64,000 nucleotides of DNA from a virus. Shown piece by piece: positions 1 to 64,000 of this stretch. The position numbers and the translations under genes were made by a program. Position 1 is the stretch's first letter; every line of letters begins with the position of its first letter. Under the pieces are notes generated by a model. That model saw only the letters and a program-made list of their open reading frames with translations. It had not been told where the DNA came from and did not search any database. The stretch is from positions 124,001-188,000 of the IMG/VR virus record IMGVR_UViG_3300023174_003901, one strand, 5' to 3'.

Positions 1-585
1 CATAATACCGCGATTCTCACAACATCCGTGGGTAGCCTGTATATAAACCGCAACATCGGATGACCCAGTGGCAACCCCAATTTCTCGAGCAATATCCATG
101 CATAGTTCTTCTTGTAAGGTTCCTCTCCGAGCACACCATTGAGCAATACGTGTGTACTTGGACAGACCAATGAGTTTTGGTCCAGCAATAATTCCAATAT
201 AAGCCACACCCGACACAGGTTGATGATGATGCGAGCACATGCTTTTGAGTTCAGAACGAACAACCAACATGCCTTCGTACGCACCGTCTGTATCATTTGG
301 GAAAGCCGTAGCGTTTGGTGACTGTTCATATCTACCTGCCATTATTTCGTTGAAGTACATCTTGGCCAAGCGTTTTGCTGTGCCTTTGGAGTTGGGATCA
401 TTTTCTCTGTCAATCAATAATGTATCTAGCACACGTTCAAATGCTACAGTTGCTTCGTCAATCAGTTGCGATTTTGTTTCATCATCCACATAGTCACTGA
501 TGTTGTCTCCAGCCCAAAAACGTTTACCGCTAGACTTCATTTGTTCACGTATTGCTTGTGATAAGTTTTTACTTGTGTCTGTCAT
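1..585 (-). CDS. folE: GTP cyclohydrolase I (FolE), 3' end outside window
   Basis: Converts GTP to dihydroneopterin triphosphate, the first step towards both folate and 7-deazaguanines. The 195 residues visible from the ATG at 585 carry the FolE core: the zinc site C117-S-H-H-H (CSHHH), the GPKLIGLSKYTRI helix (about 135-147), ARRGTLQEEL (about 152-161), and the last zinc-ligand region THGCCENRG (185-193) where cellular enzymes have HxCMxxRG. The reading frame runs off the left edge with only the last residues missing. With queD (4131-4583) and the dpdA-like gene (5511-7088) on the same strand it most likely feeds preQ0-type DNA modification rather than folate. Recognition is firm; the pathway assignment is inference. 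Confidence 0.93.
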   Translation of the reverse strand, partial: MTDTSKNLSQAIREQMKSSGKRFWAGDNISDYVDDETKSQLIDEATVAFERVLDTLLIDRENDPNSKGTAKRLAKMYFNEIMAGRYEQSPNATAFPNDTDGAYEGMLVVRSELKSMCSHHHQPVSGVAYIGIIAGPKLIGLSKYTRIAQWCARRGTLQEELCMDIAREIGVATGSSDVAVYIQATHGCCENRGIM

Positions 586-586
586 C

Positions 587-1183
587 TTAATCCTTGATTG
601 TGATAGTTCTTAAATCTTGATAGTCAACATGTCTTGGTTCAGGACAAAATTCTTTAAGACCTTCCAACAATGCCAAACCTTGAATGGCTTCTTCTGGTGT
701 AGGTTTATAATGATATCCAACTCGAAATTCATGTTGTGCAATCCAGGGTGTGATATTTAGGTCACGACCATCATACCGCATACGAATTATTGCATCATAT
801 GCTGTGCGGTCATCTAGTATTATAGCACCACCACGGCCTATATGTAAAGGCTTATCATGTCCGAAACTTACACATTGCATGGTTCCGGAACGATACATAT
901 TCCGTTCTAACCGCCTTGCACTATCCCAAATTCGTGTGTTTAGAAAAGGATACTCGCCTACCCAACGTTGCCAAGCATGATCCGAGTATGCATATTTGAT
1001 CCCTAACTTGTGCATGAGCATGGGAATACTTAGGTAAGTGTAAGGAGTGAACTCACATTCCTGAATCTGATCGTGTCGCAGGCACAATTCGATTGCGTGT
1101 GTACAACAATCGGTCATGATGGCATACGGTGCTCCAGTGAACTCTGCCAGTTCGTGTTCAAACTTTAGTATCTTATCGAACAT
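587..1183 (-). CDS. Short DegT/DnrJ/EryC1-like PLP aminotransferase domain
   Basis: A 198-residue protein resembling the N-terminal PLP-binding half of sugar aminotransferases of the DegT family, which are normally about 370-400 residues. The segment VSFGHDKPLHIGRGGAI (about 105-121) matches the family's SF..K.l..GeGGai motif that carries the PLP lysine, and an AIMTDCCTHAIEL segment near residues 21-33 matches the family's N-terminal substrate loop. The C-terminal small domain is missing and the gene ends in an orderly way two bases before folE starts, so it looks like a stable short form rather than decay. It overlaps galE by 11 bases, suggesting a nucleotide-sugar role. Whether it is catalytic alone is unknown. 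Confidence 0.7.
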   Translation of the reverse strand: MFDKILKFEHELAEFTGAPYAIMTDCCTHAIELCLRHDQIQECEFTPYTYLSIPMLMHKLGIKYAYSDHAWQRWVGEYPFLNTRIWDSARRLERNMYRSGTMQCVSFGHDKPLHIGRGGAIILDDRTAYDAIIRMRYDGRDLNITPWIAQHEFRVGYHYKPTPEEAIQGLALLEGLKEFCPEPRHVDYQDLRTITIKD

Positions 1184-2120
1184 ACCATGCCCAAGAATGG
1201 CGGATTATGTCATCTAGTATGTGATGTCGCCACTTGCCTACAACGGATGCAAACTTTGCATCGCTGGCTGTTAACACAGCAGGATCTCCTTCACGACGAG
1301 CACCGACTATGACATTTAATGGCTGTTGTGTTTCATCTAGCGCGGCTTCAATAATGCCTCGATTGCTTGTGCCCATGTTAGAACCAAGATTGTAGACACC
1401 AGGTTCGATCTTTCGATCCAGGGCCAGCACATGAGCGCCGGCAATGTCTTCTACGTGTACATAGTCACGCACACATGTTCCATCTTCTGTGGGGAAATCA
1501 TCGCCGTTTAACACAAACTCTTTTTGATCTCTAATGCTTTCTAGCACACGAGCAATGATGTGTGTGGCACCAGGTGCCTGTCCGTGCCTGCCAAGGCTGT
1601 CGGCACCGCAGGCATTGAAGTAACGAAACGCCACATAGTCCAGACCGTAGGCTCGATGATAACTCTCTAAGATTTGTTCTACCATGAGTTTGCTTTGACC
1701 ATAAGGTGAAACAGGCTCACAAGGATCTACTTCCTGACAAGGATTTATAATAGGTTCACCATAGGTGGCAGCACTTGAACTAAAGATAAATCTTGTTCTG
1801 GGTAGACTATTTTTAACAATGTCCAACAGTCGCAAGGTTTTGACCACGTTGTTGTTGTAATAGTCAGCAGGATTCTTCATACTAGGACCCACAAGACTAG
1901 TACCAGCACAATGTATAATAGCATCTGGTTGTTTGCCGATGATCCAACTCAAGGCCACATCTGACGCAAAGTCCTGATACAAAAACTTATCGCATACTCC
2001 CAACAGGTGCTTGGGAGGTTCTTGTCGATCAATGCCATAAACTGTATGTCCTGCATCTTTCAACTGCAACATGATTTGGCCACCAATGTAGCCGCCTGAT
2101 CCAGTGACTATAACGTTCAT
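1173..2120 (-). CDS. galE: NAD-dependent nucleotide-sugar epimerase, GalE type
   Basis: A 315-residue extended short-chain dehydrogenase. It has the Rossmann glycine motif GSGGYIG at 7-13, a catalytic Ser region FSSSAATYG at about 113-121, and Tyr140/Lys144 in SPYGQSK. The later TEDGTCVRDYVHVEDIA stretch is the diagnostic UDP-glucose 4-epimerase segment (GTxxRDYxHVxD). It probably interconverts UDP-glucose and UDP-galactose or the GlcNAc pair. It sits between a GT-B glycosyltransferase and a DegT-like protein, so the three may supply and attach a sugar to DNA, virion or host surface. The fold is certain; the substrate is inferred. Confidence 0.9.
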   Translation of the reverse strand: MNVIVTGSGGYIGGQIMLQLKDAGHTVYGIDRQEPPKHLLGVCDKFLYQDFASDVALSWIIGKQPDAIIHCAGTSLVGPSMKNPADYYNNNVVKTLRLLDIVKNSLPRTRFIFSSSAATYGEPIINPCQEVDPCEPVSPYGQSKLMVEQILESYHRAYGLDYVAFRYFNACGADSLGRHGQAPGATHIIARVLESIRDQKEFVLNGDDFPTEDGTCVRDYVHVEDIAGAHVLALDRKIEPGVYNLGSNMGTSNRGIIEAALDETQQPLNVIVGARREGDPAVLTASDAKFASVVGKWRHHILDDIIRHSWAWYVR

Positions 2121-3298
2121 TAGTATTTGGCCCCTGCTATGTGATTACGATACCTATTGCCTGAACGGTTCCACTTCTCGCCTGAACCTTGGATGATATC
2201 AACAATACGATCAACTGTGCCGTTGTTCCAGTCACTGATACGACCCATACTAGTATGTGGCGAAACCAACAACGGATCTAACTTGTTCATAGCATCAGCC
2301 ATGCTCCAAGGAACATAAAGACGTTCCGGATCATTGGCAAAGGTCTCAGGGAAACTACGATAAGCAGGGTAAAGAACATTACACCCTAGAGTATCAGCCT
2401 CAGAGACGGTGTTGCTGACCCAATCTTGAAGGGCACAATTAAAGAGACAACGAGTATCATTAAGCAAAGCGTAGTATTCATTTTTGTTCAAATTCTCATG
2501 TATTTCTAACAAGCCGGCGGCTGCCAATGCTCGAGCACGATACACATAGTCTGGATTGTTTGATCTCAGTGGACCACCTTGAAAGATAGCAAACTTCACA
2601 CTAGGGTCGGTTGCCTGATACTGTTCAGCCAGGTCCATGAAGAAGCCGGGCTGTTTCTCTTGATCAAATCTTGCGGCAAAGCCCACACGCAGTTGACGCT
2701 CGTGGAATAGTCGAATGTTGTTGGCACCGTCAATGCGTTCCAGAACTTCTGCCTTGCCAAATGCTAGGCCACTAATATTGTATATAGGAGCATGCCATCC
2801 AGCAATGCGCATATGAGCAACCATCTCTTCGTTCGTGGCGAGAACTCCTGTCGCAAACTCATTAACCATTTGTTCGTAGAGCCCCATCCATTTTGCCATA
2901 CCCCATACATGTACGAAATCATCAGGATCAATGGACTGAGCAAGACACCTAACATATACACGGGGACGTTGATCAGCAGTAACTTGATCAAGAATATAGG
3001 GCAGGCTCTCGATTCCAGGTTGAAACATGTCTTCAAAGTAGATAACATCTTCATTGGTAACTTCTCCGTTCTTCATCAACTGAACCAGGTTCATCATCTG
3101 GCTCATGCCAAAGTAACTGCGACCATGTGCATCCAACACTTGCCCTACACTGATAGCCTGTGTGTTGTCAATAGTGACACCTGGAACATAAACCACGTCC
3201 AGACCTCTACGGTCAAAAACTCTTCGGTTCCACTCTGTCAGTTGTAGTGTGTAGCGGCCTTGATAACTTTCAAGACCCATGTAGTATAGTTTTCTCAT
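2120..3298 (-). CDS. GT-B (GT4-like) glycosyltransferase
   Basis: A 392-residue protein starting at MRKLYYMGLESYQG; its ATG overlaps the stop of the upstream small gene as ATGA, which favours this start over one 39 bases upstream. The C-terminal half has the GT-B nucleotide-sugar-binding layout: VGFAARFDQEKQPGFFMDLA, KFAIFQGG, and a late DWVSNTVSEADTLGCNVLYP segment like the E.. motif that holds the donor ribose. It overlaps galE by one base. Acceptor and donor are not readable from sequence; candidates are modified phage DNA bases, a virion protein or a cell-surface glycan. Confidence 0.75.
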   Translation of the reverse strand: MRKLYYMGLESYQGRYTLQLTEWNRRVFDRRGLDVVYVPGVTIDNTQAISVGQVLDAHGRSYFGMSQMMNLVQLMKNGEVTNEDVIYFEDMFQPGIESLPYILDQVTADQRPRVYVRCLAQSIDPDDFVHVWGMAKWMGLYEQMVNEFATGVLATNEEMVAHMRIAGWHAPIYNISGLAFGKAEVLERIDGANNIRLFHERQLRVGFAARFDQEKQPGFFMDLAEQYQATDPSVKFAIFQGGPLRSNNPDYVYRARALAAAGLLEIHENLNKNEYYALLNDTRCLFNCALQDWVSNTVSEADTLGCNVLYPAYRSFPETFANDPERLYVPWSMADAMNKLDPLLVSPHTSMGRISDWNNGTVDRIVDIIQGSGEKWNRSGNRYRNHIAGAKY

Positions 3299-3519
3299 CA
3301 GAACCTCGATGCAAAGCGACGTGTGTCTTCGTCCCACATGTTCTTGGCAGTCTTGCCCTGGACATGTTTATTAAACTGCTGGAACGCATAACTGCGGAAG
3401 TTATACAAGTCCGCTTCGTTGAAGCGATATCCGTAGTCTTGTACAAACTCGCGATAGCGATCCAGATCCTCCCATACTTGTTGAGTTCGAGCATTGAGTT
3501 TGATTTGTGGCTTGGCCAT
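3298..3519 (-). CDS. Small conserved-looking phage protein, 73 aa
   Basis: The start MAKPQIKLNARTQQVW is chosen because AAGGAAGT lies just upstream and no equally good site precedes the longer frame. The protein is charged, has no membrane segment and contains aromatic/basic stretches (DYGYRF, FRSYAFQQFNKH). I recall similar short proteins beside structural or metabolic genes in T4-like marine phages but know no function. It is translationally coupled to the glycosyltransferase by an ATGA overlap. Confidence 0.75.
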   Translation of the reverse strand: MAKPQIKLNARTQQVWEDLDRYREFVQDYGYRFNEADLYNFRSYAFQQFNKHVQGKTAKNMWDEDTRRFASRF

Positions 3520-3529
3520 TTTACTTCCT

Positions 3530-4129
3530 TTAAAAATAATAACTAGACATTTGATTGTTGGCACGCCATTGATCATGCAGGCGTTGTGCTGGTGCTAGAT
3601 CAATGTTGATACCGAGAAAACTATTTAGACGATCCCATGTGCCATTGTAATTTATAACACTATGCCATAGATCTGTCAATGGAAACGAGAATATATCACA
3701 CTCTTGACCGGTGAAATAAGTGCTGTACATTTGTGGTTGATACAAAAAATATTGTTCTTCATGTAGATAATAGTCATGACTTTGTTGGCCCAATCGTTTC
3801 TGACGATGTTGTAACACTCGACGATCCTGCGGAGTATCGATGTTTACAATCACAAATCTTTTGTTTTGTATATTGTTGATTGTTTCTCTAAATGGAGACA
3901 GTTCACCAAAGTGTCCGTGTAGAATAAAATCTCCCGAACTAGACAATGCATCAGCCATGCGATATTGATTCATGTTACGACCGGATGTGCTGTGAACTTC
4001 TCTATTGCCAGTATCATATGGCTCAAGATTGAGATCACTGCTGTTGGCAAATGCATCACTTAGACACAAGAGATTTTTGAGATGATTGCCACCTCCCGAA
4101 GGAGGGTAAGCAATAATGGTGGCTTGCAC
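3530..4129 (-). CDS. P-loop sulfotransferase-like protein
   Basis: A 199-residue protein whose N-terminus VQATIIAYPPSGGGNHLKNLL has the form of a sulfotransferase 5'-phosphosulfate loop (YPxSGxxxL). A second segment, NIDTPQDRRVLQHRQKRLG, could match the 3'-phosphate region. I choose the GTG at 4129, two bases after the queD stop; the longer frame with an ATG would run 40 bases into queD. One of at least seven such P-loop proteins in this window. The family is recognised by pattern only, so PAPS use is not shown. Confidence 0.6.
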   Translation of the reverse strand: MQATIIAYPPSGGGNHLKNLLCLSDAFANSSDLNLEPYDTGNREVHSTSGRNMNQYRMADALSSSGDFILHGHFGELSPFRETINNIQNKRFVIVNIDTPQDRRVLQHRQKRLGQQSHDYYLHEEQYFLYQPQMYSTYFTGQECDIFSFPLTDLWHSVINYNGTWDRLNSFLGINIDLAPAQRLHDQWRANNQMSSYYF

Positions 4130-4130
4130 G

Positions 4131-4583
4131 TTAGATCTTGATTGAAAGATTAGGGCGAGAAAGTTCATACTTGATCAAGGCGCCATTCTCACCATCTTCG
4201 GCCACCTCAATCCACACTGCACGGTCAGGATATCGACCAGCAATTTCTGCGTACAAGTCATCAGCCATCATTTCACAACTTTTATAGTCAAGTTGTAAGA
4301 TGCCGTCTTTGTACAAATTTTCTAACCAACGTTTGAATTGAATAAACTCAATGTCGCGGTCGTTGTGTAGCACATCAATCCATACTCTAAAGTGGAATAT
4401 ATGACGATGTGGGGTACCAAGGAAACTCACATCATATTCATCACCTGTAGCCAGTGCAGAATCAGTAGCCGCCGCTGGATAGCAATGTATGCCTTCCTTG
4501 CGGAATGTAACCCAGATTTTACGTTCTGCGTGACTCATGATTCGCTCACGCTGTTCTGTTAGTGCTTGCTCTCGTTGGTTCAT
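4131..4583 (-). CDS. queD: 6-carboxytetrahydropterin synthase-like protein (QueD/PTPS family)
   Basis: A 150-residue member of the PTPS fold. The zinc triad is visible as His33 in GIHCYP and H59/H61 (with H64) in TPHRHIFHF. The motif order follows QueD: the C34 region, the HxH strand, a DRDIEFIQFKRWL stretch in place of GMvxDFxxlK, SCEMMADDL in place of PTxENLA, and a terminal EVAEDGENGA in place of the V.ET strand. QueD converts dihydroneopterin triphosphate to 6-carboxytetrahydropterin on the way to preQ0. It overlaps its upstream neighbour as ATGA and lies in one operon with dpdA. Divergence from cellular QueD leaves some doubt about the exact reaction. Confidence 0.78.
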   Translation of the reverse strand: MNQREQALTEQRERIMSHAERKIWVTFRKEGIHCYPAAATDSALATGDEYDVSFLGTPHRHIFHFRVWIDVLHNDRDIEFIQFKRWLENLYKDGILQLDYKSCEMMADDLYAEIAGRYPDRAVWIEVAEDGENGALIKYELSRPNLSIKI

Positions 4584-4855
4584 GCTTTTAATGACTCCAT
4601 GGTAATAATTTTGCCAAGTTCTTCGCCAATGTCTTGATCACTGGAGATCACATGCAGTTCAAAAAGGCTGTCACCGGTGCGTCGGTCATTACGACGAGTT
4701 TCAACCACAGTACCACCATTGGCACGATACACTTCAAATCTAATACCCGTGGCACTGATTCTAATTTCATCTGGACGTTCTGATATCTGGATGTCTTCTT
4801 GATGATGATCGCTCATGCTCCAAGTGACCAAATCTTTGATCATTCGTTTAAACAT
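4580..4855 (-). CDS. Conserved-looking phage protein, 91 aa
   Basis: Start MFKRMIKDLVTW is preferred because AAAGGACCC precedes it by a normal distance. An in-frame ATG at 4987 would add 44 residues and couple to the upstream stop as TAATG but has no Shine-Dalgarno sequence. The body has alternating beta-type segments (DEIRISATGIRFEVYRA, DSLFELHVISSD) and no catalytic motif that I recognise. It lies between queD and the unknown gene 4987-5514, so it could serve the same pathway, but nothing in the sequence shows this. The 131 bases up to 4987 hold only the possible N-terminal extension. Confidence 0.65.
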   Translation of the reverse strand: MFKRMIKDLVTWSMSDHHQEDIQISERPDEIRISATGIRFEVYRANGGTVVETRRNDRRTGDSLFELHVISSDQDIGEELGKIITMESLKA

Positions 4856-4986
4856 ATTGGGTCCTTTTGTTTGATATTTTCTTGTTGATTTACCTAAGGT
4901 AGCATCATAGCCAAAAATTGTGTTTATTCTATGTTTATGTTGTTTAGTGCTAACTTTGGCACCCATGATTGCTGGATATGTTGCCA

Positions 4987-5514
4987 TTAGATTACTGAAT
5001 CCTCACGATAGTCATCCCACGATGTAAATGTTCTTCGACTCATTAGACTGTGGAGACTGTGACACCAAACTCCAGGATTGGTAGCATCAAAGTCCTTGTC
5101 ATCTATTTTTAACATTGTATTATAATTCCACAGTTTTGTATAGGGTAGACTTACCCGAATCTGCGGAACAAAGTTTCTGTAGTCGCAAAGTGGGCCATCA
5201 TGAAACTCGTCCACGTGAGTAATTGGAATGTCCAGACTACACAAGTGACCGTCACGTAGAAATGGTTCAATCATGCTTTCCCATCGTTGCCATTCCAGTC
5301 TGTTGCTAGGATGAAAACTGTGATTGGCACCAAAGAAGATGTGTTTGATATGTTTGGTGTTGTCTGTGTGTGAATTGTGTTCGGCTAGTAGTCGAACAAT
5401 TTCGAGTACAGGTTGCCATCCCACAACAAACAAAGTGTGTCGGCCAAATGCAGGGGTGCGTTCTACTTCTGTTCCTACAAAAAAGTTTACGTCTTTGTGT
5501 CCGTTTCGATTCAT
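4987..5514 (-). CDS. Unknown protein lying between queD and dpdA-like genes
   Basis: A 175-residue soluble protein. The N-terminus DVNFFVGTEVERTPAFG, then TLFVVGWQPVLEIVRLL, IKHIFFGANHSFHP, and a C-terminal LKIDDKDFDATNPGVW segment suggest an alpha/beta fold with several conserved acidic and His residues. I recall related proteins in marine T4-like phages without an assigned function. It has no CxxxCxxC cluster motif, so it is not a standard QueE radical-SAM enzyme, and no adenylating P-loop like QueC. It overlaps dpdA by four bases (ATGA), so it is translated together with it. Confidence 0.7.
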   Translation of the reverse strand: MNRNGHKDVNFFVGTEVERTPAFGRHTLFVVGWQPVLEIVRLLAEHNSHTDNTKHIKHIFFGANHSFHPSNRLEWQRWESMIEPFLRDGHLCSLDIPITHVDEFHDGPLCDYRNFVPQIRVSLPYTKLWNYNTMLKIDDKDFDATNPGVWCHSLHSLMSRRTFTSWDDYREDSVI

Positions 5515-7088
5515 TTCTTTTGGTCCTGTTCCAGTTGATCCAATGCTGATGTGTCTAATTCTACACTATCATCGTCGGTTTCTGCAACCTCAACTTCTTC
5601 GAAAAACGTATTAAATTGCGGTCTTGCACTGATGGTCTTGTCACCTTTGAATCCTCTAGTGCCCACAATGTCCATCCAATATCTTGAGTAATGTTTGATA
5701 ATGGCTTCGGATTCCTCACGATCTGGTGTGGCAAATATGGCATCCACAATGTCCTTGAAGTGTGCATGGTCTCCAGTACGACCTTTGGTACCTTGGTTCC
5801 ACATCATAGCCGGCCACGAACCTGAATCGTATGTGCGATTGGCACGTTGAACTGATTCTAAATGTGTCCAAACATTGTGACCCATAAGCAAAGCATAACT
5901 AAAACTATCCCAACTTGTCTTGCCTTCTTTGCCAATCTTGTTTAGGTCACCTGGTTTGTAAATACAGATGTCTTTCATCTGTAGGTGTTGGCTAATTGGT
6001 GACTCATCAAAGTGACCAATCAATCCATCTGCTACCACTGCCTGTCCATATGGACGAGTATCTGCGGCATACTTCTTGTCATCCACAATAGGACTCATAC
6101 GATAGCACCACTTGTCGTTGTGTGGCAAGTCAATGTGATGATATACCTGTCCATTGGCAGTGGCAAGGAATGGACTGGCACAATCAAAGGAAATAGTAAA
6201 AGACGGATTAACGTATTTTCTAACTGCTCTTTGGATCACAGTGAGTAGCACAGCCCATTCCAACTTTGATGTGCCCAAGAAGTGCATCCAATCGTGTAAA
6301 CCTTCTTGTAGCAAACCGTCATGACGTAGTGCTACCAGTCTGCGCAAAACTAAATCAACGTCACACATGTTTTGACCACCCATGCCCCAGCCATCAAAGT
6401 GACGACCTGGATACTTGGCAGGATCGCAGTAGCCTTTCATAAGTTCATACCATGCATCTGCGTTGGGATGATTGTCACCTTGCAACACATTCAAGAACTT
6501 GGCACCACCGTTATCTTTGCCTTTACGGTGCTTGATAAAGTATTCGTTGTTGTACTTGGTGGCCGCAACTGCTTGGTCCAAGGTTTTAATTTGGCAAGCA
6601 TCTGACGCTTTCTTGTCATGAATAACCCAGGTAGGAATATCGAGCCCCATGCCATATGTGCTGATTGAGTCTAACCAAGTCAACACTTGTGAACGTTTCT
6701 TTTGTGCTTTGGCACAACCCGAATTGGCCTTCCAGTCACCTTCCCACAGGCCCTTGGCAATCTGGAAACCACCTGAGTCGCCTAGCATGATGGTATTGGG
6801 GTCTCGATTGCGAACCATGTCCTCTGACCAGTCTTGTTTGGTCAAATCTAAGTTGGCATGACCACCTGAGTATAGACTCCACTTGTAAGGGAACAGGCCC
6901 TTCTGCGAATTAAGCCAGTTCATCATTTCCATGTCCTGCATGCCTGCTGGCAATCTAGAAGGATCCACATAAGGACCATTCACAGGATCACGTTGCTTGC
7001 CTACAAAAGTAGCATAGAAGCCAGAGATGGCTGGTAAGAACACAGCATAGTCTAGTTGTTTGGCAGTTAAATTGTCTTGTTCACTCAT
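5511..7088 (-). CDS. dpdA: DpdA-type tRNA-guanine transglycosylase-like enzyme (7-deazaguanine into DNA)
   Basis: A 525-residue protein with the TGT barrel motifs in order: LGDSGGFQ (103-109, nucleophile-region Asp104), GLDIP (148-152), VLQGDN in place of IVQGG (about 201-206), GWGMGG in place of G.aiGG (233-238), HFLG (269-272) and FDCASP (301-306), whose Asp302 corresponds to the TGT aspartate in FDCVxPTR. It lacks an obvious tRNA-recognition PUA end. Phage homologues of this kind (DpdA) exchange guanine in DNA for preQ0 or derivatives; that is family knowledge. It shares the operon with queD and folE. queC, queE and any amidotransferase or reductase would have to lie outside the window or come from the host. 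Confidence 0.82.
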   Translation of the reverse strand: MSEQDNLTAKQLDYAVFLPAISGFYATFVGKQRDPVNGPYVDPSRLPAGMQDMEMMNWLNSQKGLFPYKWSLYSGGHANLDLTKQDWSEDMVRNRDPNTIMLGDSGGFQIAKGLWEGDWKANSGCAKAQKKRSQVLTWLDSISTYGMGLDIPTWVIHDKKASDACQIKTLDQAVAATKYNNEYFIKHRKGKDNGGAKFLNVLQGDNHPNADAWYELMKGYCDPAKYPGRHFDGWGMGGQNMCDVDLVLRRLVALRHDGLLQEGLHDWMHFLGTSKLEWAVLLTVIQRAVRKYVNPSFTISFDCASPFLATANGQVYHHIDLPHNDKWCYRMSPIVDDKKYAADTRPYGQAVVADGLIGHFDESPISQHLQMKDICIYKPGDLNKIGKEGKTSWDSFSYALLMGHNVWTHLESVQRANRTYDSGSWPAMMWNQGTKGRTGDHAHFKDIVDAIFATPDREESEAIIKHYSRYWMDIVGTRGFKGDKTISARPQFNTFFEEVEVAETDDDSVELDTSALDQLEQDQKK

Positions 7089-7762
7089 TGGTTGAATACC
7101 TGTTTTATTATTTCATAATCGCGAGCATAGGCTTTTTGTACTCGCTCACACAGTTCGGGTCTGGTATTTAGACGATGTTGCAAAAATTCATGAAGTTTTT
7201 TTGTGTCTGGATTGTCATTACCATCGTTGCGATCAAGATTTATTATTAAGTCAAGTCCTAACCCGGATGCAAAATTAGCATCAAAATCTTTGTCAAGCAT
7301 AAAATAACGTCTTGTAAGACCAGGCTTTATATGTTCATAAAAATCATGTTGAGGCCACACATGATCATCAAATCTAAACACATTGTCAAATATCAATCGT
7401 TCAGTAGTTTGATTGTAACAACTAATAAAATCATCAGCAGTCATACTATAATCTTCTGCCCCTTCGAGCATGCCCGGAAACACAGGACCATTGGGTCCTA
7501 CCGGACACAACACATAAGTTTTGAGATATTGACTCATACCACTAACCCATCTTGTCAACGGGTCTCTCAGGATCACAACTATCTCTTTCAAATCAAGCCA
7601 GGTGTCATTGGTTACCACAGCAGTCTTCCACTTGAATCTAGTGGTCCAATCTAGCACATAACTACTGGCATTTTTTGGTATATTAACAATGAATTTAGTA
7701 TTGTCAGGACTTATCATTCCTGAACACTCACCAAAACCTCGATTTGATAATGCTAGGTTCAC
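7085..7762 (-). CDS. Sulfotransferase-family protein
   Basis: A 225-residue protein with both halves of the PAPS-binding signature of carbohydrate-type sulfotransferases: FIVNIPKNASSYVLDW (about 24-39, 5'-phosphosulfate loop of the IPKxGSS type) and VVILRDPLTRWVSGMSQYL (about 62-80, RDPxxRxxS 3'-phosphate loop). The start is a GTG overlapping the clamp-gene stop as GTGA. It stands between the DNA sliding clamp and dpdA. This is the clearest sulfotransferase of the set in this window. The acceptor is unknown. Confidence 0.78.
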   Translation of the reverse strand: MNLALSNRGFGECSGMISPDNTKFIVNIPKNASSYVLDWTTRFKWKTAVVTNDTWLDLKEIVVILRDPLTRWVSGMSQYLKTYVLCPVGPNGPVFPGMLEGAEDYSMTADDFISCYNQTTERLIFDNVFRFDDHVWPQHDFYEHIKPGLTRRYFMLDKDFDANFASGLGLDLIINLDRNDGNDNPDTKKLHEFLQHRLNTRPELCERVQKAYARDYEIIKQVFNQ

Positions 7763-8481
7763 TTGCTTTGTGCTGGAAGAATATAGTTGTAAACAGCCAA
7801 GCCAGAATCCACTGTGATCTGCATGGCACCGTCATCACTGATACGCATGGTCTTGTCCCCAACCAGCCCCATGATGCTCAATACCTGTGCCACCGGCCAT
7901 GCCCAAGCACGTTTGAGTTGTCCTGCAACTCCTGGCTGGAACACAAAATTGCCTGCGTGTGTAGAATGGTCTCCAAAGAAAAACTTTAGATCTCCATTTT
8001 CTGTTTTGGCAGTGAATGTGGTCTCTTCGGCATTGGCCTGTGCCTGCATACGTAATCGTTGAATAGCCGCCACAGTGGGTTCGAACTCAATATGCCATGT
8101 AGGTGCCTTAAACTTGAGTGTCTTGAGTTTCTCACTCACAATCTCTGCGGCCATAAATCTGTAACTATTTTTAAAGTCACCGTCAGCATTTTCAAAGTTC
8201 AGGCCATCAGGAGCACCTGTGGACTTCTTGCTCAACGCAATCTTGGCATTCTCTTTGTACTCTTGCAAGTTCAACAAGATTTTGAGTTTGGTCAAATTAG
8301 GCATGCCAAATGTACCTGCAAAGTCTGCCACTGGGTTATGGAATCGGGCTTCAACTACCACACTCTTGTCTTCGGCTAGTCCGTTAATAGCAGTTGTAGC
8401 GTCGTCGCCGTTGATCTTGATCAAATCGATACAGCCAAGATCGTGTGTGTGTTGTACTAGGTCTAATAAATGGTCTCTCAT
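7759..8481 (-). CDS. 45: Sliding clamp, T4 gp45-like
   Basis: A 240-residue homologue of the T4 trimeric clamp (228 residues) that tethers the polymerase to DNA and activates late promoters. Recognisable features are the N-terminal LVQHTHDLGCIDLIKI, a MAAEIVSEKLKTLKFKAPTW-type linker in the middle, and the C-terminal strands DGAMQITVDSGLAVYNYILPA. It lies directly downstream of the methyltransferase-like gene and polymerase, all translationally coupled by ATGA overlaps. The clamp-loader ATPase is far away at 52-53 kb, and no gp62 is visible. Confidence 0.88.
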   Translation of the reverse strand: MRDHLLDLVQHTHDLGCIDLIKINGDDATTAINGLAEDKSVVVEARFHNPVADFAGTFGMPNLTKLKILLNLQEYKENAKIALSKKSTGAPDGLNFENADGDFKNSYRFMAAEIVSEKLKTLKFKAPTWHIEFEPTVAAIQRLRMQAQANAEETTFTAKTENGDLKFFFGDHSTHAGNFVFQPGVAGQLKRAWAWPVAQVLSIMGLVGDKTMRISDDGAMQITVDSGLAVYNYILPAQSK

Positions 8482-9647
8482 GATTGCTTCCTTTGGTTAA
8501 ATAATTCCGTTATCATCTGCTCAGTTAGTGGTTGAGGATGTATGCTCTGTTCAATAGAGCGTCTTAGTTTTTTTGCTGAGTATTGTCCTTTGGTGACGCA
8601 TTGTTTTAGGTCAATACCTAATCGTTGGGCAATGTTCAACAATATATTCAATTCATTGTACACAGAGTCTGGCGGGTTGTCAATGACATTGGTAATGTTT
8701 GATGCAGTAGATCTTTGGTGTATGGCTGCTAGGGTTTGCCCTCCGCGTATGCTAGACCAATTACCGGGGCGCCGAAGTTCCATCCAACTGTTATTTGAAT
8801 CATCGTCTAGATCGAACACTGTTTCATATCCTAGGGCTTGTGCATATGCTCGAACCAGTCGTCCAGGTGTATAACAACCAAAACAATGTTCAACTGCACC
8901 TACTCGTCTGGCAAGATCACAGTTGTTATAGGTGAACGCTAATACACCACCTGGCCTCAGCAGTTCAAAGCATTCCCTGAGATACTGTTGTAGCACCGGC
9001 CAAGGTCGATAATTGAAAAAATGAAATGCATAGATCAACCCAAACTGCCCAGCAGGCAAATTGATAAACGTGGGTTGATTATTGTATTCTTCAATCACAT
9101 AATGTCGTAGCCTGCGTTGATATTCAGGAGTAAACCACGACTCGGTGAGTTCTAACAATTGGTCACTGGTATCTACAAAGTACATGGGATCGCAAGCCAC
9201 AAGATCTTCTACGTACTTGGCATGGGCCGGACGTATAACCATACCTGGATGTTGCCAACTGGTATATATTTTGAGTCGCTGTTGAATTATCACGGCAGTC
9301 ACAGGATCTACGCCTATACGCCGATCTCGAATATGATCAGCCGAATCATTGCGATAACCGGTGTTGTAGAGGTCTAAACTGTTTTGAAAATACTCTGGTT
9401 CCTGTTGTTCTATTAGATTTTGAACAGACAACTTTAGTTGAGTAAACTGTTTTTCAAACTGCTCAACTGCTTGAGATACTTGTTCACGTGCTCGGTTCAT
9501 CTGATCCACAGCATTAGGAATCTGTATACTACTAACTTCGGCAACATTTATTATGCTCGAAATTTCATCCAGCAATTCTTGAGCCGTAGGTCTACTGCTA
9601 AGGGTATCTAATAAATTCTTATAACTGACTATGTCGCTGAGTTTCAT
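8478..9647 (-). CDS. Class I SAM-methyltransferase-like protein with coiled-coil N-terminus
   Basis: A 389-residue protein. Residues about 30-90 form a Gln/Glu-rich heptad-like segment (MNRAREQVSQAVEQFEKQF). The later half has a Rossmann methyltransferase pattern: FGLIYAFHFFNYRPW, ECFELLRPGGVLAFTYNNCD (post-motif III RPGG loop) and a FGCYTPGRLVRAYAQALGYE tail typical of the family. The glycine-rich SAM motif I is weak. It sits between polymerase and clamp, overlapping both by four bases. Substrate unknown; DNA, nucleotide or glycan methylation are all possible. Confidence 0.6.
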   Translation of the reverse strand: MKLSDIVSYKNLLDTLSSRPTAQELLDEISSIINVAEVSSIQIPNAVDQMNRAREQVSQAVEQFEKQFTQLKLSVQNLIEQQEPEYFQNSLDLYNTGYRNDSADHIRDRRIGVDPVTAVIIQQRLKIYTSWQHPGMVIRPAHAKYVEDLVACDPMYFVDTSDQLLELTESWFTPEYQRRLRHYVIEEYNNQPTFINLPAGQFGLIYAFHFFNYRPWPVLQQYLRECFELLRPGGVLAFTYNNCDLARRVGAVEHCFGCYTPGRLVRAYAQALGYETVFDLDDDSNNSWMELRRPGNWSSIRGGQTLAAIHQRSTASNITNVIDNPPDSVYNELNILLNIAQRLGIDLKQCVTKGQYSAKKLRRSIEQSIHPQPLTEQMITELFNQRKQS

Positions 9648-12304
9648 TCAAATTCAAACAAATTAGTAAATGTGTTTTCTGTGTTGGTTGCTGATGCTAA
9701 TTCCCAGTCCAATACACCAAGCAAATTGTCGACCTTTTGATCCACAACCGTTGCTTCCATAAGTCCATCATCAAATGGCAATTCGGTAAACCAAGTGGGC
9801 AAACGTTGTTCATCCGTAGGATAACCGATTGACGTCCATCCAAGTGCATTTGACTTGAGTTTACACACAATAGTTTTCATACCATCTACAATTTGCATAC
9901 TATAGTTGTCCCCGTTCATTCTACGCATTTGGTTCCAGTTCATTGCGGCTCGCACATGCCCTGGCATGTTGGCTTTGCCAAGCCTGGCTTCTTCTGCCGC
10001 ATACTTGGTCAAATTGTTCACACGTTTGGGTGAACCTTTCTCCCAACCTGGACGCTCCATGAACTCGTATTTGAATTCACGGATACGTTCCACAATGTCA
10101 TCCTTACCTGCACCAGACAGTAGTTTATTTAGAATTTCTAACAAGAACTCTTGAATTACTTTGGGGGTGTCACTGCGTTTTAAGTCAAGTCCTGTGGCCT
10201 TGGTTTTACCAATTGACCCATTTACATCTAATCGCTTGCCTTCAATGTCAATGGCATTTACAGCATAACGCTTCTTGGTAATAAACAAACCACGATCTGC
10301 TACAGTTTCACGACCACACTTGATCAATTCACCCATGTCACGGGGACAATGAAACGCCTGTTCCATAAAGCCAGGGAAACTCGAGTTGACCTGTTCAGCA
10401 AGGCTGTCGTACAGTTGAATACAAGTTTCTTTCGACCATGCCATCCTACCTTCTTCAACTTCTTTCTTGAGTACCGGCCACGCGGAGAAATAACACGAGT
10501 CTGTGTCACCATATATAACTGCTTGGCCCACATGGTCGTATTCGCCTGTGATACACTCATTAAGATGAGCGTCCATGTGCCGGGCAATTGAACGACCAGT
10601 AAGTGTTGTTGACTGTCCAATACGTTTGTCAAAGAACCTACAACCCGGGTTAAGAATAGCCCCGTATAAACTGTTGAGGTTAATCTTTTTAACCAGTTGT
10701 CGTTTGTCCCAGAAAGCAATTTCTTTGGCATCTTTTGCGTCTTTCTTCTTGGCTTGTAAGTCTTTGCGCTCACTGTACCAACGTTTTAGTAGTCCAGGAA
10801 TGATACCTTCCTTATCGTAAGTGAAGATAGTTCCATTGGCACTGAGTATCCAAGGTTGATTAGAGTCAAACATCATATGCCATATTTCAGCACCTGAATG
10901 CACAGTCTCCTCACCTGACTGCCAATCTATAGTAATCTCTGTACCACGCTCTTGATTCAATACTGAGGTATATTCTAAACTAGCAAACACGCCTTCCCAT
11001 GCGGCCGCAAAACTTTGTCCTTTGGCCATGTTGTCCTTGATCAGTCGATCAGTCATCACAGGACGCAGTTGTCCTACAATGGTTTCTGGCCCCATGTTGA
11101 GCGCACGAATAGCCGAGGGATAGAGACTGTTGATGTCAACTGATCCAATCCATTCGTGGACACCTTTCTTGGGATAAGCAACATAGGCACCTGCCGCCTG
11201 TGTGTCTTCGTCTGTGAGTCTTTGTTTGCGGTTGGGCACAACCATTCCACGTTCATGTGCTTCATTGATAATTGCCTGTTCAGTTACAGCCACCGCTCCC
11301 ATTGTGGTTTGCAGTAGCACGGTATTGGCGTGAGCCAATTCATTGGCCAATTCCAAGAAGCGTAACTTCTTGTCCATCTTGGCGATAAGCATAGTATCTT
11401 GACGATTATACTCAATAAACGTCCGGAAATGTTGGTTGTATAAACTATCCAGTGTGCCTTCAAACTGTGTCTTGCGTTCGCCCAGTTCGTATTCAGAGAT
11501 GGCATCTAAACTGTATGAGTGGCGTTCTTCATAGGTGTACTTGCGATACAGTTGCATATAGTCCATATGCACCCGACCAATCAAGTCGTATGTTTCATTT
11601 TCAGCACCAAAGCGTTCAAACATACGCTTCTTGGGCAATTGGTTCCATAAACAAAAACGACGTGTGTCATCTTTTGATAACACTCGTGTGGCTCTGTTGA
11701 TGGTGTAGGGAATGTCATAGCCTTCTGAGTTCCAACCCGTTAGGATGTCCGCATCTTCAATCAAGTCCAGGAATGTCTTGATCATTTCTGACTCTTGTTC
11801 AAACAAGATGGTGTTCTCAAAGTCGGCCACAAGATCCTGTGCTGTGGCCCAGGTCATGCTCCGGGGCGGCACCGCAAGTGTTACTAACTGATCTAACCAG
11901 TCGAGATAGACTGAAATTGCAGTAATGGGATTAAAAGGGTCTGATACAGGTGAGAAGCCGCGGTCTTTATCAAAAGCCACCTCAATGTCAAAAAACGCTG
12001 TGTGAAGTTCAGGCGCATCTTGGTCTTTGTAGTTTTCTTCAAGGCATCTGAAGATGGGATTGATGTCGCTTTCATACAGCGGTTTATGGCTGTGAACGCG
12101 GACCTCCTTGCGAAACTCTTTGTTGTTTCTTGTACTAAATCTTGATACGGGTGTGCCATAGATACTTTGAAATTTACCTCGGGAGTCATCATAATAGAAA
12201 ATATAATTTGCTGGGTATTCCCGATACACTCGTTCGCCATTGCGACGTTCTACAATGTGAATACGATCGTGCTCACGATCAAATAGTGCGTCAATGTAAC
12301 TCAT
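9644..12304 (-). CDS. 43: Family B DNA polymerase, T4 gp43-like
   Basis: An intact 886-residue replicative polymerase (T4 gp43 is 898). Exonuclease motifs: FFDIEV (Asp106/Glu108), GWNSEGYDIPY (Asn192, Asp197) and YNRQD (299-303). Polymerase motifs: SVDINSLYPSAI (Asp390, SLYPS 393-397), KKINLNSLYG (539-548) and YGDTDS (598-603). No inserted intron or intein and no split is seen. The C-terminus DWELASATNTENTFTNLFEFE ends in a hydrophobic peptide of the kind that binds gp45. Translationally coupled to the gene 8478-9647. Confidence 0.97.
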   Translation of the reverse strand: MSYIDALFDREHDRIHIVERRNGERVYREYPANYIFYYDDSRGKFQSIYGTPVSRFSTRNNKEFRKEVRVHSHKPLYESDINPIFRCLEENYKDQDAPELHTAFFDIEVAFDKDRGFSPVSDPFNPITAISVYLDWLDQLVTLAVPPRSMTWATAQDLVADFENTILFEQESEMIKTFLDLIEDADILTGWNSEGYDIPYTINRATRVLSKDDTRRFCLWNQLPKKRMFERFGAENETYDLIGRVHMDYMQLYRKYTYEERHSYSLDAISEYELGERKTQFEGTLDSLYNQHFRTFIEYNRQDTMLIAKMDKKLRFLELANELAHANTVLLQTTMGAVAVTEQAIINEAHERGMVVPNRKQRLTDEDTQAAGAYVAYPKKGVHEWIGSVDINSLYPSAIRALNMGPETIVGQLRPVMTDRLIKDNMAKGQSFAAAWEGVFASLEYTSVLNQERGTEITIDWQSGEETVHSGAEIWHMMFDSNQPWILSANGTIFTYDKEGIIPGLLKRWYSERKDLQAKKKDAKDAKEIAFWDKRQLVKKINLNSLYGAILNPGCRFFDKRIGQSTTLTGRSIARHMDAHLNECITGEYDHVGQAVIYGDTDSCYFSAWPVLKKEVEEGRMAWSKETCIQLYDSLAEQVNSSFPGFMEQAFHCPRDMGELIKCGRETVADRGLFITKKRYAVNAIDIEGKRLDVNGSIGKTKATGLDLKRSDTPKVIQEFLLEILNKLLSGAGKDDIVERIREFKYEFMERPGWEKGSPKRVNNLTKYAAEEARLGKANMPGHVRAAMNWNQMRRMNGDNYSMQIVDGMKTIVCKLKSNALGWTSIGYPTDEQRLPTWFTELPFDDGLMEATVVDQKVDNLLGVLDWELASATNTENTFTNLFEFE

Positions 12305-12359
12305 CTGTCTCCATTTGTGGCTGGTTGGCCATGATTCATGTTCGTCAAGTGAACGATTC

Positions 12360-12668
12360 TCAATTGCTTTGTATCAGCAATTTAATCAGCCCTGCGCTGT
12401 CAATAATACTTAGTATCAAGTAGTTGCCTAGGATACCAAAACTGCCTCGCGTGTAAGCACACCAGGCCATGATCAGACATCCTGTGATGAATGCCGCATA
12501 CAAGGGTATGAATGGCAAGTTGGGCACTGTGATAGCATAGGTTAGACTACAGCCGATGCTTATGACCCAACCCAACATCTCCAGGCAGAAACGCAGGGGA
12601 TATTCGCGGTAGTCGGCTCGAACATAGTCCGCAACTGAACTGCGCCATTCTCGAAATGTTTGACTCAA
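12360..12668 (-). CDS. Small inner-membrane protein with TTG start
   Basis: A 102-residue protein with three hydrophobic segments (about 32-50 LGWVISIGCSLTYAI, 52-72 and 78-98) after a basic cytoplasmic start. The only reasonable start is TTG at 12668, overlapping the DsbA-like gene's stop as TTGA. Similar short membrane proteins next to the polymerase are known to me from cyanophages, function unknown. Confidence 0.7.
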   Translation of the reverse strand: MSQTFREWRSSVADYVRADYREYPLRFCLEMLGWVISIGCSLTYAITVPNLPFIPLYAAFITGCLIMAWCAYTRGSFGILGNYLILSIIDSAGLIKLLIQSN

Positions 12669-12931
12669 AGTGTTTTACCAACAGTTTCCAAGATGGTGTT
12701 GAGTTCGTCGTGATCTCGATTGGTCTCGCCCAATTTGGCCTTGTGTGCAATCTTGATTGCTTTCTTTAAGGTAGCAGGTTTGATTTCTAATTCTTCAGCA
12801 ATGGCCTTGATGGTGTCATTGAGGCCTTCGTTTAGGGTATCAACTTCGTGTAGCACCTGCATGCCTTCGTTGATCAGTTGTGTGAGTTTGGCTTTGGCTT
12901 CGCCATTGAAAGTGCGGTTATAATCGCTCAT
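12665..12931 (-). CDS. dsbA: DsbA-like dsDNA-binding late-transcription protein
   Basis: An 88-residue protein, start MSDYNRTFNG with AAGGAGAA upstream; T4 DsbA is 89 residues. It is alpha-helical and charged, with the middle LNEGLNDTIKAIAEELEIKPATLKKAIKIAHKAKL resembling the phage DsbA/late-promoter coactivator core. T4 DsbA binds late promoter regions and helps gp33/gp55 transcription. A sigma-70-like promoter (12951-12979) lies just upstream, so it is probably made early from its own message. The assignment rests on remembered similarity, not a search. Confidence 0.65.
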   Translation of the reverse strand: MSDYNRTFNGEAKAKLTQLINEGMQVLHEVDTLNEGLNDTIKAIAEELEIKPATLKKAIKIAHKAKLGETNRDHDELNTILETVGKTL

Positions 12932-12950
12932 AAGTTCTCCTTGATCATGT

Positions 12951-12979
12951 ATTATACATTGATGTGTTAACGAAAGCAA
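12951..12979 (-). promoter_or_regulatory. Sigma-70-type promoter for the DsbA-like gene
   Basis: On the minus strand TTGCTT (12974-12979), a 17-base spacer and TATAAT (12951-12956), 20 bases before the start codon. The -35 hexamer is identical to that of the clp promoter at 30527-30555 and resembles a T4 MotA box core (TTGCTT). The rest of the 12932-13084 gap holds no gene that I accept. Confidence 0.7.
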
Positions 12980-13084
12980 TGGGTTTGGTAAAGAAAAATG
13001 CTCACTTATGGGTTCCAGTAGCGAATTGGATGACCAAGGCAGCAGCCGCCTACCCTCGCAACTAGTGCGGTCCTAAGGGTGTTC

Positions 13085-15160
13085 TTATGATTGGATGATT
13101 TGTTTCAACAACGCTAGACGGCTTTCGCGCACAGGTGCTTTTGGTTGCTGTTGTTGCTTGGCTTTTTCTTGTGCTCGGGCTTTTTCACCCACACGCTTAA
13201 CCATGTCCTGATATTTTTTACCATAGTCGGCTTCTTTAGGTGGCACGTAGTCGTCCTTGGCTTCCGGCAATACAGGATCCACATGCTTGCCTAAACGACT
13301 ACGAATGTGATCTTTTTTGTCTTGGGTAGGAATAAGTTGTTGGACTGCACGAGGTCTATCTCCAGGCTTCCAATCTTTAACTTTGTTAATTTTATATCCT
13401 CTGCCAGGTTCCAACCCAAAAGTTTCTATGTCGCTTTTTGGCAGTCGAGAGCCAATGGTCACTGGCCCGTCTTCCGCCATGCCTTGCTTAATTGGAGGCA
13501 ATCCTCTTAACTTGACATAAGCATCAAGAATATCGGATGCAAAATCTGTATCGTACATGAGCCAGTTTAATCGTTGACGACTTCCTAACTCTTGAATAGC
13601 AATGGCAAAAGCATATCGTTGCACTAAATTGTAAGAGGTAAGTTTAGGATGTTCGGCAAATACTTTTTCTGCTAAATCTTTCGCGTATTTACGGGCAAAA
13701 GAACGGCCAAAGCGTTCGCGAATTTTATCTGTTCTTTGTTGTGGAATATTGTCTTCGCCTTCGTCCACACCTTGCTCAATCACATCAACACCGGCCTTGC
13801 TCTGCGGACTCAACATGCGTGTGATGTCTCTAGCATTGGCTTGAATAATTTGCTTGCCAACTTCAACATTCTGTGGAGTAAGTTCTCTAGCCACTTTGTT
13901 AATTTTGTCAACGACAGGAAGCACTGGGCTTGGTCGAGAACCAAACATGCCTTCTTCCACGCCCTGGTCTTCAATCTGCATCGGATTCAAAGGATCATCT
14001 GTGTAAATAGTTCTTACATCGCTGCCTGCATCACTTAGTAATTCATCAATCATGTCACTTACATCAGAATTATGCTGAGCCTGGAATCCGGCACGTTCAC
14101 CTTGTGTGATATAAATCTTTGCTATTTTTGCTGCCTGATCTAGTTCAGACCTGCTGTAACCATCTTCGCCGCCAAACCTCTTGTAGTTGGCTAAAATTAC
14201 TTTGCCTATCTCCGGTCCAGGGTCTGCCTTGGGCGCCGTCTTTTTGGCAATGCTAATGATTTGATCTAAATCCTCAATTTGATTTGTATTTTCAGGTGGC
14301 CCCATGCCTTGCCACACGTCTGAAACATATCCAGGTAATCCTGTGGTCTGTAAACTCTTGTTTATATCTACAAAAAATTTATTGATTTCCTTCACAGTCT
14401 TAACAATGTTTGTTGCAAGATAGGGGTAATTATTTGATGTGTATTCCTTTGCAGTGTCAAAGAACATTTCAGTAAAGCCCTGGCTTTGCCCAGAGTCAAT
14501 TGAATCCCATCCATATTTTTTACCAATAGACATTAGTTGTTGTTCAACTTGATCGGGAGTAAATTCTATTTTACCACTGAGAAATTGGTCAGGGTCGCCG
14601 ATGTTGGTTGGTATTGGTTTGCCATTGCGGCTAACACCTTTGATTTTTTTTGACCCTTGCTCACTTGCAAAACTCACTGCTACATATCCAGTTACTGGAA
14701 CATATTTAGGAGTTGATTTTTGTATGTTGCCCATCATCTTTTGAAAACGTGGGTCGTCCGTTGGACCTTCCTCTACACCTTGCTCGTCTAGGCCACGATT
14801 GTGACGCCACTGACGAACGCTCTTGCCCCGGTCACGTGCGCTGCCTAGTTTGGGTCTTAGGTCGCCTCTTTTTTCAGTCACGTCTTGCTCGCCAAAGTCA
14901 TCTGCCAACCGATCAAACACAATTTGTTCAATGCGTTCAAAGTCATCGTCTGGATGGAGACCTGCGTCAATCACAACATCGTCATACATGTCTTGCACAT
15001 ATCGGCCAGCAGGAGTGTTGGCACTAAACAACTCATACAATGCGTCAAAGTCTTCGCGGGCCACAATGTTGCGCAGTTCCGCGTCAATTTCACTCATCAC
15101 GCCTTCAGTCATGTCTTTTTCAAACACTTGGGGTAAGTTAAAAAATTCGTTCAGTATCAT
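13085..15160 (-). CDS. Probable internal virion protein with repeated QGVxEG sites
   Basis: A 691-residue polar protein with no enzyme motif that I recognise. The N-terminus MILNEFFNL resembles T4 capsid-targeting peptides. Four short motifs recur between otherwise unrelated stretches: QGVEEG at 127-132 and 399-404, QGVDEG at 463-468, QGMAED at 559-564. Such V-x-E sites look like prohead-protease sites (T4 gp21 cuts after L/I-x-E). A helical domain lies between 405 and 560, and the C-terminus is Lys/Gln-rich (EKAKQQQQPKAPVRESRLA). It heads the 12.9-24.6 kb block. Structural/injected role is inference. Confidence 0.72.
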   Translation of the reverse strand: MILNEFFNLPQVFEKDMTEGVMSEIDAELRNIVAREDFDALYELFSANTPAGRYVQDMYDDVVIDAGLHPDDDFERIEQIVFDRLADDFGEQDVTEKRGDLRPKLGSARDRGKSVRQWRHNRGLDEQGVEEGPTDDPRFQKMMGNIQKSTPKYVPVTGYVAVSFASEQGSKKIKGVSRNGKPIPTNIGDPDQFLSGKIEFTPDQVEQQLMSIGKKYGWDSIDSGQSQGFTEMFFDTAKEYTSNNYPYLATNIVKTVKEINKFFVDINKSLQTTGLPGYVSDVWQGMGPPENTNQIEDLDQIISIAKKTAPKADPGPEIGKVILANYKRFGGEDGYSRSELDQAAKIAKIYITQGERAGFQAQHNSDVSDMIDELLSDAGSDVRTIYTDDPLNPMQIEDQGVEEGMFGSRPSPVLPVVDKINKVARELTPQNVEVGKQIIQANARDITRMLSPQSKAGVDVIEQGVDEGEDNIPQQRTDKIRERFGRSFARKYAKDLAEKVFAEHPKLTSYNLVQRYAFAIAIQELGSRQRLNWLMYDTDFASDILDAYVKLRGLPPIKQGMAEDGPVTIGSRLPKSDIETFGLEPGRGYKINKVKDWKPGDRPRAVQQLIPTQDKKDHIRSRLGKHVDPVLPEAKDDYVPPKEADYGKKYQDMVKRVGEKARAQEKAKQQQQPKAPVRESRLALLKQIIQS

Positions 15161-15837
15161 TTGGCTTCTTCCACGTAGTCTGCACTAGAGTCTGGCTGCA
15201 CAGCCGGACGTCTGGCACGGTATAGATTCACTGCCATCTCGGCTTCATCTAATTCTTTGAAACTGGATGGCATGCTTCGAGTGCCATTGTGAATGGTAAA
15301 CCCTCTGCGTTGATCGCCGTGTATCTCTAGTACTGAACCATCTTCTAGCGGAATAGTCTTGACAGGTGAACTTGCAGGCTCAGGAATGGTACTAACTTGG
15401 CCTTGTCCTGGACGCATCTCATCTACTTCAACATCTTCTTCTTGACTGTCAGGATCTGTGGGATCATTGTCTTCAATGTCTCGAACTGCTTTGTCTTTGA
15501 GATCTTGATCTACTTTGACTTTGTCGGCCAACTGATCCAAATAGTGTGTTAGGTCTTTCTTGACCTTCGAAATCATGTCTTCTTCAATCTCGGACATGGT
15601 TTCTGCCAGGGGCATTTGCCCCACTTCTACATCATCACCAAACATGTAGCCAGCCGGGCTTGCTTTCCGATTGGCATCGCCGCCTAGTACAGGTCCTTGC
15701 TTGGGCATTTTGAACAGGGCCGGCATCTGTGGCACTGATTTCTGTTGTGCGTTCAAGCCTTTCTTGACTGTGGCGGGAGTTGTCTTTCCCTCAATCAAGT
15801 CCAAGCGTTGGAGGATGCTGTAGATATCGTCGCTCAT
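15157..15837 (-). CDS. Acidic phage structural-type protein
   Basis: A 226-residue protein; MSDDIYSILQRLDLIEGK is the start because it overlaps the Dps-like gene's stop as ATGA. The N-terminus resembles others that I recall from T4-like phages (SILQRLDxIEG followed by a QKSVPQMPALF-type segment). An acidic middle (NDPTDPDSQEEDVEVDEMRPGQ) follows a helical region, then a small beta segment GSVLEIHGDQRRGFTIHNG. It could be a scaffold-like or internal protein. It overlaps 13085-15160 by four bases, so the two are made together. Confidence 0.68.
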   Translation of the reverse strand: MSDDIYSILQRLDLIEGKTTPATVKKGLNAQQKSVPQMPALFKMPKQGPVLGGDANRKASPAGYMFGDDVEVGQMPLAETMSEIEEDMISKVKKDLTHYLDQLADKVKVDQDLKDKAVRDIEDNDPTDPDSQEEDVEVDEMRPGQGQVSTIPEPASSPVKTIPLEDGSVLEIHGDQRRGFTIHNGTRSMPSSFKELDEAEMAVNLYRARRPAVQPDSSADYVEEAK

Positions 15838-16274
15838 GCTCGTTCGACTTTCAAGTAACTGGTCAGTTGCCAACGATATTTGCCATGAGCACTGAGTCGT
15901 TCTGCAATGAAGTTAGCAATACCTTGTTCGTTGGCGTCATTGGCTTCTGCAAAGCAACGATTCAACAAATCCAACATCTGATCATTGTTGGCCTTGAGTT
16001 CTTCTAACATGAGTCGAGCACGGGGAATCTTTGTCTGCCCTGAGATCTCAGTGAGTTCGCTAAACCGCTCAAAACTTGCAGGCGAATATTCACCTAGGTA
16101 GCGGATGTATTCTGCTGTGGGATCAATGGCTGAGTAAGCATCTTCATATATCTCTTGAAAGAACCCGTGGAGTTCGCTGAAGTCTGGCCCTTCTACATTC
16201 CAGTGGAAGCCATGGGCTTTCAAGTAGTAAGCAAAATTAGTTGCTAATAGAATTTTTAAACTGTCCGCGAGCAT
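15834..16274 (-). CDS. Dps-like ferritin-family protein
   Basis: A 146-residue four-helix protein with the Dps ferroxidase signature: H24-W-N-V-E-G, then F32, L-H36, a QEIYEDAY helix, D51 and A-E55, matching HWxVxGxxFxxLHxxFxexYxxxxxxxDxxAE. Residues 12-45 and 95-140 form the long helices. Dps proteins oxidise iron and coat DNA in a dodecamer; the phage copy has no obvious basic DNA-binding tail beyond LKVERA. AAGGAAC precedes the start. It stands among capsid-targeting-type genes, which raises the possibility of packaging, although its own N-terminus MLADSLKIL is a normal Dps helix. Confidence 0.8.
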   Translation of the reverse strand: MLADSLKILLATNFAYYLKAHGFHWNVEGPDFSELHGFFQEIYEDAYSAIDPTAEYIRYLGEYSPASFERFSELTEISGQTKIPRARLMLEELKANNDQMLDLLNRCFAEANDANEQGIANFIAERLSAHGKYRWQLTSYLKVERA

Positions 16275-16449
16275 TTTTGTTCCTTTTGTATTCCTGGGGC
16301 GTGTTAGGCGTCAGGTCCCTAGTATATTTACCACTTAACATTGATCCGCCTGATCTTGCGACCATGCCCAAGGGCTGTGCGATAGTGGCTATACTACCTG
16401 CACTTGAGGTGGCAGCAGACGAATTTTCCAGGATTTCACGTGCTCTCAT
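16237..16449 (-). CDS. Small protein with capsid-targeting-type N-terminus
   Basis: A 70-residue protein beginning MRAREILENSS, where I-L-E followed by N fits a T4 gp21-type cut site. It is followed by a Ser/Ala/Gly-rich stretch (SSAGSIATIAQPLGMV) and a polar end. It overlaps the Dps-like gene by 38 bases and the next gene by 14. No function is known; the N-terminus groups it with the injected/internal protein set. Confidence 0.68.
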   Translation of the reverse strand: MRAREILENSSAATSSAGSIATIAQPLGMVARSGGSMLSGKYTRDLTPNTPQEYKRNKNARGQFKNSISN

Positions 16450-16738
16450 GGGGATATATCCTTAACATAGTATTTTTTATTCTTGCACTGGGTGGGCCTG
16501 AATCCACACGCAGGTTTTTAACTGTTAATCGGGCTTGACTGGGTTCAACCAGTTCATAGCGTATGTCGTACTTGCCTGGCTCAGCATACACAGGAATCAA
16601 CTCTTCCAAATACTGTTCCTGCCAGATGTACGTGCGTTCCACAAACAGTTCGTTGCCCACAAATAATCTATACACAGGCGGCCGATCCTTCCAGTCACAG
16701 TAGACATCACACTTGATCATGACATGCTCGCGGCTCAT
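16436..16738 (-). CDS. Beta-rich conserved-looking phage protein, 100 aa
   Basis: A small soluble protein with alternating hydrophobic strands (MIKCDVYCDWKDRPPVYRLFVG, YDIRYELVEPSQARLTVKNL). The pattern is like a single beta-sandwich virion decoration domain. It has no signal or membrane segment. The start overlaps the stop of 16738-18255 (TAATG). Not recognised further. Confidence 0.65.
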   Translation of the reverse strand: MSREHVMIKCDVYCDWKDRPPVYRLFVGNELFVERTYIWQEQYLEELIPVYAEPGKYDIRYELVEPSQARLTVKNLRVDSGPPSARIKNTMLRIYPHEST

Positions 16739-18255
16739 TATTCGCTCTTGTTGCCCCAGTTGGCAGCACCTTTTTTACGACACTGAACCAAGGCTCCGGA
16801 CGCATAGGCCGACGGCCATACTTTGTATCTGCTTTTTACTTTGTAATAACAAGCATCTTGTTTTTCATTTATCATCAACTCACTGAACATGGGGCCGCCA
16901 CAGTTGGGACAGTGTTGTTCCTGCACAGATTTATCCTTAAGGCCCTGCACCGCAGTTGTGCGTCGGGGATCAGGAGCAGGTGCAGTGTCGGCACTGGGCA
17001 AGAACTTGACTATTGATTGCTTGGTCAGTGGACCCAATACACCATCCACATCTAAATTGGCATTGAATTTTTTGTTCAGCATCTGTTGTATTCTGCGGAT
17101 TTCGTCTGAATTCTTTTGGCCTAGTGTTTCGTTAACAAATTCTTGTATGGTATCTTTTGCTACGTCTTGCTGACCTGGTAATGTATCAGAAACGGTTATC
17201 ATATTTTCAGGAACTATTTGTACGGGAACGCGGCCTTGGTAGCCTGCTACTTGATAGGCCAGGAACCGGTGATTGCCATCTATTACAAAAAGTTGTCCAT
17301 TATCGTTCCACACCAGCAAAGGTTTTAACACACCATTTTGTTTTAATTCTGGTAAAAGTTTGTTAGTTACCCAATCAGCAATTTTAGGATCTTTCATTGA
17401 TTTATGCTTTTCCCACATGCGCAATTTATTGAACGGTACCAAGGTAGACGGCAAACTTTTCTTGATGTTATCATCTATTGTGGCACCTCTATGATTGGTA
17501 TACACAATCACTGGTTTTTGTTCTGACCCTTCTGCTACATCTTCATTTTTCTTTTTGTTCTTTACACAGTTGGGATACCTTTTGCCAAACATGGTTTTCA
17601 TGCCTTCTTTGTGATAGCCTTTCCAGCAGGCTTCTTCTAAATCCACGCCCTCGTCAGTTTTCTTGTTGGCATTGATGTAGGCACGATACACCGCGGCTGC
17701 TGATGCCTTGCCGGCTGCCCGGGCACGTTGTTCCATGGCCACTGCGGCCTGTATCTTGTGTGCATGGCTCCGACCACTGTTGCGTATCTTTGCAACACTG
17801 GCACGTGCGTCTTCAACTGTGGCAAACTTCAAGCCAGTTATGGTGCCTCGAGGATTCTCATCTGTGTATAAATCACTATGTTTCTTTGAATCAGCAGGTT
17901 GCCCTGGTTTCCTAGCAATTCGTGGGCTTTCCGTCACAGGCCGTTGCCAGGCACGGGCCGGAACGTTAAGTGTTTTTTCCAAATGTTTTAGTGAAGCATT
18001 TGTCAACAAGTCTGTGCTGTCTCTACCGGGTTGATAATACCACTTGCCACTTTTGGTTTGTCTTAGCCCCATAATCTTTAAATCAAGATGGTTGAAACTG
18101 CGGCCACCTCGAGCCACATCAAAGAAGTAGAGTGTGTCAGCAGGGTTGGTCACTGATTCTGTCTTGGGCTTTTTGCCGGCCTTTCGCATGGCAATGGCAA
18201 TAGCGGCCTGCTGTGCAGGGTTGGCTGCTTCTGAGAAGAAATCACCGAGTATCAT
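16738..18255 (-). CDS. Multidomain internal-virion-type protein: ParB-like loop and peptidoglycan-binding domain
   Basis: A 505-residue protein starting with the capsid-targeting-like MILGDFFSEA (cut possible after FSE). Domains in order: an N-terminal region to about 130; a helical repeat RGTITGLKFATVEDARASV to about 197; a CW..Y...G.K...GKRYPNC module (210-230); DVAEG (239-243), a possible protease site; a ParB/sulfiredoxin-like domain (about 265-350) with VIDGNHRFLAY (324-334); a PG_binding_1-like domain (383-417, IRRIQQML, VDGVLGPLT); a CPNCGG zinc-type knuckle (449-454); and a C-terminal CYYKVKSRYKVWPS..ASGALVQCRKKGAANWG module that I recall from many phage proteins. Likely a polyvalent injected protein. 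Confidence 0.75.
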   Translation of the reverse strand: MILGDFFSEAANPAQQAAIAIAMRKAGKKPKTESVTNPADTLYFFDVARGGRSFNHLDLKIMGLRQTKSGKWYYQPGRDSTDLLTNASLKHLEKTLNVPARAWQRPVTESPRIARKPGQPADSKKHSDLYTDENPRGTITGLKFATVEDARASVAKIRNSGRSHAHKIQAAVAMEQRARAAGKASAAAVYRAYINANKKTDEGVDLEEACWKGYHKEGMKTMFGKRYPNCVKNKKKNEDVAEGSEQKPVIVYTNHRGATIDDNIKKSLPSTLVPFNKLRMWEKHKSMKDPKIADWVTNKLLPELKQNGVLKPLLVWNDNGQLFVIDGNHRFLAYQVAGYQGRVPVQIVPENMITVSDTLPGQQDVAKDTIQEFVNETLGQKNSDEIRRIQQMLNKKFNANLDVDGVLGPLTKQSIVKFLPSADTAPAPDPRRTTAVQGLKDKSVQEQHCPNCGGPMFSELMINEKQDACYYKVKSRYKVWPSAYASGALVQCRKKGAANWGNKSE

Positions 18256-18518
18256 GATTTTTTCCTCTTTGTAGACACATTGATGGCTGGGCCTGAGCGT
18301 TCAGGATTGGGATCTTGTTTGCGTTTGCGGCTAGCGGCACTTGCACGACCTTTCTTGCCCAGTGAGTGTGCCTTGGAGGCAGGCAAGCACTTGGGTTTGC
18401 CTTCAGAATCTGATCCTCTGGCACAATCGCCGCGGATTTTACCATCAGGACCAAATCGTACCCATTTGTCTTTAAACCACTTGCGTAGGTTTTCGTTCAT
18501 GAATTCATCGGCTCTCAT
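18252..18518 (-). CDS. Small basic DUF5872-like protein
   Basis: An 88-residue, strongly basic protein: MRADEFMNENLRKWFKDKW, then CARG..EGKPKCLPASKAHSL, and an Arg/Lys-rich end (SRKRKQDPNPERSG, NVSTKRKK). I recall this KWF.dKW..PKC.P..A architecture from phage proteins classed as DUF5872; the number is from memory. It also carries the MRAxEF-type N-terminus. A small DNA-binding internal protein is the simplest reading. Confidence 0.7.
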   Translation of the reverse strand: MRADEFMNENLRKWFKDKWVRFGPDGKIRGDCARGSDSEGKPKCLPASKAHSLGKKGRASAASRKRKQDPNPERSGPAINVSTKRKKS

Positions 18519-18542
18519 ATGTTTACTTAGCCCTGTCGGCTT

Positions 18543-19013
18543 TTACCTTATTCTGTGCAGTAGATAAACTGTGGTGTTGGCCATGTCACTGCGATCCAAT
18601 CTATAACCCCAGGCCTGAGCATAGCGTTGCACCAGGCGATCATAGAGATTGCTTCGGCTCATGGGTTTCTGTCCAGGCTCAACATCTTTGTCGGCTGTGA
18701 AACGCAGGGTTTCAGGCTGTTCCATTTCTATGAATTGACCAATAGCGGTCAACACTGTGGCAAACACTCGCTGAGCATCACCGGCTCCGGAAATGTCCAG
18801 GCGATTGTCGCGCCAAAATTCAACTACCCAATCTTCATTGTCGGCCACATCAGAATCAGTATAGAAATTGATTGTGAGATTGGTGCCATCTGGCAGTCGT
18901 GCTAAGGCATCATATCTAGGATCCTGTTCAGCACCGGGCTCGTCCTGATTGTTGTCCCAGTGAAATGCATAGGGTTGGTCAAATGCTTCTAAGATAATAT
19001 CTGTGACCCTCAT
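18543..19013 (-). CDS. Capsid-targeting-type protein of unknown function, 156 aa
   Basis: Begins MRVTDIILEAF, where I-L-E followed by A fits a prohead-protease site. The body has a beta pair (TNLTINFYTDSD, WVVEFWRDNRLDISG), a helix QRVFATVLTAIGQFIEM and a ETLRFTADKDVEPG strand, then DRLVQRYAQAWGYRL. I recall related stand-alone phage proteins but no function. It overlaps 19010-20452 by four bases. Confidence 0.68.
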   Translation of the reverse strand: MRVTDIILEAFDQPYAFHWDNNQDEPGAEQDPRYDALARLPDGTNLTINFYTDSDVADNEDWVVEFWRDNRLDISGAGDAQRVFATVLTAIGQFIEMEQPETLRFTADKDVEPGQKPMSRSNLYDRLVQRYAQAWGYRLDRSDMANTTVYLLHRIR

Positions 19014-20452
19014 TTTTTCTTTGCCTTTGCTCTACCAGCCTTCATATTGGCCAACCAGTGTGCCATGCGTTGCTTTTCACCTGAACTATTTTTAGCAGTT
19101 TTTCTCAGACTGCTTACTGATGCCTTGGTGTTCACACCTGAACGCTTGGCAAGTCCTTTGCGGCCAGGATTCTTGCCATCAGCAAAGTTTTCTGCTACAC
19201 CTTGCTTGGGAATCAACAATTCAGGCATACGATACTCACTGACATCTACTGGATATGGCTGTAGTGATGCTTTGTATAATTCGGCATACTGTTGTTTTTC
19301 TTCGGATGTCTTGGCTCTGTAAAACTTGTTGGCAATGGCCATGTCGCCCACCAAAGTTCCTGGTGGAATTGAAATCTTTTTTGGACCATAGTATTTTAAT
19401 TTGTCAGAATCTTTGTTGGTCAAACTGTAAAAGGTTGATTCCCATTTGTCCGGGTGCAAGGCATATTGTGCTGTTGTTCTTTCTGGCACAAACTCTGCAA
19501 GTGTATCTGCACCAGGATGAAATTTACCTAACTTGGATAAACTTATAGCAGTATCATTGCTTTCGCCTTCCGCAACAACCGGTTTGACAGGAACATAGGC
19601 AGGCACACTGGTCATGCCTGCTTCTACCGCGGCTACAGCACGATGGTTGCCATCAATGATCCAACCCTGTGAATCAACCACAATGGGCATACTTTTTAAC
19701 ACTGATCCAATCCGTGGTATCAATTCTTGAACTTTGTCATTGTCCACCCAGTTCACACGATTGTAAGGATCCGGTTCTTCGCCATCAGGATCCAAGTTCA
19801 GTTGTGACAAGGGAATACTCTTTAATTCCCACTCAGGATGATCAGTTATGCTGTATTCAATGTCAAATGCTTCTGGAGCATGAGCACGTTTGACATAATC
19901 AAGCACTTGGTCGGCCGCCATGGATTCTGTTATGCCTGGCCTGCTTTGTGCCACGGCCACATAGGCAGGACCAACGTAGCCATCAGGATACCGGGCAAAG
20001 TGTTGTATGGTTCTATGCCAACCTTCCAACAGTTCATAACCGTTGCCAAATTTAATTAATATTGCAGGTTCTCGACTCACACCGCCCTGTTGTATCAATG
20101 CCGCTTGTGTGGCATGTCTTTCAGCATCTTTGGGTATGCCCATACCCATGTCACTGGTGCCGCCTGCACGACCAATTAACTTTCGTTTGCTCTTCGGCTC
20201 AAACATGTCCATGGTAAACTTCATGTTGGGTACAAGTTGCCAAGGGTTGACATTAGGACTTAGTCCTGCATCTGCGATCATTTCGATAATTTCATCTTTG
20301 ACTGCTCTACTATCAGTGGTGTAATTTTTATTTTTACCGCGACCTTTGTACAACCAGTCTTGCACAACATATTCTGGCCATGTGGGAACAATGCTTCGGA
20401 TGTATTGATACATCCTGTCTCTGAGTTCTATTAAAAATTCACTTGCTCTCAT
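19010..20452 (-). CDS. Internal-virion-type protein with two ParB-like loops
   Basis: A 480-residue protein starting MRASEFLIEL (cut possible after LIE). It contains two ParB/Srx-like segments: ELLEGWHRTIQHF (140-152) in the first, and a fuller one at about 213-290 with IPLSQLNLDPDG and IIDGNHRAVAAVEAG (265-279). VVAEG (292-296) and QGVAEN (417-422) separate modules. The C-terminus is a basic module (KGLAKRSGVN.., SSGEKQRMAHWLANMKAGR) that I recall from other phage proteins. ParB-like domains can be CTPases/nucleases or kinases, so an anti-host effector is plausible, but the substrate is unknown. Confidence 0.73.
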   Translation of the reverse strand: MRASEFLIELRDRMYQYIRSIVPTWPEYVVQDWLYKGRGKNKNYTTDSRAVKDEIIEMIADAGLSPNVNPWQLVPNMKFTMDMFEPKSKRKLIGRAGGTSDMGMGIPKDAERHATQAALIQQGGVSREPAILIKFGNGYELLEGWHRTIQHFARYPDGYVGPAYVAVAQSRPGITESMAADQVLDYVKRAHAPEAFDIEYSITDHPEWELKSIPLSQLNLDPDGEEPDPYNRVNWVDNDKVQELIPRIGSVLKSMPIVVDSQGWIIDGNHRAVAAVEAGMTSVPAYVPVKPVVAEGESNDTAISLSKLGKFHPGADTLAEFVPERTTAQYALHPDKWESTFYSLTNKDSDKLKYYGPKKISIPPGTLVGDMAIANKFYRAKTSEEKQQYAELYKASLQPYPVDVSEYRMPELLIPKQGVAENFADGKNPGRKGLAKRSGVNTKASVSSLRKTAKNSSGEKQRMAHWLANMKAGRAKAKKK

Positions 20453-23400
20453 ATCATCACCGGCAACACTTCAATATCTGCACCTGGTGCAGGGGATAAC
20501 GATCCTTGACGACGTTGATCCTGCAACCAAGTTTGTGCAATGCGATTGGCATCTGCTTGATTGTTGCCTACACCACGGAAGCGCCATACTTCTTCGCCAT
20601 CAATCATGACTCGCCACTGTCCACTAAAACTATTGCCAGGCGGTGCCGAACTGGCCTGATCTGTGGTGCCAAACAAGTCTCTGAATGAGTAATCCGTGTT
20701 GCGGCCATTGGTACGGTCCGGGAAGTTCTGTGCCACATCCATGGGAACTTCGGGAATTTCCTGCTGTGCCGCAACTGGATTGAATATCACCTGCAGACTC
20801 AGTTGACGGGCATCAACACCATGTCTGCGGGCTGTGTCGTCTCGTACCGCCAGGGCCTGATCCTGACTGGCACCACGTACGGTGTTGAGTGTCTCGTCAG
20901 TCTCACGATCCACTATGCGCCAGTCACGTGGAATTTGAGAAGGTTGAGGTCTGATCTCTTGGAATCCGTAGTCTTCAGTAGTTGTGGGCAGGCCAGCGGC
21001 TGCCAGCCACTCTCCATAAATTCTGTTGGCATCTCTGCGATCGTCAGCACGGAATCTAAACACAGGGTTAGTATTGAACCGATCCACAACTGCATAGTTG
21101 GCGTTGGTTGATTGACTTGGCAAGCCCAGGCGGTTCTCCATGTCGGTCTGTGTGCCTACGTTGGCCCCACTGCCTGTACCTCTAGTTCTCACACCGTAGA
21201 GATCGTGCCGTCCAGTGGAAATAAGTGCCATGGCTTGACGTTGTGCCGCGCCACGATCAGTTATGGGTTGTCCGCCCTGAAGAAGATTAACCGTACTGTT
21301 GCCAGTTTGTCTGTTGTAAACTTCCCAAGGCCCAGGTCCGGTAGGCCGCAAAGGGTTGGACGCGGCGTCTTGATCGGTATTACCGCTGCCATCCACAGGT
21401 CTAGCACCAAACAACAAGCGAGCATCTACTGTGCCTATGCCGTGGGGACCAAAATTGATATAATCATCTAATCTTGTGTTTACATCTGATTGATTGCGAG
21501 CAGAGAATTCAGTGTCGGGGACGGCCTCACCAGTGCGTCTATCGAACAGTTCATAGGTTCCTGTGCCGGTCTGTGGTGCGCCAGGTTTGTCTGGTTGTTC
21601 ATCGTAGGGCCGTAAAACTTCAGCATCCATTTGAGCCAGAGTGTTGACCAAGAGTGGTTCGCCCCATTCTTTTGCAGCCTTCTGTTTGGCTTCTTCTTCT
21701 GAGGTAGCAACCACTTCCACTGTGTAACTATATTGGCCAGCATTCTTGCCGTATTTGTAAACTTTCCACCACATTTTTTGGCCGTCAGTCTTGCCACGTT
21801 TGATATTGCGTTGTAACTGTGCCTGTTTGATAAAACTACGCAGGGCCGCTTTGGGAATCTTGCCGGCCACATAGTCACTAAAGTACTTGATGGTGTCGTC
21901 ATCTCGGTTGTTTTCAGTCAACATTTTGTAGAGTTTGGTCAGGTACTCTTGACGATACATTTCAGGATTTAGTGCCGCACTCATGGCCACAGTAAATCTC
22001 AACAGAGTGTTTTCAATCTTGTCAAAATTTTCGTCCAACCAGTCGCCACCGGGTGAGCGGAATTCAATGTGTCCATCCTTGGTGTTGATTGATGTATACT
22101 TGCTGGTGATGCCTGAGTGTATGGCCTTGCTGGCCAACTGATCCAAGTTGCCCTTCATCTTGTCCAACAACTGGGCGGCATTGTCAGGATTGTCACGCAC
22201 AGCCCGTTTCACAATGTCCAGTGCTGATTTGGCATAGGTGTTGCCACTACGACCAAATGCATCCAGCACATATTTGTCACCCATGAGCAGGGCCAGTTTA
22301 ACAAAGTCCAAGTTTTCTCTACTGTAGTCCGGCACAGAGATATTGATGTGCAGGCCAGTTGAATCATTGGTGTAACAACCATACTCCTTGGCCCAGCGTT
22401 TGACTTTGTTCAAGTCGCTGAGTATTTCATCAATAGGCAAGGGTGGACTCACAAACTCCAGGCCTTGATCGTTGGGATCATCTGGTTCCAGGCTGCCATC
22501 TGGTTCCACCACATATCGTATTTGAGTTGGGCTGGGACGGATTGTACTGCCTGAGTGATAGTTGCCACTGGCTCTGACATCGCGACCAATGGCATTTTCA
22601 AACTCTTGTGCCACATCTTCAATGCTGGCTTCGCCACCGCTTTGGGGGTCGCTCCAGTGCGGCCAACTCATGCTGTAGGCATTTTCAATTTCGCTCATGT
22701 TACTTAGATCTGCACCATCCAACCAGTCGCTTTCGTCATAACTTTCTTGATTTTCTTCGCGGAACTCTTCGTAGGCTGTTTGATATTGATCACTCACAGG
22801 ATCAGCATGAACATTGGCAGCATATTCTTCCAGGGCTTCTGTGCGTTCCAGGTCAGATTTTTCCTCTGGATTCCACTCTGACTCGTCTACGTTTTCTTTA
22901 ACCCATTGATATATGTATTCCTCACCCCCACTGTCCCAGTCGTCGGAGATCTTTTGATCCAACCATTCTGTATAGTCGTTCCGCATGCTGTCACGCATCT
23001 CATCGCAACTGCGGCGACTGTTCCAGTCACCATCATAGAAAAAGTCATATGCATCCTGTATGCTACGGCAACGTTGGTCGTAGTCGTAGTCGGGTTCCTG
23101 GTCGGCATCACCGCTGCCGCCTTCAACATTGGGCACAATCATTTCAAATTCCATACCGGCTATGGCGCCGGTCTTGGCAGCCTCTCGACGCAGGTTCTTT
23201 GAACCCATATTGATTTCAAACAGGTCTTGTTGTTTGAATTGAGCCAGTTCCTCTGCTAAACTTTCGTTTAGTTTGGCGGTCAACAATGCAGGACGACCTT
23301 GAGCGTCTGTTTGTAGTCCTAGTTTGTTGGCTTCTTTGCCCACAGCACCTGGTCGAACGTCTCGAGTCAAGGCCATGATAAAGCGTGGATCACGGGCCTG

Positions 23401-24546
23401 TTTCTTTGTGGGAATGTATCCTGAGGCTTCCTCCAATGGCACATGGGCAAACATCTCAGGATGTTTCTCTGCCCAGTGACGCATGATGCGACCTGCCATG
23501 GCATTGGCTTCATCTTCATAGGGACTGCCTGTCTCTCCGGCATTGTCGGGTAGTTTTTGTTTCTCTGCTTGCTTGCGATGTGTAAACTCATGGGCCATGG
23601 TTCGCAGGATGTCTAGAGTGTGGCGGCCTGCTGTGGCCAAGTGTAGCACATTGTTTTCGGGCTCATATTGACCAAACGATCCTGTCTGTTCACTCCAGTC
23701 TGTGCTGGTATGCAATTCAATACGGGGTGATTTCTTGATACCCAGGTACTCTATACAACTCTGTGCAAACTGATTGATAGTGTCTTGTAGTCCATCTTCA
23801 GACTCTGTGGTAAAGCCATAAGTCACATGTGGCTTGGCACGTTCATCAATACTGAGTTCTTGGTCCTTGGCAGCATTTCTGGCATCTACTAACTTTTGAA
23901 TATAACCTTGTGTGCGCAACATCTTGAATGCAAGATTCTCAGGACCAAACTCGCCATGCTCATCAAGACCGCTTTGGCGTAGTTGTCGAATCTTGGCCAT
24001 CAAATCAGCCATGACCGCATGGTCTTGAGTCTTGATAGCATCTTGGATGCGTTGTTTTAAATCTTGATACTTGCTACGAGTGTTTTGATCCACAACATCA
24101 GCACGTTGACGACGTGGTACTTGAATCCAGTCGTTGCGGAGCAAACTGTATTCACCTTGTGTCACATGTGGTTGGTCTACATCTTGCACATACAGTTCAA
24201 CATCATAGCCGCCAATCTTGATGTTGTGCTGATTGTTATATGCGTACTTTTTGGCATCAAACAATTCACGATATACCTCATCATTGGGTATGTCAACCAC
24301 AAGGTGCAGGTCTATGTCTGAATTGGGGGTATATGTGTAAGCGGCGTTTGATCCGCTGAGTGTGATGTCTTTTAGATCGAGATCTTTCACGCCCAGTGTT
24401 GCACGAAAATCATCTGCAATTTTCATCAGTGCGTCACGCACTTGGGGCTTCAAATGCTCGTCCTGGCCCCATATTCGGGGGTTTAGACGAGCATTGAATT
24501 TTACAGCGTCGGAAAGTTTATAGCGGTCTAACTCATGGAGATTCAT
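20449..24546 (-). CDS. Giant polyvalent protein: nucleotidyltransferase, metallopeptidase, amidoligase, C-terminal repeats
   Basis: A 1365-residue protein. Residues about 50-125 form a Pol-beta-type nucleotidyltransferase (GS at 65-66, SDIDLHL with Asp77/Asp79, and Asp115 in GGYDVELYV). Residues about 275-360 form a zinc metallopeptidase: HEFTH (319-323) with Glu346 in EDEANAM as likely third ligand. Then the phage-type segment KKQARDPRFIMALT (about 381-394), followed by a putative amidoligase/ATP-grasp-like ligase (about 461-900: GMEFEM 464-469, GLHINIS 731-737, HIEFRSPGG 826-834). Residues about 930-1365 carry six related 50-70 residue W.v.dr.tg units. Such combinations fit the described phage polyvalent proteins injected with DNA. 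The start codon lies in a small stem (ACTCATG/CATGAGT) with no Shine-Dalgarno. Confidence 0.85.
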   Translation of the reverse strand: MNLHELDRYKLSDAVKFNARLNPRIWGQDEHLKPQVRDALMKIADDFRATLGVKDLDLKDITLSGSNAAYTYTPNSDIDLHLVVDIPNDEVYRELFDAKKYAYNNQHNIKIGGYDVELYVQDVDQPHVTQGEYSLLRNDWIQVPRRQRADVVDQNTRSKYQDLKQRIQDAIKTQDHAVMADLMAKIRQLRQSGLDEHGEFGPENLAFKMLRTQGYIQKLVDARNAAKDQELSIDERAKPHVTYGFTTESEDGLQDTINQFAQSCIEYLGIKKSPRIELHTSTDWSEQTGSFGQYEPENNVLHLATAGRHTLDILRTMAHEFTHRKQAEKQKLPDNAGETGSPYEDEANAMAGRIMRHWAEKHPEMFAHVPLEEASGYIPTKKQARDPRFIMALTRDVRPGAVGKEANKLGLQTDAQGRPALLTAKLNESLAEELAQFKQQDLFEINMGSKNLRREAAKTGAIAGMEFEMIVPNVEGGSGDADQEPDYDYDQRCRSIQDAYDFFYDGDWNSRRSCDEMRDSMRNDYTEWLDQKISDDWDSGGEEYIYQWVKENVDESEWNPEEKSDLERTEALEEYAANVHADPVSDQYQTAYEEFREENQESYDESDWLDGADLSNMSEIENAYSMSWPHWSDPQSGGEASIEDVAQEFENAIGRDVRASGNYHSGSTIRPSPTQIRYVVEPDGSLEPDDPNDQGLEFVSPPLPIDEILSDLNKVKRWAKEYGCYTNDSTGLHINISVPDYSRENLDFVKLALLMGDKYVLDAFGRSGNTYAKSALDIVKRAVRDNPDNAAQLLDKMKGNLDQLASKAIHSGITSKYTSINTKDGHIEFRSPGGDWLDENFDKIENTLLRFTVAMSAALNPEMYRQEYLTKLYKMLTENNRDDDTIKYFSDYVAGKIPKAALRSFIKQAQLQRNIKRGKTDGQKMWWKVYKYGKNAGQYSYTVEVVATSEEEAKQKAAKEWGEPLLVNTLAQMDAEVLRPYDEQPDKPGAPQTGTGTYELFDRRTGEAVPDTEFSARNQSDVNTRLDDYINFGPHGIGTVDARLLFGARPVDGSGNTDQDAASNPLRPTGPGPWEVYNRQTGNSTVNLLQGGQPITDRGAAQRQAMALISTGRHDLYGVRTRGTGSGANVGTQTDMENRLGLPSQSTNANYAVVDRFNTNPVFRFRADDRRDANRIYGEWLAAAGLPTTTEDYGFQEIRPQPSQIPRDWRIVDRETDETLNTVRGASQDQALAVRDDTARRHGVDARQLSLQVIFNPVAAQQEIPEVPMDVAQNFPDRTNGRNTDYSFRDLFGTTDQASSAPPGNSFSGQWRVMIDGEEVWRFRGVGNNQADANRIAQTWLQDQRRQGSLSPAPGADIEVLPVMI

Positions 24547-24551
24547 GAGTG

Positions 24552-24559
24552 TATTTACC
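24552..24559 (-). promoter_or_regulatory. Late-promoter-like box GGTAAATA
   Basis: Minus-strand GGTAAATAC, 5 bases before the start of the polyvalent-protein gene. It resembles T4 late TATAAATA and matches other boxes in this window (see 26592, 27588, 35432, 54539). If used, the transcript would be nearly leaderless. Confidence 0.45.
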
Positions 24560-24560
24560 G

Positions 24561-25499
24561 TTAAGCGGCTTTGGTGGCCTTGACTTTCTTATCTGCCTTT
24601 TTATCTACTTTTTTGCTGGTTGCAATCACTTTTGCTTCCACAGGCACCGCAGTTGTTTGTGCGGCAGCGGCAGCAATCTGATTGTTCACAGCAATTTCAT
24701 GCAGGTCTTGATACAGTTTGTCCTGTGTTTGATAGTCAAACACATAGGTACCTGTATGTCGGAGCAACACACGGCGATCAATCCAGACTTGGCCACCCAG
24801 GTCACGCCAGTTTTCACAGAATGTCCAGTCTTCTGAGTAGTAACGATTTTCACGCACTGCTGTGTCAAAGTAGGTTTTCATGTAAGGGTTAAGAACAGGG
24901 TCCAGACCAATATCATTGGTAAATGGCTTCACAGCAGGGTGTGCATTGAGTTTCTCAAACACTTCACGCTTCATGAGCAAGAAGCCCGTGCCGGTCTTGG
25001 TAACTTCAACCAAGCCTGATGGATCATCTTGTGGTGTGCCAGGAATGCCGTTCACGCACCATTTCACTGGCAACGACTTCATTGGATACAATCCGCCTAC
25101 CACATCCTTTTGATGGTTCAACATGGCCAACAAGTGCCAGGGCTCCCAACCAATGTCAGCGTCAATAAACATCAAGTGTGTGGATTCTTTTGTGTGCAAG
25201 AACTTGGCAGTGAGTGTGTTACGTGCGCGGCTAATAAGTGATTCATTAGTCATGGTTTCTACTGTCCAATCAATGCCCAGTTGACGAGCAGTGTTAGCCC
25301 ACTTGATATAACTCATGAATGTTGATTCAGTCAGCATACCACCATAACATGGCATGCAAATATGCACTCGTGTGGTTTTCAAATAATCAAGATTTACTTG
25401 AATTTGGTTCTGTGGTTGTCCATTTGGAGTTTCCTGCGGTGCCAATGGCACGTCTGAAGGCAGTGTGGCTGGGGGTGTGGTTCCGGTTTGGGTTATCAT
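24561..25499 (-). CDS. GT-A glycosyltransferase-like protein
   Basis: A 312-residue protein with GT-A/GT2 features: RVHICMPCYGGML, SLISRARNTLTAKFL (about 90-104), the metal-binding LMFIDADIGWEPW (DxD, about 111-123), GGLYPMK, FLLMKREVFEKL and a SEDWTFCENWRDLGG acceptor-site segment. The C-terminus is an Ala/Lys-rich tail (KVDKKADKKVKATKAA). Similar enzymes occur in many T4-like phages; target unknown. Its ribosome binding site lies in a stem-loop (25506-25534). Confidence 0.78.
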   Translation of the reverse strand: MITQTGTTPPATLPSDVPLAPQETPNGQPQNQIQVNLDYLKTTRVHICMPCYGGMLTESTFMSYIKWANTARQLGIDWTVETMTNESLISRARNTLTAKFLHTKESTHLMFIDADIGWEPWHLLAMLNHQKDVVGGLYPMKSLPVKWCVNGIPGTPQDDPSGLVEVTKTGTGFLLMKREVFEKLNAHPAVKPFTNDIGLDPVLNPYMKTYFDTAVRENRYYSEDWTFCENWRDLGGQVWIDRRVLLRHTGTYVFDYQTQDKLYQDLHEIAVNNQIAAAAAQTTAVPVEAKVIATSKKVDKKADKKVKATKAA

Positions 25500-25505
25500 A
25501 AGTTC

Positions 25506-25534
25506 CTCGTTAAAATTGTATAATATTTAACGAG
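25506..25534 (-). promoter_or_regulatory. RBS-hiding stem-loop containing a late-promoter box
   Basis: Perfect 9-base arms CTCGTTAAA (25526-25534 on the minus strand) and TTTAACGAG (25506-25514) with an 11-base loop. The GAG of the GAGGAA ribosome binding site is in the downstream arm. GTTAAATA (25524-25531) lies mainly in the upstream arm, so RNA started from it would lack that arm and expose the site. Confidence 0.6.
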
Positions 25535-25548
25535 TTTAGCACAGGGCG

Positions 25549-26586
25549 TTATTTTTTGCGACCTGCACAATGAGCACGTTGACTAAAACCTCGAGGATTG
25601 GCACAATTGATACTGCTCTTGTACTTTTGACTCCACTTTTCTTCTATGTAGTCTTCACTGACCGGAGTATCTGCGGCAGTCCATTCAAAATCACTGTCAC
25701 GCACTCCAAACTTTTTGCTGAGTTTGGCCAGTAGTGCATCCAGTACTGTTGCGGGCACATTCTTGGCCACCACACGCCGGCCACTACTGCGAGGATCAGG
25801 ACGATAGAATATGTCAATTCGTTTGGGATTAACATTGTGTGTTTCATCTACATTGTTGCTGTTCAATTGGTCTTCAATATCACTGCCAATTTCGTGTCCG
25901 GCCACACGCATGCCCAGTGTGCCCATGGTTCCAAGTTCTGTGGCGGCGGCCAGTCTTCCGCCCAAGGCCGCACCCAGTGCAGGTAAGAATTCATTCAGTT
26001 GTTCACCAATGGCTGTGTCCAACATTTTAACAACTGTGGCTGCCAGTTTAGGATTGGTTTGTGTTTTGGGATAAAGGCTCATTACCAAGGCTGTCTTGCG
26101 TTTGTCATTCAGTGTGGGCCAGGCAGTACGAATTTCTGTAGCCGACGTCATGCCAGGACCAAACTCCACAGTGGGCAAGTAAGTCATGTAAGCGTGTCGG
26201 TTCATGGGATAAAGAACGTCTTGTCCTGCCAGTGGTTGCAGATACGCTGGGTTGCCATCTTTTTTGATGCCACCTGCTTGTGGCGGCTTGTTGGCGTCTT
26301 TTTCTGAACGCACAAATATCAATTGTGTATCTTCGGGATTGTAATTTTTGGTAATTTCTTCAGCACGAAATGGTGATTTAACTTGATAAAAGTCTCCGGG
26401 CTTGACTCCAGCCAACTGGGCTAGTTTTTCTTTTATTTTAAAAGGAAACGGACGCTGACTTGTGTCATTGGTGGCAGCCACTTTGATATCGGCACCAGGA
26501 AACGCTTCTTGTGCAGATTGATAAAGTGCGTGGTGTCCGGCGTGAAAAGGATGAAATCCGCCAGGCATGATAACCAATTGTTTCAT
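25549..26586 (-). CDS. Cytidylyltransferase-like nucleotidyltransferase with phage C-terminal module
   Basis: A 345-residue protein starting MKQLVIMPGGFHPFHAGHHALY, with the nucleotidylyltransferase HAGH at 15-18. A second motif, SATEIR near residue 148 (GPGMTSATEIRTAW), corresponds to the family's ISxTxxR. A middle Ala/Gly-rich segment follows, then FYRPDPRSSGRRVVAKNVP. The C-terminal WSQKYKSSINCANPRGFSQRAHCAGRKK is a module that I recall from several phage proteins and is probably zinc- or DNA-binding. The longer frame (12 more residues) is rejected because a late box lies inside it. Confidence 0.75.
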   Translation of the reverse strand: MKQLVIMPGGFHPFHAGHHALYQSAQEAFPGADIKVAATNDTSQRPFPFKIKEKLAQLAGVKPGDFYQVKSPFRAEEITKNYNPEDTQLIFVRSEKDANKPPQAGGIKKDGNPAYLQPLAGQDVLYPMNRHAYMTYLPTVEFGPGMTSATEIRTAWPTLNDKRKTALVMSLYPKTQTNPKLAATVVKMLDTAIGEQLNEFLPALGAALGGRLAAATELGTMGTLGMRVAGHEIGSDIEDQLNSNNVDETHNVNPKRIDIFYRPDPRSSGRRVVAKNVPATVLDALLAKLSKKFGVRDSDFEWTAADTPVSEDYIEEKWSQKYKSSINCANPRGFSQRAHCAGRKK

Positions 26587-26591
26587 ACCTG

Positions 26592-26599
26592 TATTTAGC
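26592..26599 (-). promoter_or_regulatory. Late-promoter-like box GCTAAATA
   Basis: Minus-strand CGCTAAATACAGGT immediately before the ATG at 26586; the AGG in the same stretch is the only Shine-Dalgarno sequence. The same GCTAAATACAG string occurs before the fibre gene at 63808-63815. Confidence 0.5.
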
Positions 26600-26600
26600 G

Positions 26601-27035
26601 TTACATGTTTTCCAAAAGCCACAAGTACACAGGCGTGGCAAATTCTAACTCAATTGTGCCATTGCAACCCATATCGCCAAAGAATTGATCTTGGATTTCG
26701 GGACCTGTACCATTGAGATTGTGTCGATAAACAGCATGGTCATGAACAATTTGTGTACAATCAATTTCGTCAAACAAAATTTCAGTCACGCTTAATAATG
26801 AATCAGACACAATGTTGCCTTGATCATCAACTTGGGTATGTTCAGGTAGTTTGTTTTTTAGTGTGATACGCAATGAGTGCTTGCCATCGTCATCACTGAA
26901 TTCATGCGCAACAACTGTAGGATCGTTCACGTGATCCTGATCAAACACACAGGTATTGTCAATCCACACTTCACAACCCAGTGACATGGCAGTATTACTA
27001 GGGGCCACAACACAGGAAAATTTTACAGTATTCAT
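26601..27035 (-). CDS. Beta-rich phage protein, 144 aa
   Basis: Soluble, acidic protein with repeated strands (FSCVVAPSNTAMSLGCEVWID, HSLRITLKNKLPE) and a C-terminal GTIELEFATPVYLWLLENM. The Ig-like strand order and its position beside other small virion-type genes suggest a tail or head accessory. I recall similar C-termini in cyanophage proteins; the function is unknown. It is preceded closely by 27039-27416. Confidence 0.65.
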   Translation of the reverse strand: MNTVKFSCVVAPSNTAMSLGCEVWIDNTCVFDQDHVNDPTVVAHEFSDDDGKHSLRITLKNKLPEHTQVDDQGNIVSDSLLSVTEILFDEIDCTQIVHDHAVYRHNLNGTGPEIQDQFFGDMGCNGTIELEFATPVYLWLLENM

Positions 27036-27038
27036 AGT

Positions 27039-27416
27039 TTAATAGGTTGCTGAAACTAGTTCAATTGTGCCATCGGTGAAATTTGTGATCACAGCACGTA
27101 GCCAAGTAAAATTGCCCAGCACACTGTCGTAGTGTACATCAGTGATTGTGGTAGAATCTGCTGTGCTGCCGTCGCCGTAACTGGTCACATCAAACCACTG
27201 AACTGTGGCAGGATCTTGGTCCAAGGTGGCTTGTATAGTTACATCACCTTGTACCCCGAGAAAACGCCACTGGATTGTTTGCACACCACCACGCCCGCGA
27301 TAGTAATTGGCTGCCTTTTGTGGGTCACCAATAAAGTCCTCACTGGATCCATCATAGTTGCCCGAAGGCACACCATGCGTGGTTGAAGCCAACAGGGTCA
27401 CAGTGGTTGTGGCCAT
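27039..27416 (-). CDS. Small virion-type protein, 125 aa
   Basis: Starts MATTTVTLLASTTHGVPSG; strands around VQTIQWRFLGVQGDVTIQATLDQ and NFTWLRAVITNFTDGTIELVSATY give a jelly-roll-like look typical of short structural proteins. No catalytic motif. The start codon overlaps the stop of the 54-residue gene upstream (TAATG), so the pair is coupled. Confidence 0.65.
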   Translation of the reverse strand: MATTTVTLLASTTHGVPSGNYDGSSEDFIGDPQKAANYYRGRGGVQTIQWRFLGVQGDVTIQATLDQDPATVQWFDVTSYGDGSTADSTTITDVHYDSVLGNFTWLRAVITNFTDGTIELVSATY

Positions 27417-27580
27417 TATGCTCGTTCAACTTCCACAATGATACCTGCACCTGTCAGTTCTTCCACAACTGCTTGTAGGGCTGTTACTGTGTCGTCGCTG
27501 ACAATTTCAGTGCCTGCATCCAAATCTTTGACCAATTTTGATAGTTTGATCACAACTATTTCTTCGATGATTTTTGCCAT
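27416..27580 (-). CDS. Short helical protein, 54 aa
   Basis: A short gene. It encodes MAKIIEEIVVIKLSKLVKD..., with SDDTVTALQAVVEELTGAGIIVEVERA at the end. Its frame is closed, it is tightly coupled to 27039-27416, and it lies just after a late-promoter box. There is no clear Shine-Dalgarno sequence. Function unknown; possibly a small structural or regulatory protein. Confidence 0.6.
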   Translation of the reverse strand: MAKIIEEIVVIKLSKLVKDLDAGTEIVSDDTVTALQAVVEELTGAGIIVEVERA

Positions 27581-27587
27581 AGTACAC

Positions 27588-27595
27588 TATTTAGC
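27588..27595 (-). promoter_or_regulatory. Late-promoter-like box GCTAAATA
   Basis: Minus-strand GGCTAAATAGTG, 7 bases before the 54-residue gene. Fits the NNTAAATA series seen before other late-type genes in the window. Confidence 0.45.
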
Positions 27596-28235
27596 CGCGG
27601 GCCACAATGGGCAGGGTCTTTTTTACAATGCCCGGAACTGCCATGTTAATCAGAAAATCTGCTTGGGGCTCGTTGTGGTCCACAAAATAGTTGCCCATGA
27701 GCCACATGCGTCGGCCTTCTACTAGCATTTGAAATCCTGGACTCAGTCTAAATTGATCTGGTCTAGCCTGAAAGTACCCACGAAGATTTTGAAGTTCGTG
27801 GTCTCTCAGCCAACGTTCTCGAAAGAATGTTCTGTAACTGTGTCGGGGATTCTTTAGAGTGACCGCATCGGGCTGTAAACTCACACTGACCTGGGTGCAA
27901 TTAGTAACCACTAGTCCACCAACACCATTGAGATTCTTAAAATCCGCAGGATGGTTGGTGTAAAGATACATGGCATGTGTGCTGACTGTGCGTTTGAAAG
28001 GATTCGGACGACACAGCAAGTAGTCACACACACCAATCAAATCATGCTGTTCTTCTTCGGTTATTTTTTGTCGAAAATTCCCTGACGGCGGCCATGCATT
28101 GCGATAATGTATAGATTTTAAAGCCTTGATAGGATCCAAAACTCTCAGCACATTAACGTTCTTTAAGAAAAAAGAGATGCAGTAATGATACTGTCCAAAG
28201 AACAGTTGATTGCGTTCAATCGGCTTAAACTTCAT
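27591..28235 (-). CDS. Unknown phage protein, 214 aa
   Basis: Start MKFKPIERNQLFFGQYHYC, overlapping the clp stop by 11 bases; a longer frame would add MMALSGLP. It is a basic, aromatic-rich soluble protein (HYRNAWPPSGNFRQK, LRGYFQARPDQFRLSP). I see no enzyme signature. Its coupling to the ClpA-like gene may be only an operon accident. Not recognised. Confidence 0.62.
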   Translation of the reverse strand: MKFKPIERNQLFFGQYHYCISFFLKNVNVLRVLDPIKALKSIHYRNAWPPSGNFRQKITEEEQHDLIGVCDYLLCRPNPFKRTVSTHAMYLYTNHPADFKNLNGVGGLVVTNCTQVSVSLQPDAVTLKNPRHSYRTFFRERWLRDHELQNLRGYFQARPDQFRLSPGFQMLVEGRRMWLMGNYFVDHNEPQADFLINMAVPGIVKKTLPIVARG

Positions 28236-30492
28236 TGGCAATCCTGATAATGCCATCATCTCCTACTATAGTATCCGCTCTGGGCGTGATATCAAAATGC
28301 ACAGCGTCATCTGCCATGGTAGCCATGATATCACAATCGCTCAGGCGCTCAAACAAGATCTTCTTGGATAGCGGTACACGAATAAGTTCGTCAATTTTAC
28401 GACTGAGTGGTCTCGCACCCATCTTCGAATCATAGCCCTTGAGAGCAAGCATGTCAACGACTGATTCGGAAAGATTGAGACGTATACCTTTTGTATGCAA
28501 ACTTGTCTTGAGTTCGTCCACAAACTTGACCACAACTTTCTTGATGGCCAAGGTGTCCAGTTTGACAAACTTGCAGATTTGATCGATACGATTACGTAGT
28601 TCGGGTTTAAAAAAGTTCTTAAGTGCTTTATCATCTTCGCCTGTCTTTTCAAAACTACCAAATCCAATGTTGTTGGCTTCTGAATCCTGTGAGCCCAAGT
28701 TTGATGTCATAATAATGATACAGTTCTTGACATCTACCCGCTTGCCATTGCTTGAAGTAATGTGTCCTTCGTCCAGCATCTGTAGCAGAATGTTTGAAAC
28801 ATCTTGGTGTGCTTTTTCAATTTCGTCAAACAAGATCACAGCAAAAGGATTCTTGCTGATATCTGAAATCAGTTTACCACCACCAATATTGCCATCTTCA
28901 AAGCCCACATAGCCCGGAGGAGCACCAATTAAACTTGATACTGTATGACGCTCTTGATACTCACTCATGTCGTACTTGAGCAGGTGCATGTCTAAGTTTG
29001 CGGCCAGTAGTTTGGCCAATTCTGTTTTACCTGTACCTGTTGGGCCCAGGAACAAGAAACTGGCCATCGGACGATTAGGGTTGCCAATGCCCGAGAAGTT
29101 GATGTACACACGCTCTAGTACAGAGTCTACTGCGCCATCCTGTCCATACAGTTTCTGCTTGATGTTTGATTCAAGATCCACAATCTTGGCAGAACGTTCG
29201 TTCTGCAAGCGATCCACAGGTATACTGGTCACCCGGGCCACTTGTGCCATGATCAAATCTTGGGTCACAGTGAGTTGGCCCTGATCTTTCACACGCTCTC
29301 GAGCACAGGCCGCATCCAACAAGTCAATTGATTTGTCAGGGTTCTTCTTGTCGTGTATGTAACGTCCACTCAGTTCCACTGCGGCGGTCATAGCCTCCGT
29401 GTCAATCAGCACATTATGAAACGTCTCGAGCCTGGGAGATAAACCAATAAGAATTTTCTCTGTGGTGTCACGATCTGGCTCATCGATTGCCAAGCGGTAG
29501 AATCGACGCATAAGCGCCCGATCCTTTTCAAAACTCTCATAGTATTCTTCCCATGTGGTTGACGCTACAACTTTTAAACTGCCCCGGGTGATAGCCGGCT
29601 TTAACATGTTGGCAAAGTCCAAGGCGCCATTTGACCCTGCTCCAGCACCTTGCATGGTGTGTGCTTCGTCAATGAACAAGATACACTTCTTCTTGCTTTC
29701 TAAAGCCTGGATCACCATCTTGAACTTTTCTTCAAACTCGCCGCGGTACTTGCTTCCTGCCAACAGTGACCCGATCTCCAATGACCACACTTCGTGATCC
29801 TTCAAGAATTCAGGCACACGTCCGGCTGAGATTTCTTGTGCTAGGCCTTCCACGATACAAGTTTTGCCCACACCAGGATCGCCCACCATGAGCACATTGG
29901 CCTTGAAGCGTCGAGCCAGCACAGCAATCATTTCTTCCAGTTCAGTAGCACGACCAATCAAGGGTTCCAGTCGATCTTTCTGTGCCATAGCAGTAAGACT
30001 CACACAATGCTCGTCCAGCACTTCGGTGGCCTGACGATCGCTCATACGGTTGGCTTCTCCTTGAGCATAGTTAACTTGCCAGAACTCCACAAACTCCTGT
30101 TTGGTCACTCCGTACTTGAGCAAGAAGTAGTGTGAATGACTGTTGCCTTCGCCCATGAGCGCAAGATACAGGTCCACAGTAGTAACTGATCTCCGTCCGG
30201 TAAACAGCACCTGTGTCAAGGCACGATTAAATGTGCGTTCCAGGGCTGTGGTTTTCCTGGGCGTGATATCTGGGTCAGTTGACACTAGACTTTGACAACT
30301 GTCTAAGTAAGCACACAGTTCGGTTTCGAACATGGCCACATCTGTGCCAAATTTAGTTAGGCAGCGACGAAATGGTTCGTGTCTAATAAGGCTCAGTAAC
30401 ACATGTTCAGTCAACACATATTCGTGTTGCCAGGTGCGGGCAATTTTGACCGCGTTTTCGATAATACTTTCAATTTCTGGGTTGTGTTGCAT
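28225..30492 (-). CDS. ClpA-like AAA+ unfoldase
   Basis: A 755-residue protein, close to E. coli ClpA (758). The start MQHNPEIES is preferred: AGGA lies 9 bases upstream and the longer frames start at or before the promoter. It has an N-domain (about 1-140), D1 Walker A GDPGVGKT (204-211) with IDEAH (274-278), D2 Walker A GPTGTGKT (483-490) with DEIE (556-559), and a C-terminal arginine region ELRNRID. There is no ClpB-type middle domain. IGF (609-611) sits where ClpA has the IGL loop that docks on ClpP, so it may hijack host ClpP. It is followed upstream by a DnaJ-like gene. Confidence 0.9.
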   Translation of the reverse strand: MQHNPEIESIIENAVKIARTWQHEYVLTEHVLLSLIRHEPFRRCLTKFGTDVAMFETELCAYLDSCQSLVSTDPDITPRKTTALERTFNRALTQVLFTGRRSVTTVDLYLALMGEGNSHSHYFLLKYGVTKQEFVEFWQVNYAQGEANRMSDRQATEVLDEHCVSLTAMAQKDRLEPLIGRATELEEMIAVLARRFKANVLMVGDPGVGKTCIVEGLAQEISAGRVPEFLKDHEVWSLEIGSLLAGSKYRGEFEEKFKMVIQALESKKKCILFIDEAHTMQGAGAGSNGALDFANMLKPAITRGSLKVVASTTWEEYYESFEKDRALMRRFYRLAIDEPDRDTTEKILIGLSPRLETFHNVLIDTEAMTAAVELSGRYIHDKKNPDKSIDLLDAACARERVKDQGQLTVTQDLIMAQVARVTSIPVDRLQNERSAKIVDLESNIKQKLYGQDGAVDSVLERVYINFSGIGNPNRPMASFLFLGPTGTGKTELAKLLAANLDMHLLKYDMSEYQERHTVSSLIGAPPGYVGFEDGNIGGGKLISDISKNPFAVILFDEIEKAHQDVSNILLQMLDEGHITSSNGKRVDVKNCIIIMTSNLGSQDSEANNIGFGSFEKTGEDDKALKNFFKPELRNRIDQICKFVKLDTLAIKKVVVKFVDELKTSLHTKGIRLNLSESVVDMLALKGYDSKMGARPLSRKIDELIRVPLSKKILFERLSDCDIMATMADDAVHFDITPRADTIVGDDGIIRIANEV

Positions 30493-30526
30493 GTGATTGT
30501 GTCCTGAAGAGGTTGTCATACAATTG

Positions 30527-30555
30527 ATTATACATGAATAGGGCTGGGCAAGCAA
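30527..30555 (-). promoter_or_regulatory. Sigma-70-type promoter for clpA-like gene
   Basis: Minus-strand TTGCTT (30550-30555), 17-base spacer, TATAAT (30527-30532). The expected start of RNA is about 28 bases before the chosen ATG at 30492. Same hexamers and spacing as at 12951-12979. Confidence 0.7.
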
Positions 30556-30573
30556 CCTTTATGGCTCAATTAC

Positions 30574-31365
30574 TTAGCCACCAATTTCTTGTTTGATAGC
30601 AGCCATTAATTCTGGAGAAACTGTGGCGGGCATGGTGGCTTGTAGTCGAACCAACATGTCTCCGCGTGTGCCTGAACGATCCGGTAAACCTCGACCCTTG
30701 GCACGTAGTAGTGTTCCGGGTGCAGTATTGAGAGGAACTGTCAGAGCCAAATGGTTGCCCAGAATGTCTGTGACTGCAACGTCACCTCCGGCGACCAGAC
30801 ACCAAAATGAGACAGGTGCTTCAGTTATCAAAGTGGCACCGTTGCGTTGCCAGCGTGGGTTAGGGTGGATTCGGTAAGTGATCACCAGGTCCTGACCACC
30901 CGGAGCAAGATTGTCGTATTTCACATGATCACCATCTTCGATGCCATTGGGAATGTTTACTTGTACATTGTGTGCGCCTGTATGTGTGCCCATGCTCACA
31001 GTTCTAGGTCCAGGGTAGGCCACATCCTGTAAGGTGATCCAAAGAGTCATTCTTGAGTGTTGAGCACGTGGTGGGTGCTGTTGTTGAAACTTGGCGCCAA
31101 ACATGTCAAATATGGTATTGAAATCAAAGTTGGCATTGAAGTTTGGTCCGCCGCCGAACCCGCCGAACTGTGGTTGTGGTGAGTCATACTGTGACCGTTT
31201 GGCCACATCGCCTAACACATCATAGGCGGCTTGTATTTCTTGAAACTTTTGAGTATCACCACCCTTGTCTGGATGATTTTTACTGGCTAGTTTGCGAAAA
31301 GCCCGTTTGATTTCGTCAGCAGTGGCAGTTCGAGCAACACCTAGCGTTGCATAGTGATCGGGCAT
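30574..31365 (-). CDS. DnaJ/CbpA-like co-chaperone without zinc finger
   Basis: A 263-residue protein. It has a J-domain (about 4-65) with HPD in KNHPDKGGD, a Gly/Phe-rich linker (QFGGFGGGPNFNANFDF), and two C-terminal substrate-binding barrels (GTHTGAHNVQVNIPNGIEDGDHVKY; LTVPLNTAPGTLLRAKGRGLPDRSG). The cysteine-rich domain of DnaJ is absent, as in CbpA. It is encoded just upstream of the ClpA-like gene, so a phage disaggregation or remodelling pair is likely. Its start lies under a promoter/stem-loop (31370-31415). Confidence 0.9.
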   Translation of the reverse strand: MPDHYATLGVARTATADEIKRAFRKLASKNHPDKGGDTQKFQEIQAAYDVLGDVAKRSQYDSPQPQFGGFGGGPNFNANFDFNTIFDMFGAKFQQQHPPRAQHSRMTLWITLQDVAYPGPRTVSMGTHTGAHNVQVNIPNGIEDGDHVKYDNLAPGGQDLVITYRIHPNPRWQRNGATLITEAPVSFWCLVAGGDVAVTDILGNHLALTVPLNTAPGTLLRAKGRGLPDRSGTRGDMLVRLQATMPATVSPELMAAIKQEIGG

Positions 31366-31369
31366 GAAA

Positions 31370-31400
31370 AAGTCCTGTATGTTTTAATTATACAGGACTT
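31370..31400 (-). promoter_or_regulatory. Perfect 11-base inverted repeat over the dnaJ-like RBS
   Basis: On the minus strand AAGTCCTGTAT (31390-31400), a 9-base loop and ATACAGGACTT (31370-31380), followed by a T run. The AGGA ribosome binding site (31373-31376) lies in the downstream arm. RNA read through from upstream would fold and hide it, or terminate at the T run; RNA started at the embedded TATAAT would lack the upstream arm. Confidence 0.65.
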
Positions 31401-31415
31401 AGAGGGTAGTGTCTA
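31387..31415 (-). promoter_or_regulatory. Promoter for the dnaJ-like gene
   Basis: Minus-strand TAGACA (31410-31415), 17-base spacer, TATAAT (31387-31392). The -35 overlaps the stop region of the upstream periplasmic-protein gene and the -10 lies in the inverted repeat. The start point is expected near 31380, at the beginning of the downstream arm. Confidence 0.65.
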
Positions 31416-31649
31416 TTATTTCTTTTCGACTTCGAGTTTCTTGTGTTGCTTGACGTCTTTACACGTTTGTTTAACAACACCTTTGGCATCCTTTACAGGC
31501 TGGCCATCTTTGACAACGTCAACACAGACCCGCTTGGTTTCTTTTTGTGCTTTGGCTGCTTCTGCCTTGGCTACGTCTGCTGAGTGTGAGTCAGCGGCCA
31601 ATGCCGGGACACAAAACATTAATCCTGCTACAAATATAATATTTTTCAT
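31416..31649 (-). CDS. Small exported protein, 77 aa
   Basis: Has a clear signal peptide, MKNIIFVAGLMFCVPALAA, with cleavage likely after ALA. A Lys/Ala-rich mature part follows, with two cysteines (RVCVDVV, KQTCKDV) and the repeated half VVKDGQPVKDAKGVVKQTCKDVK. It is probably periplasmic. It lies at the start of the lysis region, but no lysis function is visible. A signal-peptide protein of this kind is also consistent with a gene of host origin. Confidence 0.72.
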   Translation of the reverse strand: MKNIIFVAGLMFCVPALAADSHSADVAKAEAAKAQKETKRVCVDVVKDGQPVKDAKGVVKQTCKDVKQHKKLEVEKK

Positions 31650-31650
31650 T

Positions 31651-31980
31651 TTACTTTCCTACCTTTTGATTAAGTTGTCTCAACTTCTCTTCGTGGATAG
31701 ATATATGTTCTCTATTCTGTTGGATAGAATCACGGTTCTTTTGAATTTCGGCTGTTAAGTCTTGGCGTAGTTTTTCACGAGCAAGTTCGCTACTTGTATT
31801 AGATGCTTGTTTGTTATCGCTTGTGACTACTAAACTTACTTTGCTTTCCAACACTGTTATCTGATGATTTAGCGTTGATACTGCATTTAGCAGGTAACCC
31901 ACACCTGCTATGATAAGTGGTAATAGAGCAAACAACATTTTCTCTATAAACACACCTTTTGCTGATTCTTCTTGAGCCAT
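31651..31980 (-). CDS. Single-TM coiled-coil protein, lysis-region
   Basis: A 109-residue protein: a short N-terminus, one transmembrane helix (about 14-34, LFALLPLIIAGVGYLLNAVS), then a long heptad region (LNHQITVLESKVSLVV ... RDSIQQNREHISIHEEKLRQLNQ). The topology is like XhlA/hemolysin-type or spanin-like phage proteins that assist holins. It is adjacent to the predicted three-TM holin. Confidence 0.68.
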   Translation of the reverse strand: MAQEESAKGVFIEKMLFALLPLIIAGVGYLLNAVSTLNHQITVLESKVSLVVTSDNKQASNTSSELAREKLRQDLTAEIQKNRDSIQQNREHISIHEEKLRQLNQKVGK

Positions 31981-32000
31981 TTTGTTTTCCTTTATAGTTA

Positions 32001-32552
32001 TTATCGTTCTGGGAATGGTGGTATCACAGGGGCGGGTTTCCCACCAAATCCTGTAGTGACTTCAGCCGCTGGCGCTCCAAATCCTGCACTGCTACTAGGC
32101 CCTGCTGAAGGTGCGCTTCCAAAGCCGCTTCCCACGCCCAGGGGTTGTGATCCCCATGAGTTAGTGACTGGTGCGCCAACTGCGGCGGGTGCGCTGGGTT
32201 GAGGAACTGCTGCCGGGGGTGCGTAGGTTGTTCCTCCGCTGACTGGTATGGATAATCCGCCATTGTTAGCCCCTCCTAGTTTTTCTTGTGTACGACCGTA
32301 GGCTGCAATACCCAGCACAGCACCCATGGCAATGTGATACAGGCCTGCACCTTGTAAGGTGATGGGTTGCCATTGCACGTTGACTTGACCTTTTGAAATG
32401 GCCTGTAGCACTGACCACAGCACAGGAAATATCACAAAGTCTGCAATACAGGTCAGCATGTAACTCCAGCCCATCATGGGACGCCATTTTGAGTTCATCC
32501 AGTCTTCTTTTTTCTTTTCTGATTCCGACATCGGTTTTTGTTCTTCTGCCAT
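32001..32552 (-). CDS. Probable holin (3TM type) with Pro/Gly-rich tail
   Basis: A 183-residue protein. WMNSKWRPMMGWSYMLTCIADFVIFP (about 18-43) matches the KWRPxxGW start of 3TM phage holins, followed by hydrophobic segments to about 98 (LYHIAMGAVLGIAAYGRTQEKL). The last 80 residues are low-complexity Pro/Gly/Ser/Ala, presumably cytoplasmic. It lies close to the endolysin and spanin-like genes. A late box precedes it at 32569-32576. Confidence 0.75.
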   Translation of the reverse strand: MAEEQKPMSESEKKKEDWMNSKWRPMMGWSYMLTCIADFVIFPVLWSVLQAISKGQVNVQWQPITLQGAGLYHIAMGAVLGIAAYGRTQEKLGGANNGGLSIPVSGGTTYAPPAAVPQPSAPAAVGAPVTNSWGSQPLGVGSGFGSAPSAGPSSSAGFGAPAAEVTTGFGGKPAPVIPPFPER

Positions 32553-32568
32553 GTCTGCCCCTTTTGAA

Positions 32569-32576
32569 TATTTATT
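32569..32576 (-). promoter_or_regulatory. Late-promoter-like box AATAAATA
   Basis: Minus-strand ATAATAAATATTC, 16 bases before the holin start and upstream of AAAAGGGG. Differs from T4 TATAAATA at the first base only. Confidence 0.5.
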
Positions 32577-32581
32577 ATGAT

Positions 32582-33355
32582 TTACGGATGTAGTGTGCTG
32601 TAAATTACACCACTATTGGTCATGGTAAAGTTGTTGTTGCTAGAATCAGCCAGGTACGTGCCGGCGGAATTCACTTGTAGCAACAATGAAGTGTTGGCTA
32701 TGTTGGGCAATGGCGCTGACGGAGCAGTGAATCCTGAAGTGTACAGGGCCGACTTGGTCACACGCACACTGCTCATGTAGCCATTAAAATATCTGCCAGC
32801 GGAACTGGATCCCAGTGTCAATTGATCAGTCACTTGTGATGAACCCACATTTGTAGTAATGATATTGGCGCCTGACGCTTGATTTGTTTGCAAGGTACCA
32901 TTCACAAACAAGTAAACGTTGGGTCCATTTATGGTCATGGCCACATAGTACCAGACGCCTTCAGACAGTTGTGTTGTGGTTGCCACTAATTTGTTATATG
33001 AACCATTGTATATAAACAGTTGCAAATAACCATTGCTCTGCACATTCCATCCCCAAGGAGTGGTGGCCAGGTCTGCTGAGTAATTGCCTATGATCCAACT
33101 TTCTTCGCCGGTTTGACCGGTCTTGGTTCCATTGAATGAAGTGATGTTGATAAATGCTTCCAGCGTGAATACACTTGAAGTGGTCAATTGCCCGCCGGTC
33201 AGCAGATTGATGTTGGTAGAACCTGGGCTACTGACGGGTGTCTGTAGATACGCGGCAGCCGGAGTAAAATTCATACTGCCGGTGGCAACAGGTCCGCCAC
33301 TTATTGAGATGCCTGTTCCAATATTGATTCCGCTGCCGATACTAATTCCCATCAT
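32582..33355 (-). CDS. LamG-like adhesin with GIxIGxG N-terminus (copy 1)
   Basis: A 257-residue protein. The N-terminus GISIGSGINIGTGISISGG is a six-residue strand repeat, followed by a concanavalin A/LamG-like jelly roll: FTLEAFINI, GVWYYVAMTINGPNVYLFVNGTLQ, GRYFNGYMSSVRVTKSALYTSGFTAP. These motifs match the LamG_3-type core that binds glycans. It is one of three tandem paralogue-like genes (next at 33375 and 34104) and is probably a tail-tip or fibre receptor-binding part. An alternative start is one codon downstream. Confidence 0.8.
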   Translation of the reverse strand: MMGISIGSGINIGTGISISGGPVATGSMNFTPAAAYLQTPVSSPGSTNINLLTGGQLTTSSVFTLEAFINITSFNGTKTGQTGEESWIIGNYSADLATTPWGWNVQSNGYLQLFIYNGSYNKLVATTTQLSEGVWYYVAMTINGPNVYLFVNGTLQTNQASGANIITTNVGSSQVTDQLTLGSSSAGRYFNGYMSSVRVTKSALYTSGFTAPSAPLPNIANTSLLLQVNSAGTYLADSSNNNFTMTNSGVIYSTLHP

Positions 33356-33368
33356 GTGCTCCTTCTAA

Positions 33369-33376
33369 TATTTATT
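33369..33376 (-). promoter_or_regulatory. Late-promoter-like box AATAAATA
   Basis: Minus-strand TAATAAATATTAGAAGGAG, overlapping the stop of the upstream adhesin gene and 13 bases before the start at 33355. Confidence 0.5.
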
Positions 33377-34094
33377 ATAATCCGTATCTGCTTTTTACCG
33401 CATCATAATTTTGTGTGATTTCAATTGTGGATAGCGCACGATTATAAACCAACACTTGTGAAATTCTTGCTGTGGCAAATTCACCAGCATCTGGATCACC
33501 ACCAACAAAAAACGGCATGGCAGTCACTCTCAAATCTGGTTGGTCAGCGTCTCTCAAGCCCACTTGTGTGCCATTCACATACATCTTCATGTTGGCTGTG
33601 CCGGCCTGTGTGCCATCGTAAATCACACATATATTCTGCCAGACATTGAGTGTGAACAATTGGAATATTTCTGCAGGATACATTTCAAATTTTTGAGTGG
33701 TCAATTTGTAAAATCTAAGAAGGGTAGTTCCTCTATAGCCCATGAGAACAAAACTGTCTGAATTTCCTGTTGGATATGCCCAGATGTTCCAGGTAAATGC
33801 AGTGGCAGATGTTTGTATCGGCGTCTGATAGGTAAAACTGGTTCTTTGTGATCCAGCACTTCCAAAACTAAAATAACTTGCATCTCCAGCAGATGTAAAT
33901 GTAGGACTGTTGACCAGTGTTCCGTTGTTGCCGTTGCCGCTGATGTCATTCCAGGCAGTGCCTGAGCCGGAATAACTGGAGGTCTGTCCGGCGTCAATAT
34001 ACACTTGTAACCCTGTGGTAACTATGTCAGGACCGGGAGTGCTTCTTACGGTGATTCCTGGACCTATGGTAATTCCTGGACCTATTACTGGCAT
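33375..34094 (-). CDS. LamG-like adhesin with GIxIGxG N-terminus (copy 2)
   Basis: A 239-residue protein beginning MPVIGPGITIGPGITVRS, then LQVYIDAGQTSSYSGSGTAWNDISGNGNNGTL, the usual entry of the LamG_3 fold, with AFTWNIWAYP, WQNICVIYDGTQ..MKMYVNGTQVG and FATARISQVLVYNRALS strands. It is less than 40% alike by eye to its neighbours but keeps the same order of parts, so it is an old duplication or a repeated exchange of tip modules. Confidence 0.8.
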   Translation of the reverse strand: MPVIGPGITIGPGITVRSTPGPDIVTTGLQVYIDAGQTSSYSGSGTAWNDISGNGNNGTLVNSPTFTSAGDASYFSFGSAGSQRTSFTYQTPIQTSATAFTWNIWAYPTGNSDSFVLMGYRGTTLLRFYKLTTQKFEMYPAEIFQLFTLNVWQNICVIYDGTQAGTANMKMYVNGTQVGLRDADQPDLRVTAMPFFVGGDPDAGEFATARISQVLVYNRALSTIEITQNYDAVKSRYGL

Positions 34095-34103
34095 GGTTTG
34101 TCC

Positions 34104-34868
34104 TTAAAACGGTACTGTTGCTGTTTGTGTCACTGTGCCATTGTTGGTCACAGTCTGTGTGCTCGATGTGTCTGTGGTCACTGCCGCGCCCAACATCAAG
34201 TACTTGGTGTTTGCGCCTGATGTGAGTGGTGCTGACGGTGCAGTGATTGTGGCACTGTTGCTGTCATACACAGCCGCACCTGTAGTGATTCTTAGGTTGG
34301 TGATGTTGCCAGGCCAGTAGCCACCATAGTATCTGGCCACCCAGTTATTGTCGCCCCAGACCTGACTGTCTGTTTGTGTACCGCCCGAAGGACTGCCGCC
34401 GCCTACGGCACCGGTTGCCCGTGTGCAAGTCACGTAGTTGGCAGTGTTGGAGAAAGTTCCAACCCACATGGTTTCCAAGTCAGTTGTGGCATTGCGATTC
34501 AGCACTATGTATTGCCACTGACCTATTTTAAATGTACCTGCTGACCAGGTGTAAGAGGGCTGATATCCACCGCCGTATCTGTCCAGGGTAATGTTGGAAT
34601 CACTGGTGAGAAACATGCTCATGCCCACACTTTGATCAGTGCCTATCAGTGCCCGATTGGAGAAGTCACCGGTGTTGTAGAACCAGCCTTCTATAGTAAA
34701 TGCGCCGGCTGCCGGAGTCCACCCAGGAGTCATGCTGATATACTGACTGGTTCCGTTAAACCCTAAACTACCTGCCAGGGGTGTGTAGAGATTGGGAGGA
34801 TCTCCGCCCATAAAAATGCCGCCACCTATGTTGATTCCGCCACCAATTGCTATTCCTGGTAATGCCAT
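34104..34868 (-). CDS. LamG-like adhesin with GIxIGxG N-terminus (copy 3)
   Basis: A 254-residue protein starting MALPGIAIGGGINIGGGIFMGGDPP. A jelly-roll domain follows: SLGFNGTSQYISMTPGW, AFTIEGWFYNTG, GQWQYIVLNRNATTD, and a YYGGYWPGNITNLRITTGAAVYDS closing strand with SAPLT as in copy 1. Together the three copies could be alternative or co-assembled receptor-binding subunits. Confidence 0.8.
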   Translation of the reverse strand: MALPGIAIGGGINIGGGIFMGGDPPNLYTPLAGSLGFNGTSQYISMTPGWTPAAGAFTIEGWFYNTGDFSNRALIGTDQSVGMSMFLTSDSNITLDRYGGGYQPSYTWSAGTFKIGQWQYIVLNRNATTDLETMWVGTFSNTANYVTCTRATGAVGGGSPSGGTQTDSQVWGDNNWVARYYGGYWPGNITNLRITTGAAVYDSNSATITAPSAPLTSGANTKYLMLGAAVTTDTSSTQTVTNNGTVTQTATVPF

Positions 34869-34869
34869 A

Positions 34870-35412
34870 TTATACTCCTGGTATCCATAACCAAACGGCC
34901 TGGCTCATCAAAAGCAAGGCAAATGCGCCAACACCTATGCTGGCTCGATACAAACTGTTCTTCACGCTGAGTATACTGGCAGTGAGTAAAACAATAGCAA
35001 TCTGCAACAGACTGCCTGCGTATGTGTACCAAGGGCTACGTTGCTTGGCCACTGCACGATCTGCTTCAAGAGCACGTGCTTTAGTCATTAGTTCTTTCTT
35101 GCCTTCGCCTGTGGCAGGATCACTTTCATATCTGGCAATCTTTTTGCTGAGTGCGGCAACTTTGTTCACATCCTTGCGGGCCATGGCATCATCCAGGGCC
35201 ATTTCTGCCAAGGTACCTTTGATACTCTTGGCTTGATAAAATGCCCAGGTGTTGTTGGCTTCAATTGTGTCGTTTAAGATACGACTGCTATTGCCATTGC
35301 CCAGGTATGTGTTGATGGCCAACAAGGCTGCCATGACCACAATGACCCATCCGGCTTTGTCTTTGATTTGTGCTTCACGTTCTGAACGTGATAATTGTTT
35401 TTGTTCTGTCAT
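34870..35412 (-). CDS. DUF4337-like membrane protein
   Basis: A 180-residue protein starting MTEQKQLSRSEREAQ with GGAGAAATC upstream (a longer frame starts upstream of the late box and is rejected). One TM segment lies near residues 20-37 and two more at the C-terminus (about 130-172). The soluble middle NTWAFYQAKSIKGT is the hallmark of DUF4337-type proteins. Function unknown; the position suggests a lysis or envelope role. Confidence 0.72.
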   Translation of the reverse strand: MTEQKQLSRSEREAQIKDKAGWVIVVMAALLAINTYLGNGNSSRILNDTIEANNTWAFYQAKSIKGTLAEMALDDAMARKDVNKVAALSKKIARYESDPATGEGKKELMTKARALEADRAVAKQRSPWYTYAGSLLQIAIVLLTASILSVKNSLYRASIGVGAFALLLMSQAVWLWIPGV

Positions 35413-35431
35413 GATTTCTCCGTTGACATTG

Positions 35432-35439
35432 TATTTAAC
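35432..35439 (-). promoter_or_regulatory. Late-promoter-like box GTTAAATA
   Basis: Minus-strand GGTTAAATACAATG, 19 bases before the DUF4337-like start. A short imperfect pairing (CTC..GTT with AAC..GAG) could reach the GGAG site, weaker than at the four clear stem-loops. Confidence 0.45.
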
Positions 35440-36427
35440 CACGAGCAGGGAAATAATCTTCTACTGTGCTTTGACGGCGTATGTCCACGGTCAAGCAGTG
35501 CATGGCACCGTCCCAGAAACTTCTGGTGCGAAATGGCACCCAGTGTACTGTTATACCGCGACGGGACAGTTCTTCTGCTAGTTTTTCATTCTCTGCTAAC
35601 ATAATTACATTTGATTCATTTATACTCAGGCAGTTTAATTCAAAATAGGTTTCTGTGTAGTTGCCCACCCAGTCCTGGGCATGCTGAACAATGTGATCGT
35701 TGAACATGCGATTTGTGCCCACGGTGGTGTCATAAAACTTGCCATTGTACACAGGATAAGGTTGCTGGTAGCCTATGCTGGGGTGTGCATGATACGTGGG
35801 GTTGTCTAGATATATGATTTCCCAGCCGGGAAATGTGCGTTCGTATCCGTTGAAATAATGATTGGCCAGGATCAGTCCAGGCTTTAACACAGCAAAACAC
35901 CCGTCCATGTGCCCACCGTTCTGTTCTACCTGCACTCGATATTCAGGCCACCAATTGCGATACTCAATGTCAAATACATCTGTGTCCAACACAATGTCGC
36001 GACCCACACGCACAACATTGGCACCGTGTACAAACCTATGCGGACTGGTCATTTGCTGGCATCTTGGGTCTTGAACATATTGATCAATGATCCAATCCCA
36101 ACAACTGCCTGCAGAATCCGTTTGATACAGAGTGTGACCAATGACCACATGATCGTCCCGGGGCACAATGGGTGGCTTTTGTAATATGCCGTTTTTTAAA
36201 TGATTGTCTATGCTTGTGAATTGTGGCCGTTGCACCGTCACATTGAATGATTCAATTGTGCGTTGTATTGAATTCAAATCCTCTTGTGTTATTTCAGTTA
36301 ATTGTTGAAATACATCTCTAATCTCTGGGGCAAAATGCTCATACCAGGACGCAGGATAAACATCTCCCAACCAACATTCTTCCAGTTGTGACCACGAGTT
36401 GTGACTGTTGATAGTCGGTAATGTCAA
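35435..36427 (-). CDS. Amidinotransferase-like enzyme (GME superfamily)
   Basis: A 330-residue protein of the glycine/inosamine amidinotransferase type. The N-terminus NSHNSWSQLEECWLGD is the family's SxxEWDxLxExxVG entry. GGHMDG (171-176, His173 and Asp175) and SFWDGAMHCLTVDIRR with Cys311 supply the catalytic His/Asp/Cys. KPPIVPRDDHVVIG (84-97) corresponds to the substrate-binding RPRD loop. It would move an amidino group from arginine to an amine. No partner is seen nearby; it lies between a membrane protein and the endolysin. Product unknown. Confidence 0.82.
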   Translation of the reverse strand: MTLPTINSHNSWSQLEECWLGDVYPASWYEHFAPEIRDVFQQLTEITQEDLNSIQRTIESFNVTVQRPQFTSIDNHLKNGILQKPPIVPRDDHVVIGHTLYQTDSAGSCWDWIIDQYVQDPRCQQMTSPHRFVHGANVVRVGRDIVLDTDVFDIEYRNWWPEYRVQVEQNGGHMDGCFAVLKPGLILANHYFNGYERTFPGWEIIYLDNPTYHAHPSIGYQQPYPVYNGKFYDTTVGTNRMFNDHIVQHAQDWVGNYTETYFELNCLSINESNVIMLAENEKLAEELSRRGITVHWVPFRTRSFWDGAMHCLTVDIRRQSTVEDYFPARG

Positions 36428-37045
36428 TCAAGCACCCAGTACGTGTAATGCGTGTTCAGTATGACTGATACGATCGTCCAGGCCAATGTAGCCACCATTG
36501 ATGGCACGAGTCAGGCCTTTGACATCATTTGCATCAGCAAAGCGATTTAAATTGTTTTGTTCCCAGAACCAGCAGGCTGACTGTGCGGCACCTTCAAAGG
36601 TGGCCAAGTATTCGCTTGCTTCTTCTACTGTGATACCCAATGACCCTGCAAAGAATGTGTAGTTGTCTTTGCCTGTGAGTTGTATAAGTCCACGTCCGCA
36701 GTATCTATAGCCGTCGCCTGACGCTTCGTCGCCATTGCCCATTCTTTTGGCGTAGACTCTATTGGCAATCCGTTCAGGTTTATTGGCGTATTGTTGTGCC
36801 AATTCAGCAGTGGGAAAATACTTGGCAAATGTCTTTTGTAGGCTGACTGCTTTGTAATTCAAATTCTCTTTGATAAAAACAAAATTTCCTGACTCATGTG
36901 CGCATTGTGCTATGAAATGTGCAACTCTTAATGGAGTATTAATTTCGTAGTCGTCCAACAATTGCTCTAGTGCTTCATACCAGTGATCAATATGCGGATT
37001 CTTGACCATTTGTTTTAATTGGTCTTTTGTCAAGATTGTGCTCAT
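36428..37045 (-). CDS. Endolysin, GH19 chitinase-like
   Basis: A 205-residue lysozyme-like glycoside hydrolase. AHFIAQCAHESGNFVF (about 42-57) holds the first catalytic Glu (HES) and the YRYCGRGLIQLTGKDNYTFF segment (about 113-132) the conserved substrate strand. The end, TRAINGGYIGLDDRISHT, is the family's third block. It has no signal peptide, so it depends on a holin. It overlaps the Rz1-like gene by four bases. Confidence 0.92.
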   Translation of the reverse strand: MSTILTKDQLKQMVKNPHIDHWYEALEQLLDDYEINTPLRVAHFIAQCAHESGNFVFIKENLNYKAVSLQKTFAKYFPTAELAQQYANKPERIANRVYAKRMGNGDEASGDGYRYCGRGLIQLTGKDNYTFFAGSLGITVEEASEYLATFEGAAQSACWFWEQNNLNRFADANDVKGLTRAINGGYIGLDDRISHTEHALHVLGA

Positions 37046-37353
37046 TTTTGGGCTCCTTCATGTATTATTTTTTGTATGCGGTACCATTCTTGCCAGGCAT
37101 CTGTCTTTACTGCACACTCATAATAGGTACTGTAGTTGACAGTGACTGTGTTGGCCACATCACTTAACTTAGCATTGTCCTTTAACTTTTGCAAGTCAGG
37201 ACACACAGTCATTGCACCCTTGCCAGGCGGTTCAGGGAATTTTGCTGTGACAGGCACTGCTGTGGCACATCCTGATATGGCCAGAATCACCATAATGACT
37301 AGAGAAAATATAATCAGACTTGATATAACCTGTTGGTCTCGTTGATCTTTCAT
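37042..37353 (-). CDS. Rz1-like outer spanin lipoprotein
   Basis: A 103-residue protein with a hydrophobic signal (SSLIIFSLVIMVILAISGC) ending in a lipobox-like AISGC, then a Pro-rich start (VPVTAKFPEPPGKG) and a soluble part. The two spare cysteines (TVCPDL, YECAV) are usual for o-spanins. Together with the next gene it forms an Rz/Rz1 pair disrupting the outer membrane of a Gram-negative host. Confidence 0.72.
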   Translation of the reverse strand: MKDQRDQQVISSLIIFSLVIMVILAISGCATAVPVTAKFPEPPGKGAMTVCPDLQKLKDNAKLSDVANTVTVNYSTYYECAVKTDAWQEWYRIQKIIHEGAQK

Positions 37354-37793
37354 TTTGGCGGCGCCTCCGCGGCACGATTGTGTGCGTCAATAAATGGTGG
37401 TGGAATCACGCATTGGTCATTGTATCGCACAACTTCACGGTCAACATACTGTCGGATGTATGTCATGCGCTGGCGGATTTCTGTTGTTTGTTTTTGTGTC
37501 TTGGAATCAATTTGGGCATTGGCTTCTGCTGATGCTTTTTCTGCCTCGGCCAAGCGTGCCTCTACTGCTGCCACACGCTCACGCCATTCTGTTTCCACAG
37601 CAATACCGCCGCGAAAGTAAACACCCAGCACTAGTAACGCAATGCCGGCCAGTTTAAAGCCCAGTTGATAGGGCCATAATACAGGAACACGATGTGCAAC
37701 AAAGCCTGCCGCAGTGGCCACAATACCTGTGAGTAACAAGATATTACAGAACCATAAGATAACAGAGTCAGGGAGAAAGTGTAGGATAAACAT
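37350..37793 (-). CDS. Rz-like inner-membrane spanin
   Basis: A 147-residue protein with two hydrophobic segments (about 8-32 and 42-62) followed by a coiled coil (EWRERVAAVEARLAEAEKASAEANAQID) and a basic C-terminus with a cysteine (YNDQCVIPPPF). The start codon is in the arm of a stem-loop at 37785-37809. Gene order Rz-like, Rz1-like, endolysin is read on the minus strand in transcription order. Confidence 0.68.
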   Translation of the reverse strand: MFILHFLPDSVILWFCNILLLTGIVATAAGFVAHRVPVLWPYQLGFKLAGIALLVLGVYFRGGIAVETEWRERVAAVEARLAEAEKASAEANAQIDSKTQKQTTEIRQRMTYIRQYVDREVVRYNDQCVIPPPFIDAHNRAAEAPPK

Positions 37794-37809
37794 TATGCTA
37801 ATATTTATC
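37785..37809 (-). promoter_or_regulatory. Start-codon-hiding stem-loop with late-promoter box
   Basis: Minus strand: GATAAATATTA (37799-37809), loop of three bases, TAATGTTTATC (37785-37795); 11 pairs with one G-U. GATAAATA (37802-37809) in the upstream arm is a late-type box and the downstream arm holds the ATG of the Rz-like gene. RNA begun at the box would lack most of the upstream arm. Confidence 0.55.
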
Positions 37810-37824
37810 GTTGATAACTACTTG

Positions 37825-39066
37825 ATGAATGTTCTAATTCTTACACCGGATGCAGTGGGCAGTACTTTGTTGCAACGTATGTTGACCATTTACATGCAAT
37901 TTCATGCGTTTGGCCGTCCAGTTATCAACCTACACGAACTGACCAATGGCCTGGCCCGATACTACAGCCCTGAATTCAATCAAGAATTGGTCAGTAAACA
38001 TGCCTTGAAAGAGTGGGGATATCATCAGTCACTGGCACAGGTGACTGAGATGTTGAGCAGTGTGGATCACTACAAAACGTCAAGACTTGCACACTATCAT
38101 ATTGTGCGCCGCGGGGACTCCGTGGCGGAACAAATTCCATTTTATAATTATCTCAATGAGAATTTTTTTGTAATTGCCTGCCGACGTGAGAACGTGTTTG
38201 AGCATGCGCTCAGCATGACTCTCAGCACTGTGACAAAAAAACTCAATGTGTACGATGTGTATGAAAAAGTAGACACTTTTTATGACATGTACAAATCTGG
38301 GATCAACCTGGATGCCACAGTATTTGAGCGCCAATTGACAGCCTACAAAAATTATCTCACCTGGAGTGAACAGTATTTTGATATTGGTGCATATTTCCAT
38401 TACGAAAAAGATATTCCCAGACTGGAACAATACATCCTAAATCTGCCGGTATTTGCCGCACAGGCCACACAGATAACCTGGGATCAAAATTTCGGGCACA
38501 GTTTCAATGACTGGAATCAAATGCACTATATCCGTAGCAATCCTAGTGCATTGTCCTGTCTGCCCGCACAGGCCGTGGAAAAATTGTTGTTGACTCTGGA
38601 TCCAGTTGATGATTATCAACAGCACAGTCAGCCAGAAATGCCGCCTGTTTATTCTGCCGCAGATCTTGCGGCGCTGCCTGAACATGTGGTCAACACCTGG
38701 ACTCGTGACGTGATCAGCCGCACAGGCATTGTGCCTTTCCTGGACTCAGAAAAACAGCAAAAACTAGCACCATATGAGTCTGGTTATGCCATGGCCAAAG
38801 CCACAATAGATCAAATGATCCAATTAGGCATAATGGTCAGTGGCCCGCCTATCAAAAAACAAACACTAGATGACAAGCACCAAATAATCAAAAATTTTGA
38901 TCAATTGATCACAGTGTACAACCATTGGATTGAACAAAATCCTGGTATTGGAGAGCCCATTGACAGTGATAAAATACAGAATCAAATATCAACAGAATCT
39001 AACTTCTGGAATTCAATTATGAATTCAAAAGATTCTGTACCTGCGTTGCTACCCATTCAGCCGTGA
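37825..39066 (+). CDS. Sulfotransferase-like P-loop protein (plus strand)
   Basis: A 413-residue protein from MNVLILTPDAVGSTLLQRML, where TPDAVGSTLLQ is a 5'-phosphosulfate-type loop. VIACRRENVFEHALSMTLS (about 115-133) fits the RxxxxxxxxS 3'-phosphate region. The C-terminal half (about 250-413) is a separate helical domain of unknown function. It is one of three plus-strand genes and converges with the SGNH gene, overlapping it by 50 bases. Starts further upstream are possible but would lie in the stem-loop; no strong Shine-Dalgarno sequence is seen. Confidence 0.65.
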   Translation: MNVLILTPDAVGSTLLQRMLTIYMQFHAFGRPVINLHELTNGLARYYSPEFNQELVSKHALKEWGYHQSLAQVTEMLSSVDHYKTSRLAHYHIVRRGDSVAEQIPFYNYLNENFFVIACRRENVFEHALSMTLSTVTKKLNVYDVYEKVDTFYDMYKSGINLDATVFERQLTAYKNYLTWSEQYFDIGAYFHYEKDIPRLEQYILNLPVFAAQATQITWDQNFGHSFNDWNQMHYIRSNPSALSCLPAQAVEKLLLTLDPVDDYQQHSQPEMPPVYSAADLAALPEHVVNTWTRDVISRTGIVPFLDSEKQQKLAPYESGYAMAKATIDQMIQLGIMVSGPPIKKQTLDDKHQIIKNFDQLITVYNHWIEQNPGIGEPIDSDKIQNQISTESNFWNSIMNSKDSVPALLPIQP

Positions 39067-39880
39067 GGAGATCAAAGTGCAGTCCGTCACGTGCTCGATC
39101 CAGATATTCAACTCTTATTAAATCACACAAAAACTCAGGATGACTCTGTTGTATTGCTTGAAACTCCAGCAAGCCCTTGATATCTATACCGTGTAGTGTG
39201 CGCAATTCTGTGACAATTTCGGGATAAAGATCCTGACATTCTGTTGAACTTGATGGCAACAGAATTGGCCAATTAGGATCACGTGTTTTTTGCCAGGCCG
39301 CATCAGTAAAGGAGTTATTGCTGAAGTTTGGCACAATAGATTCTATCACACGTGAATTTGCACAATGTGTACGAACCTTTTTCCTACATGAATAGAAATT
39401 TTCAAAATCCTGTATATCAGTTGACTTCACATGATGCTGACGACGATCCAGATCCGACAGGTCAGCGTCAGGGTGTTCTCGACGATGCAAATAACTCCAC
39501 ATTATCACAATGTCACTGGGTCCGGCAAGATCATATGCATCACATGCTGTTCTAGCAATCCATTCATTGCTGGCCCCGTCCATGGCCACCGTGATCACAC
39601 GGCGCTGACTGTGTTGGCTCAGCACTTGAGGCCAGGTGTGCTCAAAGCAACTGCCCAGGCCTACGGTAAAACTATCACCCAGGCACCACACAGCAGACTC
39701 TAAATCCTCCGGCCATTCCTGATCTCTAAATCCTCTGCTGTTGTATCGGTAGTCAATTGAGTGTGGCCATTGTGTGAACACTTCCCGGTCTAAACATCTG
39801 TTCAAACTGTCCATTCCAGAATAGTCAAACTGTTGGTTGGCAAGTTCAGGCAGGGTCAATGGACCATTGACTGCGTTCAT
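39017..39880 (-). CDS. SGNH/GDSL hydrolase-like protein (copy A)
   Basis: A 287-residue protein with the SGNH blocks: GDSFTVGLG (about 68-76, nucleophile Ser), VAMDGASNEWIAR (block II Gly), DIVIMWSYLHRREH (block III, where the usual Asn is replaced) and a final DRARDGLHFDLLTAEW with the Asp-x-x-His pair. SGNH enzymes remove or transfer acyl groups on glycans. The N-terminal 60 residues (LDREVFTQWPHSIDYRYNSRGFRDQEWP) match those of copy D at 51544. It is adjacent to sulfotransferase-like genes on both sides. Confidence 0.72.
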   Translation of the reverse strand: MNAVNGPLTLPELANQQFDYSGMDSLNRCLDREVFTQWPHSIDYRYNSRGFRDQEWPEDLESAVWCLGDSFTVGLGSCFEHTWPQVLSQHSQRRVITVAMDGASNEWIARTACDAYDLAGPSDIVIMWSYLHRREHPDADLSDLDRRQHHVKSTDIQDFENFYSCRKKVRTHCANSRVIESIVPNFSNNSFTDAAWQKTRDPNWPILLPSSSTECQDLYPEIVTELRTLHGIDIKGLLEFQAIQQSHPEFLCDLIRVEYLDRARDGLHFDLLTAEWVATQVQNLLNS

Positions 39881-39892
39881 ATTTGACCCTGG

Positions 39893-40117
39893 TTAATCTT
39901 TGTCTGTGACAATTACTGCCACATTATCTACCCAGACCATTCGCCCAACACAAGCAATATTCCATTTGGTTTCACCATGCTCTTGAGTGCATTCTGTGTA
40001 GGTTTCGCCAATCAATCTCACATCTTTGGCCAGATGTTCCGTACCATTTTCAAATATGCGCCAAACCAATTCTGAGCCATTGTGTCGGGTGTTGAATCTC
40101 ACGTGGTACTTATTCAA
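39893..40117 (-). CDS. Small beta-rich protein, 74 aa
   Basis: MNKYHVRFNTRHNGSELVWRIFENG followed by HLAKDVRLIGETYTEC and a KWNIACVGRMVWVDNVAVIV end: two or three strands in a simple barrel pattern. It overlaps the kinase/nucleotidylyltransferase gene by eight bases. I recall similar short proteins in cyanophages; function unknown. Confidence 0.65.
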   Translation of the reverse strand: MNKYHVRFNTRHNGSELVWRIFENGTEHLAKDVRLIGETYTECTQEHGETKWNIACVGRMVWVDNVAVIVTDKD

Positions 40118-40952
40118 GGCCCAGAGACTTTCTTATATTGGTCGCAGAGATATTGGTAATCGATTGGTCAAAGGATTCTTGCTCGATTGTGTAACCCACG
40201 TCGCGACCATAAGTGATATTAACAATATTAGGAACAACCTGAATTTCATATTGACCTTGGTATACAGTATCTAAATCCCTGCGTATGAAGTATTTAACTT
40301 GCTCAATGGCAAAAGGATTTGTGCCTTGCCAACCCTGGCAATCACGTATTTGTATAACCACCTGCCCTGTTTTGGCAATGGCACGTTCAAACAAGGCACG
40401 ATGTCCTGCATGCCACGGCTGCCAGCGACCCAGCATTTGCACAGTTTCCTTTTGCCAATCGAATGTGGGTCTACGGCGATTCTCAATTATGTGCTCGCCC
40501 ACAAATTCCACCCATTTCTCTGCGTTCTGTTCTGTAATGCGGAAATCATAAACTTCAGGTGGCACAAACATCCGGTTGGTGTCTTCAAAACGGCCTTTTT
40601 CAATTGTGTCAATCCAAATGCACCAATCTGCTTTGAAATTGTTGCGCATTTCCACCAAGGGTGCCACAAAGTCCACAATACAATAGTCAGTATTGGCTTC
40701 GTCTGCTAGGTCTCGCATGCGCAGACTTTGTCTAACTCGTCCTTCTGTTGAGAAGTCCCAATCATTGTAGTGTCTACGCACTTCGTCGGCATTGAGCCAT
40801 GCCACTGTGATTCGAGCATCAGCAATGGGTCTTAGACTGTGCTCATTGATGGGTGTGATGTGATCTTCGAGATAGCGTTTTAATCGTTCTGCAAAGTAGG
40901 TTTTGCCCGAGCCGGGCAGGCCCATTATTAATATGCGTTTAGGTGTTTTCAT
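40110..40952 (-). CDS. APS-kinase-like / nucleotidylyltransferase fusion
   Basis: A 280-residue two-domain protein. Residues 1-160 resemble adenylylsulfate kinase: Walker A GLPGSGKT (11-18), WLNADEVRRHYNDWDFS (53-69, the D.D.vR....d..Fs motif), DYCIVDFVAPLVEMR (89-103) and a lid FEDTNRMFVPPEVYDF. Residues 170-280 form a NMNAT/cytidylyltransferase-like domain: GRWQPWHAGH (175-184), NPFAIEQVKYFI and ISATNIR (268-274). In animals APS kinase is fused to ATP sulfurylase in the same order; here the second domain looks smaller and more NMNAT-like. It could make PAPS for the sulfotransferase-like neighbours, or a different nucleotide. Inference. Confidence 0.78.
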   Translation of the reverse strand: MKTPKRILIMGLPGSGKTYFAERLKRYLEDHITPINEHSLRPIADARITVAWLNADEVRRHYNDWDFSTEGRVRQSLRMRDLADEANTDYCIVDFVAPLVEMRNNFKADWCIWIDTIEKGRFEDTNRMFVPPEVYDFRITEQNAEKWVEFVGEHIIENRRRPTFDWQKETVQMLGRWQPWHAGHRALFERAIAKTGQVVIQIRDCQGWQGTNPFAIEQVKYFIRRDLDTVYQGQYEIQVVPNIVNITYGRDVGYTIEQESFDQSITNISATNIRKSLGLE

Positions 40953-41574
40953 AGTAGTTCTCCAGTATAAATTTGGCTATAGATTCATGTTCAGAATCTG
41001 AGGGGTGTTTGACATGTGGTATTAATTTATTAGTTATTAAATCATTGATAGTTAAATCCACTAATTTTATTTGTTTTGCATCACAATGTGCTTGGATTGC
41101 CTGCCGATAATTCCGAGTCTTTTTTGCCATTTCCTGGCTGTCAAAATAATTTTCAATCAAGAATGGGTACACCGCAGATAGATCATTTATCGCCTGATCA
41201 CTATCGCCGGTGAACCATGCTCCATGCTCGCGCTTGTCGTGCATTTCAAAGTTGACTAAATCAATCATGCTACTGGCCCAATTGGGCAACACAAACCAAT
41301 GTCGATTTTGATTTTTCCAATACAGTCGTTCATTGCTGGTCCACATCACAACAACAGAATGTATATTGTTTGCGCTGTGTAAATGGTCCATGACACTGTG
41401 AAATATGTATTCATTTGACGCACCACTCAAGGCAACATTTACTAGTTCTGTGTTTAATGCTCGAGACATATAAGCAGAGTAGGATCTTTTGACATTTTCT
41501 TCATGCATGAATCCGTTGTACAACTCTGCACCGTGAGTGACTGAACATCCTGACACCAGTAACTTTTGTTTCAT
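40939..41574 (-). CDS. SGNH-hydrolase-like protein (copy B)
   Basis: A 211-residue protein: LLVSGCSVTHGAELYN (GCS replaces GDS, Ser retained), VALSGASNEYIFHSV (block II), SVVVMWTSNERLYW (block III, Asn present) and KHPSDSEHESIAKFIL (Asp..His). It overlaps the following sulfotransferase-like gene by four bases and the APS-kinase-like gene by 14, so it is made with both. Confidence 0.72.
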   Translation of the reverse strand: MKQKLLVSGCSVTHGAELYNGFMHEENVKRSYSAYMSRALNTELVNVALSGASNEYIFHSVMDHLHSANNIHSVVVMWTSNERLYWKNQNRHWFVLPNWASSMIDLVNFEMHDKREHGAWFTGDSDQAINDLSAVYPFLIENYFDSQEMAKKTRNYRQAIQAHCDAKQIKLVDLTINDLITNKLIPHVKHPSDSEHESIAKFILENYYENT

Positions 41575-42191
41575 GTGTGTTTTCTACTAGCGTGTCGTGC
41601 AAGATCATCTGTGGCGTGATGTGCAATGGGTTTAAAATACTTGGCATTTGCATCCGTTGCTAATATATCCTTTAATCTGGGATCTGCTGTGGCAATTGGG
41701 AAGGCCAGTTGTTGTTGAATATTTTCTAGATATCGTTGGCCATAAAGATGCAGTAATTCATAACTCAAGAACACAGGTGCTGCCAATTGATCAAACTCTG
41801 CCAGGGCCGTGCTCAATGTAGTTGCGCCACGGACACGGGACTGTTGCATTTGAACTATGTTCTGATCACGTCCTAACACAGCAAACTTTATACGTAGACC
41901 TGCTATTTGCAATTTAGACACAAATGCTTTGAAATTGGGCACCGTAGGCACACCATTATTCATATACGGCACACTCATTGACGTCACATACCAGTCGCTC
42001 TGAGCCCATCTGTAGTATCGCAATTGATCAGGATCCTGCCAGTACTGTGCAAATGGCTCTTGATCATGTCCTATCCAATAATCCGTTAATAGTGCTGACC
42101 ATCCTGAGACCTGAGGGTGTAGGGCAAATATCTTGCTCCATAAGTGATTGCCTGCGCCTTGCGGGCCTGTTAAGATTAATATTGTTTTCAT
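41571..42191 (-). CDS. Sulfotransferase-like P-loop protein
   Basis: A 206-residue protein beginning MKTILILTGPQGAGNHLWSKIF (P-loop TGPQGAGNH) with a second region KFAVLGRDQNIVQMQQSRVRG at about 101-121 corresponding to the RxxxxxxxQSR phosphate site, and a C-terminal helical part. It is coupled to the SGNH gene 40939-41574 and to the oxygenase-like gene by ATGA overlaps. Kinase-like alternatives cannot be excluded from sequence. Confidence 0.6.
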   Translation of the reverse strand: MKTILILTGPQGAGNHLWSKIFALHPQVSGWSALLTDYWIGHDQEPFAQYWQDPDQLRYYRWAQSDWYVTSMSVPYMNNGVPTVPNFKAFVSKLQIAGLRIKFAVLGRDQNIVQMQQSRVRGATTLSTALAEFDQLAAPVFLSYELLHLYGQRYLENIQQQLAFPIATADPRLKDILATDANAKYFKPIAHHATDDLARHASRKHT

Positions 42192-42838
42192 CGGGGTAGT
42201 GCCGCTAGGTAGTCCATGGTTGCGGCAGTTCGTATGCCTGTTAATTGCAATGTCACGCGAGGATCAAAGCCTGCGTTGGCTGTGCAGTGTGGAATATTGG
42301 CCCAGTCAAATGTTGTTACATCTCCTGCCCGCCAATGGTTGTAGTGATAATTGCCGTATTCCCAGAACTGTCCTGGCTGCCACGCTGTCAATTGAATCAT
42401 TATACGCATGATGCTGTCAGGGTGTTCGGGGCTCCATTTCTGCAATTTATCTATGTGTAGATTCCATACTTCTCCAGGCTGCTGTACGTGTATGCGATTC
42501 ATGCAGTCTTCCAGTGCAAAAGCATCACTGATACGCTGTAGACTTTCAGGCATGCGCCACGTCAAATGTGAAATAGGCAAGTCCGCAGGCATGCCATTTG
42601 CCGTCAAATCATATTCTTCTTTTTCAAGTTCTTCCGGCGGCGCTTCCAGTCCTTCACCTTTGTAACCACGTGTGGCCCAGGTTGCAGGTCGTGCGTTTGC
42701 AACAATATCCGTTAAGTCGTGAGCCCACGTGGGTTCTATACAGCCCAAGTATGCAACAACCGTTTCCGGCCGATCTATTTGTTTAGGATCAAAATGATAG
42801 GTGCTCTTGGACTTTGATATTTCCCAATTTGATTTCAT
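42188..42838 (-). CDS. 2-oxoglutarate/Fe(II) oxygenase-like (aspartyl-hydroxylase-like) protein
   Basis: A 216-residue jelly-roll protein. VWNLHIDKLQKW holds H128-I-D130, the first half of the 2-His-1-carboxylate iron triad. ANIPHCTANAG gives H184, and FDPRVTLQLTG gives R194 to hold 2-oxoglutarate. MIQLTAWQPGQFWEYG and WRAGDVTTFDW are the strands in between. This spacing fits aspartyl/asparaginyl beta-hydroxylase and phage PKHD enzymes. It could hydroxylate a glycan, protein or nucleotide of the same pathway as its neighbours. Confidence 0.72.
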   Translation of the reverse strand: MKSNWEISKSKSTYHFDPKQIDRPETVVAYLGCIEPTWAHDLTDIVANARPATWATRGYKGEGLEAPPEELEKEEYDLTANGMPADLPISHLTWRMPESLQRISDAFALEDCMNRIHVQQPGEVWNLHIDKLQKWSPEHPDSIMRIMIQLTAWQPGQFWEYGNYHYNHWRAGDVTTFDWANIPHCTANAGFDPRVTLQLTGIRTAATMDYLAALPR

Positions 42839-43455
42839 ATCACTGTTACCCTTATGTTTGATTGACCATAGTTTTGGCTGTATTCACCTGGCGGCCAATC
42901 AAGATTCAATATACTGGCCAACTCGTGATTTGTCAGCGGGTGCCTTCCGTAATATTGAAGTTGTGCCGCTACTATACCTGCATTTTGCTCGCGAATTATA
43001 CCAGCCATTGTTTTTAAGTTCTTGTAATAGTCATGATACAGTGGATATGTGATGTCAAAATGGCCGCACTTGACCCACCAACCTAAACAAGCGTCATCAT
43101 CACGATGCACCAACACTATGGGGCAGTCAGGCCATGTTGCTTTGATATAATCAATATGATTGGCAAACACGTGACTTTTGATAATTCTAATTCCTGTGCC
43201 CGAAAATGGCCTATCAAATTCTGCTTCGCACTGGTCTTTTGTGTATTGATCCAATTGATCAAAGAAATGGCCGAATTCCATTCCAGGATCAAAATACGCA
43301 CCCAAGTGCATTAATTCTCGCCGGCCACTCGCATCGTGATAATATGTACGTGCGTCAGAATAGTCAGAACGATCAATATCGGAACTGTAATAAATGTTCT
43401 TTACTACACTTGACCATTTAGAGCCTGGAGCGCCAGCCACAAAGATATATTTCAT
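42835..43455 (-). CDS. Sulfotransferase-like P-loop protein
   Basis: A 206-residue protein: MKYIFVAGAPGSKWSSVVKNI (5'-loop GAPGSKWSS), an IRIIKSHVFANH segment like the usual KTH strand and IVLVHRDDDACLGWW (3'-region RxxxxxxxxW), the three core sulfotransferase blocks. It sits between the oxygenase-like gene and the Bug-type binding protein with four-base overlaps. Confidence 0.68.
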   Translation of the reverse strand: MKYIFVAGAPGSKWSSVVKNIYYSSDIDRSDYSDARTYYHDASGRRELMHLGAYFDPGMEFGHFFDQLDQYTKDQCEAEFDRPFSGTGIRIIKSHVFANHIDYIKATWPDCPIVLVHRDDDACLGWWVKCGHFDITYPLYHDYYKNLKTMAGIIREQNAGIVAAQLQYYGRHPLTNHELASILNLDWPPGEYSQNYGQSNIRVTVI

Positions 43456-44429
43456 TCTTTACTTAAATCAATTTTACTCAGCACAGGAATAAAGGCGGCT
43501 CTTAGGTCATCCATGTGTCGTTTTAATCCAGCAGGAGTTAGTTCATCTTCAGCATAAAAGATAACATTGGCATCCGTATATTCTCGATATTCTGCACTAC
43601 GAACAGCGGCTGAGAACTGTTGTTGATACCAGTCTGCGATATCCTTAGATGTACCAGGAGGCAATTGAATTGACCACGCGGCATATACGTTAATGCCAGG
43701 TGTGACTGTGTTCAATAACGGAACTGCAGGAAACTGTGGCATTCGCCTTGTGCCGGTAAATCCAATGGGCTTTACCTTGCCCCCATCAATTAATGATTTG
43801 GCCACTGCAATGGGCACAATACCAAATTCTGTTCCTATCTTACCATCCCATTGACCCACACTTTGCAGTGCAGGAACAGGGCCATTGAATTTGATGCTTT
43901 TAACAACATCCTTGTTGCCCCGGCCCTTGTCCATTAGGTATTCAAATGCAGTACGATGCGCACCGCCACCAATGGCCACATTGATATTTCTACCCGATTG
44001 AATATATTTTACAAAGTCCTGAGGAGTTTCAATCCCACTCTTTACACTTGCAACTAGTACCAATGGTGATTTACCCATTGTGAGCACATCAACAAATGAA
44101 TCGTAATTGTATTTTTTGATGTTCTTTTCCCAGATGTCGTTTGTGACATAACTGCTCATGTGGCTGGGCAGATTAATGGTGTGCCCATCATTGGCGGCTT
44201 CTAAAAACCGGTTGTTGGCAATCACACTGTCTGCGCCAGGAATGTTTTGTACAACATACACAAAGTTGGGATTGCGCTTCTGCACAATTTCAGCCAGTTT
44301 GCGGAAGGCCATTTCGTTTCCGGCCCCGGGGGTGTTGCCAATAACAACTGTGACAGGACGTGTGGGCTCCCAGGCAAATGCCATGACAGGCGCCAGTAGT
44401 GCGGCGATTAATAATTTTTTGATTGACAT
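43452..44429 (-). CDS. Tripartite tricarboxylate (Bug/TctC) substrate-binding protein
   Basis: A 325-residue periplasmic binding protein. The signal peptide MSIKKLLIAALLAPVMAFA ends before WEPTRPVTVVIGNTPGAGNE, the start of the Bug fold. VPALQSVGQWDGKIGTEFGIVPIAVAKSLIDGGKVKPIGFTG and AAWSIQLPPGTSKDIADWYQ match the family. Bug proteins capture carboxylates for TTT transporters and are greatly multiplied in Betaproteobacteria. No TctA/TctB gene is nearby, so it would depend on a host transporter or have another use. AAGGAG precedes the ATG. A host origin is likely. Confidence 0.9.
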   Translation of the reverse strand: MSIKKLLIAALLAPVMAFAWEPTRPVTVVIGNTPGAGNEMAFRKLAEIVQKRNPNFVYVVQNIPGADSVIANNRFLEAANDGHTINLPSHMSSYVTNDIWEKNIKKYNYDSFVDVLTMGKSPLVLVASVKSGIETPQDFVKYIQSGRNINVAIGGGAHRTAFEYLMDKGRGNKDVVKSIKFNGPVPALQSVGQWDGKIGTEFGIVPIAVAKSLIDGGKVKPIGFTGTRRMPQFPAVPLLNTVTPGINVYAAWSIQLPPGTSKDIADWYQQQFSAAVRSAEYREYTDANVIFYAEDELTPAGLKRHMDDLRAAFIPVLSKIDLSKE

Positions 44430-44481
44430 GCGGACTCCTTAAATAGTATTTGAAAATCAACTTTATTTACCAAAATTTCTT

Positions 44482-45207
44482 ATGAACACCAAAATTTTTA
44501 ACCTCTTAACAAAAAATTTGCAACTAGCGTTTAATTTACCCAAGTATGCAAATATTTCTATTGATGCTGATACTGTTGTACAAGACCTGCCCTGGACCCC
44601 AGCACGTTATTCAAAGTTCAAGGACGCTGTGGAAGCAGAGTTATCGTTGCCTTGCGATTATGTGGGTACATTACGAAGCATAGTAGACGATCTTTCAGAA
44701 CGTTATATTCTACGTTTCTTCAGTGAAATATGGAAGCCACGCACAGGCGACTATGAACACACAGGTTGGGAACTTGCTGATGAGATCAACAAATTAAATC
44801 CTGAGCGTGTGTTGGACGTGGGCTGTGGCTATCACCCATTCAAAGGGCGCATACAGAACATTGTTGGAATTGACCCTTACAATAACTGTGCAGATTATGA
44901 AGTTGATATCTTAGAGTACCGAGTCAAGCATCAATACGATGTTATTATTGCGCTGGGATCAATCAACTTTAATAGTCGAGACGAAATTGAGCAACGTTTT
45001 GCACACTGTGTGAGTTTGTTGAAACAGGGTGGAAAATTTTACTTACGTGCCAATCCTGGTATCACACACAAAACAGGACCTTATGTGGAAATATTCCCCT
45101 GGACATTTGAAGTAGTAAATGAATTTGCTGAGCAGTACAATTTACATTTGGATACCTACAAAAAGGATGCCAATGATCGATTGTATTTTGTCTATACCAA
45201 ACTGTGA
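44482..45207 (+). CDS. Class I SAM-dependent methyltransferase (plus strand)
   Basis: A 241-residue protein with motif I VLDVGCGYHPFKG (about 111-123), a following acidic loop IVGIDPYNN and post-motif DVIIALGSINFNSRDEIEQRF, then LLKQGGKFYLRANPG. The first 100 residues are helical. No Shine-Dalgarno sequence is visible before the ATG. It is divergent from the Bug gene and converges with an SGNH gene by 16 bases. Substrate unknown; the company of sulfotransferases suggests a surface-glycan role. Confidence 0.75.
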   Translation: MNTKIFNLLTKNLQLAFNLPKYANISIDADTVVQDLPWTPARYSKFKDAVEAELSLPCDYVGTLRSIVDDLSERYILRFFSEIWKPRTGDYEHTGWELADEINKLNPERVLDVGCGYHPFKGRIQNIVGIDPYNNCADYEVDILEYRVKHQYDVIIALGSINFNSRDEIEQRFAHCVSLLKQGGKFYLRANPGITHKTGPYVEIFPWTFEVVNEFAEQYNLHLDTYKKDANDRLYFVYTKL

Positions 45208-45836
45208 TTTTGCAGGTAGTTGGCGGCTGCAGAATGTGCCTGTTCCAATGGATGATGATATTCTGTACTAATAGCATGCCCATTGCGTTGACTCCAGGCC
45301 ACAAAGTTTGCACCGTCAAACAAATGCAAGTGTGGCGCAATTTTTTGTTGTAATTGTGCAATGCCTGGACTGATGTTCCATCTTGAATCCAGCAATAATT
45401 CGTCCATGTAAGTCATGCAAAACTTTGCTCCCACGGACTGTAGTGCTTGCACAGCACAATCAATCCAAATTAAATTGTTTAATTTGTCTGTGTATTCTGC
45501 TTGGAAGTGTCGATAATAAAATTCTGCTCGCTCATGTTGATCCCAAGGCAAGACAGAATGCCATTGATTGTTGCCAGCATACATATAGTCCCAACGATTT
45601 ACAAAAGTCCAATTGATTACATAAACATCACTGCTGTGTTGTGCCACCTGATCCAGTATGTTGTTTAGTATTTGTAAATTGCCCGATCCTGGCCTGGCAT
45701 AACACTGATACTCCAATCCTTGACGTTGGGCAATTATGGCCGGCCATGTCAATTGACTGTATTTTTTTGATTTGGTGGTAATGTCAGAAAGATCACTGCC
45801 AAAAATAAAACTGCACCCGAAACTTTTCAACTTCAT
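45192..45836 (-). CDS. SGNH-hydrolase-like protein (copy C)
   Basis: A 214-residue protein: LKSFGCSFIFGSDLS (Ser block with GCS), YARPGSGNLQILNN (block II), VYVINWTFVNRWDY (block III) and EYHHPLEQAHSAAANYL (final acidic residue and His). It resembles copy B in length and block spacing. An upstream TATAAT-like sequence is present, but no convincing -35 was found. Confidence 0.68.
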   Translation of the reverse strand: MKLKSFGCSFIFGSDLSDITTKSKKYSQLTWPAIIAQRQGLEYQCYARPGSGNLQILNNILDQVAQHSSDVYVINWTFVNRWDYMYAGNNQWHSVLPWDQHERAEFYYRHFQAEYTDKLNNLIWIDCAVQALQSVGAKFCMTYMDELLLDSRWNISPGIAQLQQKIAPHLHLFDGANFVAWSQRNGHAISTEYHHPLEQAHSAAANYLQNHSLV

Positions 45837-45870
45837 AGTGCAGTTATATATTGTGAATTATATGTGTAGT

Positions 45871-46620
45871 TTATTTTCCAGCCACTGCCAGTGCGGCGCC
45901 TTTGTTGAAACTGGGACTCCAGGGACTGTTGGCCTGAACCAAACCTTTGCGCTTGCTCCAATTGTAGCCAGCACGATGTCCTGAGCAGTCCTTGGTACAG
46001 GTTGAGCCCAGGAACTGTAATTCACTCAATTGCTCACGTCCTTTGATGCCAATGACCATTGAGCGTTGATACTCAGTTTCAGGATCTTCCAGGTCCCATG
46101 TGCCTGAATACAGTACTGATTCTAATGGATATGCCTGTAACAGTTCTTCAGGAGATTCGTATGCGTTTTGTTCCACAGCATCTCGTCCTTGCATGATCAC
46201 CAGGGTGCCGTCAGGAATATTATCAAACCATCCGTGGTCAGCAATGTCGTTGATGCTGGTGTTTATGACTAGTCCGGGCTGTTCAAGTTGTCTGTAGTCT
46301 AGTTCATTGACATCAGCCTGCATGTGTTCCACACCTGAAATATTCATATCTTGTTGCAATTGCTGACCAGTACGCAACCATTCGCCTCGTTGTTCTACAT
46401 CCACAATTCGATCAATAGGCACGCCTGTTCTGCGTAGGATTGTGCTGAGATTGCTGTACCAAGAGCCCAGTATGTAAGCAACAGGTACTGATTCAACGCC
46501 CTGTTGTTCCAGTATCAATTTGAGTTCACGGGCCAGCCACAGTTTGCTGAACACCAGATCCGGCGTGTAACTGCCCTCTAAACTAGGGCCGCTGGATTCA
46601 AAGATATCACCCAGATTCAT
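45871..46620 (-). CDS. Capsid-targeting-type protein with methyltransferase-like core
   Basis: A 249-residue protein starting MNLGDIFESSG (cut possible after IFE). The body has a Rossmann-like order (VPVAYILGSWYSNLSTIL, IDRIVDVEQRGEWL, GVEHMQADVNELDY, GLVINTSINDIADHGWFDNIPDGTL) seen in SAM-binding folds without a strong glycine motif. The C-terminus STCTKDCSGHRAGYNWSKR.. SPSFNKGAALA is a Cys/His module that I recall from many phage proteins. Probably packaged. Function unknown. Confidence 0.65.
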   Translation of the reverse strand: MNLGDIFESSGPSLEGSYTPDLVFSKLWLARELKLILEQQGVESVPVAYILGSWYSNLSTILRRTGVPIDRIVDVEQRGEWLRTGQQLQQDMNISGVEHMQADVNELDYRQLEQPGLVINTSINDIADHGWFDNIPDGTLVIMQGRDAVEQNAYESPEELLQAYPLESVLYSGTWDLEDPETEYQRSMVIGIKGREQLSELQFLGSTCTKDCSGHRAGYNWSKRKGLVQANSPWSPSFNKGAALAVAGK

Positions 46621-47049
46621 TTAGTTGGCCTTTTGCCCGCGATCTTTTTCAGTGATAGGACCGCCTACTACCCAGCCCGCACAGGTTCTGGTTCCAGCAC
46701 ATTTAAAGTGTAGAAAATTGCAGTAGCCAAGATCACTCAAGTTTATTGTGGCCACAGCGTCTGCATGTTTTTCATCGCCTTGGATTCCTGACTCGATACA
46801 CTTGCGCATACTGTCACTGGCATCAAACGCCGCACAGTTGCCGCAAAGCATGGTCTTTACAGTTTTTTCTGGCACCGCCCAACGCTTGGCAGCACCTGCC
46901 CAATAGTCGCCTGGCTCTAGTGGATTAGCCGGGCCGTAGTGATAGTCGTCAATGGCTGTTTGGCGATTTTTAAGATTTAAGGTGATATCATGCGTGGCAA
47001 TAGGACAGCCCTTTTGCACCGCTTCCACAAGATTGATGTACTGTCTCAT
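46621..47049 (-). CDS. Cysteine-rich phage protein, 142 aa
   Basis: MRQYINLVEAVQKGCP followed by a polar region, then six or more cysteines (KTMLCGNCAAFD, MRKCIESG, LGYCNFLHFKCAGTRTCAGWV) arranged as CxxC...C...C...C...C, suggesting a zinc or iron-sulfur knot. I recall this pattern from T4-like phages without a function. The N-terminus resembles the LVEA-type targeting peptides. It is adjacent to two other packaged-type genes. Confidence 0.66.
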   Translation of the reverse strand: MRQYINLVEAVQKGCPIATHDITLNLKNRQTAIDDYHYGPANPLEPGDYWAGAAKRWAVPEKTVKTMLCGNCAAFDASDSMRKCIESGIQGDEKHADAVATINLSDLGYCNFLHFKCAGTRTCAGWVVGGPITEKDRGQKAN

Positions 47050-47057
47050 TGGGTACC

Positions 47058-47972
47058 TTAGGCCTTTTTGGGCAATGCTTTGTAGTTGGATTTCTTGTCA
47101 GCGCGATTAAACTCTCGTGCTACTGATTGTTTGATGCCTACTTTGCGAGCAAACTCGGGATTGTGCGCAGCCGCTGCCATTGTGCGGAACTGTGCTTGGC
47201 TTGTGGACTTTTCATTCAAGTCGCCTTCGTGTACTCCGGTATCTGCCATAGCATGGCCCACAGCATGGCCGTGTGCTCCTCCGGCCACAGCACCCTGTGC
47301 CACGTGTCCTGCCGCTTGGCCAGCACGTTTTTGCCAATTAGGGTCAGGAGTAAAAGACTTTTTAATATTGTCCCATACACCTTCTGTTAAATCTTCTGCG
47401 GCCCATGAGACGTAACTATCGCCATTGATGTCACCAGCACGTATCACAAACACGCCACCGTTGTCGTAGCCGCCTTCGTCTTCGCCAATTTCCCAGCCCA
47501 TTTTTGCCAGTGCGGCTTCAATTTGCATTTGTGTTGCTTCGTCTCCGGCCCACCACATTCTAGCGTAGTTATGTAAGGCATCGTCTTCACCGCCACTGTC
47601 ACCATCATCGGCTGCAAATTCATTTAGGCCTTCGCTCAAGTCCTCATCTGAAAAGGCCATAAAATCATATGGTCCCCACTTTTGTCCTGTGCGACTGTCT
47701 ATAGTGTCATCGTGATCACCATATTCATAGTAGTCATCACTGTAGATTTCCACACCGTCAAAGTCACCATTGTAATCAATATGCAGTTTACGTGTTTTAC
47801 CATCAGGACAAACAATGCCGCGATTTAGTAAACGTTCAACATCTTGTTGACTCTTGATACCTTTTTGCAGACTACCTGTGTCAAAGGTACCATTGTACCA
47901 GGCCGAGGCCAGGGCTTGGAAGTAGTTGCCTGAATCTCCGCCACCTGAGGGTGCAAATTCTCTCAGTCTCAT
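47058..47972 (-). CDS. Virion-type protein with MRLREF N-terminus
   Basis: A 304-residue protein. Domain 1 (about 1-115) is acidic and aromatic: FAPSGGGDSGNYFQALASAW, KGIKSQQDVERLLNRGIVCPDGKTRKLHIDYN, SDDYYEYGD. Domain 2 (about 140-200) is a small WAGDEATQMQIEAALAKMGW fold. A Gly/His-rich GHVAQGAVAGGAHGHAVGHAMAD stretch and a basic end (QSVAREFNRADKKS) follow. SEGLNE, TEGVWD and GVHEGD are possible protease-type sites. Internal protein by pattern. Confidence 0.65.
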   Translation of the reverse strand: MRLREFAPSGGGDSGNYFQALASAWYNGTFDTGSLQKGIKSQQDVERLLNRGIVCPDGKTRKLHIDYNGDFDGVEIYSDDYYEYGDHDDTIDSRTGQKWGPYDFMAFSDEDLSEGLNEFAADDGDSGGEDDALHNYARMWWAGDEATQMQIEAALAKMGWEIGEDEGGYDNGGVFVIRAGDINGDSYVSWAAEDLTEGVWDNIKKSFTPDPNWQKRAGQAAGHVAQGAVAGGAHGHAVGHAMADTGVHEGDLNEKSTSQAQFRTMAAAAHNPEFARKVGIKQSVAREFNRADKKSNYKALPKKA

Positions 47973-48592
47973 AGGATACCTGCGGCGGATTGTATCGTGC
48001 GAATAGCATCATCTCGATCGTAAGTGGCCTTCACAGGCAAACCTGCGGCCGTGCGCCATTCGTTGAGATCGCGCTCTGTGCGCTCGCGATACTCTCTTGG
48101 ACTGAGTGGCACCAAGCGAGCAAATTCTTCAGTACTCCAAGGGTGTGTCTTTTCCTTGTAGACCATGGTCCAGTCTTCAGGTTCAAACTCTGTTAGTGTA
48201 GCCAGGTCTTCCAAGAGTTCGTTGATCTGCTCAGGAGCGGCTCTGCGACGTCGCATTTCCACGTAAACCAGATATCTATTGGGTTTGATTTCGCCAGGGC
48301 TTTGATCAGCGTCCAGCACAAAGTCATAGCCTTTTTCAAACCAATTCATCAGGTCCTTGGCAGCGGCTTTGTCACGGGCAAAGAAACTCACAACAATGAT
48401 GTCATCATCGTCACCCATTTTGGATGAGAATTCATCAATGTGAATAGTGGGCTTGAGTATGCCCTCAAGGTCTTTGTAGCCAAGACCTTCAAGAAGCGAC
48501 TGGCGGTGCGGCTGCAATTGGTGCTCCTGGTTGTTGTAGTGATTGTTGTGCATTTTCTGCGCTCTGGTCATTTTGATATTGTTCTCCATCAA
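47969..48592 (-). CDS. Unknown phage protein; start uncertain
   Basis: The body from LLEGLGYKDLEGILKPTIHIDEFS to DAIRTIQSAAGIL is a mixed alpha/beta protein with no known motif. The frame extends 5' to 48592, overlapping the upstream gene's end by about 100 bases; ATGs at 48571 and 48553 are possible, both inside the overlap. A start nearer the overlap end would need TTG. It is coupled at its 3' end to 47058-47972. Confidence 0.6.
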   Translation of the reverse strand: MMENNIKMTRAQKMHNNHYNNQEHQLQPHRQSLLEGLGYKDLEGILKPTIHIDEFSSKMGDDDDIIVVSFFARDKAAAKDLMNWFEKGYDFVLDADQSPGEIKPNRYLVYVEMRRRRAAPEQINELLEDLATLTEFEPEDWTMVYKEKTHPWSTEEFARLVPLSPREYRERTERDLNEWRTAAGLPVKATYDRDDAIRTIQSAAGIL

Positions 48593-49118
48593 GATCTTCT
48601 TGATAGGCTGAATCCAAATCTTCTAGATCAATTTCCTCGTCTTCCAACTCAATTGATCCTGTGCGGATGTCTGAAATCAAGGCCTTGGGCATGACAATTT
48701 CCACCAGCCATACATGTTTGTCCACCAAGCGAGCGGTGTGCGTACCAGCCATGTAGTCTGCAGGTTGCTCCACTTTGATGGGTATTTTGATAGTGGTTTT
48801 TTTGAACTTGACATCGCAATCAAACGGCAGCAGTCGACGTGCGCCACGTGGATCAGGCATGAGTTTTTCCGGCCACATAAAGATACAGCCCACTTTGTAC
48901 TTGCCAATGTCGGGACCTTGTACCAGTTCACCGCGGTCCCAGTTTTTGAATGCATACAAGTCCATTTCGTCCAGCACACGCTCAAAATCCAGGAGAGTAA
49001 GCAAACTGCCTTCTGATAGATAGATATCGCGGATGTTGTCAGCCACCATCCAGTAATCCTGATGATCTTTAAAAATTGCTTCGTCTTTGAGTGCCATGCA
49101 GATATTTATGGCAAACAT
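48489..49118 (-). CDS. Unknown phage protein with acidic tail
   Basis: A 209-residue protein; the ATG at 49118 follows CCCGGAATTG, and a second at 49097 (MALKDEAIFKDH) is possible. Strands such as VGCIFMWPEKLMPDPRGARR and VWLVEIVMPKALISDI make up the core; the C-terminus is acidic and then Gln/Pro-rich. I recall similar proteins in cyanophage structural operons but no function. Confidence 0.6.
   Translation of the reverse strand: MFAINICMALKDEAIFKDHQDYWMVADNIRDIYLSEGSLLTLLDFERVLDEMDLYAFKNWDRGELVQGPDIGKYKVGCIFMWPEKLMPDPRGARRLLPFDCDVKFKKTTIKIPIKVEQPADYMAGTHTARLVDKHVWLVEIVMPKALISDIRTGSIELEDEEIDLEDLDSAYQEDLDGEQYQNDQSAENAQQSLQQPGAPIAAAPPVAS
49103..49110 (-). promoter_or_regulatory. Late-promoter-like box CATAAATA
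   Basis: Minus-strand CCATAAATATCTGC, 5 bases before the ATG at 49097 and inside the first codons of the longer frame. If it is a real promoter, it argues for the shorter start. Confidence 0.4.
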
Positions 49119-49211
49119 CAATTCCGGGTTTGTTTAAATTTGCTCCGGACAGTGGAATACTTATGCTAGAAATATCTGAAATACATGGTCAGAAAACTCC
49201 GGGCTAACTCA

Positions 49212-49241
49212 CCTAAATATTCACACAGCCAGACCGGCTGT
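49212..49241 (+). promoter_or_regulatory. Late-promoter-like box and small stem-loop before phoH
   Basis: Plus-strand CCTAAATA (49212-49219), then a 6-base stem ACAGCC/GGCTGT (49225-49230 and 49236-49241) with a five-base loop, then AAAAGGAG at about 49245-49252. The stem does not cover the ribosome binding site. The 139-base divergent gap (49122-49260) otherwise holds only a weak TTGCTC-16-TATGCT promoter candidate (near 49141). Confidence 0.45.
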
Positions 49242-49260
49242 TTCAAAAGGAGAATCGCAC

Positions 49261-49995
49261 TTGAGTAGAAACAGAGGCGCTAAGGCGCAACAACGTATGC
49301 AAACAAACATTGAAAACACAATTCCGTTTAACACACAACCAAAGGCACGACAACGACCCATAGAACTAATACCCAAAACACGAAACCAAGAGCATCTCAT
49401 ACTAAATCTACTCGACGCAGACCAACACATCATTGTAACAGCAGGGCCAGCAGGAACTGGTAAAACCTATCTAGCCATGCTGGCAGCGGTCAAAGCCTTC
49501 AGAAGCGGCGAAGCCAAGCGTATCGTTCTAACTCGTCCCGCCATCGGCGTGGAGGATGAACAACATGGCTTCTTACCCGGCAATCTAGTGGCCAAAATGG
49601 AACCCTGGACAAGACCCTTGCTTGATGTACTGCGTGAGTATTACCGGCCCGCTGAGATCACTGCCATGATCGAAGAAGGCAACATTGAAATTTCACCCTT
49701 GGCCTACATGCGTGGACGCACGTTCAAGCATGCCTGGATCATTGCAGATGAAATGCAAAACGCTACTCCCGCACAAATGAAAATGCTCCTGAGCCGCATC
49801 GGCACCGGCAGCAAGATTGTGGTAACTGGAGATGTGGAACAAGCAGATCGCAAAGAGCACAACAATGGACTGTTGGATCTGTGTATCAAATTAGAGGCAC
49901 GGCCCGTGGCAGGTATGGCTGTGTGCAGACTGACCGGAAAAGATATCCAGCGTCACCCTATAATTGGCTCAGTGCTGAGATTGTACGAAGATTAG
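49261..49995 (+). CDS. phoH: PhoH-like ATPase (plus strand, TTG start)
   Basis: A 244-residue P-loop ATPase: Walker A GPAGTGKT (62-69), IADEMQN Walker B (161-167) and VVTGDVEQAD sensor, with GVEDEQHGFLPGN and AYMRGRTF typical of PhoH. TTG at 49261 has AGGAG eight bases upstream; no ATG is near. The gene is common in T4-like phages, and its exact role is unknown (RNA-related in bacteria). It converges with the HAD gene with stops overlapping by four bases. Confidence 0.93.
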   Translation: MSRNRGAKAQQRMQTNIENTIPFNTQPKARQRPIELIPKTRNQEHLILNLLDADQHIIVTAGPAGTGKTYLAMLAAVKAFRSGEAKRIVLTRPAIGVEDEQHGFLPGNLVAKMEPWTRPLLDVLREYYRPAEITAMIEEGNIEISPLAYMRGRTFKHAWIIADEMQNATPAQMKMLLSRIGTGSKIVVTGDVEQADRKEHNNGLLDLCIKLEARPVAGMAVCRLTGKDIQRHPIIGSVLRLYED

Positions 49996-50606
49996 GAGGT
50001 GACGATTTCGTAAATTTCTCGCCAGTTTTTGACTACCGGAATTTGTTCGTTGACATGATTCATATTATGCCCATGCTCCATCAGGATGCTACGTAAACCT
50101 AAATCTAGTCCAACTTCAGCATTTTCCGGTTTGTCTTCAATCCAGTGACAACCAGAATTCTGATACTCACTCAATGCATCATTCTTGTCTGCACCGGTGT
50201 CCAAACACACAATGCGTTCAAATGCAGTTTTTCCAAATAACTTACGTAGATTCATTTCTCTCAGTTTGCCGGCGTTGGCATCAAGACTTAGACTGGTAAT
50301 ACAGTGAAATACGTAACCGTGTTCTTCGTGCAAGCGTTTGACATAATACATGGCATCACGTAATGGAGGCAAAAAACCAATGGCAGCCGATTCGTTAAAA
50401 ATCTTAATCAACTTGCGACCTTGTTCATGGTCAATTCCGTAGCGTTGTCCTATATCATACATGAACTGACTGCCTTCAGTTCTCACAAAGCCATGCTCTT
50501 CCATCCAGACTGAGAAGGCATATTCCCAATCTAAGATAACGCCGTCGGCATCAACTAGGATCAACTGTTTGGGGTTGTACTTCTGGGGTTTCTTCAGGTT
50601 TGACAA
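49992..50606 (-). CDS. HAD-superfamily phosphatase
   Basis: A 204-residue protein with the HAD nucleophile motif LILVDADGVILDWE (about 15-28, DADGV), a ITSLSLD motif II, and ADKNDALSEYQNSGCHWIEDKPEN as motifs III/IV. Length and cap pattern fit 5'(3')-deoxyribonucleotidase-like phage enzymes. The N-terminal 18 residues overlap the upstream gene. Its place next to the clamp-loader operon suggests nucleotide metabolism. Confidence 0.78.
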   Translation of the reverse strand: MSNLKKPQKYNPKQLILVDADGVILDWEYAFSVWMEEHGFVRTEGSQFMYDIGQRYGIDHEQGRKLIKIFNESAAIGFLPPLRDAMYYVKRLHEEHGYVFHCITSLSLDANAGKLREMNLRKLFGKTAFERIVCLDTGADKNDALSEYQNSGCHWIEDKPENAEVGLDLGLRSILMEHGHNMNHVNEQIPVVKNWREIYEIVTS

Positions 50607-50859
50607 TTTCGTATCCGTTCTCTTTTAGTAAGCGTTCAATAATGTTTTCATAATATTGATTGTAGTAGGAAACAATTCGGTCCCAATCTCTAGGAACCAC
50701 TGTACCAACCATGCTACATTTTACTACAGAAAGGGTGCGAAAGTCAAGTATTACATTGCAAGTTTGAATGTCTCGCTTTTTTAGATTTCGGCTGATTGCG
50801 GTGCTTTCGTCAATTTGGCCATTGGGTTTTTTATAGTAGGTAATTAATAGATATCTCAT
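50551..50859 (-). CDS. Conserved-looking small phage protein, 102 aa
   Basis: MRYLLITYYKKPNGQIDESTAIS followed by NVILDFRTLSVVKCSMVGTVVPRDWDRIVSYYNQYYENIIERLLKEN: a simple ferredoxin-like strand/helix order. It overlaps the HAD gene by 56 bases and 50856-51569 by four. I recall cyanophage relatives; function unknown. Confidence 0.68.
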   Translation of the reverse strand: MRYLLITYYKKPNGQIDESTAISRNLKKRDIQTCNVILDFRTLSVVKCSMVGTVVPRDWDRIVSYYNQYYENIIERLLKENGYEIVKPEETPEVQPQTVDPS

Positions 50860-51569
50860 GCTGTACTTAAATGCTTTTGATGGTGTTGTAAATTTTTTCT
50901 GTTACGATCAACAAGTGCGTCCAACAACACAAGATTGGGTGATATTTCCAATTGATTGCACAGTTGTTTGTATGCTGCCAGAGTCCCGGTAAAATCAACA
51001 AAAAAATCTCCATACATTATTTCTAAATCTGCGCTGGGCAAATGCTTTGATTCGGCGCTTGATGTAGTTGGAACAAGTTCACTATAGGTTAATTTTCCTT
51101 GTTTGAACAAATTCAAACAATGTTTGCGTTTTTCTTTGCCTTGGTTGCCTAGCATGAACTTAATTTCAGCAAAGTCGTTGGGCCCCAACACACGATCAAG
51201 TATTTTTCTTTTGAAATCTTCAGCAATTTGAAATTCATACCCTTCACAGTTGATGCGTATAAATCTTGCCTGATTGATTTTTTTTAATATGTCTACATGT
51301 TCGGGCCATTTATACAAATGATAAGGAATACAGATGTGTTGAATATTGTGTTCACTGCAGAGATTGTTAAAATTCAACAAATATTCAGTAAAGTTTATTT
51401 GCCAATCAGGCGTGATTAAACTGTGAGAATTCAACCATTTTTGCAAATAGTTAGGATCATCCTGTGTGTTGATTTCTAACTGTTGTCCAAAATGTGCAGA
51501 CAACCAACTGGCTATGAATTCCCCGCCTGCACCTTCCTGATAATCAATTACAATTAGTTGTTTGAGCAT
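50856..51569 (-). CDS. Sulfotransferase-like P-loop protein
   Basis: A 237-residue protein starting LKQLIVIDYQEGAGGEFIASWLS, where DYQEGAGGEFIA is a P-loop of the sulfotransferase/kinase type. ARFIRINCEGYEFQIAEDFKR may be the second phosphate strand, and LEIMYGDFFVDF a later strand typical of the family. It overlaps an SGNH-like gene by 26 bases, repeating the sulfotransferase/SGNH pairing of 37.8-45.8 kb. A tentative assignment. Confidence 0.55.
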   Translation of the reverse strand: MLKQLIVIDYQEGAGGEFIASWLSAHFGQQLEINTQDDPNYLQKWLNSHSLITPDWQINFTEYLLNFNNLCSEHNIQHICIPYHLYKWPEHVDILKKINQARFIRINCEGYEFQIAEDFKRKILDRVLGPNDFAEIKFMLGNQGKEKRKHCLNLFKQGKLTYSELVPTTSSAESKHLPSADLEIMYGDFFVDFTGTLAAYKQLCNQLEISPNLVLLDALVDRNRKNLQHHQKHLSTA

Positions 51570-52119
51570 GACTTAACGATTTTATTGTTTTGGCCCAGAT
51601 CTTGTGAGTGTTTGGTCCTGGGTGAGTACCTGAAACATCTTGATCACACGATGGCATGAGATTGATAGCCTTGGATCGCGATTGTCCAGAACTGATATGC
51701 AAACAACCAGGTGCCAGGATTTTGACCTGTTGAATCAGTGCATCAACATCTTCTTGATCTCGATCAATCCAAAAAAATACAATACGAGTTGTTGGTGTGT
51801 AGCATGTTGATTCAACAAAATTTGACAAGTTGGTCACACTGTGATGATTCATGTAATTGCCCGACAATCCATAATTTTGACTGCGTTCAAACTGTGATGT
51901 CAATATATCCAATTCGGCAACACCAGTTCCAAACACAATGCTGTTGCCAAAAAATGCCCAATCTGCTGGCCAATTGTAGTTTTGACTATGCCGATACCCT
52001 TGATTATTAAATCGATATTCAATCAACCCAGTGGAATCTTTACCCCATGCACGTACAGTCTGACCACGATGGTTCCATGCTGGTTGATAACAGTTGTTAA
52101 TTGATTTGTCCAAGTTCAA
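51544..52119 (-). CDS. SGNH-hydrolase-like protein (copy D)
   Basis: A 191-residue protein. Residues 10-50 (YQPAWNHRGQTVRAWG, EYRFNNQGYRHSQNYNWP) match the N-terminal part of copy A. The blocks: WAFFGNSIVFGTGV (GNS in place of GDS), YGLSGNYMNHHSVTNL (II), TRIVFFWIDRDQED (III), and THPGPNTHKIWAKTI (His). The nucleophile block is weakened, so activity is uncertain. It overlaps the clamp-loader gene by 23 bases. Confidence 0.62.
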   Translation of the reverse strand: MNLDKSINNCYQPAWNHRGQTVRAWGKDSTGLIEYRFNNQGYRHSQNYNWPADWAFFGNSIVFGTGVAELDILTSQFERSQNYGLSGNYMNHHSVTNLSNFVESTCYTPTTRIVFFWIDRDQEDVDALIQQVKILAPGCLHISSGQSRSKAINLMPSCDQDVSGTHPGPNTHKIWAKTIKSLSHAQTTNCN

Positions 52120-53020
52120 TCAAGGTAGCACTCAAGTTGATCTCTTGATCAGCCACTAGAGGAATTTTAGCAATGCCATCACGAATGATCACAATGGCTT
52201 GATCCTGCTGTTCAGGGGTCTTTCCAAACAAGTCCAAGTTGTTGTACATCCATGTGAATATTTCATTGGCTTCTTCCGGCGTGGAACTTTGACACATGAG
52301 TGTTCTTGCGTCGCGAACTCTGCCTTGTTTGAACAGGTCCACACACTCCAGTCGCCAGTCGCCCATGCTCTTGTCCGCGGCCTTGGGTGCAATCAATTGT
52401 CCTGACTGGCTGTTGGGCTGTAACAAGTTCAGGCACTTGCGTAGATCTGGGTACGTGGCCTTGACATAGGTGTCCAGCACATCAAGATCAAACTCCACAC
52501 CTTCTGTGACCAGCACAGTTGCGGCTCTGGCAGTGAACTCTGTGTGATCAGTTTTGGCAATGTGAAACCCTTGGCAACGTGAGTGCAAAGGTGGAATAAT
52601 CTTTGATGGATAGTTGCAAGTGAGAATGAAACGAACAGTTTGGCTATAGTCTTCCATCAAGTTGCGAAGTGCTGGTTGAACTGTGTTTACTCCTAGATAA
52701 TCAGCCTCATCTACCAGCACAATTTTTAATTCACCAAACGGCATGGTCTGACAGAATGATATCAATTTGTCTACCCAGGCAATCACACGACCTTCTTTGG
52801 AACCATTGGCATACATCACATCATATTCATCCACACCCAGTTGATTGATCAGCAGTTTGGCCAAGGTTGTTTTGCCTGTGCCTGCTGGACCCGACAACAA
52901 CAGATGCGGAATACTTTTATCTTGAATCCATTGCTCAACTTGTTCACGTTGTGCATCGTCCACAAACACATAGCCATCTACAGTTTTTGGCCTATACTTT
53001 TCTACCCATAGTTCTTTCAT
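52097..53020 (-). CDS. 44: Clamp-loader large subunit, T4 gp44-like
   Basis: A 307-residue AAA+ protein (T4 gp44 is 319): KYRPKTVDGYVFVD entry, Walker A GPAGTGKT (44-51), VDEADYLG Walker B (103-110), sensor-1 TCNYP (134-138) and the SRC arginine finger (147-149), then helical lid and collar. gp44 makes a tetramer that loads gp45 with one gp62. No gp62 is seen in the window. Confidence 0.92.
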   Translation of the reverse strand: MKELWVEKYRPKTVDGYVFVDDAQREQVEQWIQDKSIPHLLLSGPAGTGKTTLAKLLINQLGVDEYDVMYANGSKEGRVIAWVDKLISFCQTMPFGELKIVLVDEADYLGVNTVQPALRNLMEDYSQTVRFILTCNYPSKIIPPLHSRCQGFHIAKTDHTEFTARAATVLVTEGVEFDLDVLDTYVKATYPDLRKCLNLLQPNSQSGQLIAPKAADKSMGDWRLECVDLFKQGRVRDARTLMCQSSTPEEANEIFTWMYNNLDLFGKTPEQQDQAIVIIRDGIAKIPLVADQEINLSATLIELGQIN

Positions 53021-53493
53021 TGCTTCAATGCCTTTATTGTTTCTGCTGCCACTACTCTTTTACGTAAACTTGAACTGGAGAACGAATGATCTCTGCCGTT
53101 GAACACCAGTTCAATCCCGCGCATGCCACATTCCTCATAGCCAGAAAAGTTTTGGTGTTGATATTCCACACCCAGCACACGAACATCAACTGGCAGGATC
53201 AGCAACAAGTCCACAAGATCTTGTTCGGTTTGGTATACAACAACTTCATCAACGTAACGGCATGCGGCCAACTGTATCTGTCGCTCAACAATACTTTGTA
53301 TAGGGCGATTTTTGGTGTCTGGCCGATCGATAGTTGGGTCCGTTTGTAACCCACAGATCAGATAGTCACAATGATTCTTGGCTTCACTCAGCATGGCAAT
53401 GTGGCCTGCATGTGGGCCCATGTCAAAGGTTGAGAAAGTAATGCCAATGCGCTTACCTTCTGATTTGAGTTGTTTGATGTGGTTGAATATCAT
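53017..53493 (-). CDS. Glycerol-3-phosphate cytidylyltransferase-like protein
   Basis: A 158-residue nucleotidylyltransferase: GITFSTFDMGPHAGH with HAGH (28-31), GLQTDPTIDRPDTKNRPIQS, and a final FSSSSLRKRVVAA holding SSSxxR. It is similar to TagD and ADP-heptose/FAD-type enzymes of this length. The YVDEVVVYQTEQDLV stretch is the standard dimer region. Substrate unknown; overlaps gp44 by four bases. Confidence 0.8.
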   Translation of the reverse strand: MIFNHIKQLKSEGKRIGITFSTFDMGPHAGHIAMLSEAKNHCDYLICGLQTDPTIDRPDTKNRPIQSIVERQIQLAACRYVDEVVVYQTEQDLVDLLLILPVDVRVLGVEYQHQNFSGYEECGMRGIELVFNGRDHSFSSSSLRKRVVAAETIKALKQ

Positions 53494-53720
53494 TTTTTAA
53501 GTATGTTGACAATGCATTCTGCTTCTTGTTCGCGAAGCCATTCCTCTTCACCAGCAAAGCCTGACGTCTTTTTCAGCATCTCGTCTACAGCAAATTTTAC
53601 ACGATACAAGTCTTGTTTGCAAGGCCAATTGACATAACCCGTCATGTAAGGGTCGTTGGCACCACGGTACATCTTTTGGCATTCGCCAATGACGTTTTTT
53701 ACATTCCAATCTATAATCAA
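53490..53720 (-). CDS. Small unknown protein, 76 aa
   Basis: MIIDWNVKNVIGECQKMYRGANDPYM then a helical end (VKFAVDEMLKKTSGFAGEEEWLREQEAECIVNILKK). Coupled to the TagD-like and GroES-like genes by four-base overlaps. No motif recognised; the acidic helix could bind a partner. Confidence 0.65.
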   Translation of the reverse strand: MIIDWNVKNVIGECQKMYRGANDPYMTGYVNWPCKQDLYRVKFAVDEMLKKTSGFAGEEEWLREQEAECIVNILKK

Positions 53721-54118
53721 TTGTGTTGCATCCAGTCTGGCTTGGCTTCCACATGAATGGCCGTGCTAAAAGTTTCGTCTTTGGGCTCTTCGTCTGTTTG
53801 TATCAGTATGTCTTTGGGGTCAACTCGGCGTAGTGTTTGTTTGCCGTTTTCATCTTCGATATCGATACCACGTGTCCAACGACCGTGTGCAATACACACC
53901 CATTCGCCTACCCGGACATCATGTTGTTCTGGACCCACAGCATACACCTGTCCCCAGCGTGGACGAATACCTGTGCTCTTGCCGTTGTCGTTGAGCAACA
54001 CAATACCACCTGTGGTAAAGCGTTGGTCAAATGTCATTTCTCCCACGATAACTGAGTCGTTTAAGGGACGCAGTTGATCTCGGGTGATCTGATGTGCTTG
54101 ATATGCTAATTTTGTCAT
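53717..54118 (-). CDS. GroES-like co-chaperonin (phage type)
   Basis: A 133-residue protein with the chaperonin-10 barrel: LRPLNDSVIVGEM (about 17-29), TTGGIVLLNDNGKSTGIRPRWGQVYAVGPEQ (the mobile loop/strand GGIvL...), VRVGEWVCIAHGRW, and a final RVDPKDILI strand. T4 gp31 and cyanophage homologues use this fold to let host GroEL fold the capsid protein. The C-terminal 25 residues are extra and acidic. Start overlaps the upstream gene. Confidence 0.85.
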   Translation of the reverse strand: MTKLAYQAHQITRDQLRPLNDSVIVGEMTFDQRFTTGGIVLLNDNGKSTGIRPRWGQVYAVGPEQHDVRVGEWVCIAHGRWTRGIDIEDENGKQTLRRVDPKDILIQTDEEPKDETFSTAIHVEAKPDWMQHN

Positions 54119-54519
54119 TCTTGATCCTTGAGTTTTTCTGCACGAGCCATGGCAGCCGCCAGACCCTGTGTGGGTGCATCGCCCTTGAGTTCTACCTTTT
54201 CCCCACGTTCCATGGCTTCACGCTTGGCCTGGCGTTGCTGGCGATCCTGTTCCAGTTGTTCTGCTTCAGTCAACTTTGGTTCTGGAGTTGGATTACGATT
54301 GCTTGTGGGTATTGGTCCTGCGTTGGCATTGGTTTGACGATTGAGATTTCGGTTTACTTGTTGGCCACGAGTGGCCACAACATGTCCGTGATTGTCAATA
54401 ATATCACCACGTGCGTTGGCTTTCATGTTGCCCACAGCACGAACATTTTCGTTTTGTACCATCATGGCACCCAGGTCCACAATCTTGCCTTGTGCAGTTC
54501 GATAGGTTTTTTGTGTCAT
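54115..54519 (-). CDS. Low-complexity phage protein, 134 aa
   Basis: MTQKTYRTAQGKIVDLGAMMVQNENVRAVGNMKANARGDIID is followed by an Asn/Arg/Gln-rich disordered stretch and a Glu/Arg/Lys helix (EAEQLEQDRQQRQAKREAMERG). I recall this N-terminal TAxGKxVDLGAMMxQNE pattern from several T4-like phages, with no function. A late-type box lies just upstream. Confidence 0.7.
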   Translation of the reverse strand: MTQKTYRTAQGKIVDLGAMMVQNENVRAVGNMKANARGDIIDNHGHVVATRGQQVNRNLNRQTNANAGPIPTSNRNPTPEPKLTEAEQLEQDRQQRQAKREAMERGEKVELKGDAPTQGLAAAMARAEKLKDQE

Positions 54520-54538
54520 TGTTTTTCTCCTTGATTTT

Positions 54539-54546
54539 TATTTAAC
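54539..54546 (-). promoter_or_regulatory. Late-promoter-like box GTTAAATA
   Basis: Minus-strand CGTTAAATAAAAATC, 19 bases before the start at 54519, overlapping the stop of the DnaE-like gene and followed by AAGGAGAA. Confidence 0.5.
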
Positions 54547-55051
54547 GCAGGAACTCTGCAGGATCTAATTCATAGTATAAACTGTCAATTCTGTGTACGC
54601 CCAACAGGTATAACACATAACTGGCCACACTAGATCCTCGACCCACGCCCCATATCACATGATTTTGTTTCATAACGTCCACTAGATACTTCAAGTAACG
54701 CAAAAGATCAAACAGGCCACGCTCTTGATACTGTAACAGTTCTGCACCACAGCGTTGTAGTTGTGCTTCTGTAGCACAAAGTTTCAGCACATGTTCTGCA
54801 ATGTCCAACGTCCGGTATTCTTCGGGCATGTGCCATGTGCTTTGTTGCATGTGATCAAACACTGCTTGAGCATCCGGTTCTGACCAGTGTGTGAAATCAG
54901 GCACATGCTCCAACCAAAAGGCCGCGGCTTCTATGTCCACGGAATCGTCTACCAGGGTGCCGCCCACACTTTCGAGATCACGCCCTTGCATGACCAAGTT
55001 GATTAGATCTGCTTCACCTAGTACAATTTGTCCTACACTATCAGTTTTCAT
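54542..55051 (-). CDS. DnaE-like palm fragment without catalytic aspartates
   Basis: A 169-residue protein starting MKTDSVGQIVLGEAD with an 11-base overlap. The last 60 residues match bacterial Pol III alpha: YQERGLFDLLRYLKYLVDVMKQ then IWGVGRGSSVASYVLYLLGV (133-152; DnaE has VGPGRGSxxGSLVAYxLGI) and DSLYYELDPAEFLR (DPLxYxLxFERFL). It stops exactly where DnaE goes on to the catalytic DxDxD. The phage has its own family B polymerase, so this short form may bind nucleotide/primer or interfere with host DnaE. Function inferred only. Confidence 0.75.
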   Translation of the reverse strand: MKTDSVGQIVLGEADLINLVMQGRDLESVGGTLVDDSVDIEAAAFWLEHVPDFTHWSEPDAQAVFDHMQQSTWHMPEEYRTLDIAEHVLKLCATEAQLQRCGAELLQYQERGLFDLLRYLKYLVDVMKQNHVIWGVGRGSSVASYVLYLLGVHRIDSLYYELDPAEFLR

Positions 55052-55655
55052 CGGGCCCAAACTTTGCAAATACCACGGTGTTGCCAGTGTTGCCAGTGTT
55101 GTCGGTGGGTTCTACATCTGACCATTCCAGTTCAAGATCCTGCCAACTCAGTGTTCTACTGAGTTTGACCACATGTTTCTTACTAGCAGAGGATTTGAAA
55201 TCGGAATGCACGGGTGTGTGATCCTGCCACCAGCCCGGTTGTGCCATAGGGCCTGCGCTTTCACGGTCACTGTGCAGGTATCGCACATTATCCCCCAAAT
55301 CACTTTGTATGGTCACACCGTTCACAAACATTCGCTCCTGCAATATAGCATTGAGTTTGCAGTATAACGCAATACCAATGATCTGGTCAATGGGTTGTTC
55401 AGGCATGGTGGTTACTTTGATTCCGGCCGAAGTCAGTGCTTGGATCTGCGTGACATCATTTTGATGAATGTACACAGTATTGGCCATTTCGTTGTAGACA
55501 AAGTGATTGAGTCTATTCAGACTGACCACATGATCATCTGCGTTGGAAGTATTGGTTGTGATGGCCAATTCTATGTTGTAACTGTTGATCTGTAGACAGT
55601 TTTCAAACCAGATGGCGGCACGCCATTGCATGTCATATTCTAATCTTACGTTCAT
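55041..55655 (-). CDS. Unknown phage protein, 204 aa
   Basis: Starts MNVRLEYDMQWRAAIWFENCLQINSYNIELAITT; a mixed alpha/beta protein with GIKVTTMPEQPIDQIIGIALYCKLNAI and SRTLSWQDLELEWSDVEP stretches. A run of NTGNTGNT near the C-terminus is a short codon repeat. It is coupled to the DnaE-like gene and may act with it. No recognised motif. Confidence 0.66.
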   Translation of the reverse strand: MNVRLEYDMQWRAAIWFENCLQINSYNIELAITTNTSNADDHVVSLNRLNHFVYNEMANTVYIHQNDVTQIQALTSAGIKVTTMPEQPIDQIIGIALYCKLNAILQERMFVNGVTIQSDLGDNVRYLHSDRESAGPMAQPGWWQDHTPVHSDFKSSASKKHVVKLSRTLSWQDLELEWSDVEPTDNTGNTGNTVVFAKFGPDEN

Positions 55656-55888
55656 GATATATCAATCTTGGAATTAAAAGGATCTTCCCCGTCTTTGGGT
55701 CGGTAAAGTTCGGCTGTTTTTTCTTGTTGTTTGGTTGTGTAACTGCTCAGGGCCATTCGTATTTGATCACAGAGGTAGGGATTACCAGACCGCATGGCAA
55801 TGCCCAATTTTTTATGAAGTTCGGAAATTTTCGACCCCAGTTGTTCCAGGGTCAAACCATCTAGATCATTGATGAATGGATGTTCCAT
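55652..55888 (-). CDS. Small helical protein with its own strong promoter, 78 aa
   Basis: MEHPFINDLDGLTLEQLGSKISELHKKLGIAMRSGNPYLCDQIRMALSSYTTKQQEK: two amphipathic helices, acidic, no known motif (a RIIA/RIIB-like segment is not seen). CAAGGAGT precedes the start. The consensus sigma-70 promoter at 55907-55935 suggests early expression of this gene and the DnaE-like operon after it. Confidence 0.7.
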   Translation of the reverse strand: MEHPFINDLDGLTLEQLGSKISELHKKLGIAMRSGNPYLCDQIRMALSSYTTKQQEKTAELYRPKDGEDPFNSKIDIS

Positions 55889-55906
55889 GTTACTCCTTGT
55901 GTGTAG

Positions 55907-55935
55907 AGTATACAGGAATTACAGTGGCCTGTCAA
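55907..55935 (-). promoter_or_regulatory. Near-consensus sigma-70 promoter
   Basis: Minus-strand TTGACA (55930-55935), 17 bases, TATACT (55907-55912), 19 bases before the ATG at 55888. It is the best host-type promoter seen in the window and marks the start of the leftward 55.9-50 kb operon. Confidence 0.8.
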
Positions 55936-55941
55936 TACCTG

Positions 55942-56823
55942 TTAGGCAAATGCTACACCATTGGCGCCGATGGCAAACCATTTGGCATTGATGTACATCA
56001 AGGTACAAGCATCACCAATGTCATTGAACGTAATTGTTCCTGAACCGCTTGATTTCCAGCCGGCATTTGAAACAGTGATCACCATGTCTCCAGAATCAGC
56101 ATACATGGCAAACACTTTGATTTGTCCTGCAACTCCGGCTGCCAGCGTGGCAGTTTCTGAGGTAGAAGTTGAAAAATAACTGGTAGTTTTGCCCAAACTG
56201 GCGGCAGCACTTGCAGCCAAATCTTCAGAACTGGGCAAGTACAATGGATCTCTGTTGCGGTTAAGATCAACAATGCTGATTGCGGAACCACCATTAACCG
56301 TGGTAAATTCAAATATGAAGGTTCCTGTAGTACTGAAGGTGATTATGTTTGAGGCATAACCTTGCAAGTTTGCAGTACCAATAGACACAGCGGCTGGCAG
56401 TGTTAGCGTATGTGCTGTGCTGGCCACGGTGATCCGCAACACAATTGAAGCCGCCACGCCCGAGGCAGGAAAGTTAGTAAATCCCAGTGTGACTGAACCC
56501 GATGTGGTTAGAGTTTGATAAGAGCCGTTGTCCCAATCCAGTGTAACTGTACCTGATGTGGTACCCAACGGATTGACCGCTCCAGCAACTTGACTAGCCT
56601 CAAAGTTGTACAACAAACTCCCGTTCATGTTGTTGTCCAAAGTGGTTCCGGTCAACGCGGCTTTCAGCACAGCATTATTTTGCAGATCAGTAATTTCATC
56701 GGCTGCATATTGAAAGTTGGTTGAGGTATTGGTAAAATTGTCACGAAAGCCTTGGCTGTCGTTGTCTTGCCCGGCTACTGGATAAGCGCCGTCAATGTCG
56801 TTTGGGTTAATTTGGCTGGTCAT
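55942..56823 (-). CDS. Tail/virion structural protein
   Basis: A 293-residue protein: MTSQINPNDIDGAYPVAGQDNDSQGFRDNF is a start pattern that I recall from phage structural proteins, as in ...NDSQGFRDNFT. The rest is Ser/Thr/Gly-rich beta structure (SGSVTLGFTNFPASG, TFIFEFTTVNGG) and a C-terminal WFAIGANGVAFA. Downstream in transcription from the three larger tail proteins. Likely a fibre or collar part. Confidence 0.72.
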   Translation of the reverse strand: MTSQINPNDIDGAYPVAGQDNDSQGFRDNFTNTSTNFQYAADEITDLQNNAVLKAALTGTTLDNNMNGSLLYNFEASQVAGAVNPLGTTSGTVTLDWDNGSYQTLTTSGSVTLGFTNFPASGVAASIVLRITVASTAHTLTLPAAVSIGTANLQGYASNIITFSTTGTFIFEFTTVNGGSAISIVDLNRNRDPLYLPSSEDLAASAAASLGKTTSYFSTSTSETATLAAGVAGQIKVFAMYADSGDMVITVSNAGWKSSGSGTITFNDIGDACTLMYINAKWFAIGANGVAFA

Positions 56824-56835
56824 TTTTTTTCCTTG

Positions 56836-59445
56836 TTACACTAATATATTCCGTCTGGGAAACACAAGATATTTATCGTAAACGTCTGTGCTGGAGTACA
56901 TATCTACTGGTGCTTCAAATCTCATACTTGAAGCATCAAATGTGGTTATTTCACCGCTGGCTACCACAAAGTTAAACGTGGCTCCTGTGCCCGATCCAGT
57001 AATATCAGTTCCTGAAATACCGGTATAAGTGTCACCGCTAGAGAAACGTGGTGCTTGACCTTGCAAGGTTACCAAGGTTATGTTCCCAGTATTGCCCACA
57101 TCTTGCACTCTAATTGTGATGTCATTGATGCCATCATCTCCCCCAACTTGGGATCCTAAAATTAAAATTTCATCACCGGGATAAACAATTATTCCGGTTG
57201 TACTACGCTCAATACCACGATATCCAGTTCCGCCACCGCCTCCAATGGCAGTGACCTGGTAGTGCAAGAGCAAATCAAATGTGGTTGAATTTGGCACAAA
57301 AGGAGGTTGAGAACTGACCCATCGTTGAACAGTTGGGTTCCAATTCTTGGTCAACAATCGATCCAGTTCATAGCGATCAACTTTGAAGTCTACCCGGTTC
57401 AGTTGATCTCCATACTGCTGGGCTATGTTGTAGGCCACTTGTCCAGACTTACCGGGCATGCAATAACAAATTACCCAGGCAGGAGTAAAGCCCAGTACTC
57501 GCCCGTTTGCCTGTTTGCTCAACATCCAACGTGGCAACAGTTTTGAAATTTGTCCCACGGTATCAATCACTTGGTCTCGCATGTTGATCAGGCTATTGGG
57601 ATACACTGTGGCAATTTCTGTAGAGTCAAATTGATTGATTGGATAGGGCAAGGTCACACTCTTGCTCACGCTTTGTCCTGAATTGTTCACTAGATCATCA
57701 ATGATACTGCTATACACCACTTCATACAATACATTGCCTGCATCATCAAGTGCCCGTGCTGTTTGAATTGACCCCAGCACAAGATTTTTCCAGTAGTGAT
57801 TGATTACCAAACTACTGACATAGGCTTCGTAGGTGGCCGCAGTAAGTCCATAGGCATGTTCATATATCACATTCTTGGCAATGCCAAAGTTGGGATCATC
57901 AATACGATACACCAGATCAACTGGAATAATATCTTGATTCTGAATCAACTGATTGATCAAATCTCTGTCTGCTTGTGGGGGCATGCATTTGATGTAGAGA
58001 TTTTCGTAGGGTTCGTTGTACTCTCGTAACACAGTTATGGAGAACGTTTTAAACACACTGATCAAGCCATCTTGACTGTAGGCGTTTACTGTGAATGTGT
58101 ATACGGAATCAAATGTTGTGGTGCCTTGGTCAAATGTTGTGGTTCCAAGATCCACAGCAAAGGTGTTGAAACTCACACGTCCTGCAATGTCTCCTGATGA
58201 CAACAACTGTAGGCCTTGTGGCAACTTGTTGTACACACCAATGTTAGGGGAGGGATATGATCCTGGCATGAGACGATACTGCAAAAGTCGCCCACCCAAG
58301 GTATTGACTGCTGCCACATATAATGTACTGGTGCTGCCATTGATGATAGTGCCAAGATCGGCGGCGGTCAACCAGGTAACATCGGTGTTGACTTGTCCAA
58401 CCAGAGTCAGTGAGAACGTATAATTTTCACTGCGATATTGTGGGTAAGCGGCTTTTCTTACATAGATTTCGAAATTGTAGATATTTTCTGTGGCACCTTG
58501 ATAGGGCAGGTAACCATATAACCAACCGGTTTGCAGATCAAGAGTGGTACCAGGCGGCAATGCACTTGTGGATCCATCAGTTTGATATTCTAAATATTCA
58601 ATAGCATCGCTATCGAAGTCTAGGCCAATAAACTGATAGGCCCAGAAATTGTCACTACGAACTTGTCCCAAGTCGCTGGGCTCAGAGTTGACCAAGAATG
58701 GTAGATATACATTGGTTTCATCGGCAGTGACAAAAGTGTTGTCTGCTGTGATATCTATTGTGTCAGCCGTTAATGAACTACGGCTATAAACATAAATCTC
58801 AAATGTGCGTATGTTTGTTTCTCTACCATCATTGAGTTCCAGTGTAAATTGATAGTTGGTATTGAGACTATTGGTAGCAAAATCAAATGGGTATTGATCA
58901 AAAGGTGTGGCATCAAACCCTGGGGTTTGTTCAACAGGAACCAATGGCACAATGTATCCTGTGATCAAACCGGTTGGGCTTAAACTTAGTCCTGGAGGTA
59001 ATGTACCGGCAGCCAATGATATCACAACATTGTCTCCAGGATTGGGATCGGATATTTCAATTTGAATGGGAGCAATAGGTGCGCCGTCGTAGAATGTACC
59101 CACATTGCCTGCTGGAGTTACAAATACCGGAGGCACCTGTGACAGCACAGTAAAATCAAATGTTCTATCGGCAAAACGTGGCGGAATTGAGTTGCTACTT
59201 GCTCTAATCACAAATCGACTGTCAACATTGTTTATACCGTTGATAACATAAGGTATACCTTTTAATAGGCCACTTGTGGTACATTGTATACCTAAGGGCA
59301 AAGCACCTGCAATTGCTCTATAGGTCACTGCGGTAGGATCAAACGGATCAGCAGGATCTGTTGCTACCAATTGAATTTGGTAGAACTCACCTTCGGGTAT
59401 GGTACCCAAGTGGCCTGCGGCAGTTTGCCACTGTGGCTGTGCCAT
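56836..59445 (-). CDS. Large tail protein with putative Ig (He_PIG-type) domains
   Basis: An 869-residue protein. Four copies of the LPxGLxLxxxGxIxG motif (49-63, 149-163, 296-311, 408-422) mark Ig-like domains of the He_PIG type, separated by Asn/Asp-rich strands. The remainder (about 490-869) is a non-repeated part with DLINQLIQNQDIIPVDLVYRI, RWMLSKQANGRVLGFTP and a distal ILGSQVGGDDGINDITIRV strand. T4-like cyanophages encode comparable tail/baseplate proteins. It overlaps the next gene by one base. Confidence 0.78.
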   Translation of the reverse strand: MAQPQWQTAAGHLGTIPEGEFYQIQLVATDPADPFDPTAVTYRAIAGALPLGIQCTTSGLLKGIPYVINGINNVDSRFVIRASSNSIPPRFADRTFDFTVLSQVPPVFVTPAGNVGTFYDGAPIAPIQIEISDPNPGDNVVISLAAGTLPPGLSLSPTGLITGYIVPLVPVEQTPGFDATPFDQYPFDFATNSLNTNYQFTLELNDGRETNIRTFEIYVYSRSSLTADTIDITADNTFVTADETNVYLPFLVNSEPSDLGQVRSDNFWAYQFIGLDFDSDAIEYLEYQTDGSTSALPPGTTLDLQTGWLYGYLPYQGATENIYNFEIYVRKAAYPQYRSENYTFSLTLVGQVNTDVTWLTAADLGTIINGSTSTLYVAAVNTLGGRLLQYRLMPGSYPSPNIGVYNKLPQGLQLLSSGDIAGRVSFNTFAVDLGTTTFDQGTTTFDSVYTFTVNAYSQDGLISVFKTFSITVLREYNEPYENLYIKCMPPQADRDLINQLIQNQDIIPVDLVYRIDDPNFGIAKNVIYEHAYGLTAATYEAYVSSLVINHYWKNLVLGSIQTARALDDAGNVLYEVVYSSIIDDLVNNSGQSVSKSVTLPYPINQFDSTEIATVYPNSLINMRDQVIDTVGQISKLLPRWMLSKQANGRVLGFTPAWVICYCMPGKSGQVAYNIAQQYGDQLNRVDFKVDRYELDRLLTKNWNPTVQRWVSSQPPFVPNSTTFDLLLHYQVTAIGGGGGTGYRGIERSTTGIIVYPGDEILILGSQVGGDDGINDITIRVQDVGNTGNITLVTLQGQAPRFSSGDTYTGISGTDITGSGTGATFNFVVASGEITTFDASSMRFEAPVDMYSSTDVYDKYLVFPRRNILV

Positions 59446-61664
59446 TACATTCTTCCTACAACTATTTCAATTATTCCTGAATCACCATTAAAGTTTACAA
59501 GTGCTTTACCAATCACGGTTCCCATTGCTGGTGTTGTACAGGCTTGTGCCCATCCATTGCCAGCAGATACCATCATGTCGCCTTTGCGCACCGGACCAAT
59601 AACCAGGGTTGGCACACGCCCGGTTAGAGCCACTGCGGCACGGTGCTCAGCATCAAGTCCTGAGTTCATCAAGTAACTGGGCTTCTCTGATATTACACCA
59701 GCCACTCTTGGGTCGCTGGGTGTGATAGATTTTGTAACTTCTTGATCGCCGCCAAAACTCACCACAGTACCAGGAGCGTACTCAGCATCTGCTGAGTATA
59801 CCTCAGCCAAGTCAGCATACAATGCTGTGGTTGCTTGAGCAAACACCTGATTGAAATACTTGCTGGATGATCCGATATTGCCCACTGCATTGCCGGCACC
59901 ATTTATAATGGCAGTGGCAGCATTACCACTATTGATTGTGATAGCACCAGTGGCGCTGATCAGTCCACCTGTTAAGAAATTACCGGCTGTGATATTACCC
60001 GAGCCTGAAATTGCTCCGCCGGCACCGGACGTAACAATATTACCGCCTGTGATGTTACCCGATGCACTTACTATACCAGTTACGTATGCACCTGAAGTAG
60101 CAAACACAGTTACGTTCGATGTTCCGCCAACTCCAACTGCAACGTTGCCGCCAGAACTGACCACAGTAACATTACTATTACCCAAATTGATATTAGCAAC
60201 TGAAGTGATAACTCCGCTTAACAAAGCACCATTACCCAGGATGTAACTACCAGATATGTTGCCAGTGGCACTTACGACTCCACCAAAAGATGCATCGTGT
60301 GCATATAAATTGCCTGTGCCTGTATCTAGAGTGACGTTTCCACCGGTAATGTTGCCAGTTGTAGATACTACTGCACCCAAGAAACTTGTGCCGGTTATGG
60401 TACTGGTTGAACTTATTAGCCCACCGGTCAAGATGTTGCCACCAGTTACGTTACCACTTACTGATACTACGGCACCAGTGAAACTGGCCACGTTCACAAT
60501 GTTAGTGAATATGCCGTTGTTGGCTGTGACGTTACCTGTAACAGAAACAAGACCACCAGTGAAACTGGCCACGTTCACAACGTTGGTAAACATGCCATTG
60601 TTGGCTGTGACGTTGCCTGTGACACTCACCACGGCACCTGTATGACTGGCCACGTTCACAACGTTGGTAAACATGCCATTGTTGGCCAAGACATTGCCGG
60701 TGACACTCAATAAATTAGTATCTGACGCAAAAGTCAATCCGGAGGCGGCACCTGCATTACCATTAGAGTTAAAGAGTACCTGTGTGTTTGACCCAGGAAC
60801 TGTTAGGTTACCAGAAATATTGCCGGCAAAGTTACCCACAAAATATCCAGATGTGTTTATGTTACCGCTGGCACTTATTTGGCCACCTGTTGACAAGTTA
60901 CCACCTGACACGTTGCCTGATGATATGATGTTGCCACTGGCACTGACTATACCTGTTACATACTCGCCTGTGGTGGCAAATACTGCTACATTCGATGTTC
61001 CGCCTACACCAACACTGATGTTGCCGCCTGAACTTACCACTGTGACGTTTGATGTGCCTGAATTGATATTAGCGACCGAAGTGATAACGCCTGTTAAGCA
61101 AGCGCCATTACCAAAAATATAGTTACCAGTCACATTGCCCGAGGCTGATACTAAGCCTCCAGTCAGTAAATTACCTGACTGTGTGTTGCCACTAACTGTG
61201 AGTGAAGTTAAAGAACCAACACTAGTAATGTTTGGTTGTGCGTTGGTATACACTGTGCCAGCAGCCAATGCATTGGCAACTTGTCCAGTGATATTACCTG
61301 CTGGAATTGAAGTCAATAATGACCCATTGCCCACAATGTAAGCACCTGTAATATTGCCTGTAGCACTAATCAATCCACCTGTGAGCAAATTACCGCCGGT
61401 GATGTTGGCAGTAGCACTAATCAATCCGCCAGTTCTTATATTACCACCAGTCACGTTGGCAGTGGCACTGATCAGTCCACCTGTGAGCAAATTACCACCG
61501 GTGATATTGCCAGTAGCAGTCACAGTCACCGCATTGGTTGTTATAAAACTTCCTAGAGTGTTTGCTGTTACCTTGTAAGTTGCGCCGCTGTAGTCAGCAG
61601 GGACTACTGTAGCACCATCGATGGTGTTGGTATTGGTTAATCCCGATATGGTTGTATCTGCCAT
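59445..61664 (-). CDS. Repetitive tail-fibre protein (copy 1)
   Basis: A 739-residue protein made of short strands with GN(I/V)TGGN(L/I)LTGGLISA repeats at both ends and three 27-residue units (321-401; VTGNV.ANNGMFTNVVNVAS). The C-terminal 120 residues are unlike the repeats (FAQATTALYADLAEVYSADA, GTVVSFGGDQEVT, KPSYLMNSGLDAEHRAAVALTGRVP) and closely match those of copy 2, probably a trimeric tip. N-terminus MADTTISGLTNTNTIDGATVVPADYSG is a typical fibre start. AAGGAAAT precedes the ATG. Confidence 0.83.
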   Translation of the reverse strand: MADTTISGLTNTNTIDGATVVPADYSGATYKVTANTLGSFITTNAVTVTATGNITGGNLLTGGLISATANVTGGNIRTGGLISATANITGGNLLTGGLISATGNITGAYIVGNGSLLTSIPAGNITGQVANALAAGTVYTNAQPNITSVGSLTSLTVSGNTQSGNLLTGGLVSASGNVTGNYIFGNGACLTGVITSVANINSGTSNVTVVSSGGNISVGVGGTSNVAVFATTGEYVTGIVSASGNIISSGNVSGGNLSTGGQISASGNINTSGYFVGNFAGNISGNLTVPGSNTQVLFNSNGNAGAASGLTFASDTNLLSVTGNVLANNGMFTNVVNVASHTGAVVSVTGNVTANNGMFTNVVNVASFTGGLVSVTGNVTANNGIFTNIVNVASFTGAVVSVSGNVTGGNILTGGLISSTSTITGTSFLGAVVSTTGNITGGNVTLDTGTGNLYAHDASFGGVVSATGNISGSYILGNGALLSGVITSVANINLGNSNVTVVSSGGNVAVGVGGTSNVTVFATSGAYVTGIVSASGNITGGNIVTSGAGGAISGSGNITAGNFLTGGLISATGAITINSGNAATAIINGAGNAVGNIGSSSKYFNQVFAQATTALYADLAEVYSADAEYAPGTVVSFGGDQEVTKSITPSDPRVAGVISEKPSYLMNSGLDAEHRAAVALTGRVPTLVIGPVRKGDMMVSAGNGWAQACTTPAMGTVIGKALVNFNGDSGIIEIVVGRM
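60462..60704 (-). repeat. Three 81-base repeats in the fibre gene
   Basis: Three in-frame copies of 27 codons encoding VTGNVxANNGxFTNxVNVASxTGxxVS. Nucleotide identity between copies is high by eye, so they arose by recent duplication or are kept alike by recombination. Confidence 0.8.
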
Positions 61665-61675
61665 TTTCTATTTCC

Positions 61676-61816
61676 TTAAATTGTAATAAATTTGTCGCCC
61701 GCGAGCGTGGTAATATAAAGTCCACTTATAGTGGTAATATAACTACCGCTGGGTGTGCCTCCTTGAAGTACCCACCCAGATCCTATTTGCCATCCTGATC
61801 CAATTGATAAACTCAT
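61676..61816 (-). CDS. 46-residue GxxIGSG protein
   Basis: A short gene. MSLSIGSGWQIGSGWVLQGG is followed by TPSGSYITTISGLYITTLAGDKFITI. The first 16 residues match the strand repeat at the N-terminus of the three LamG-like adhesins (GIxIGxG). AAGGAAAAT precedes the ATG and the stop overlaps the next ribosome binding site. It may be a fibre-attachment or trimerisation peptide encoded alone. Confidence 0.66.
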   Translation of the reverse strand: MSLSIGSGWQIGSGWVLQGGTPSGSYITTISGLYITTLAGDKFITI

Positions 61817-61826
61817 AATATTTTCC

Positions 61827-63788
61827 TTACAGTCTTCCTACCACAATTTCAATTGTGCCTTCTACGCCGTCAAAATCTTCCAAGGCCTTGCCAATAACAG
61901 CGCCCGACATTGGTTCGGCTTCTGCACGGGCCCGACCACTACTGGTTGAAACCATCATGTCGCCTTTGACCACTGGACCAATTACCTGAGTGGGCACTCG
62001 ACCAGTCAGTGCTACCACAGCACAATGTTCTGCTTCAAGTCCGGAGTTCATTAGGTAACTGGGTTTCTCGGATATTATCCCAGCCACTCTGCGACTGGAA
62101 TCTACGGTACTTACGGTCACTTCTTGGGTGCCACCAAATACAACCACAGTACCTGCAGAATATTTAGCATCTGCTGAATATACCTCGGCCAAGTCAGCAT
62201 ACAATGCTGTGGTTGCTTGAGCAAACACCTGATTGAAATAATTACTGGATGATCCAATGTTGCCCACAGCATTGCCATTGGCGTTTACAATGTTGCCTGC
62301 AGTTACATTGCCAGTGCCCACAGTCAAGTTGCCGCCAGTGATGTTACCGGTGGCTGTGATCAATCCGCTGGTTAAGAAATTACCAGCAGTGATATTGCCT
62401 GTGCCTGAAATTGCTCCACCAGCACCGATTGTGGTAAGTCCAATTGATGTAATGTTACCAGCAGAACTAATCAAGCCACCTGTTAAAATATTACCACCAG
62501 TGATGTTGGCAGCGGCTGATACTTGGCCACCTGTGATCAAGTTACCACCCGTGATGTTGCCTGACGCACTTACTACGCCTGTTACATATTCTCCTGATGT
62601 AGCAAACACAGCCACATTTGATGTCCCGCCAACTCCAACTGCAACGTTGCCACCTGAACTCACAATAACAACATTACTTGTGCCTGAATTGATATTAGCA
62701 ACTGAAGTGATCACACCAGTTAGTAAAGCGCCATTGCCCAAGAAATATGTGGCTGCGACGTTACCAGACGCAGATACCAGCCCACCTGTTGTGATGTTAC
62801 CACCAGTTACGTTGGCAGTTACAGATACAACTGAACCCAATAAACTTGAACCAGTAACAGTACCTGTAGAACTTATCAAACCCGCAGTTAACAAGTTGCC
62901 ACCAGTTACGTTGGCAGTTACAGATACAACTGAACCCAATAAACTTGAACCGGTAACAGTACCTGTAGAACTTATCAAACCCGCAGTTAACAAGTTGCCA
63001 CTGGTTACATTGCCACTTGCACTCACAACACCAGCAATGATCAAACCTGCAGTGGTCAATGTAAAGACGTTGGTCACACCGGCCACGTTACCAACGATGT
63101 TTCCGCCTGAGGCAGGAATATTCATTTCACTGGTGCCATTGAGCAATTTGCTTGCCGCACCCACGTTGCCCGATGCAACAACACCAGTTAAACCTGCACC
63201 GTTACCTGTGAAGAATGCCGCAGTGATATTGCCCACAGCACTGACTTGTCCAGCAGTTATCACGTTACCACCTGTGATATTGCCAGTTGCCGTCACCAGC
63301 CCACTGGTTGCAATATTACTGCCCACAATGTTACCTGTCACTGTGGCTGACACAATATTACCGGTCAAACTCAGTTGACCCGCAGTCAACAAGTTGCTGA
63401 CTATTGCGTTGTTGGCTGAACTATTGCCCGATGCTGTCACCGTGACCGCAGTCACAGCGCCAAGACCTTGAATTGTTCCGGTACTGATCACAGTACCAGT
63501 CACGCTGAGATTGCCGAGAGTGGCCAGTCCTGACGAATTTAGGGTTCCTGCTACATTAACGCCGGTACCAGTGACTGTGAGCACATTGGCAGTGCCGGCT
63601 GAGGAAATAACCACATTTCCATTGACTAGAGGAATATTTACATTGCTAGAACCATTGGAAATACCACTTACACCACTGGTGGCAAAAAGTTGACTGAAAT
63701 TGTTATTGGTTTTGGCAAATGCCTCGCGCAGTGGGTCGCCCAAGCCGTCATTTGGCGCAGTCCCTATATCGATTACTTCTTGAGTCAT
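61827..63788 (-). CDS. Repetitive tail-fibre protein (copy 2)
   Basis: A 653-residue protein. The N-terminus MTQEVIDIGTAPNDGLGDPLREAFAKTNNNFSQLF is a common phage fibre start, followed by many GNITGGN(L/I)xTxGLxSA repeats including a perfect-like pair of 33-residue units. The last 125 residues (NYFNQVFAQATTALYADLAEVYSADAKY ... GTIEIVVGRL) are nearly the same as in copy 1. Duplication followed by change in the shaft is the simplest history. Its ribosome binding site lies in a stem-loop. Confidence 0.83.
   Translation of the reverse strand: MTQEVIDIGTAPNDGLGDPLREAFAKTNNNFSQLFATSGVSGISNGSSNVNIPLVNGNVVISSAGTANVLTVTGTGVNVAGTLNSSGLATLGNLSVTGTVISTGTIQGLGAVTAVTVTASGNSSANNAIVSNLLTAGQLSLTGNIVSATVTGNIVGSNIATSGLVTATGNITGGNVITAGQVSAVGNITAAFFTGNGAGLTGVVASGNVGAASKLLNGTSEMNIPASGGNIVGNVAGVTNVFTLTTAGLIIAGVVSASGNVTSGNLLTAGLISSTGTVTGSSLLGSVVSVTANVTGGNLLTAGLISSTGTVTGSSLLGSVVSVTANVTGGNITTGGLVSASGNVAATYFLGNGALLTGVITSVANINSGTSNVVIVSSGGNVAVGVGGTSNVAVFATSGEYVTGVVSASGNITGGNLITGGQVSAAANITGGNILTGGLISSAGNITSIGLTTIGAGGAISGTGNITAGNFLTSGLITATGNITGGNLTVGTGNVTAGNIVNANGNAVGNIGSSSNYFNQVFAQATTALYADLAEVYSADAKYSAGTVVVFGGTQEVTVSTVDSSRRVAGIISEKPSYLMNSGLEAEHCAVVALTGRVPTQVIGPVVKGDMMVSTSSGRARAEAEPMSGAVIGKALEDFDGVEGTIEIVVGRL
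62801..62998 (-). repeat. 99-base tandem repeat, two copies
   Basis: 62801-62899 and 62900-62998 differ at one base (ccagtaac/ccggtaac). Each encodes 33 residues including GSSLLGSVVSVTANVTGG. Such units could be gained or lost by slippage, changing fibre length. Confidence 0.88.
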
Positions 63789-63797
63789 AGATCTGTA

Positions 63798-63824
63798 TCC
63801 TCTGCTGTATTTAGCGGCAGAGAA
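63798..63824 (-). promoter_or_regulatory. RBS-hiding stem-loop with late-promoter box
   Basis: Minus strand: TTCTCTGC (63817-63824), 11-base loop, GCAGAGGA (63798-63805), eight pairs with one G-U. GAGGA in the downstream arm is the ribosome binding site of the fibre gene, 9 bases before its ATG. GCTAAATA (63808-63815) is in the loop. Confidence 0.6.
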
Positions 63825-63841
63825 GGTCTATGTGTTTTGGG

Positions 63842-64000
63842 CTACACGGAAAAACTGCTTCCGCAACCGCAGGTGGTTTGTGCTTGAGGATTGTTGATTA
63901 CAAAACTACTGCCCATGATATCTTCTTTGTAGTCAATGGTAGCACCCTGCAGGTACTGCATGCTCATGGAGTCGACCACTACCTTCACCTCTTCGTAGGC
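63842..64000 (-). CDS. IscA/ErpA-type iron-sulfur carrier, 5' part outside window
   Basis: The visible 52 residues form the C-terminal half of an A-type carrier: [24 protein letters not shown], a [11 protein letters not shown] strand and the terminal [10 protein letters not shown] with the two conserved cysteines (CGCGxSF). The protein probably hands Fe-S clusters to phage or host enzymes. The gene runs in from the right edge. Similar genes are common in T4-like cyanophages. Confidence 0.93.

What the first reader, a model, noticed from the sequence alone, without database searches (positions are those of the whole stretch)
37825..45836. Alternating sulfotransferase-like and SGNH-hydrolase-like genes around an APS-kinase-like fusion
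Seen: P-loop proteins with sulfotransferase-type loops (37825, 41571, 42835) alternate with SGNH-block proteins (39017, 40939, 45192), with an APS-kinase/nucleotidylyltransferase fusion (40110), a 2OG oxygenase-like (42188) and a methyltransferase (44482) gene, nearly all overlapping. Family knowledge: sulfotransferases use PAPS, made by APS kinase; SGNH enzymes edit acyl groups on glycans. Inference: a phage-encoded pathway that sulfates, deacylates, hydroxylates and methylates a host or virion glycan. I know of no described phage system with this set.
Basis: partly seen in the sequence, partly recalled or inferred. Interest (0 to 1): 0.85.

Follow-up and report, generated by a model that had tools for sequence, protein, structure and literature searches.

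The report
Phage sulfation cassette with APS-kinase fusion
A phage genome carries a tightly packed gene set, shared by hundreds of uncultured phages, that looks built to make activated sulfate and attach it to something in the host or virion; its activated-sulfate enzyme looks like an unusually small two-part version that also sits in the commonest ocean bacteria.

Summary
Eight minus-strand genes form one overlapping run. The strict sulfotransferase/SGNH alternation is not conserved. What is conserved is a core: methyltransferase (divergent), TctC, sulfotransferase-like 42835 and 2OG-oxygenase-like 42188, often with 41571 and the fusion. Of 41 distinct related loci, 39 keep the oxygenase, 39 the methyltransferase, 33 TctC and 19 the fusion. 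No cultured phage searched has the set.

The fusion's N-half is APS kinase by sequence and fold; its C-half is NadM-like, not ATP sulfurylase. The same pair, usually as two genes, is chromosomal in 118/199 SAR86-order and 231/297 SAR11-order genomes. None of 24 such genomes has Sat, and bona fide sulfotransferases adjoin it in several lineages. In SAR86 it tracks sulfotransferases strongly; in SAR11 it does not.

Best reading: a phage sulfation cassette with its own PAPS supply. The C-half acting as ATP sulfurylase is inference. 42835 is weakly supported as a sulfotransferase; 37825 and 41571 rest on loop motifs only. Acceptor unknown; the glycan is unproven.

The parts
40110..40952 (-). FUS: APS-kinase-like P-loop domain (about residues 5-157) fused to a NadM/NMNAT-like HxGH nucleotidylyltransferase domain (about 160-280); candidate PAPS supplier
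   Evidence: Pfam APS_kinase 26.1 bits (cut-off 21.1); profile hits PDB APS kinase 2yvu E 5.8e-8 and NMNAT 2qjt E 8e-8; Foldseek best hits APS kinases, prob 1.0; at least 597 viral contigs
39893..40117 (-). s75: small conserved ORF (74 aa, TTG start) overlapping the end of FUS; in other phages the slot is often taken by DUF2061 (PF09834)
   Evidence: homologues directly downstream of FUS in 13 cases, usually 4-nt overlap; no Pfam hit; DUF2061 identified in L023
42835..43455 (-). ST42: sulfotransferase-like P-loop protein, core of the cassette
   Evidence: Sulfotransfer_3 in 26 of 34 members; AF2 pLDDT 90.5; Foldseek PDB top hits are sulfotransferases but E 0.017 and TM about 0.4; BFVD relative named Sulfotransferase family, 69% id; at least 264 viral contigs
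42188..42838 (-). OG42: 2OG-Fe(II) oxygenase-like protein
   Evidence: H128, D130, H184 and R194 invariant in 25 sequences; weak Asp_Arg_Hydrox and 2OG-FeII_Oxy_3 hits; 4-nt overlap with ST42 in 64 of 75 cases
43452..44429 (-). TctC-family periplasmic solute receptor with N-terminal signal-like sequence, first gene of the minus-strand run
   Evidence: Pfam TctC E 2.4e-17; PDB TctC/Bug receptors E down to 1e-11; within 5 kb of ST42 in 33 of 41 loci
44482..45207 (+). MT44: SAM-methyltransferase-like protein, divergent from the operon
   Evidence: weak Methyltransf_23/25 hits; near ST42 in 39 of 41 loci, always on the opposite strand; VLDVGCGY motif invariant
41571..42191 (-). ST41: P-loop protein with sulfotransferase-like GPQGSGNH loop and RD motif; function unproven
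   Evidence: invariant G9 P10 Q11 G12 G14 N15 H16 and R108 D109; at least 586 viral contigs; no Pfam or hhalign support
37825..39066 (+). ST37: P-loop protein with TPDRVGSTLLQR loop and R121...S130; sulfotransferase-like by motif only
   Evidence: loop and R/S near-invariant in 31 sequences; at least 117 viral contigs; no Pfam, PDB or hhalign support
39017..39880 (-). SG39: SGNH/GDSL-like hydrolase
   Evidence: Lipase_GDSL_2 E 0.005; GDSFT and DxxH blocks
40939..41574 (-). SG40: SGNH-like protein, found in this window only
   Evidence: Lipase_GDSL_2 E 0.0016; family of two entries, both the window itself
45192..45836 (-). SG45: SGNH-like protein (GCSF block, ExxH at the C-terminus)
   Evidence: conserved S, G50, N53 and H in alignment; no Pfam hit

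Best explanation
A phage-encoded sulfation cassette with its own activated-sulfate supply. FUS makes PAPS: its N-domain phosphorylates APS, and its C-domain, paired with it in cells as well, most likely makes the APS from ATP and sulfate (inferred). ST42, and possibly ST41 and ST37, move the sulfuryl group from PAPS to an acceptor made or altered by the 2OG oxygenase, the methyltransferase and the SGNH enzymes. TctC, exported to the periplasm, would feed a host TctAB-type importer. Shown: gene content, coupling, conservation, APS-kinase fold, and the FUS-sulfotransferase link in bacteria. Inferred: both catalytic activities, the joint pathway, and the acceptor (host surface, virion or small molecule).
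For: FUS N-domain: Pfam APS_kinase above cut-off, PDB APS kinases by profile and by fold, prob 1.0. FUS in bacteria: 197 genome contigs, split into a 136-aa kinase and a 130-aa nucleotidylyltransferase in SAR86, with DUF2061 beside it in five loci. Bona fide sulfotransferases adjoin it: Sulfotransfer_3 127.8 bits (L231, same position in related loci), Sulfotransfer_2 42.5 bits (L166), TPR-Sulfotransfer_3 142.9 bits (L167); in phages L034 (38.2 bits, immediately upstream), L021 (62.3) and L040 (66.0). 24 FUS genomes: no Sat, clear PAPS_reduct in 4, Sulfotransfer_3 in 22 versus 2 of 14 controls, FUS kinase the only APS_kinase hit over cut-off in nearly all. SAR86 order: sulfotransferase in 112/118 FUS+ versus 19/81 FUS- genomes. 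Canonical APS kinase in 1/24 FUS+ versus 16/56 FUS- sulfotransferase+ genomes, p 0.016. Cassette conservation and 4-nt overlaps.
Against: In the SAR11 order FUS and Sulfotransfer_3 are not associated: 144/231 versus 37/66, OR 1.3, p 0.39. The C-domain's sequence relatives are NMNATs, not ATP sulfurylases, and its AF2 model is poor. 22 of 41 ST42 loci have no FUS within 5 kb. ST41 and ST37 have no family-level support. The SAR86 statistic is not corrected for phylogeny or genome completeness. FUS also sits in phages where no sulfotransferase was seen within the fetched flank.
Confidence: 0.6

Rival explanations
1. FUS is an APS kinase whose C-domain does something else (NMN- or other adenylyl transfer); APS comes from the host's own ATP sulfurylase in phages, or from AprBA run in reverse in SAR11.
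For: C-domain groups with NadM/NMNAT. SAR11 carry AprBA, which can form APS from sulfite and AMP, plus cysC and cysQ without sat or cysD in most strains (PMC5069961).
Against: The two halves stay adjacent in two bacterial orders; the 24 FUS genomes tested have no Sat, and a clear PAPS_reduct match is present in only 4 of them. AprBA was not tested in SAR86.
Confidence: 0.3
2. FUS is a standalone nucleotide or NAD-type salvage enzyme (NadR-like: kinase plus NMNAT) or a counter-defence enzyme, and its place beside sulfotransferases is secondary.
For: Domain pair recalls NadR in reverse order (from general knowledge); strong conservation as a lone gene in many phages; no FUS-sulfotransferase association in SAR11.
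Against: Kinase fold best hits are APS kinases; sulfotransferase adjacency in several unrelated bacteria and phages.
Confidence: 0.15
3. The cassette is a general surface- or metabolite-tailoring island in which ST42/ST41/ST37 are P-loop kinases or other nucleotide enzymes rather than sulfotransferases.
For: Foldseek hits for ST42 mix sulfotransferases with kinases at E above 0.01 and TM about 0.4; no profile support for ST41 or ST37.
Against: Sulfotransfer_3 matches in 26 of 34 ST42 members; top PDB hits are sulfotransferases; APS-kinase gene in the same operon.
Confidence: 0.2
4. Sulfur assimilation auxiliary genes, as phage cysC has been read in freshwater phages.
For: Published reading of 62 freshwater phage cysC genes (PMC10914622).
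Against: No PAPS reductase gene seen in the window ORFs; the gene's neighbours are sulfotransferase-like; FUS is common in SAR11, which lack assimilatory sulfate reduction (PMC5069961).
Confidence: 0.05

Closest known systems
Animal PAPS synthase (PAPSS: APS kinase + ATP sulfurylase)
   Same: N-terminal APS kinase joined to a C-terminal HxGH-superfamily nucleotidylyltransferase (the superfamily link is from general knowledge)
   Different: 280 aa instead of about 630; C-domain related to NadM, not to ATP sulfurylase; usually two genes in SAR86 and SAR11
Phage-encoded cysC auxiliary genes in freshwater phages (PMC10914622)
   Same: APS-kinase-family gene in phages, often large ones
   Different: Published as assimilatory sulfate reduction; here the gene sits with sulfotransferase-like genes. 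Whether those 62 genes are FUS was not tested
Phage sulfotransferases (Sulfotransfer_3) in OM43 and cyanophages (PMC10580990)
   Same: Phage P-loop sulfotransferase gene of unknown role
   Different: Here in a conserved operon with TctC, an oxygenase and a PAPS-supply candidate
TctC/Bug solute receptors of the TTT transporters
   Same: Family match and signal-like N-terminus
   Different: Phage-encoded; no TctA or TctB gene noticed in the ORFs read from the window

Membership tests
APS kinase (CysC, PF01583) | Family profile above curated cut-off | tested here: met
   26.1 versus 21.1 bits; only profile positions 4-93 of 152 align
APS kinase (CysC, PF01583) | APS-kinase fold | tested here: met
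   Foldseek prob 1.0 to many APS kinases, TMt about 0.55-0.7
APS kinase (CysC, PF01583) | P-loop, DxxR, conserved R, FxxP...R set | tested here: met
   P-loop G11-T18 (nearly all positions), D56, R59, R72, P98, R103 invariant and aligned to 2yvu
APS kinase (CysC, PF01583) | 3'-phosphorylation of APS | not testable with these tools
   needs enzyme assay
ATP sulfurylase (Sat, PF01747) | Sequence relationship of the C-domain to Sat | tested here: not met
   no PF01747 hit; profile search of PDB gives NMNATs for that part
NadM/NMNAT-like nucleotidylyltransferase | GRxQPxHxGH and ISxTxIR motifs, profile match | tested here: met
   2qjt E 8e-8, 1f9a E 2.3e-6; motif residues invariant or nearly so
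PAPS-dependent sulfotransferase (ST42) | Pfam sulfotransferase profile above cut-off | tested here: inconclusive
   21.1 bits versus cut-off 27 for the window protein; 26 of 34 members hit weakly
PAPS-dependent sulfotransferase (ST42) | Sulfotransferase fold | tested here: inconclusive
   best PDB hits 9kf1 and 3rnl are sulfotransferases, but E 0.017-0.021 and TM about 0.4
PAPS-dependent sulfotransferase (ST41, ST37) | Profile or profile-profile match | tested here: not met
   motif resemblance only
SGNH hydrolase (SG39, SG40, SG45) | Conserved S, G, N, H blocks | tested here: inconclusive
   blocks visible; Pfam only E 0.0016-0.005 for two of them
2OG-Fe(II) oxygenase (OG42) | HxD...H plus R | tested here: met
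   H128, D130, H184, R194 invariant in 25 sequences; profile hits weak
TctC receptor | Family profile above cut-off | tested here: met
   63.8 versus 27 bits

The most novel reading that the evidence does not exclude
FUS and its split SAR11/SAR86 form are a new, minimal PAPS synthase in which a NadM-like domain has taken over the ATP-sulfurylase reaction. It would explain how abundant ocean bacteria without Sat or CysDN feed sulfotransferases, and phages have moved it into dedicated sulfation cassettes.
Probability: 0.35. Interest if true: 0.87.

Novelty: new variant of a known kind. Interest (0 to 1): 0.72.

Why it matters
Phage sulfotransferases and cysC genes are usually listed one by one with unclear roles. 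Here they fall into one conserved cassette around a gene found on at least 264 viral contigs, and into one small two-domain enzyme that 231 of 297 sampled SAR11-order genomes also carry. If FUS makes PAPS from sulfate, it would help explain why sulfate-reduction-deficient SAR11 keep cysC and cysQ (PMC5069961), would question the reading of some phage cysC genes as sulfur assimilation, and makes viral sulfation of surfaces or metabolites directly testable.

Tried and rejected
Strict alternation as the organising principle: rejected, not conserved. ATP-sulfurylase membership of the C-domain by sequence: not met. Confirming ST41 and ST37 by Pfam, PDB profile and hhalign, also with more distant members: failed; hhalign was also blind for ST42, the profiles being shallow, so it is uninformative. 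Replicating the SAR86 FUS-sulfotransferase link in SAR11: failed. Cultured phages with the cassette: none; ST42 has two weak hits in single-cell marine virus records, TctC one 22% hit, OG42 none. Promoter and terminator scans: no more sites than in shuffles. Rfam and tRNA scans: nothing. Literature searches found no description of this gene set in the papers held.
Full report
1. The observation. The window is 64 kb of a 200,246-base virus record. Between 44429 and 39017 eight minus-strand genes follow each other with overlaps of 4-14 nt or a 12-nt gap: TctC 43452-44429, ST42 42835-43455, OG42 42188-42838, ST41 41571-42191, SG40 40939-41574, FUS 40110-40952, s75 39893-40117, SG39 39017-39880. 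ST37 (37825-39066) and MT44 (44482-45207) lie on the plus strand at either end, and SG45 (45192-45836) follows.

2. What each gene is. FUS: residues 6-107 match Pfam APS_kinase at 26.1 bits (cut-off 21.1), and KTI12 is also above its cut-off. A profile of 38 relatives finds PDB APS kinases first (2yvu, E 5.8e-8) and NMNATs for the C-half (2qjt, E 8e-8; 1f9a, E 2.3e-6). The AF2 model is good only in the N-half (mean pLDDT 67); Foldseek puts APS kinases in nearly all top ranks at probability 1.0. The C-half is not an ATP sulfurylase by sequence. ST42: below the Pfam cut-off alone, but 26 of 34 relatives hit Sulfotransfer_3. A confident model (pLDDT 90.5) has sulfotransferases Cpz8 and 3rnl as best PDB hits, yet with E about 0.02 and TM about 0.4, so the fold match is suggestive only. 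A viral relative at 69% identity is named Sulfotransferase family. OG42 keeps an HxD...H...R set in all 25 relatives. TctC is a clear family member. MT44 is methyltransferase-like. ST41 and ST37 have a conserved P-loop-like motif but no family support.

3. Conservation. Around 41 distinct ST42 loci with 5 kb on each side, OG42 occurs in 39, MT44 in 39 (always opposite strand), TctC in 33, ST41 in 23 and FUS in 19. ST42 and OG42 overlap by exactly 4 nt in 64 of 75 cases. SGNH genes are variable. Searches of 50,697 phage records gave no close ST42, TctC or OG42; FUS has five relatives at 40% identity or less, in Stenotrophomonas, Xanthomonas and Clavibacter phages. Downstream of FUS the slot holds s75 or DUF2061 in many loci.

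4. FUS in cells. A scan of bacterial genomes found 197 relatives; the best 80 are mostly SAR86, with SAR116, SAR11 and others. In SAR86 the two halves are adjacent genes of about 136 and 130 aa in recurring chromosomal contexts, and DUF2061 lies beside or between the FUS genes in five bacterial loci. Sulfotransferases well above Pfam cut-offs adjoin FUS in L231-type, L166 and L167 loci and in phages L034, L021 and L040. Of 24 FUS genomes none has Sat, 4 have a clear PAPS_reduct (CysH/CysD) match, 22 have Sulfotransfer_3 against 2 of 14 control genomes, and the FUS kinase is the only APS_kinase hit over cut-off in nearly all, G017 having a canonical one too.

5. Tests of the PAPS idea. SAR86 order (199 genomes): FUS in 118, Sulfotransfer_3 in 112 of those and in 19 of 81 FUS-negative genomes (odds ratio 61, p 3e-27, not corrected for phylogeny or completeness). 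SAR11 order (297 genomes): FUS in 231, but Sulfotransfer_3 in 144/231 FUS-positive and 37/66 FUS-negative genomes (p 0.39), so the link does not replicate there with this one sulfotransferase family. Complementarity: a canonical APS kinase is found in 1 of 24 FUS-positive genomes but 16 of 56 FUS-negative, sulfotransferase-positive genomes (p 0.016), and within FUS-negative SAR11 in 15/37 sulfotransferase-positive versus 3/23 negative genomes tested (p 0.04). A published study reports cysC and cysQ but mostly no sat, cysD or cysN in SAR11 strains, and notes AprBA, which can also form APS (PMC5069961). I have not shown that its cysC is the FUS kinase.

6. Mechanism. Most likely FUS supplies PAPS and ST42 (perhaps ST41 and ST37) uses it, within a tailoring pathway that also oxidises, methylates and edits the acceptor. 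The C-half as an ATP sulfurylase is inferred from its pairing with an APS kinase in genomes without Sat; it is the boldest step. The TctC role is a guess: such receptors work with TctAB importers (general knowledge), and I noticed no such importer genes among the window ORFs I read. A glycan acceptor is plausible but untested.

7. Novelty. Phage sulfotransferases (PMC10580990) and phage cysC (PMC10914622) are known singly. I found no description of this cassette or of the kinase/NadM-like pair in the papers held, which is not proof that none exists.

Noticed in passing
window 39893-40117 (-) and L023:10830-11033: The ORF directly after FUS is either a 74-75 aa protein of no known family or a DUF2061 membrane protein; both usually overlap FUS, and DUF2061 also sits by FUS genes in bacteria.
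   Followed up: partly
window 50856-52119 (-): A second P-loop protein (50856-51569) overlaps an SGNH-like protein (51544-52119) outside the finding; neither has a clear Pfam match.
   Followed up: no
window 7085-7762 (-), 3530-4168 (-): Further sulfotransferase-like P-loop proteins; 7085 resembles L047:11059-11772, which lies just downstream of FUS in another phage.
   Followed up: partly
window 53017-53493 (-) and 25549-26622 (-): Two more nucleotidylyltransferase-like genes: 53017 is CTP_transf_like at 39.6 bits, 25549 is just below cut-off.
   Followed up: no
window 35435-36427 (-): Protein with a very weak arginine-deiminase-family hit (E 0.046); relatives in L032 and L045/L047.
   Followed up: no
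window 587-3337 (-): Sugar-pathway-like genes read from sequence: aminotransferase-like, NAD-dependent epimerase-like and glycosyltransferase-like, hinting at phage glycan synthesis.
   Followed up: no
L008, L018, L045, L047: In other large phages FUS sits among radical-SAM-like, carbamoyltransferase-like and epimerase-like genes, read by eye from the translations.
   Followed up: no
L117, L118, L109, L121, L090: Some ST42 loci carry a second or third TctC-like gene a few kilobases away.
   Followed up: no
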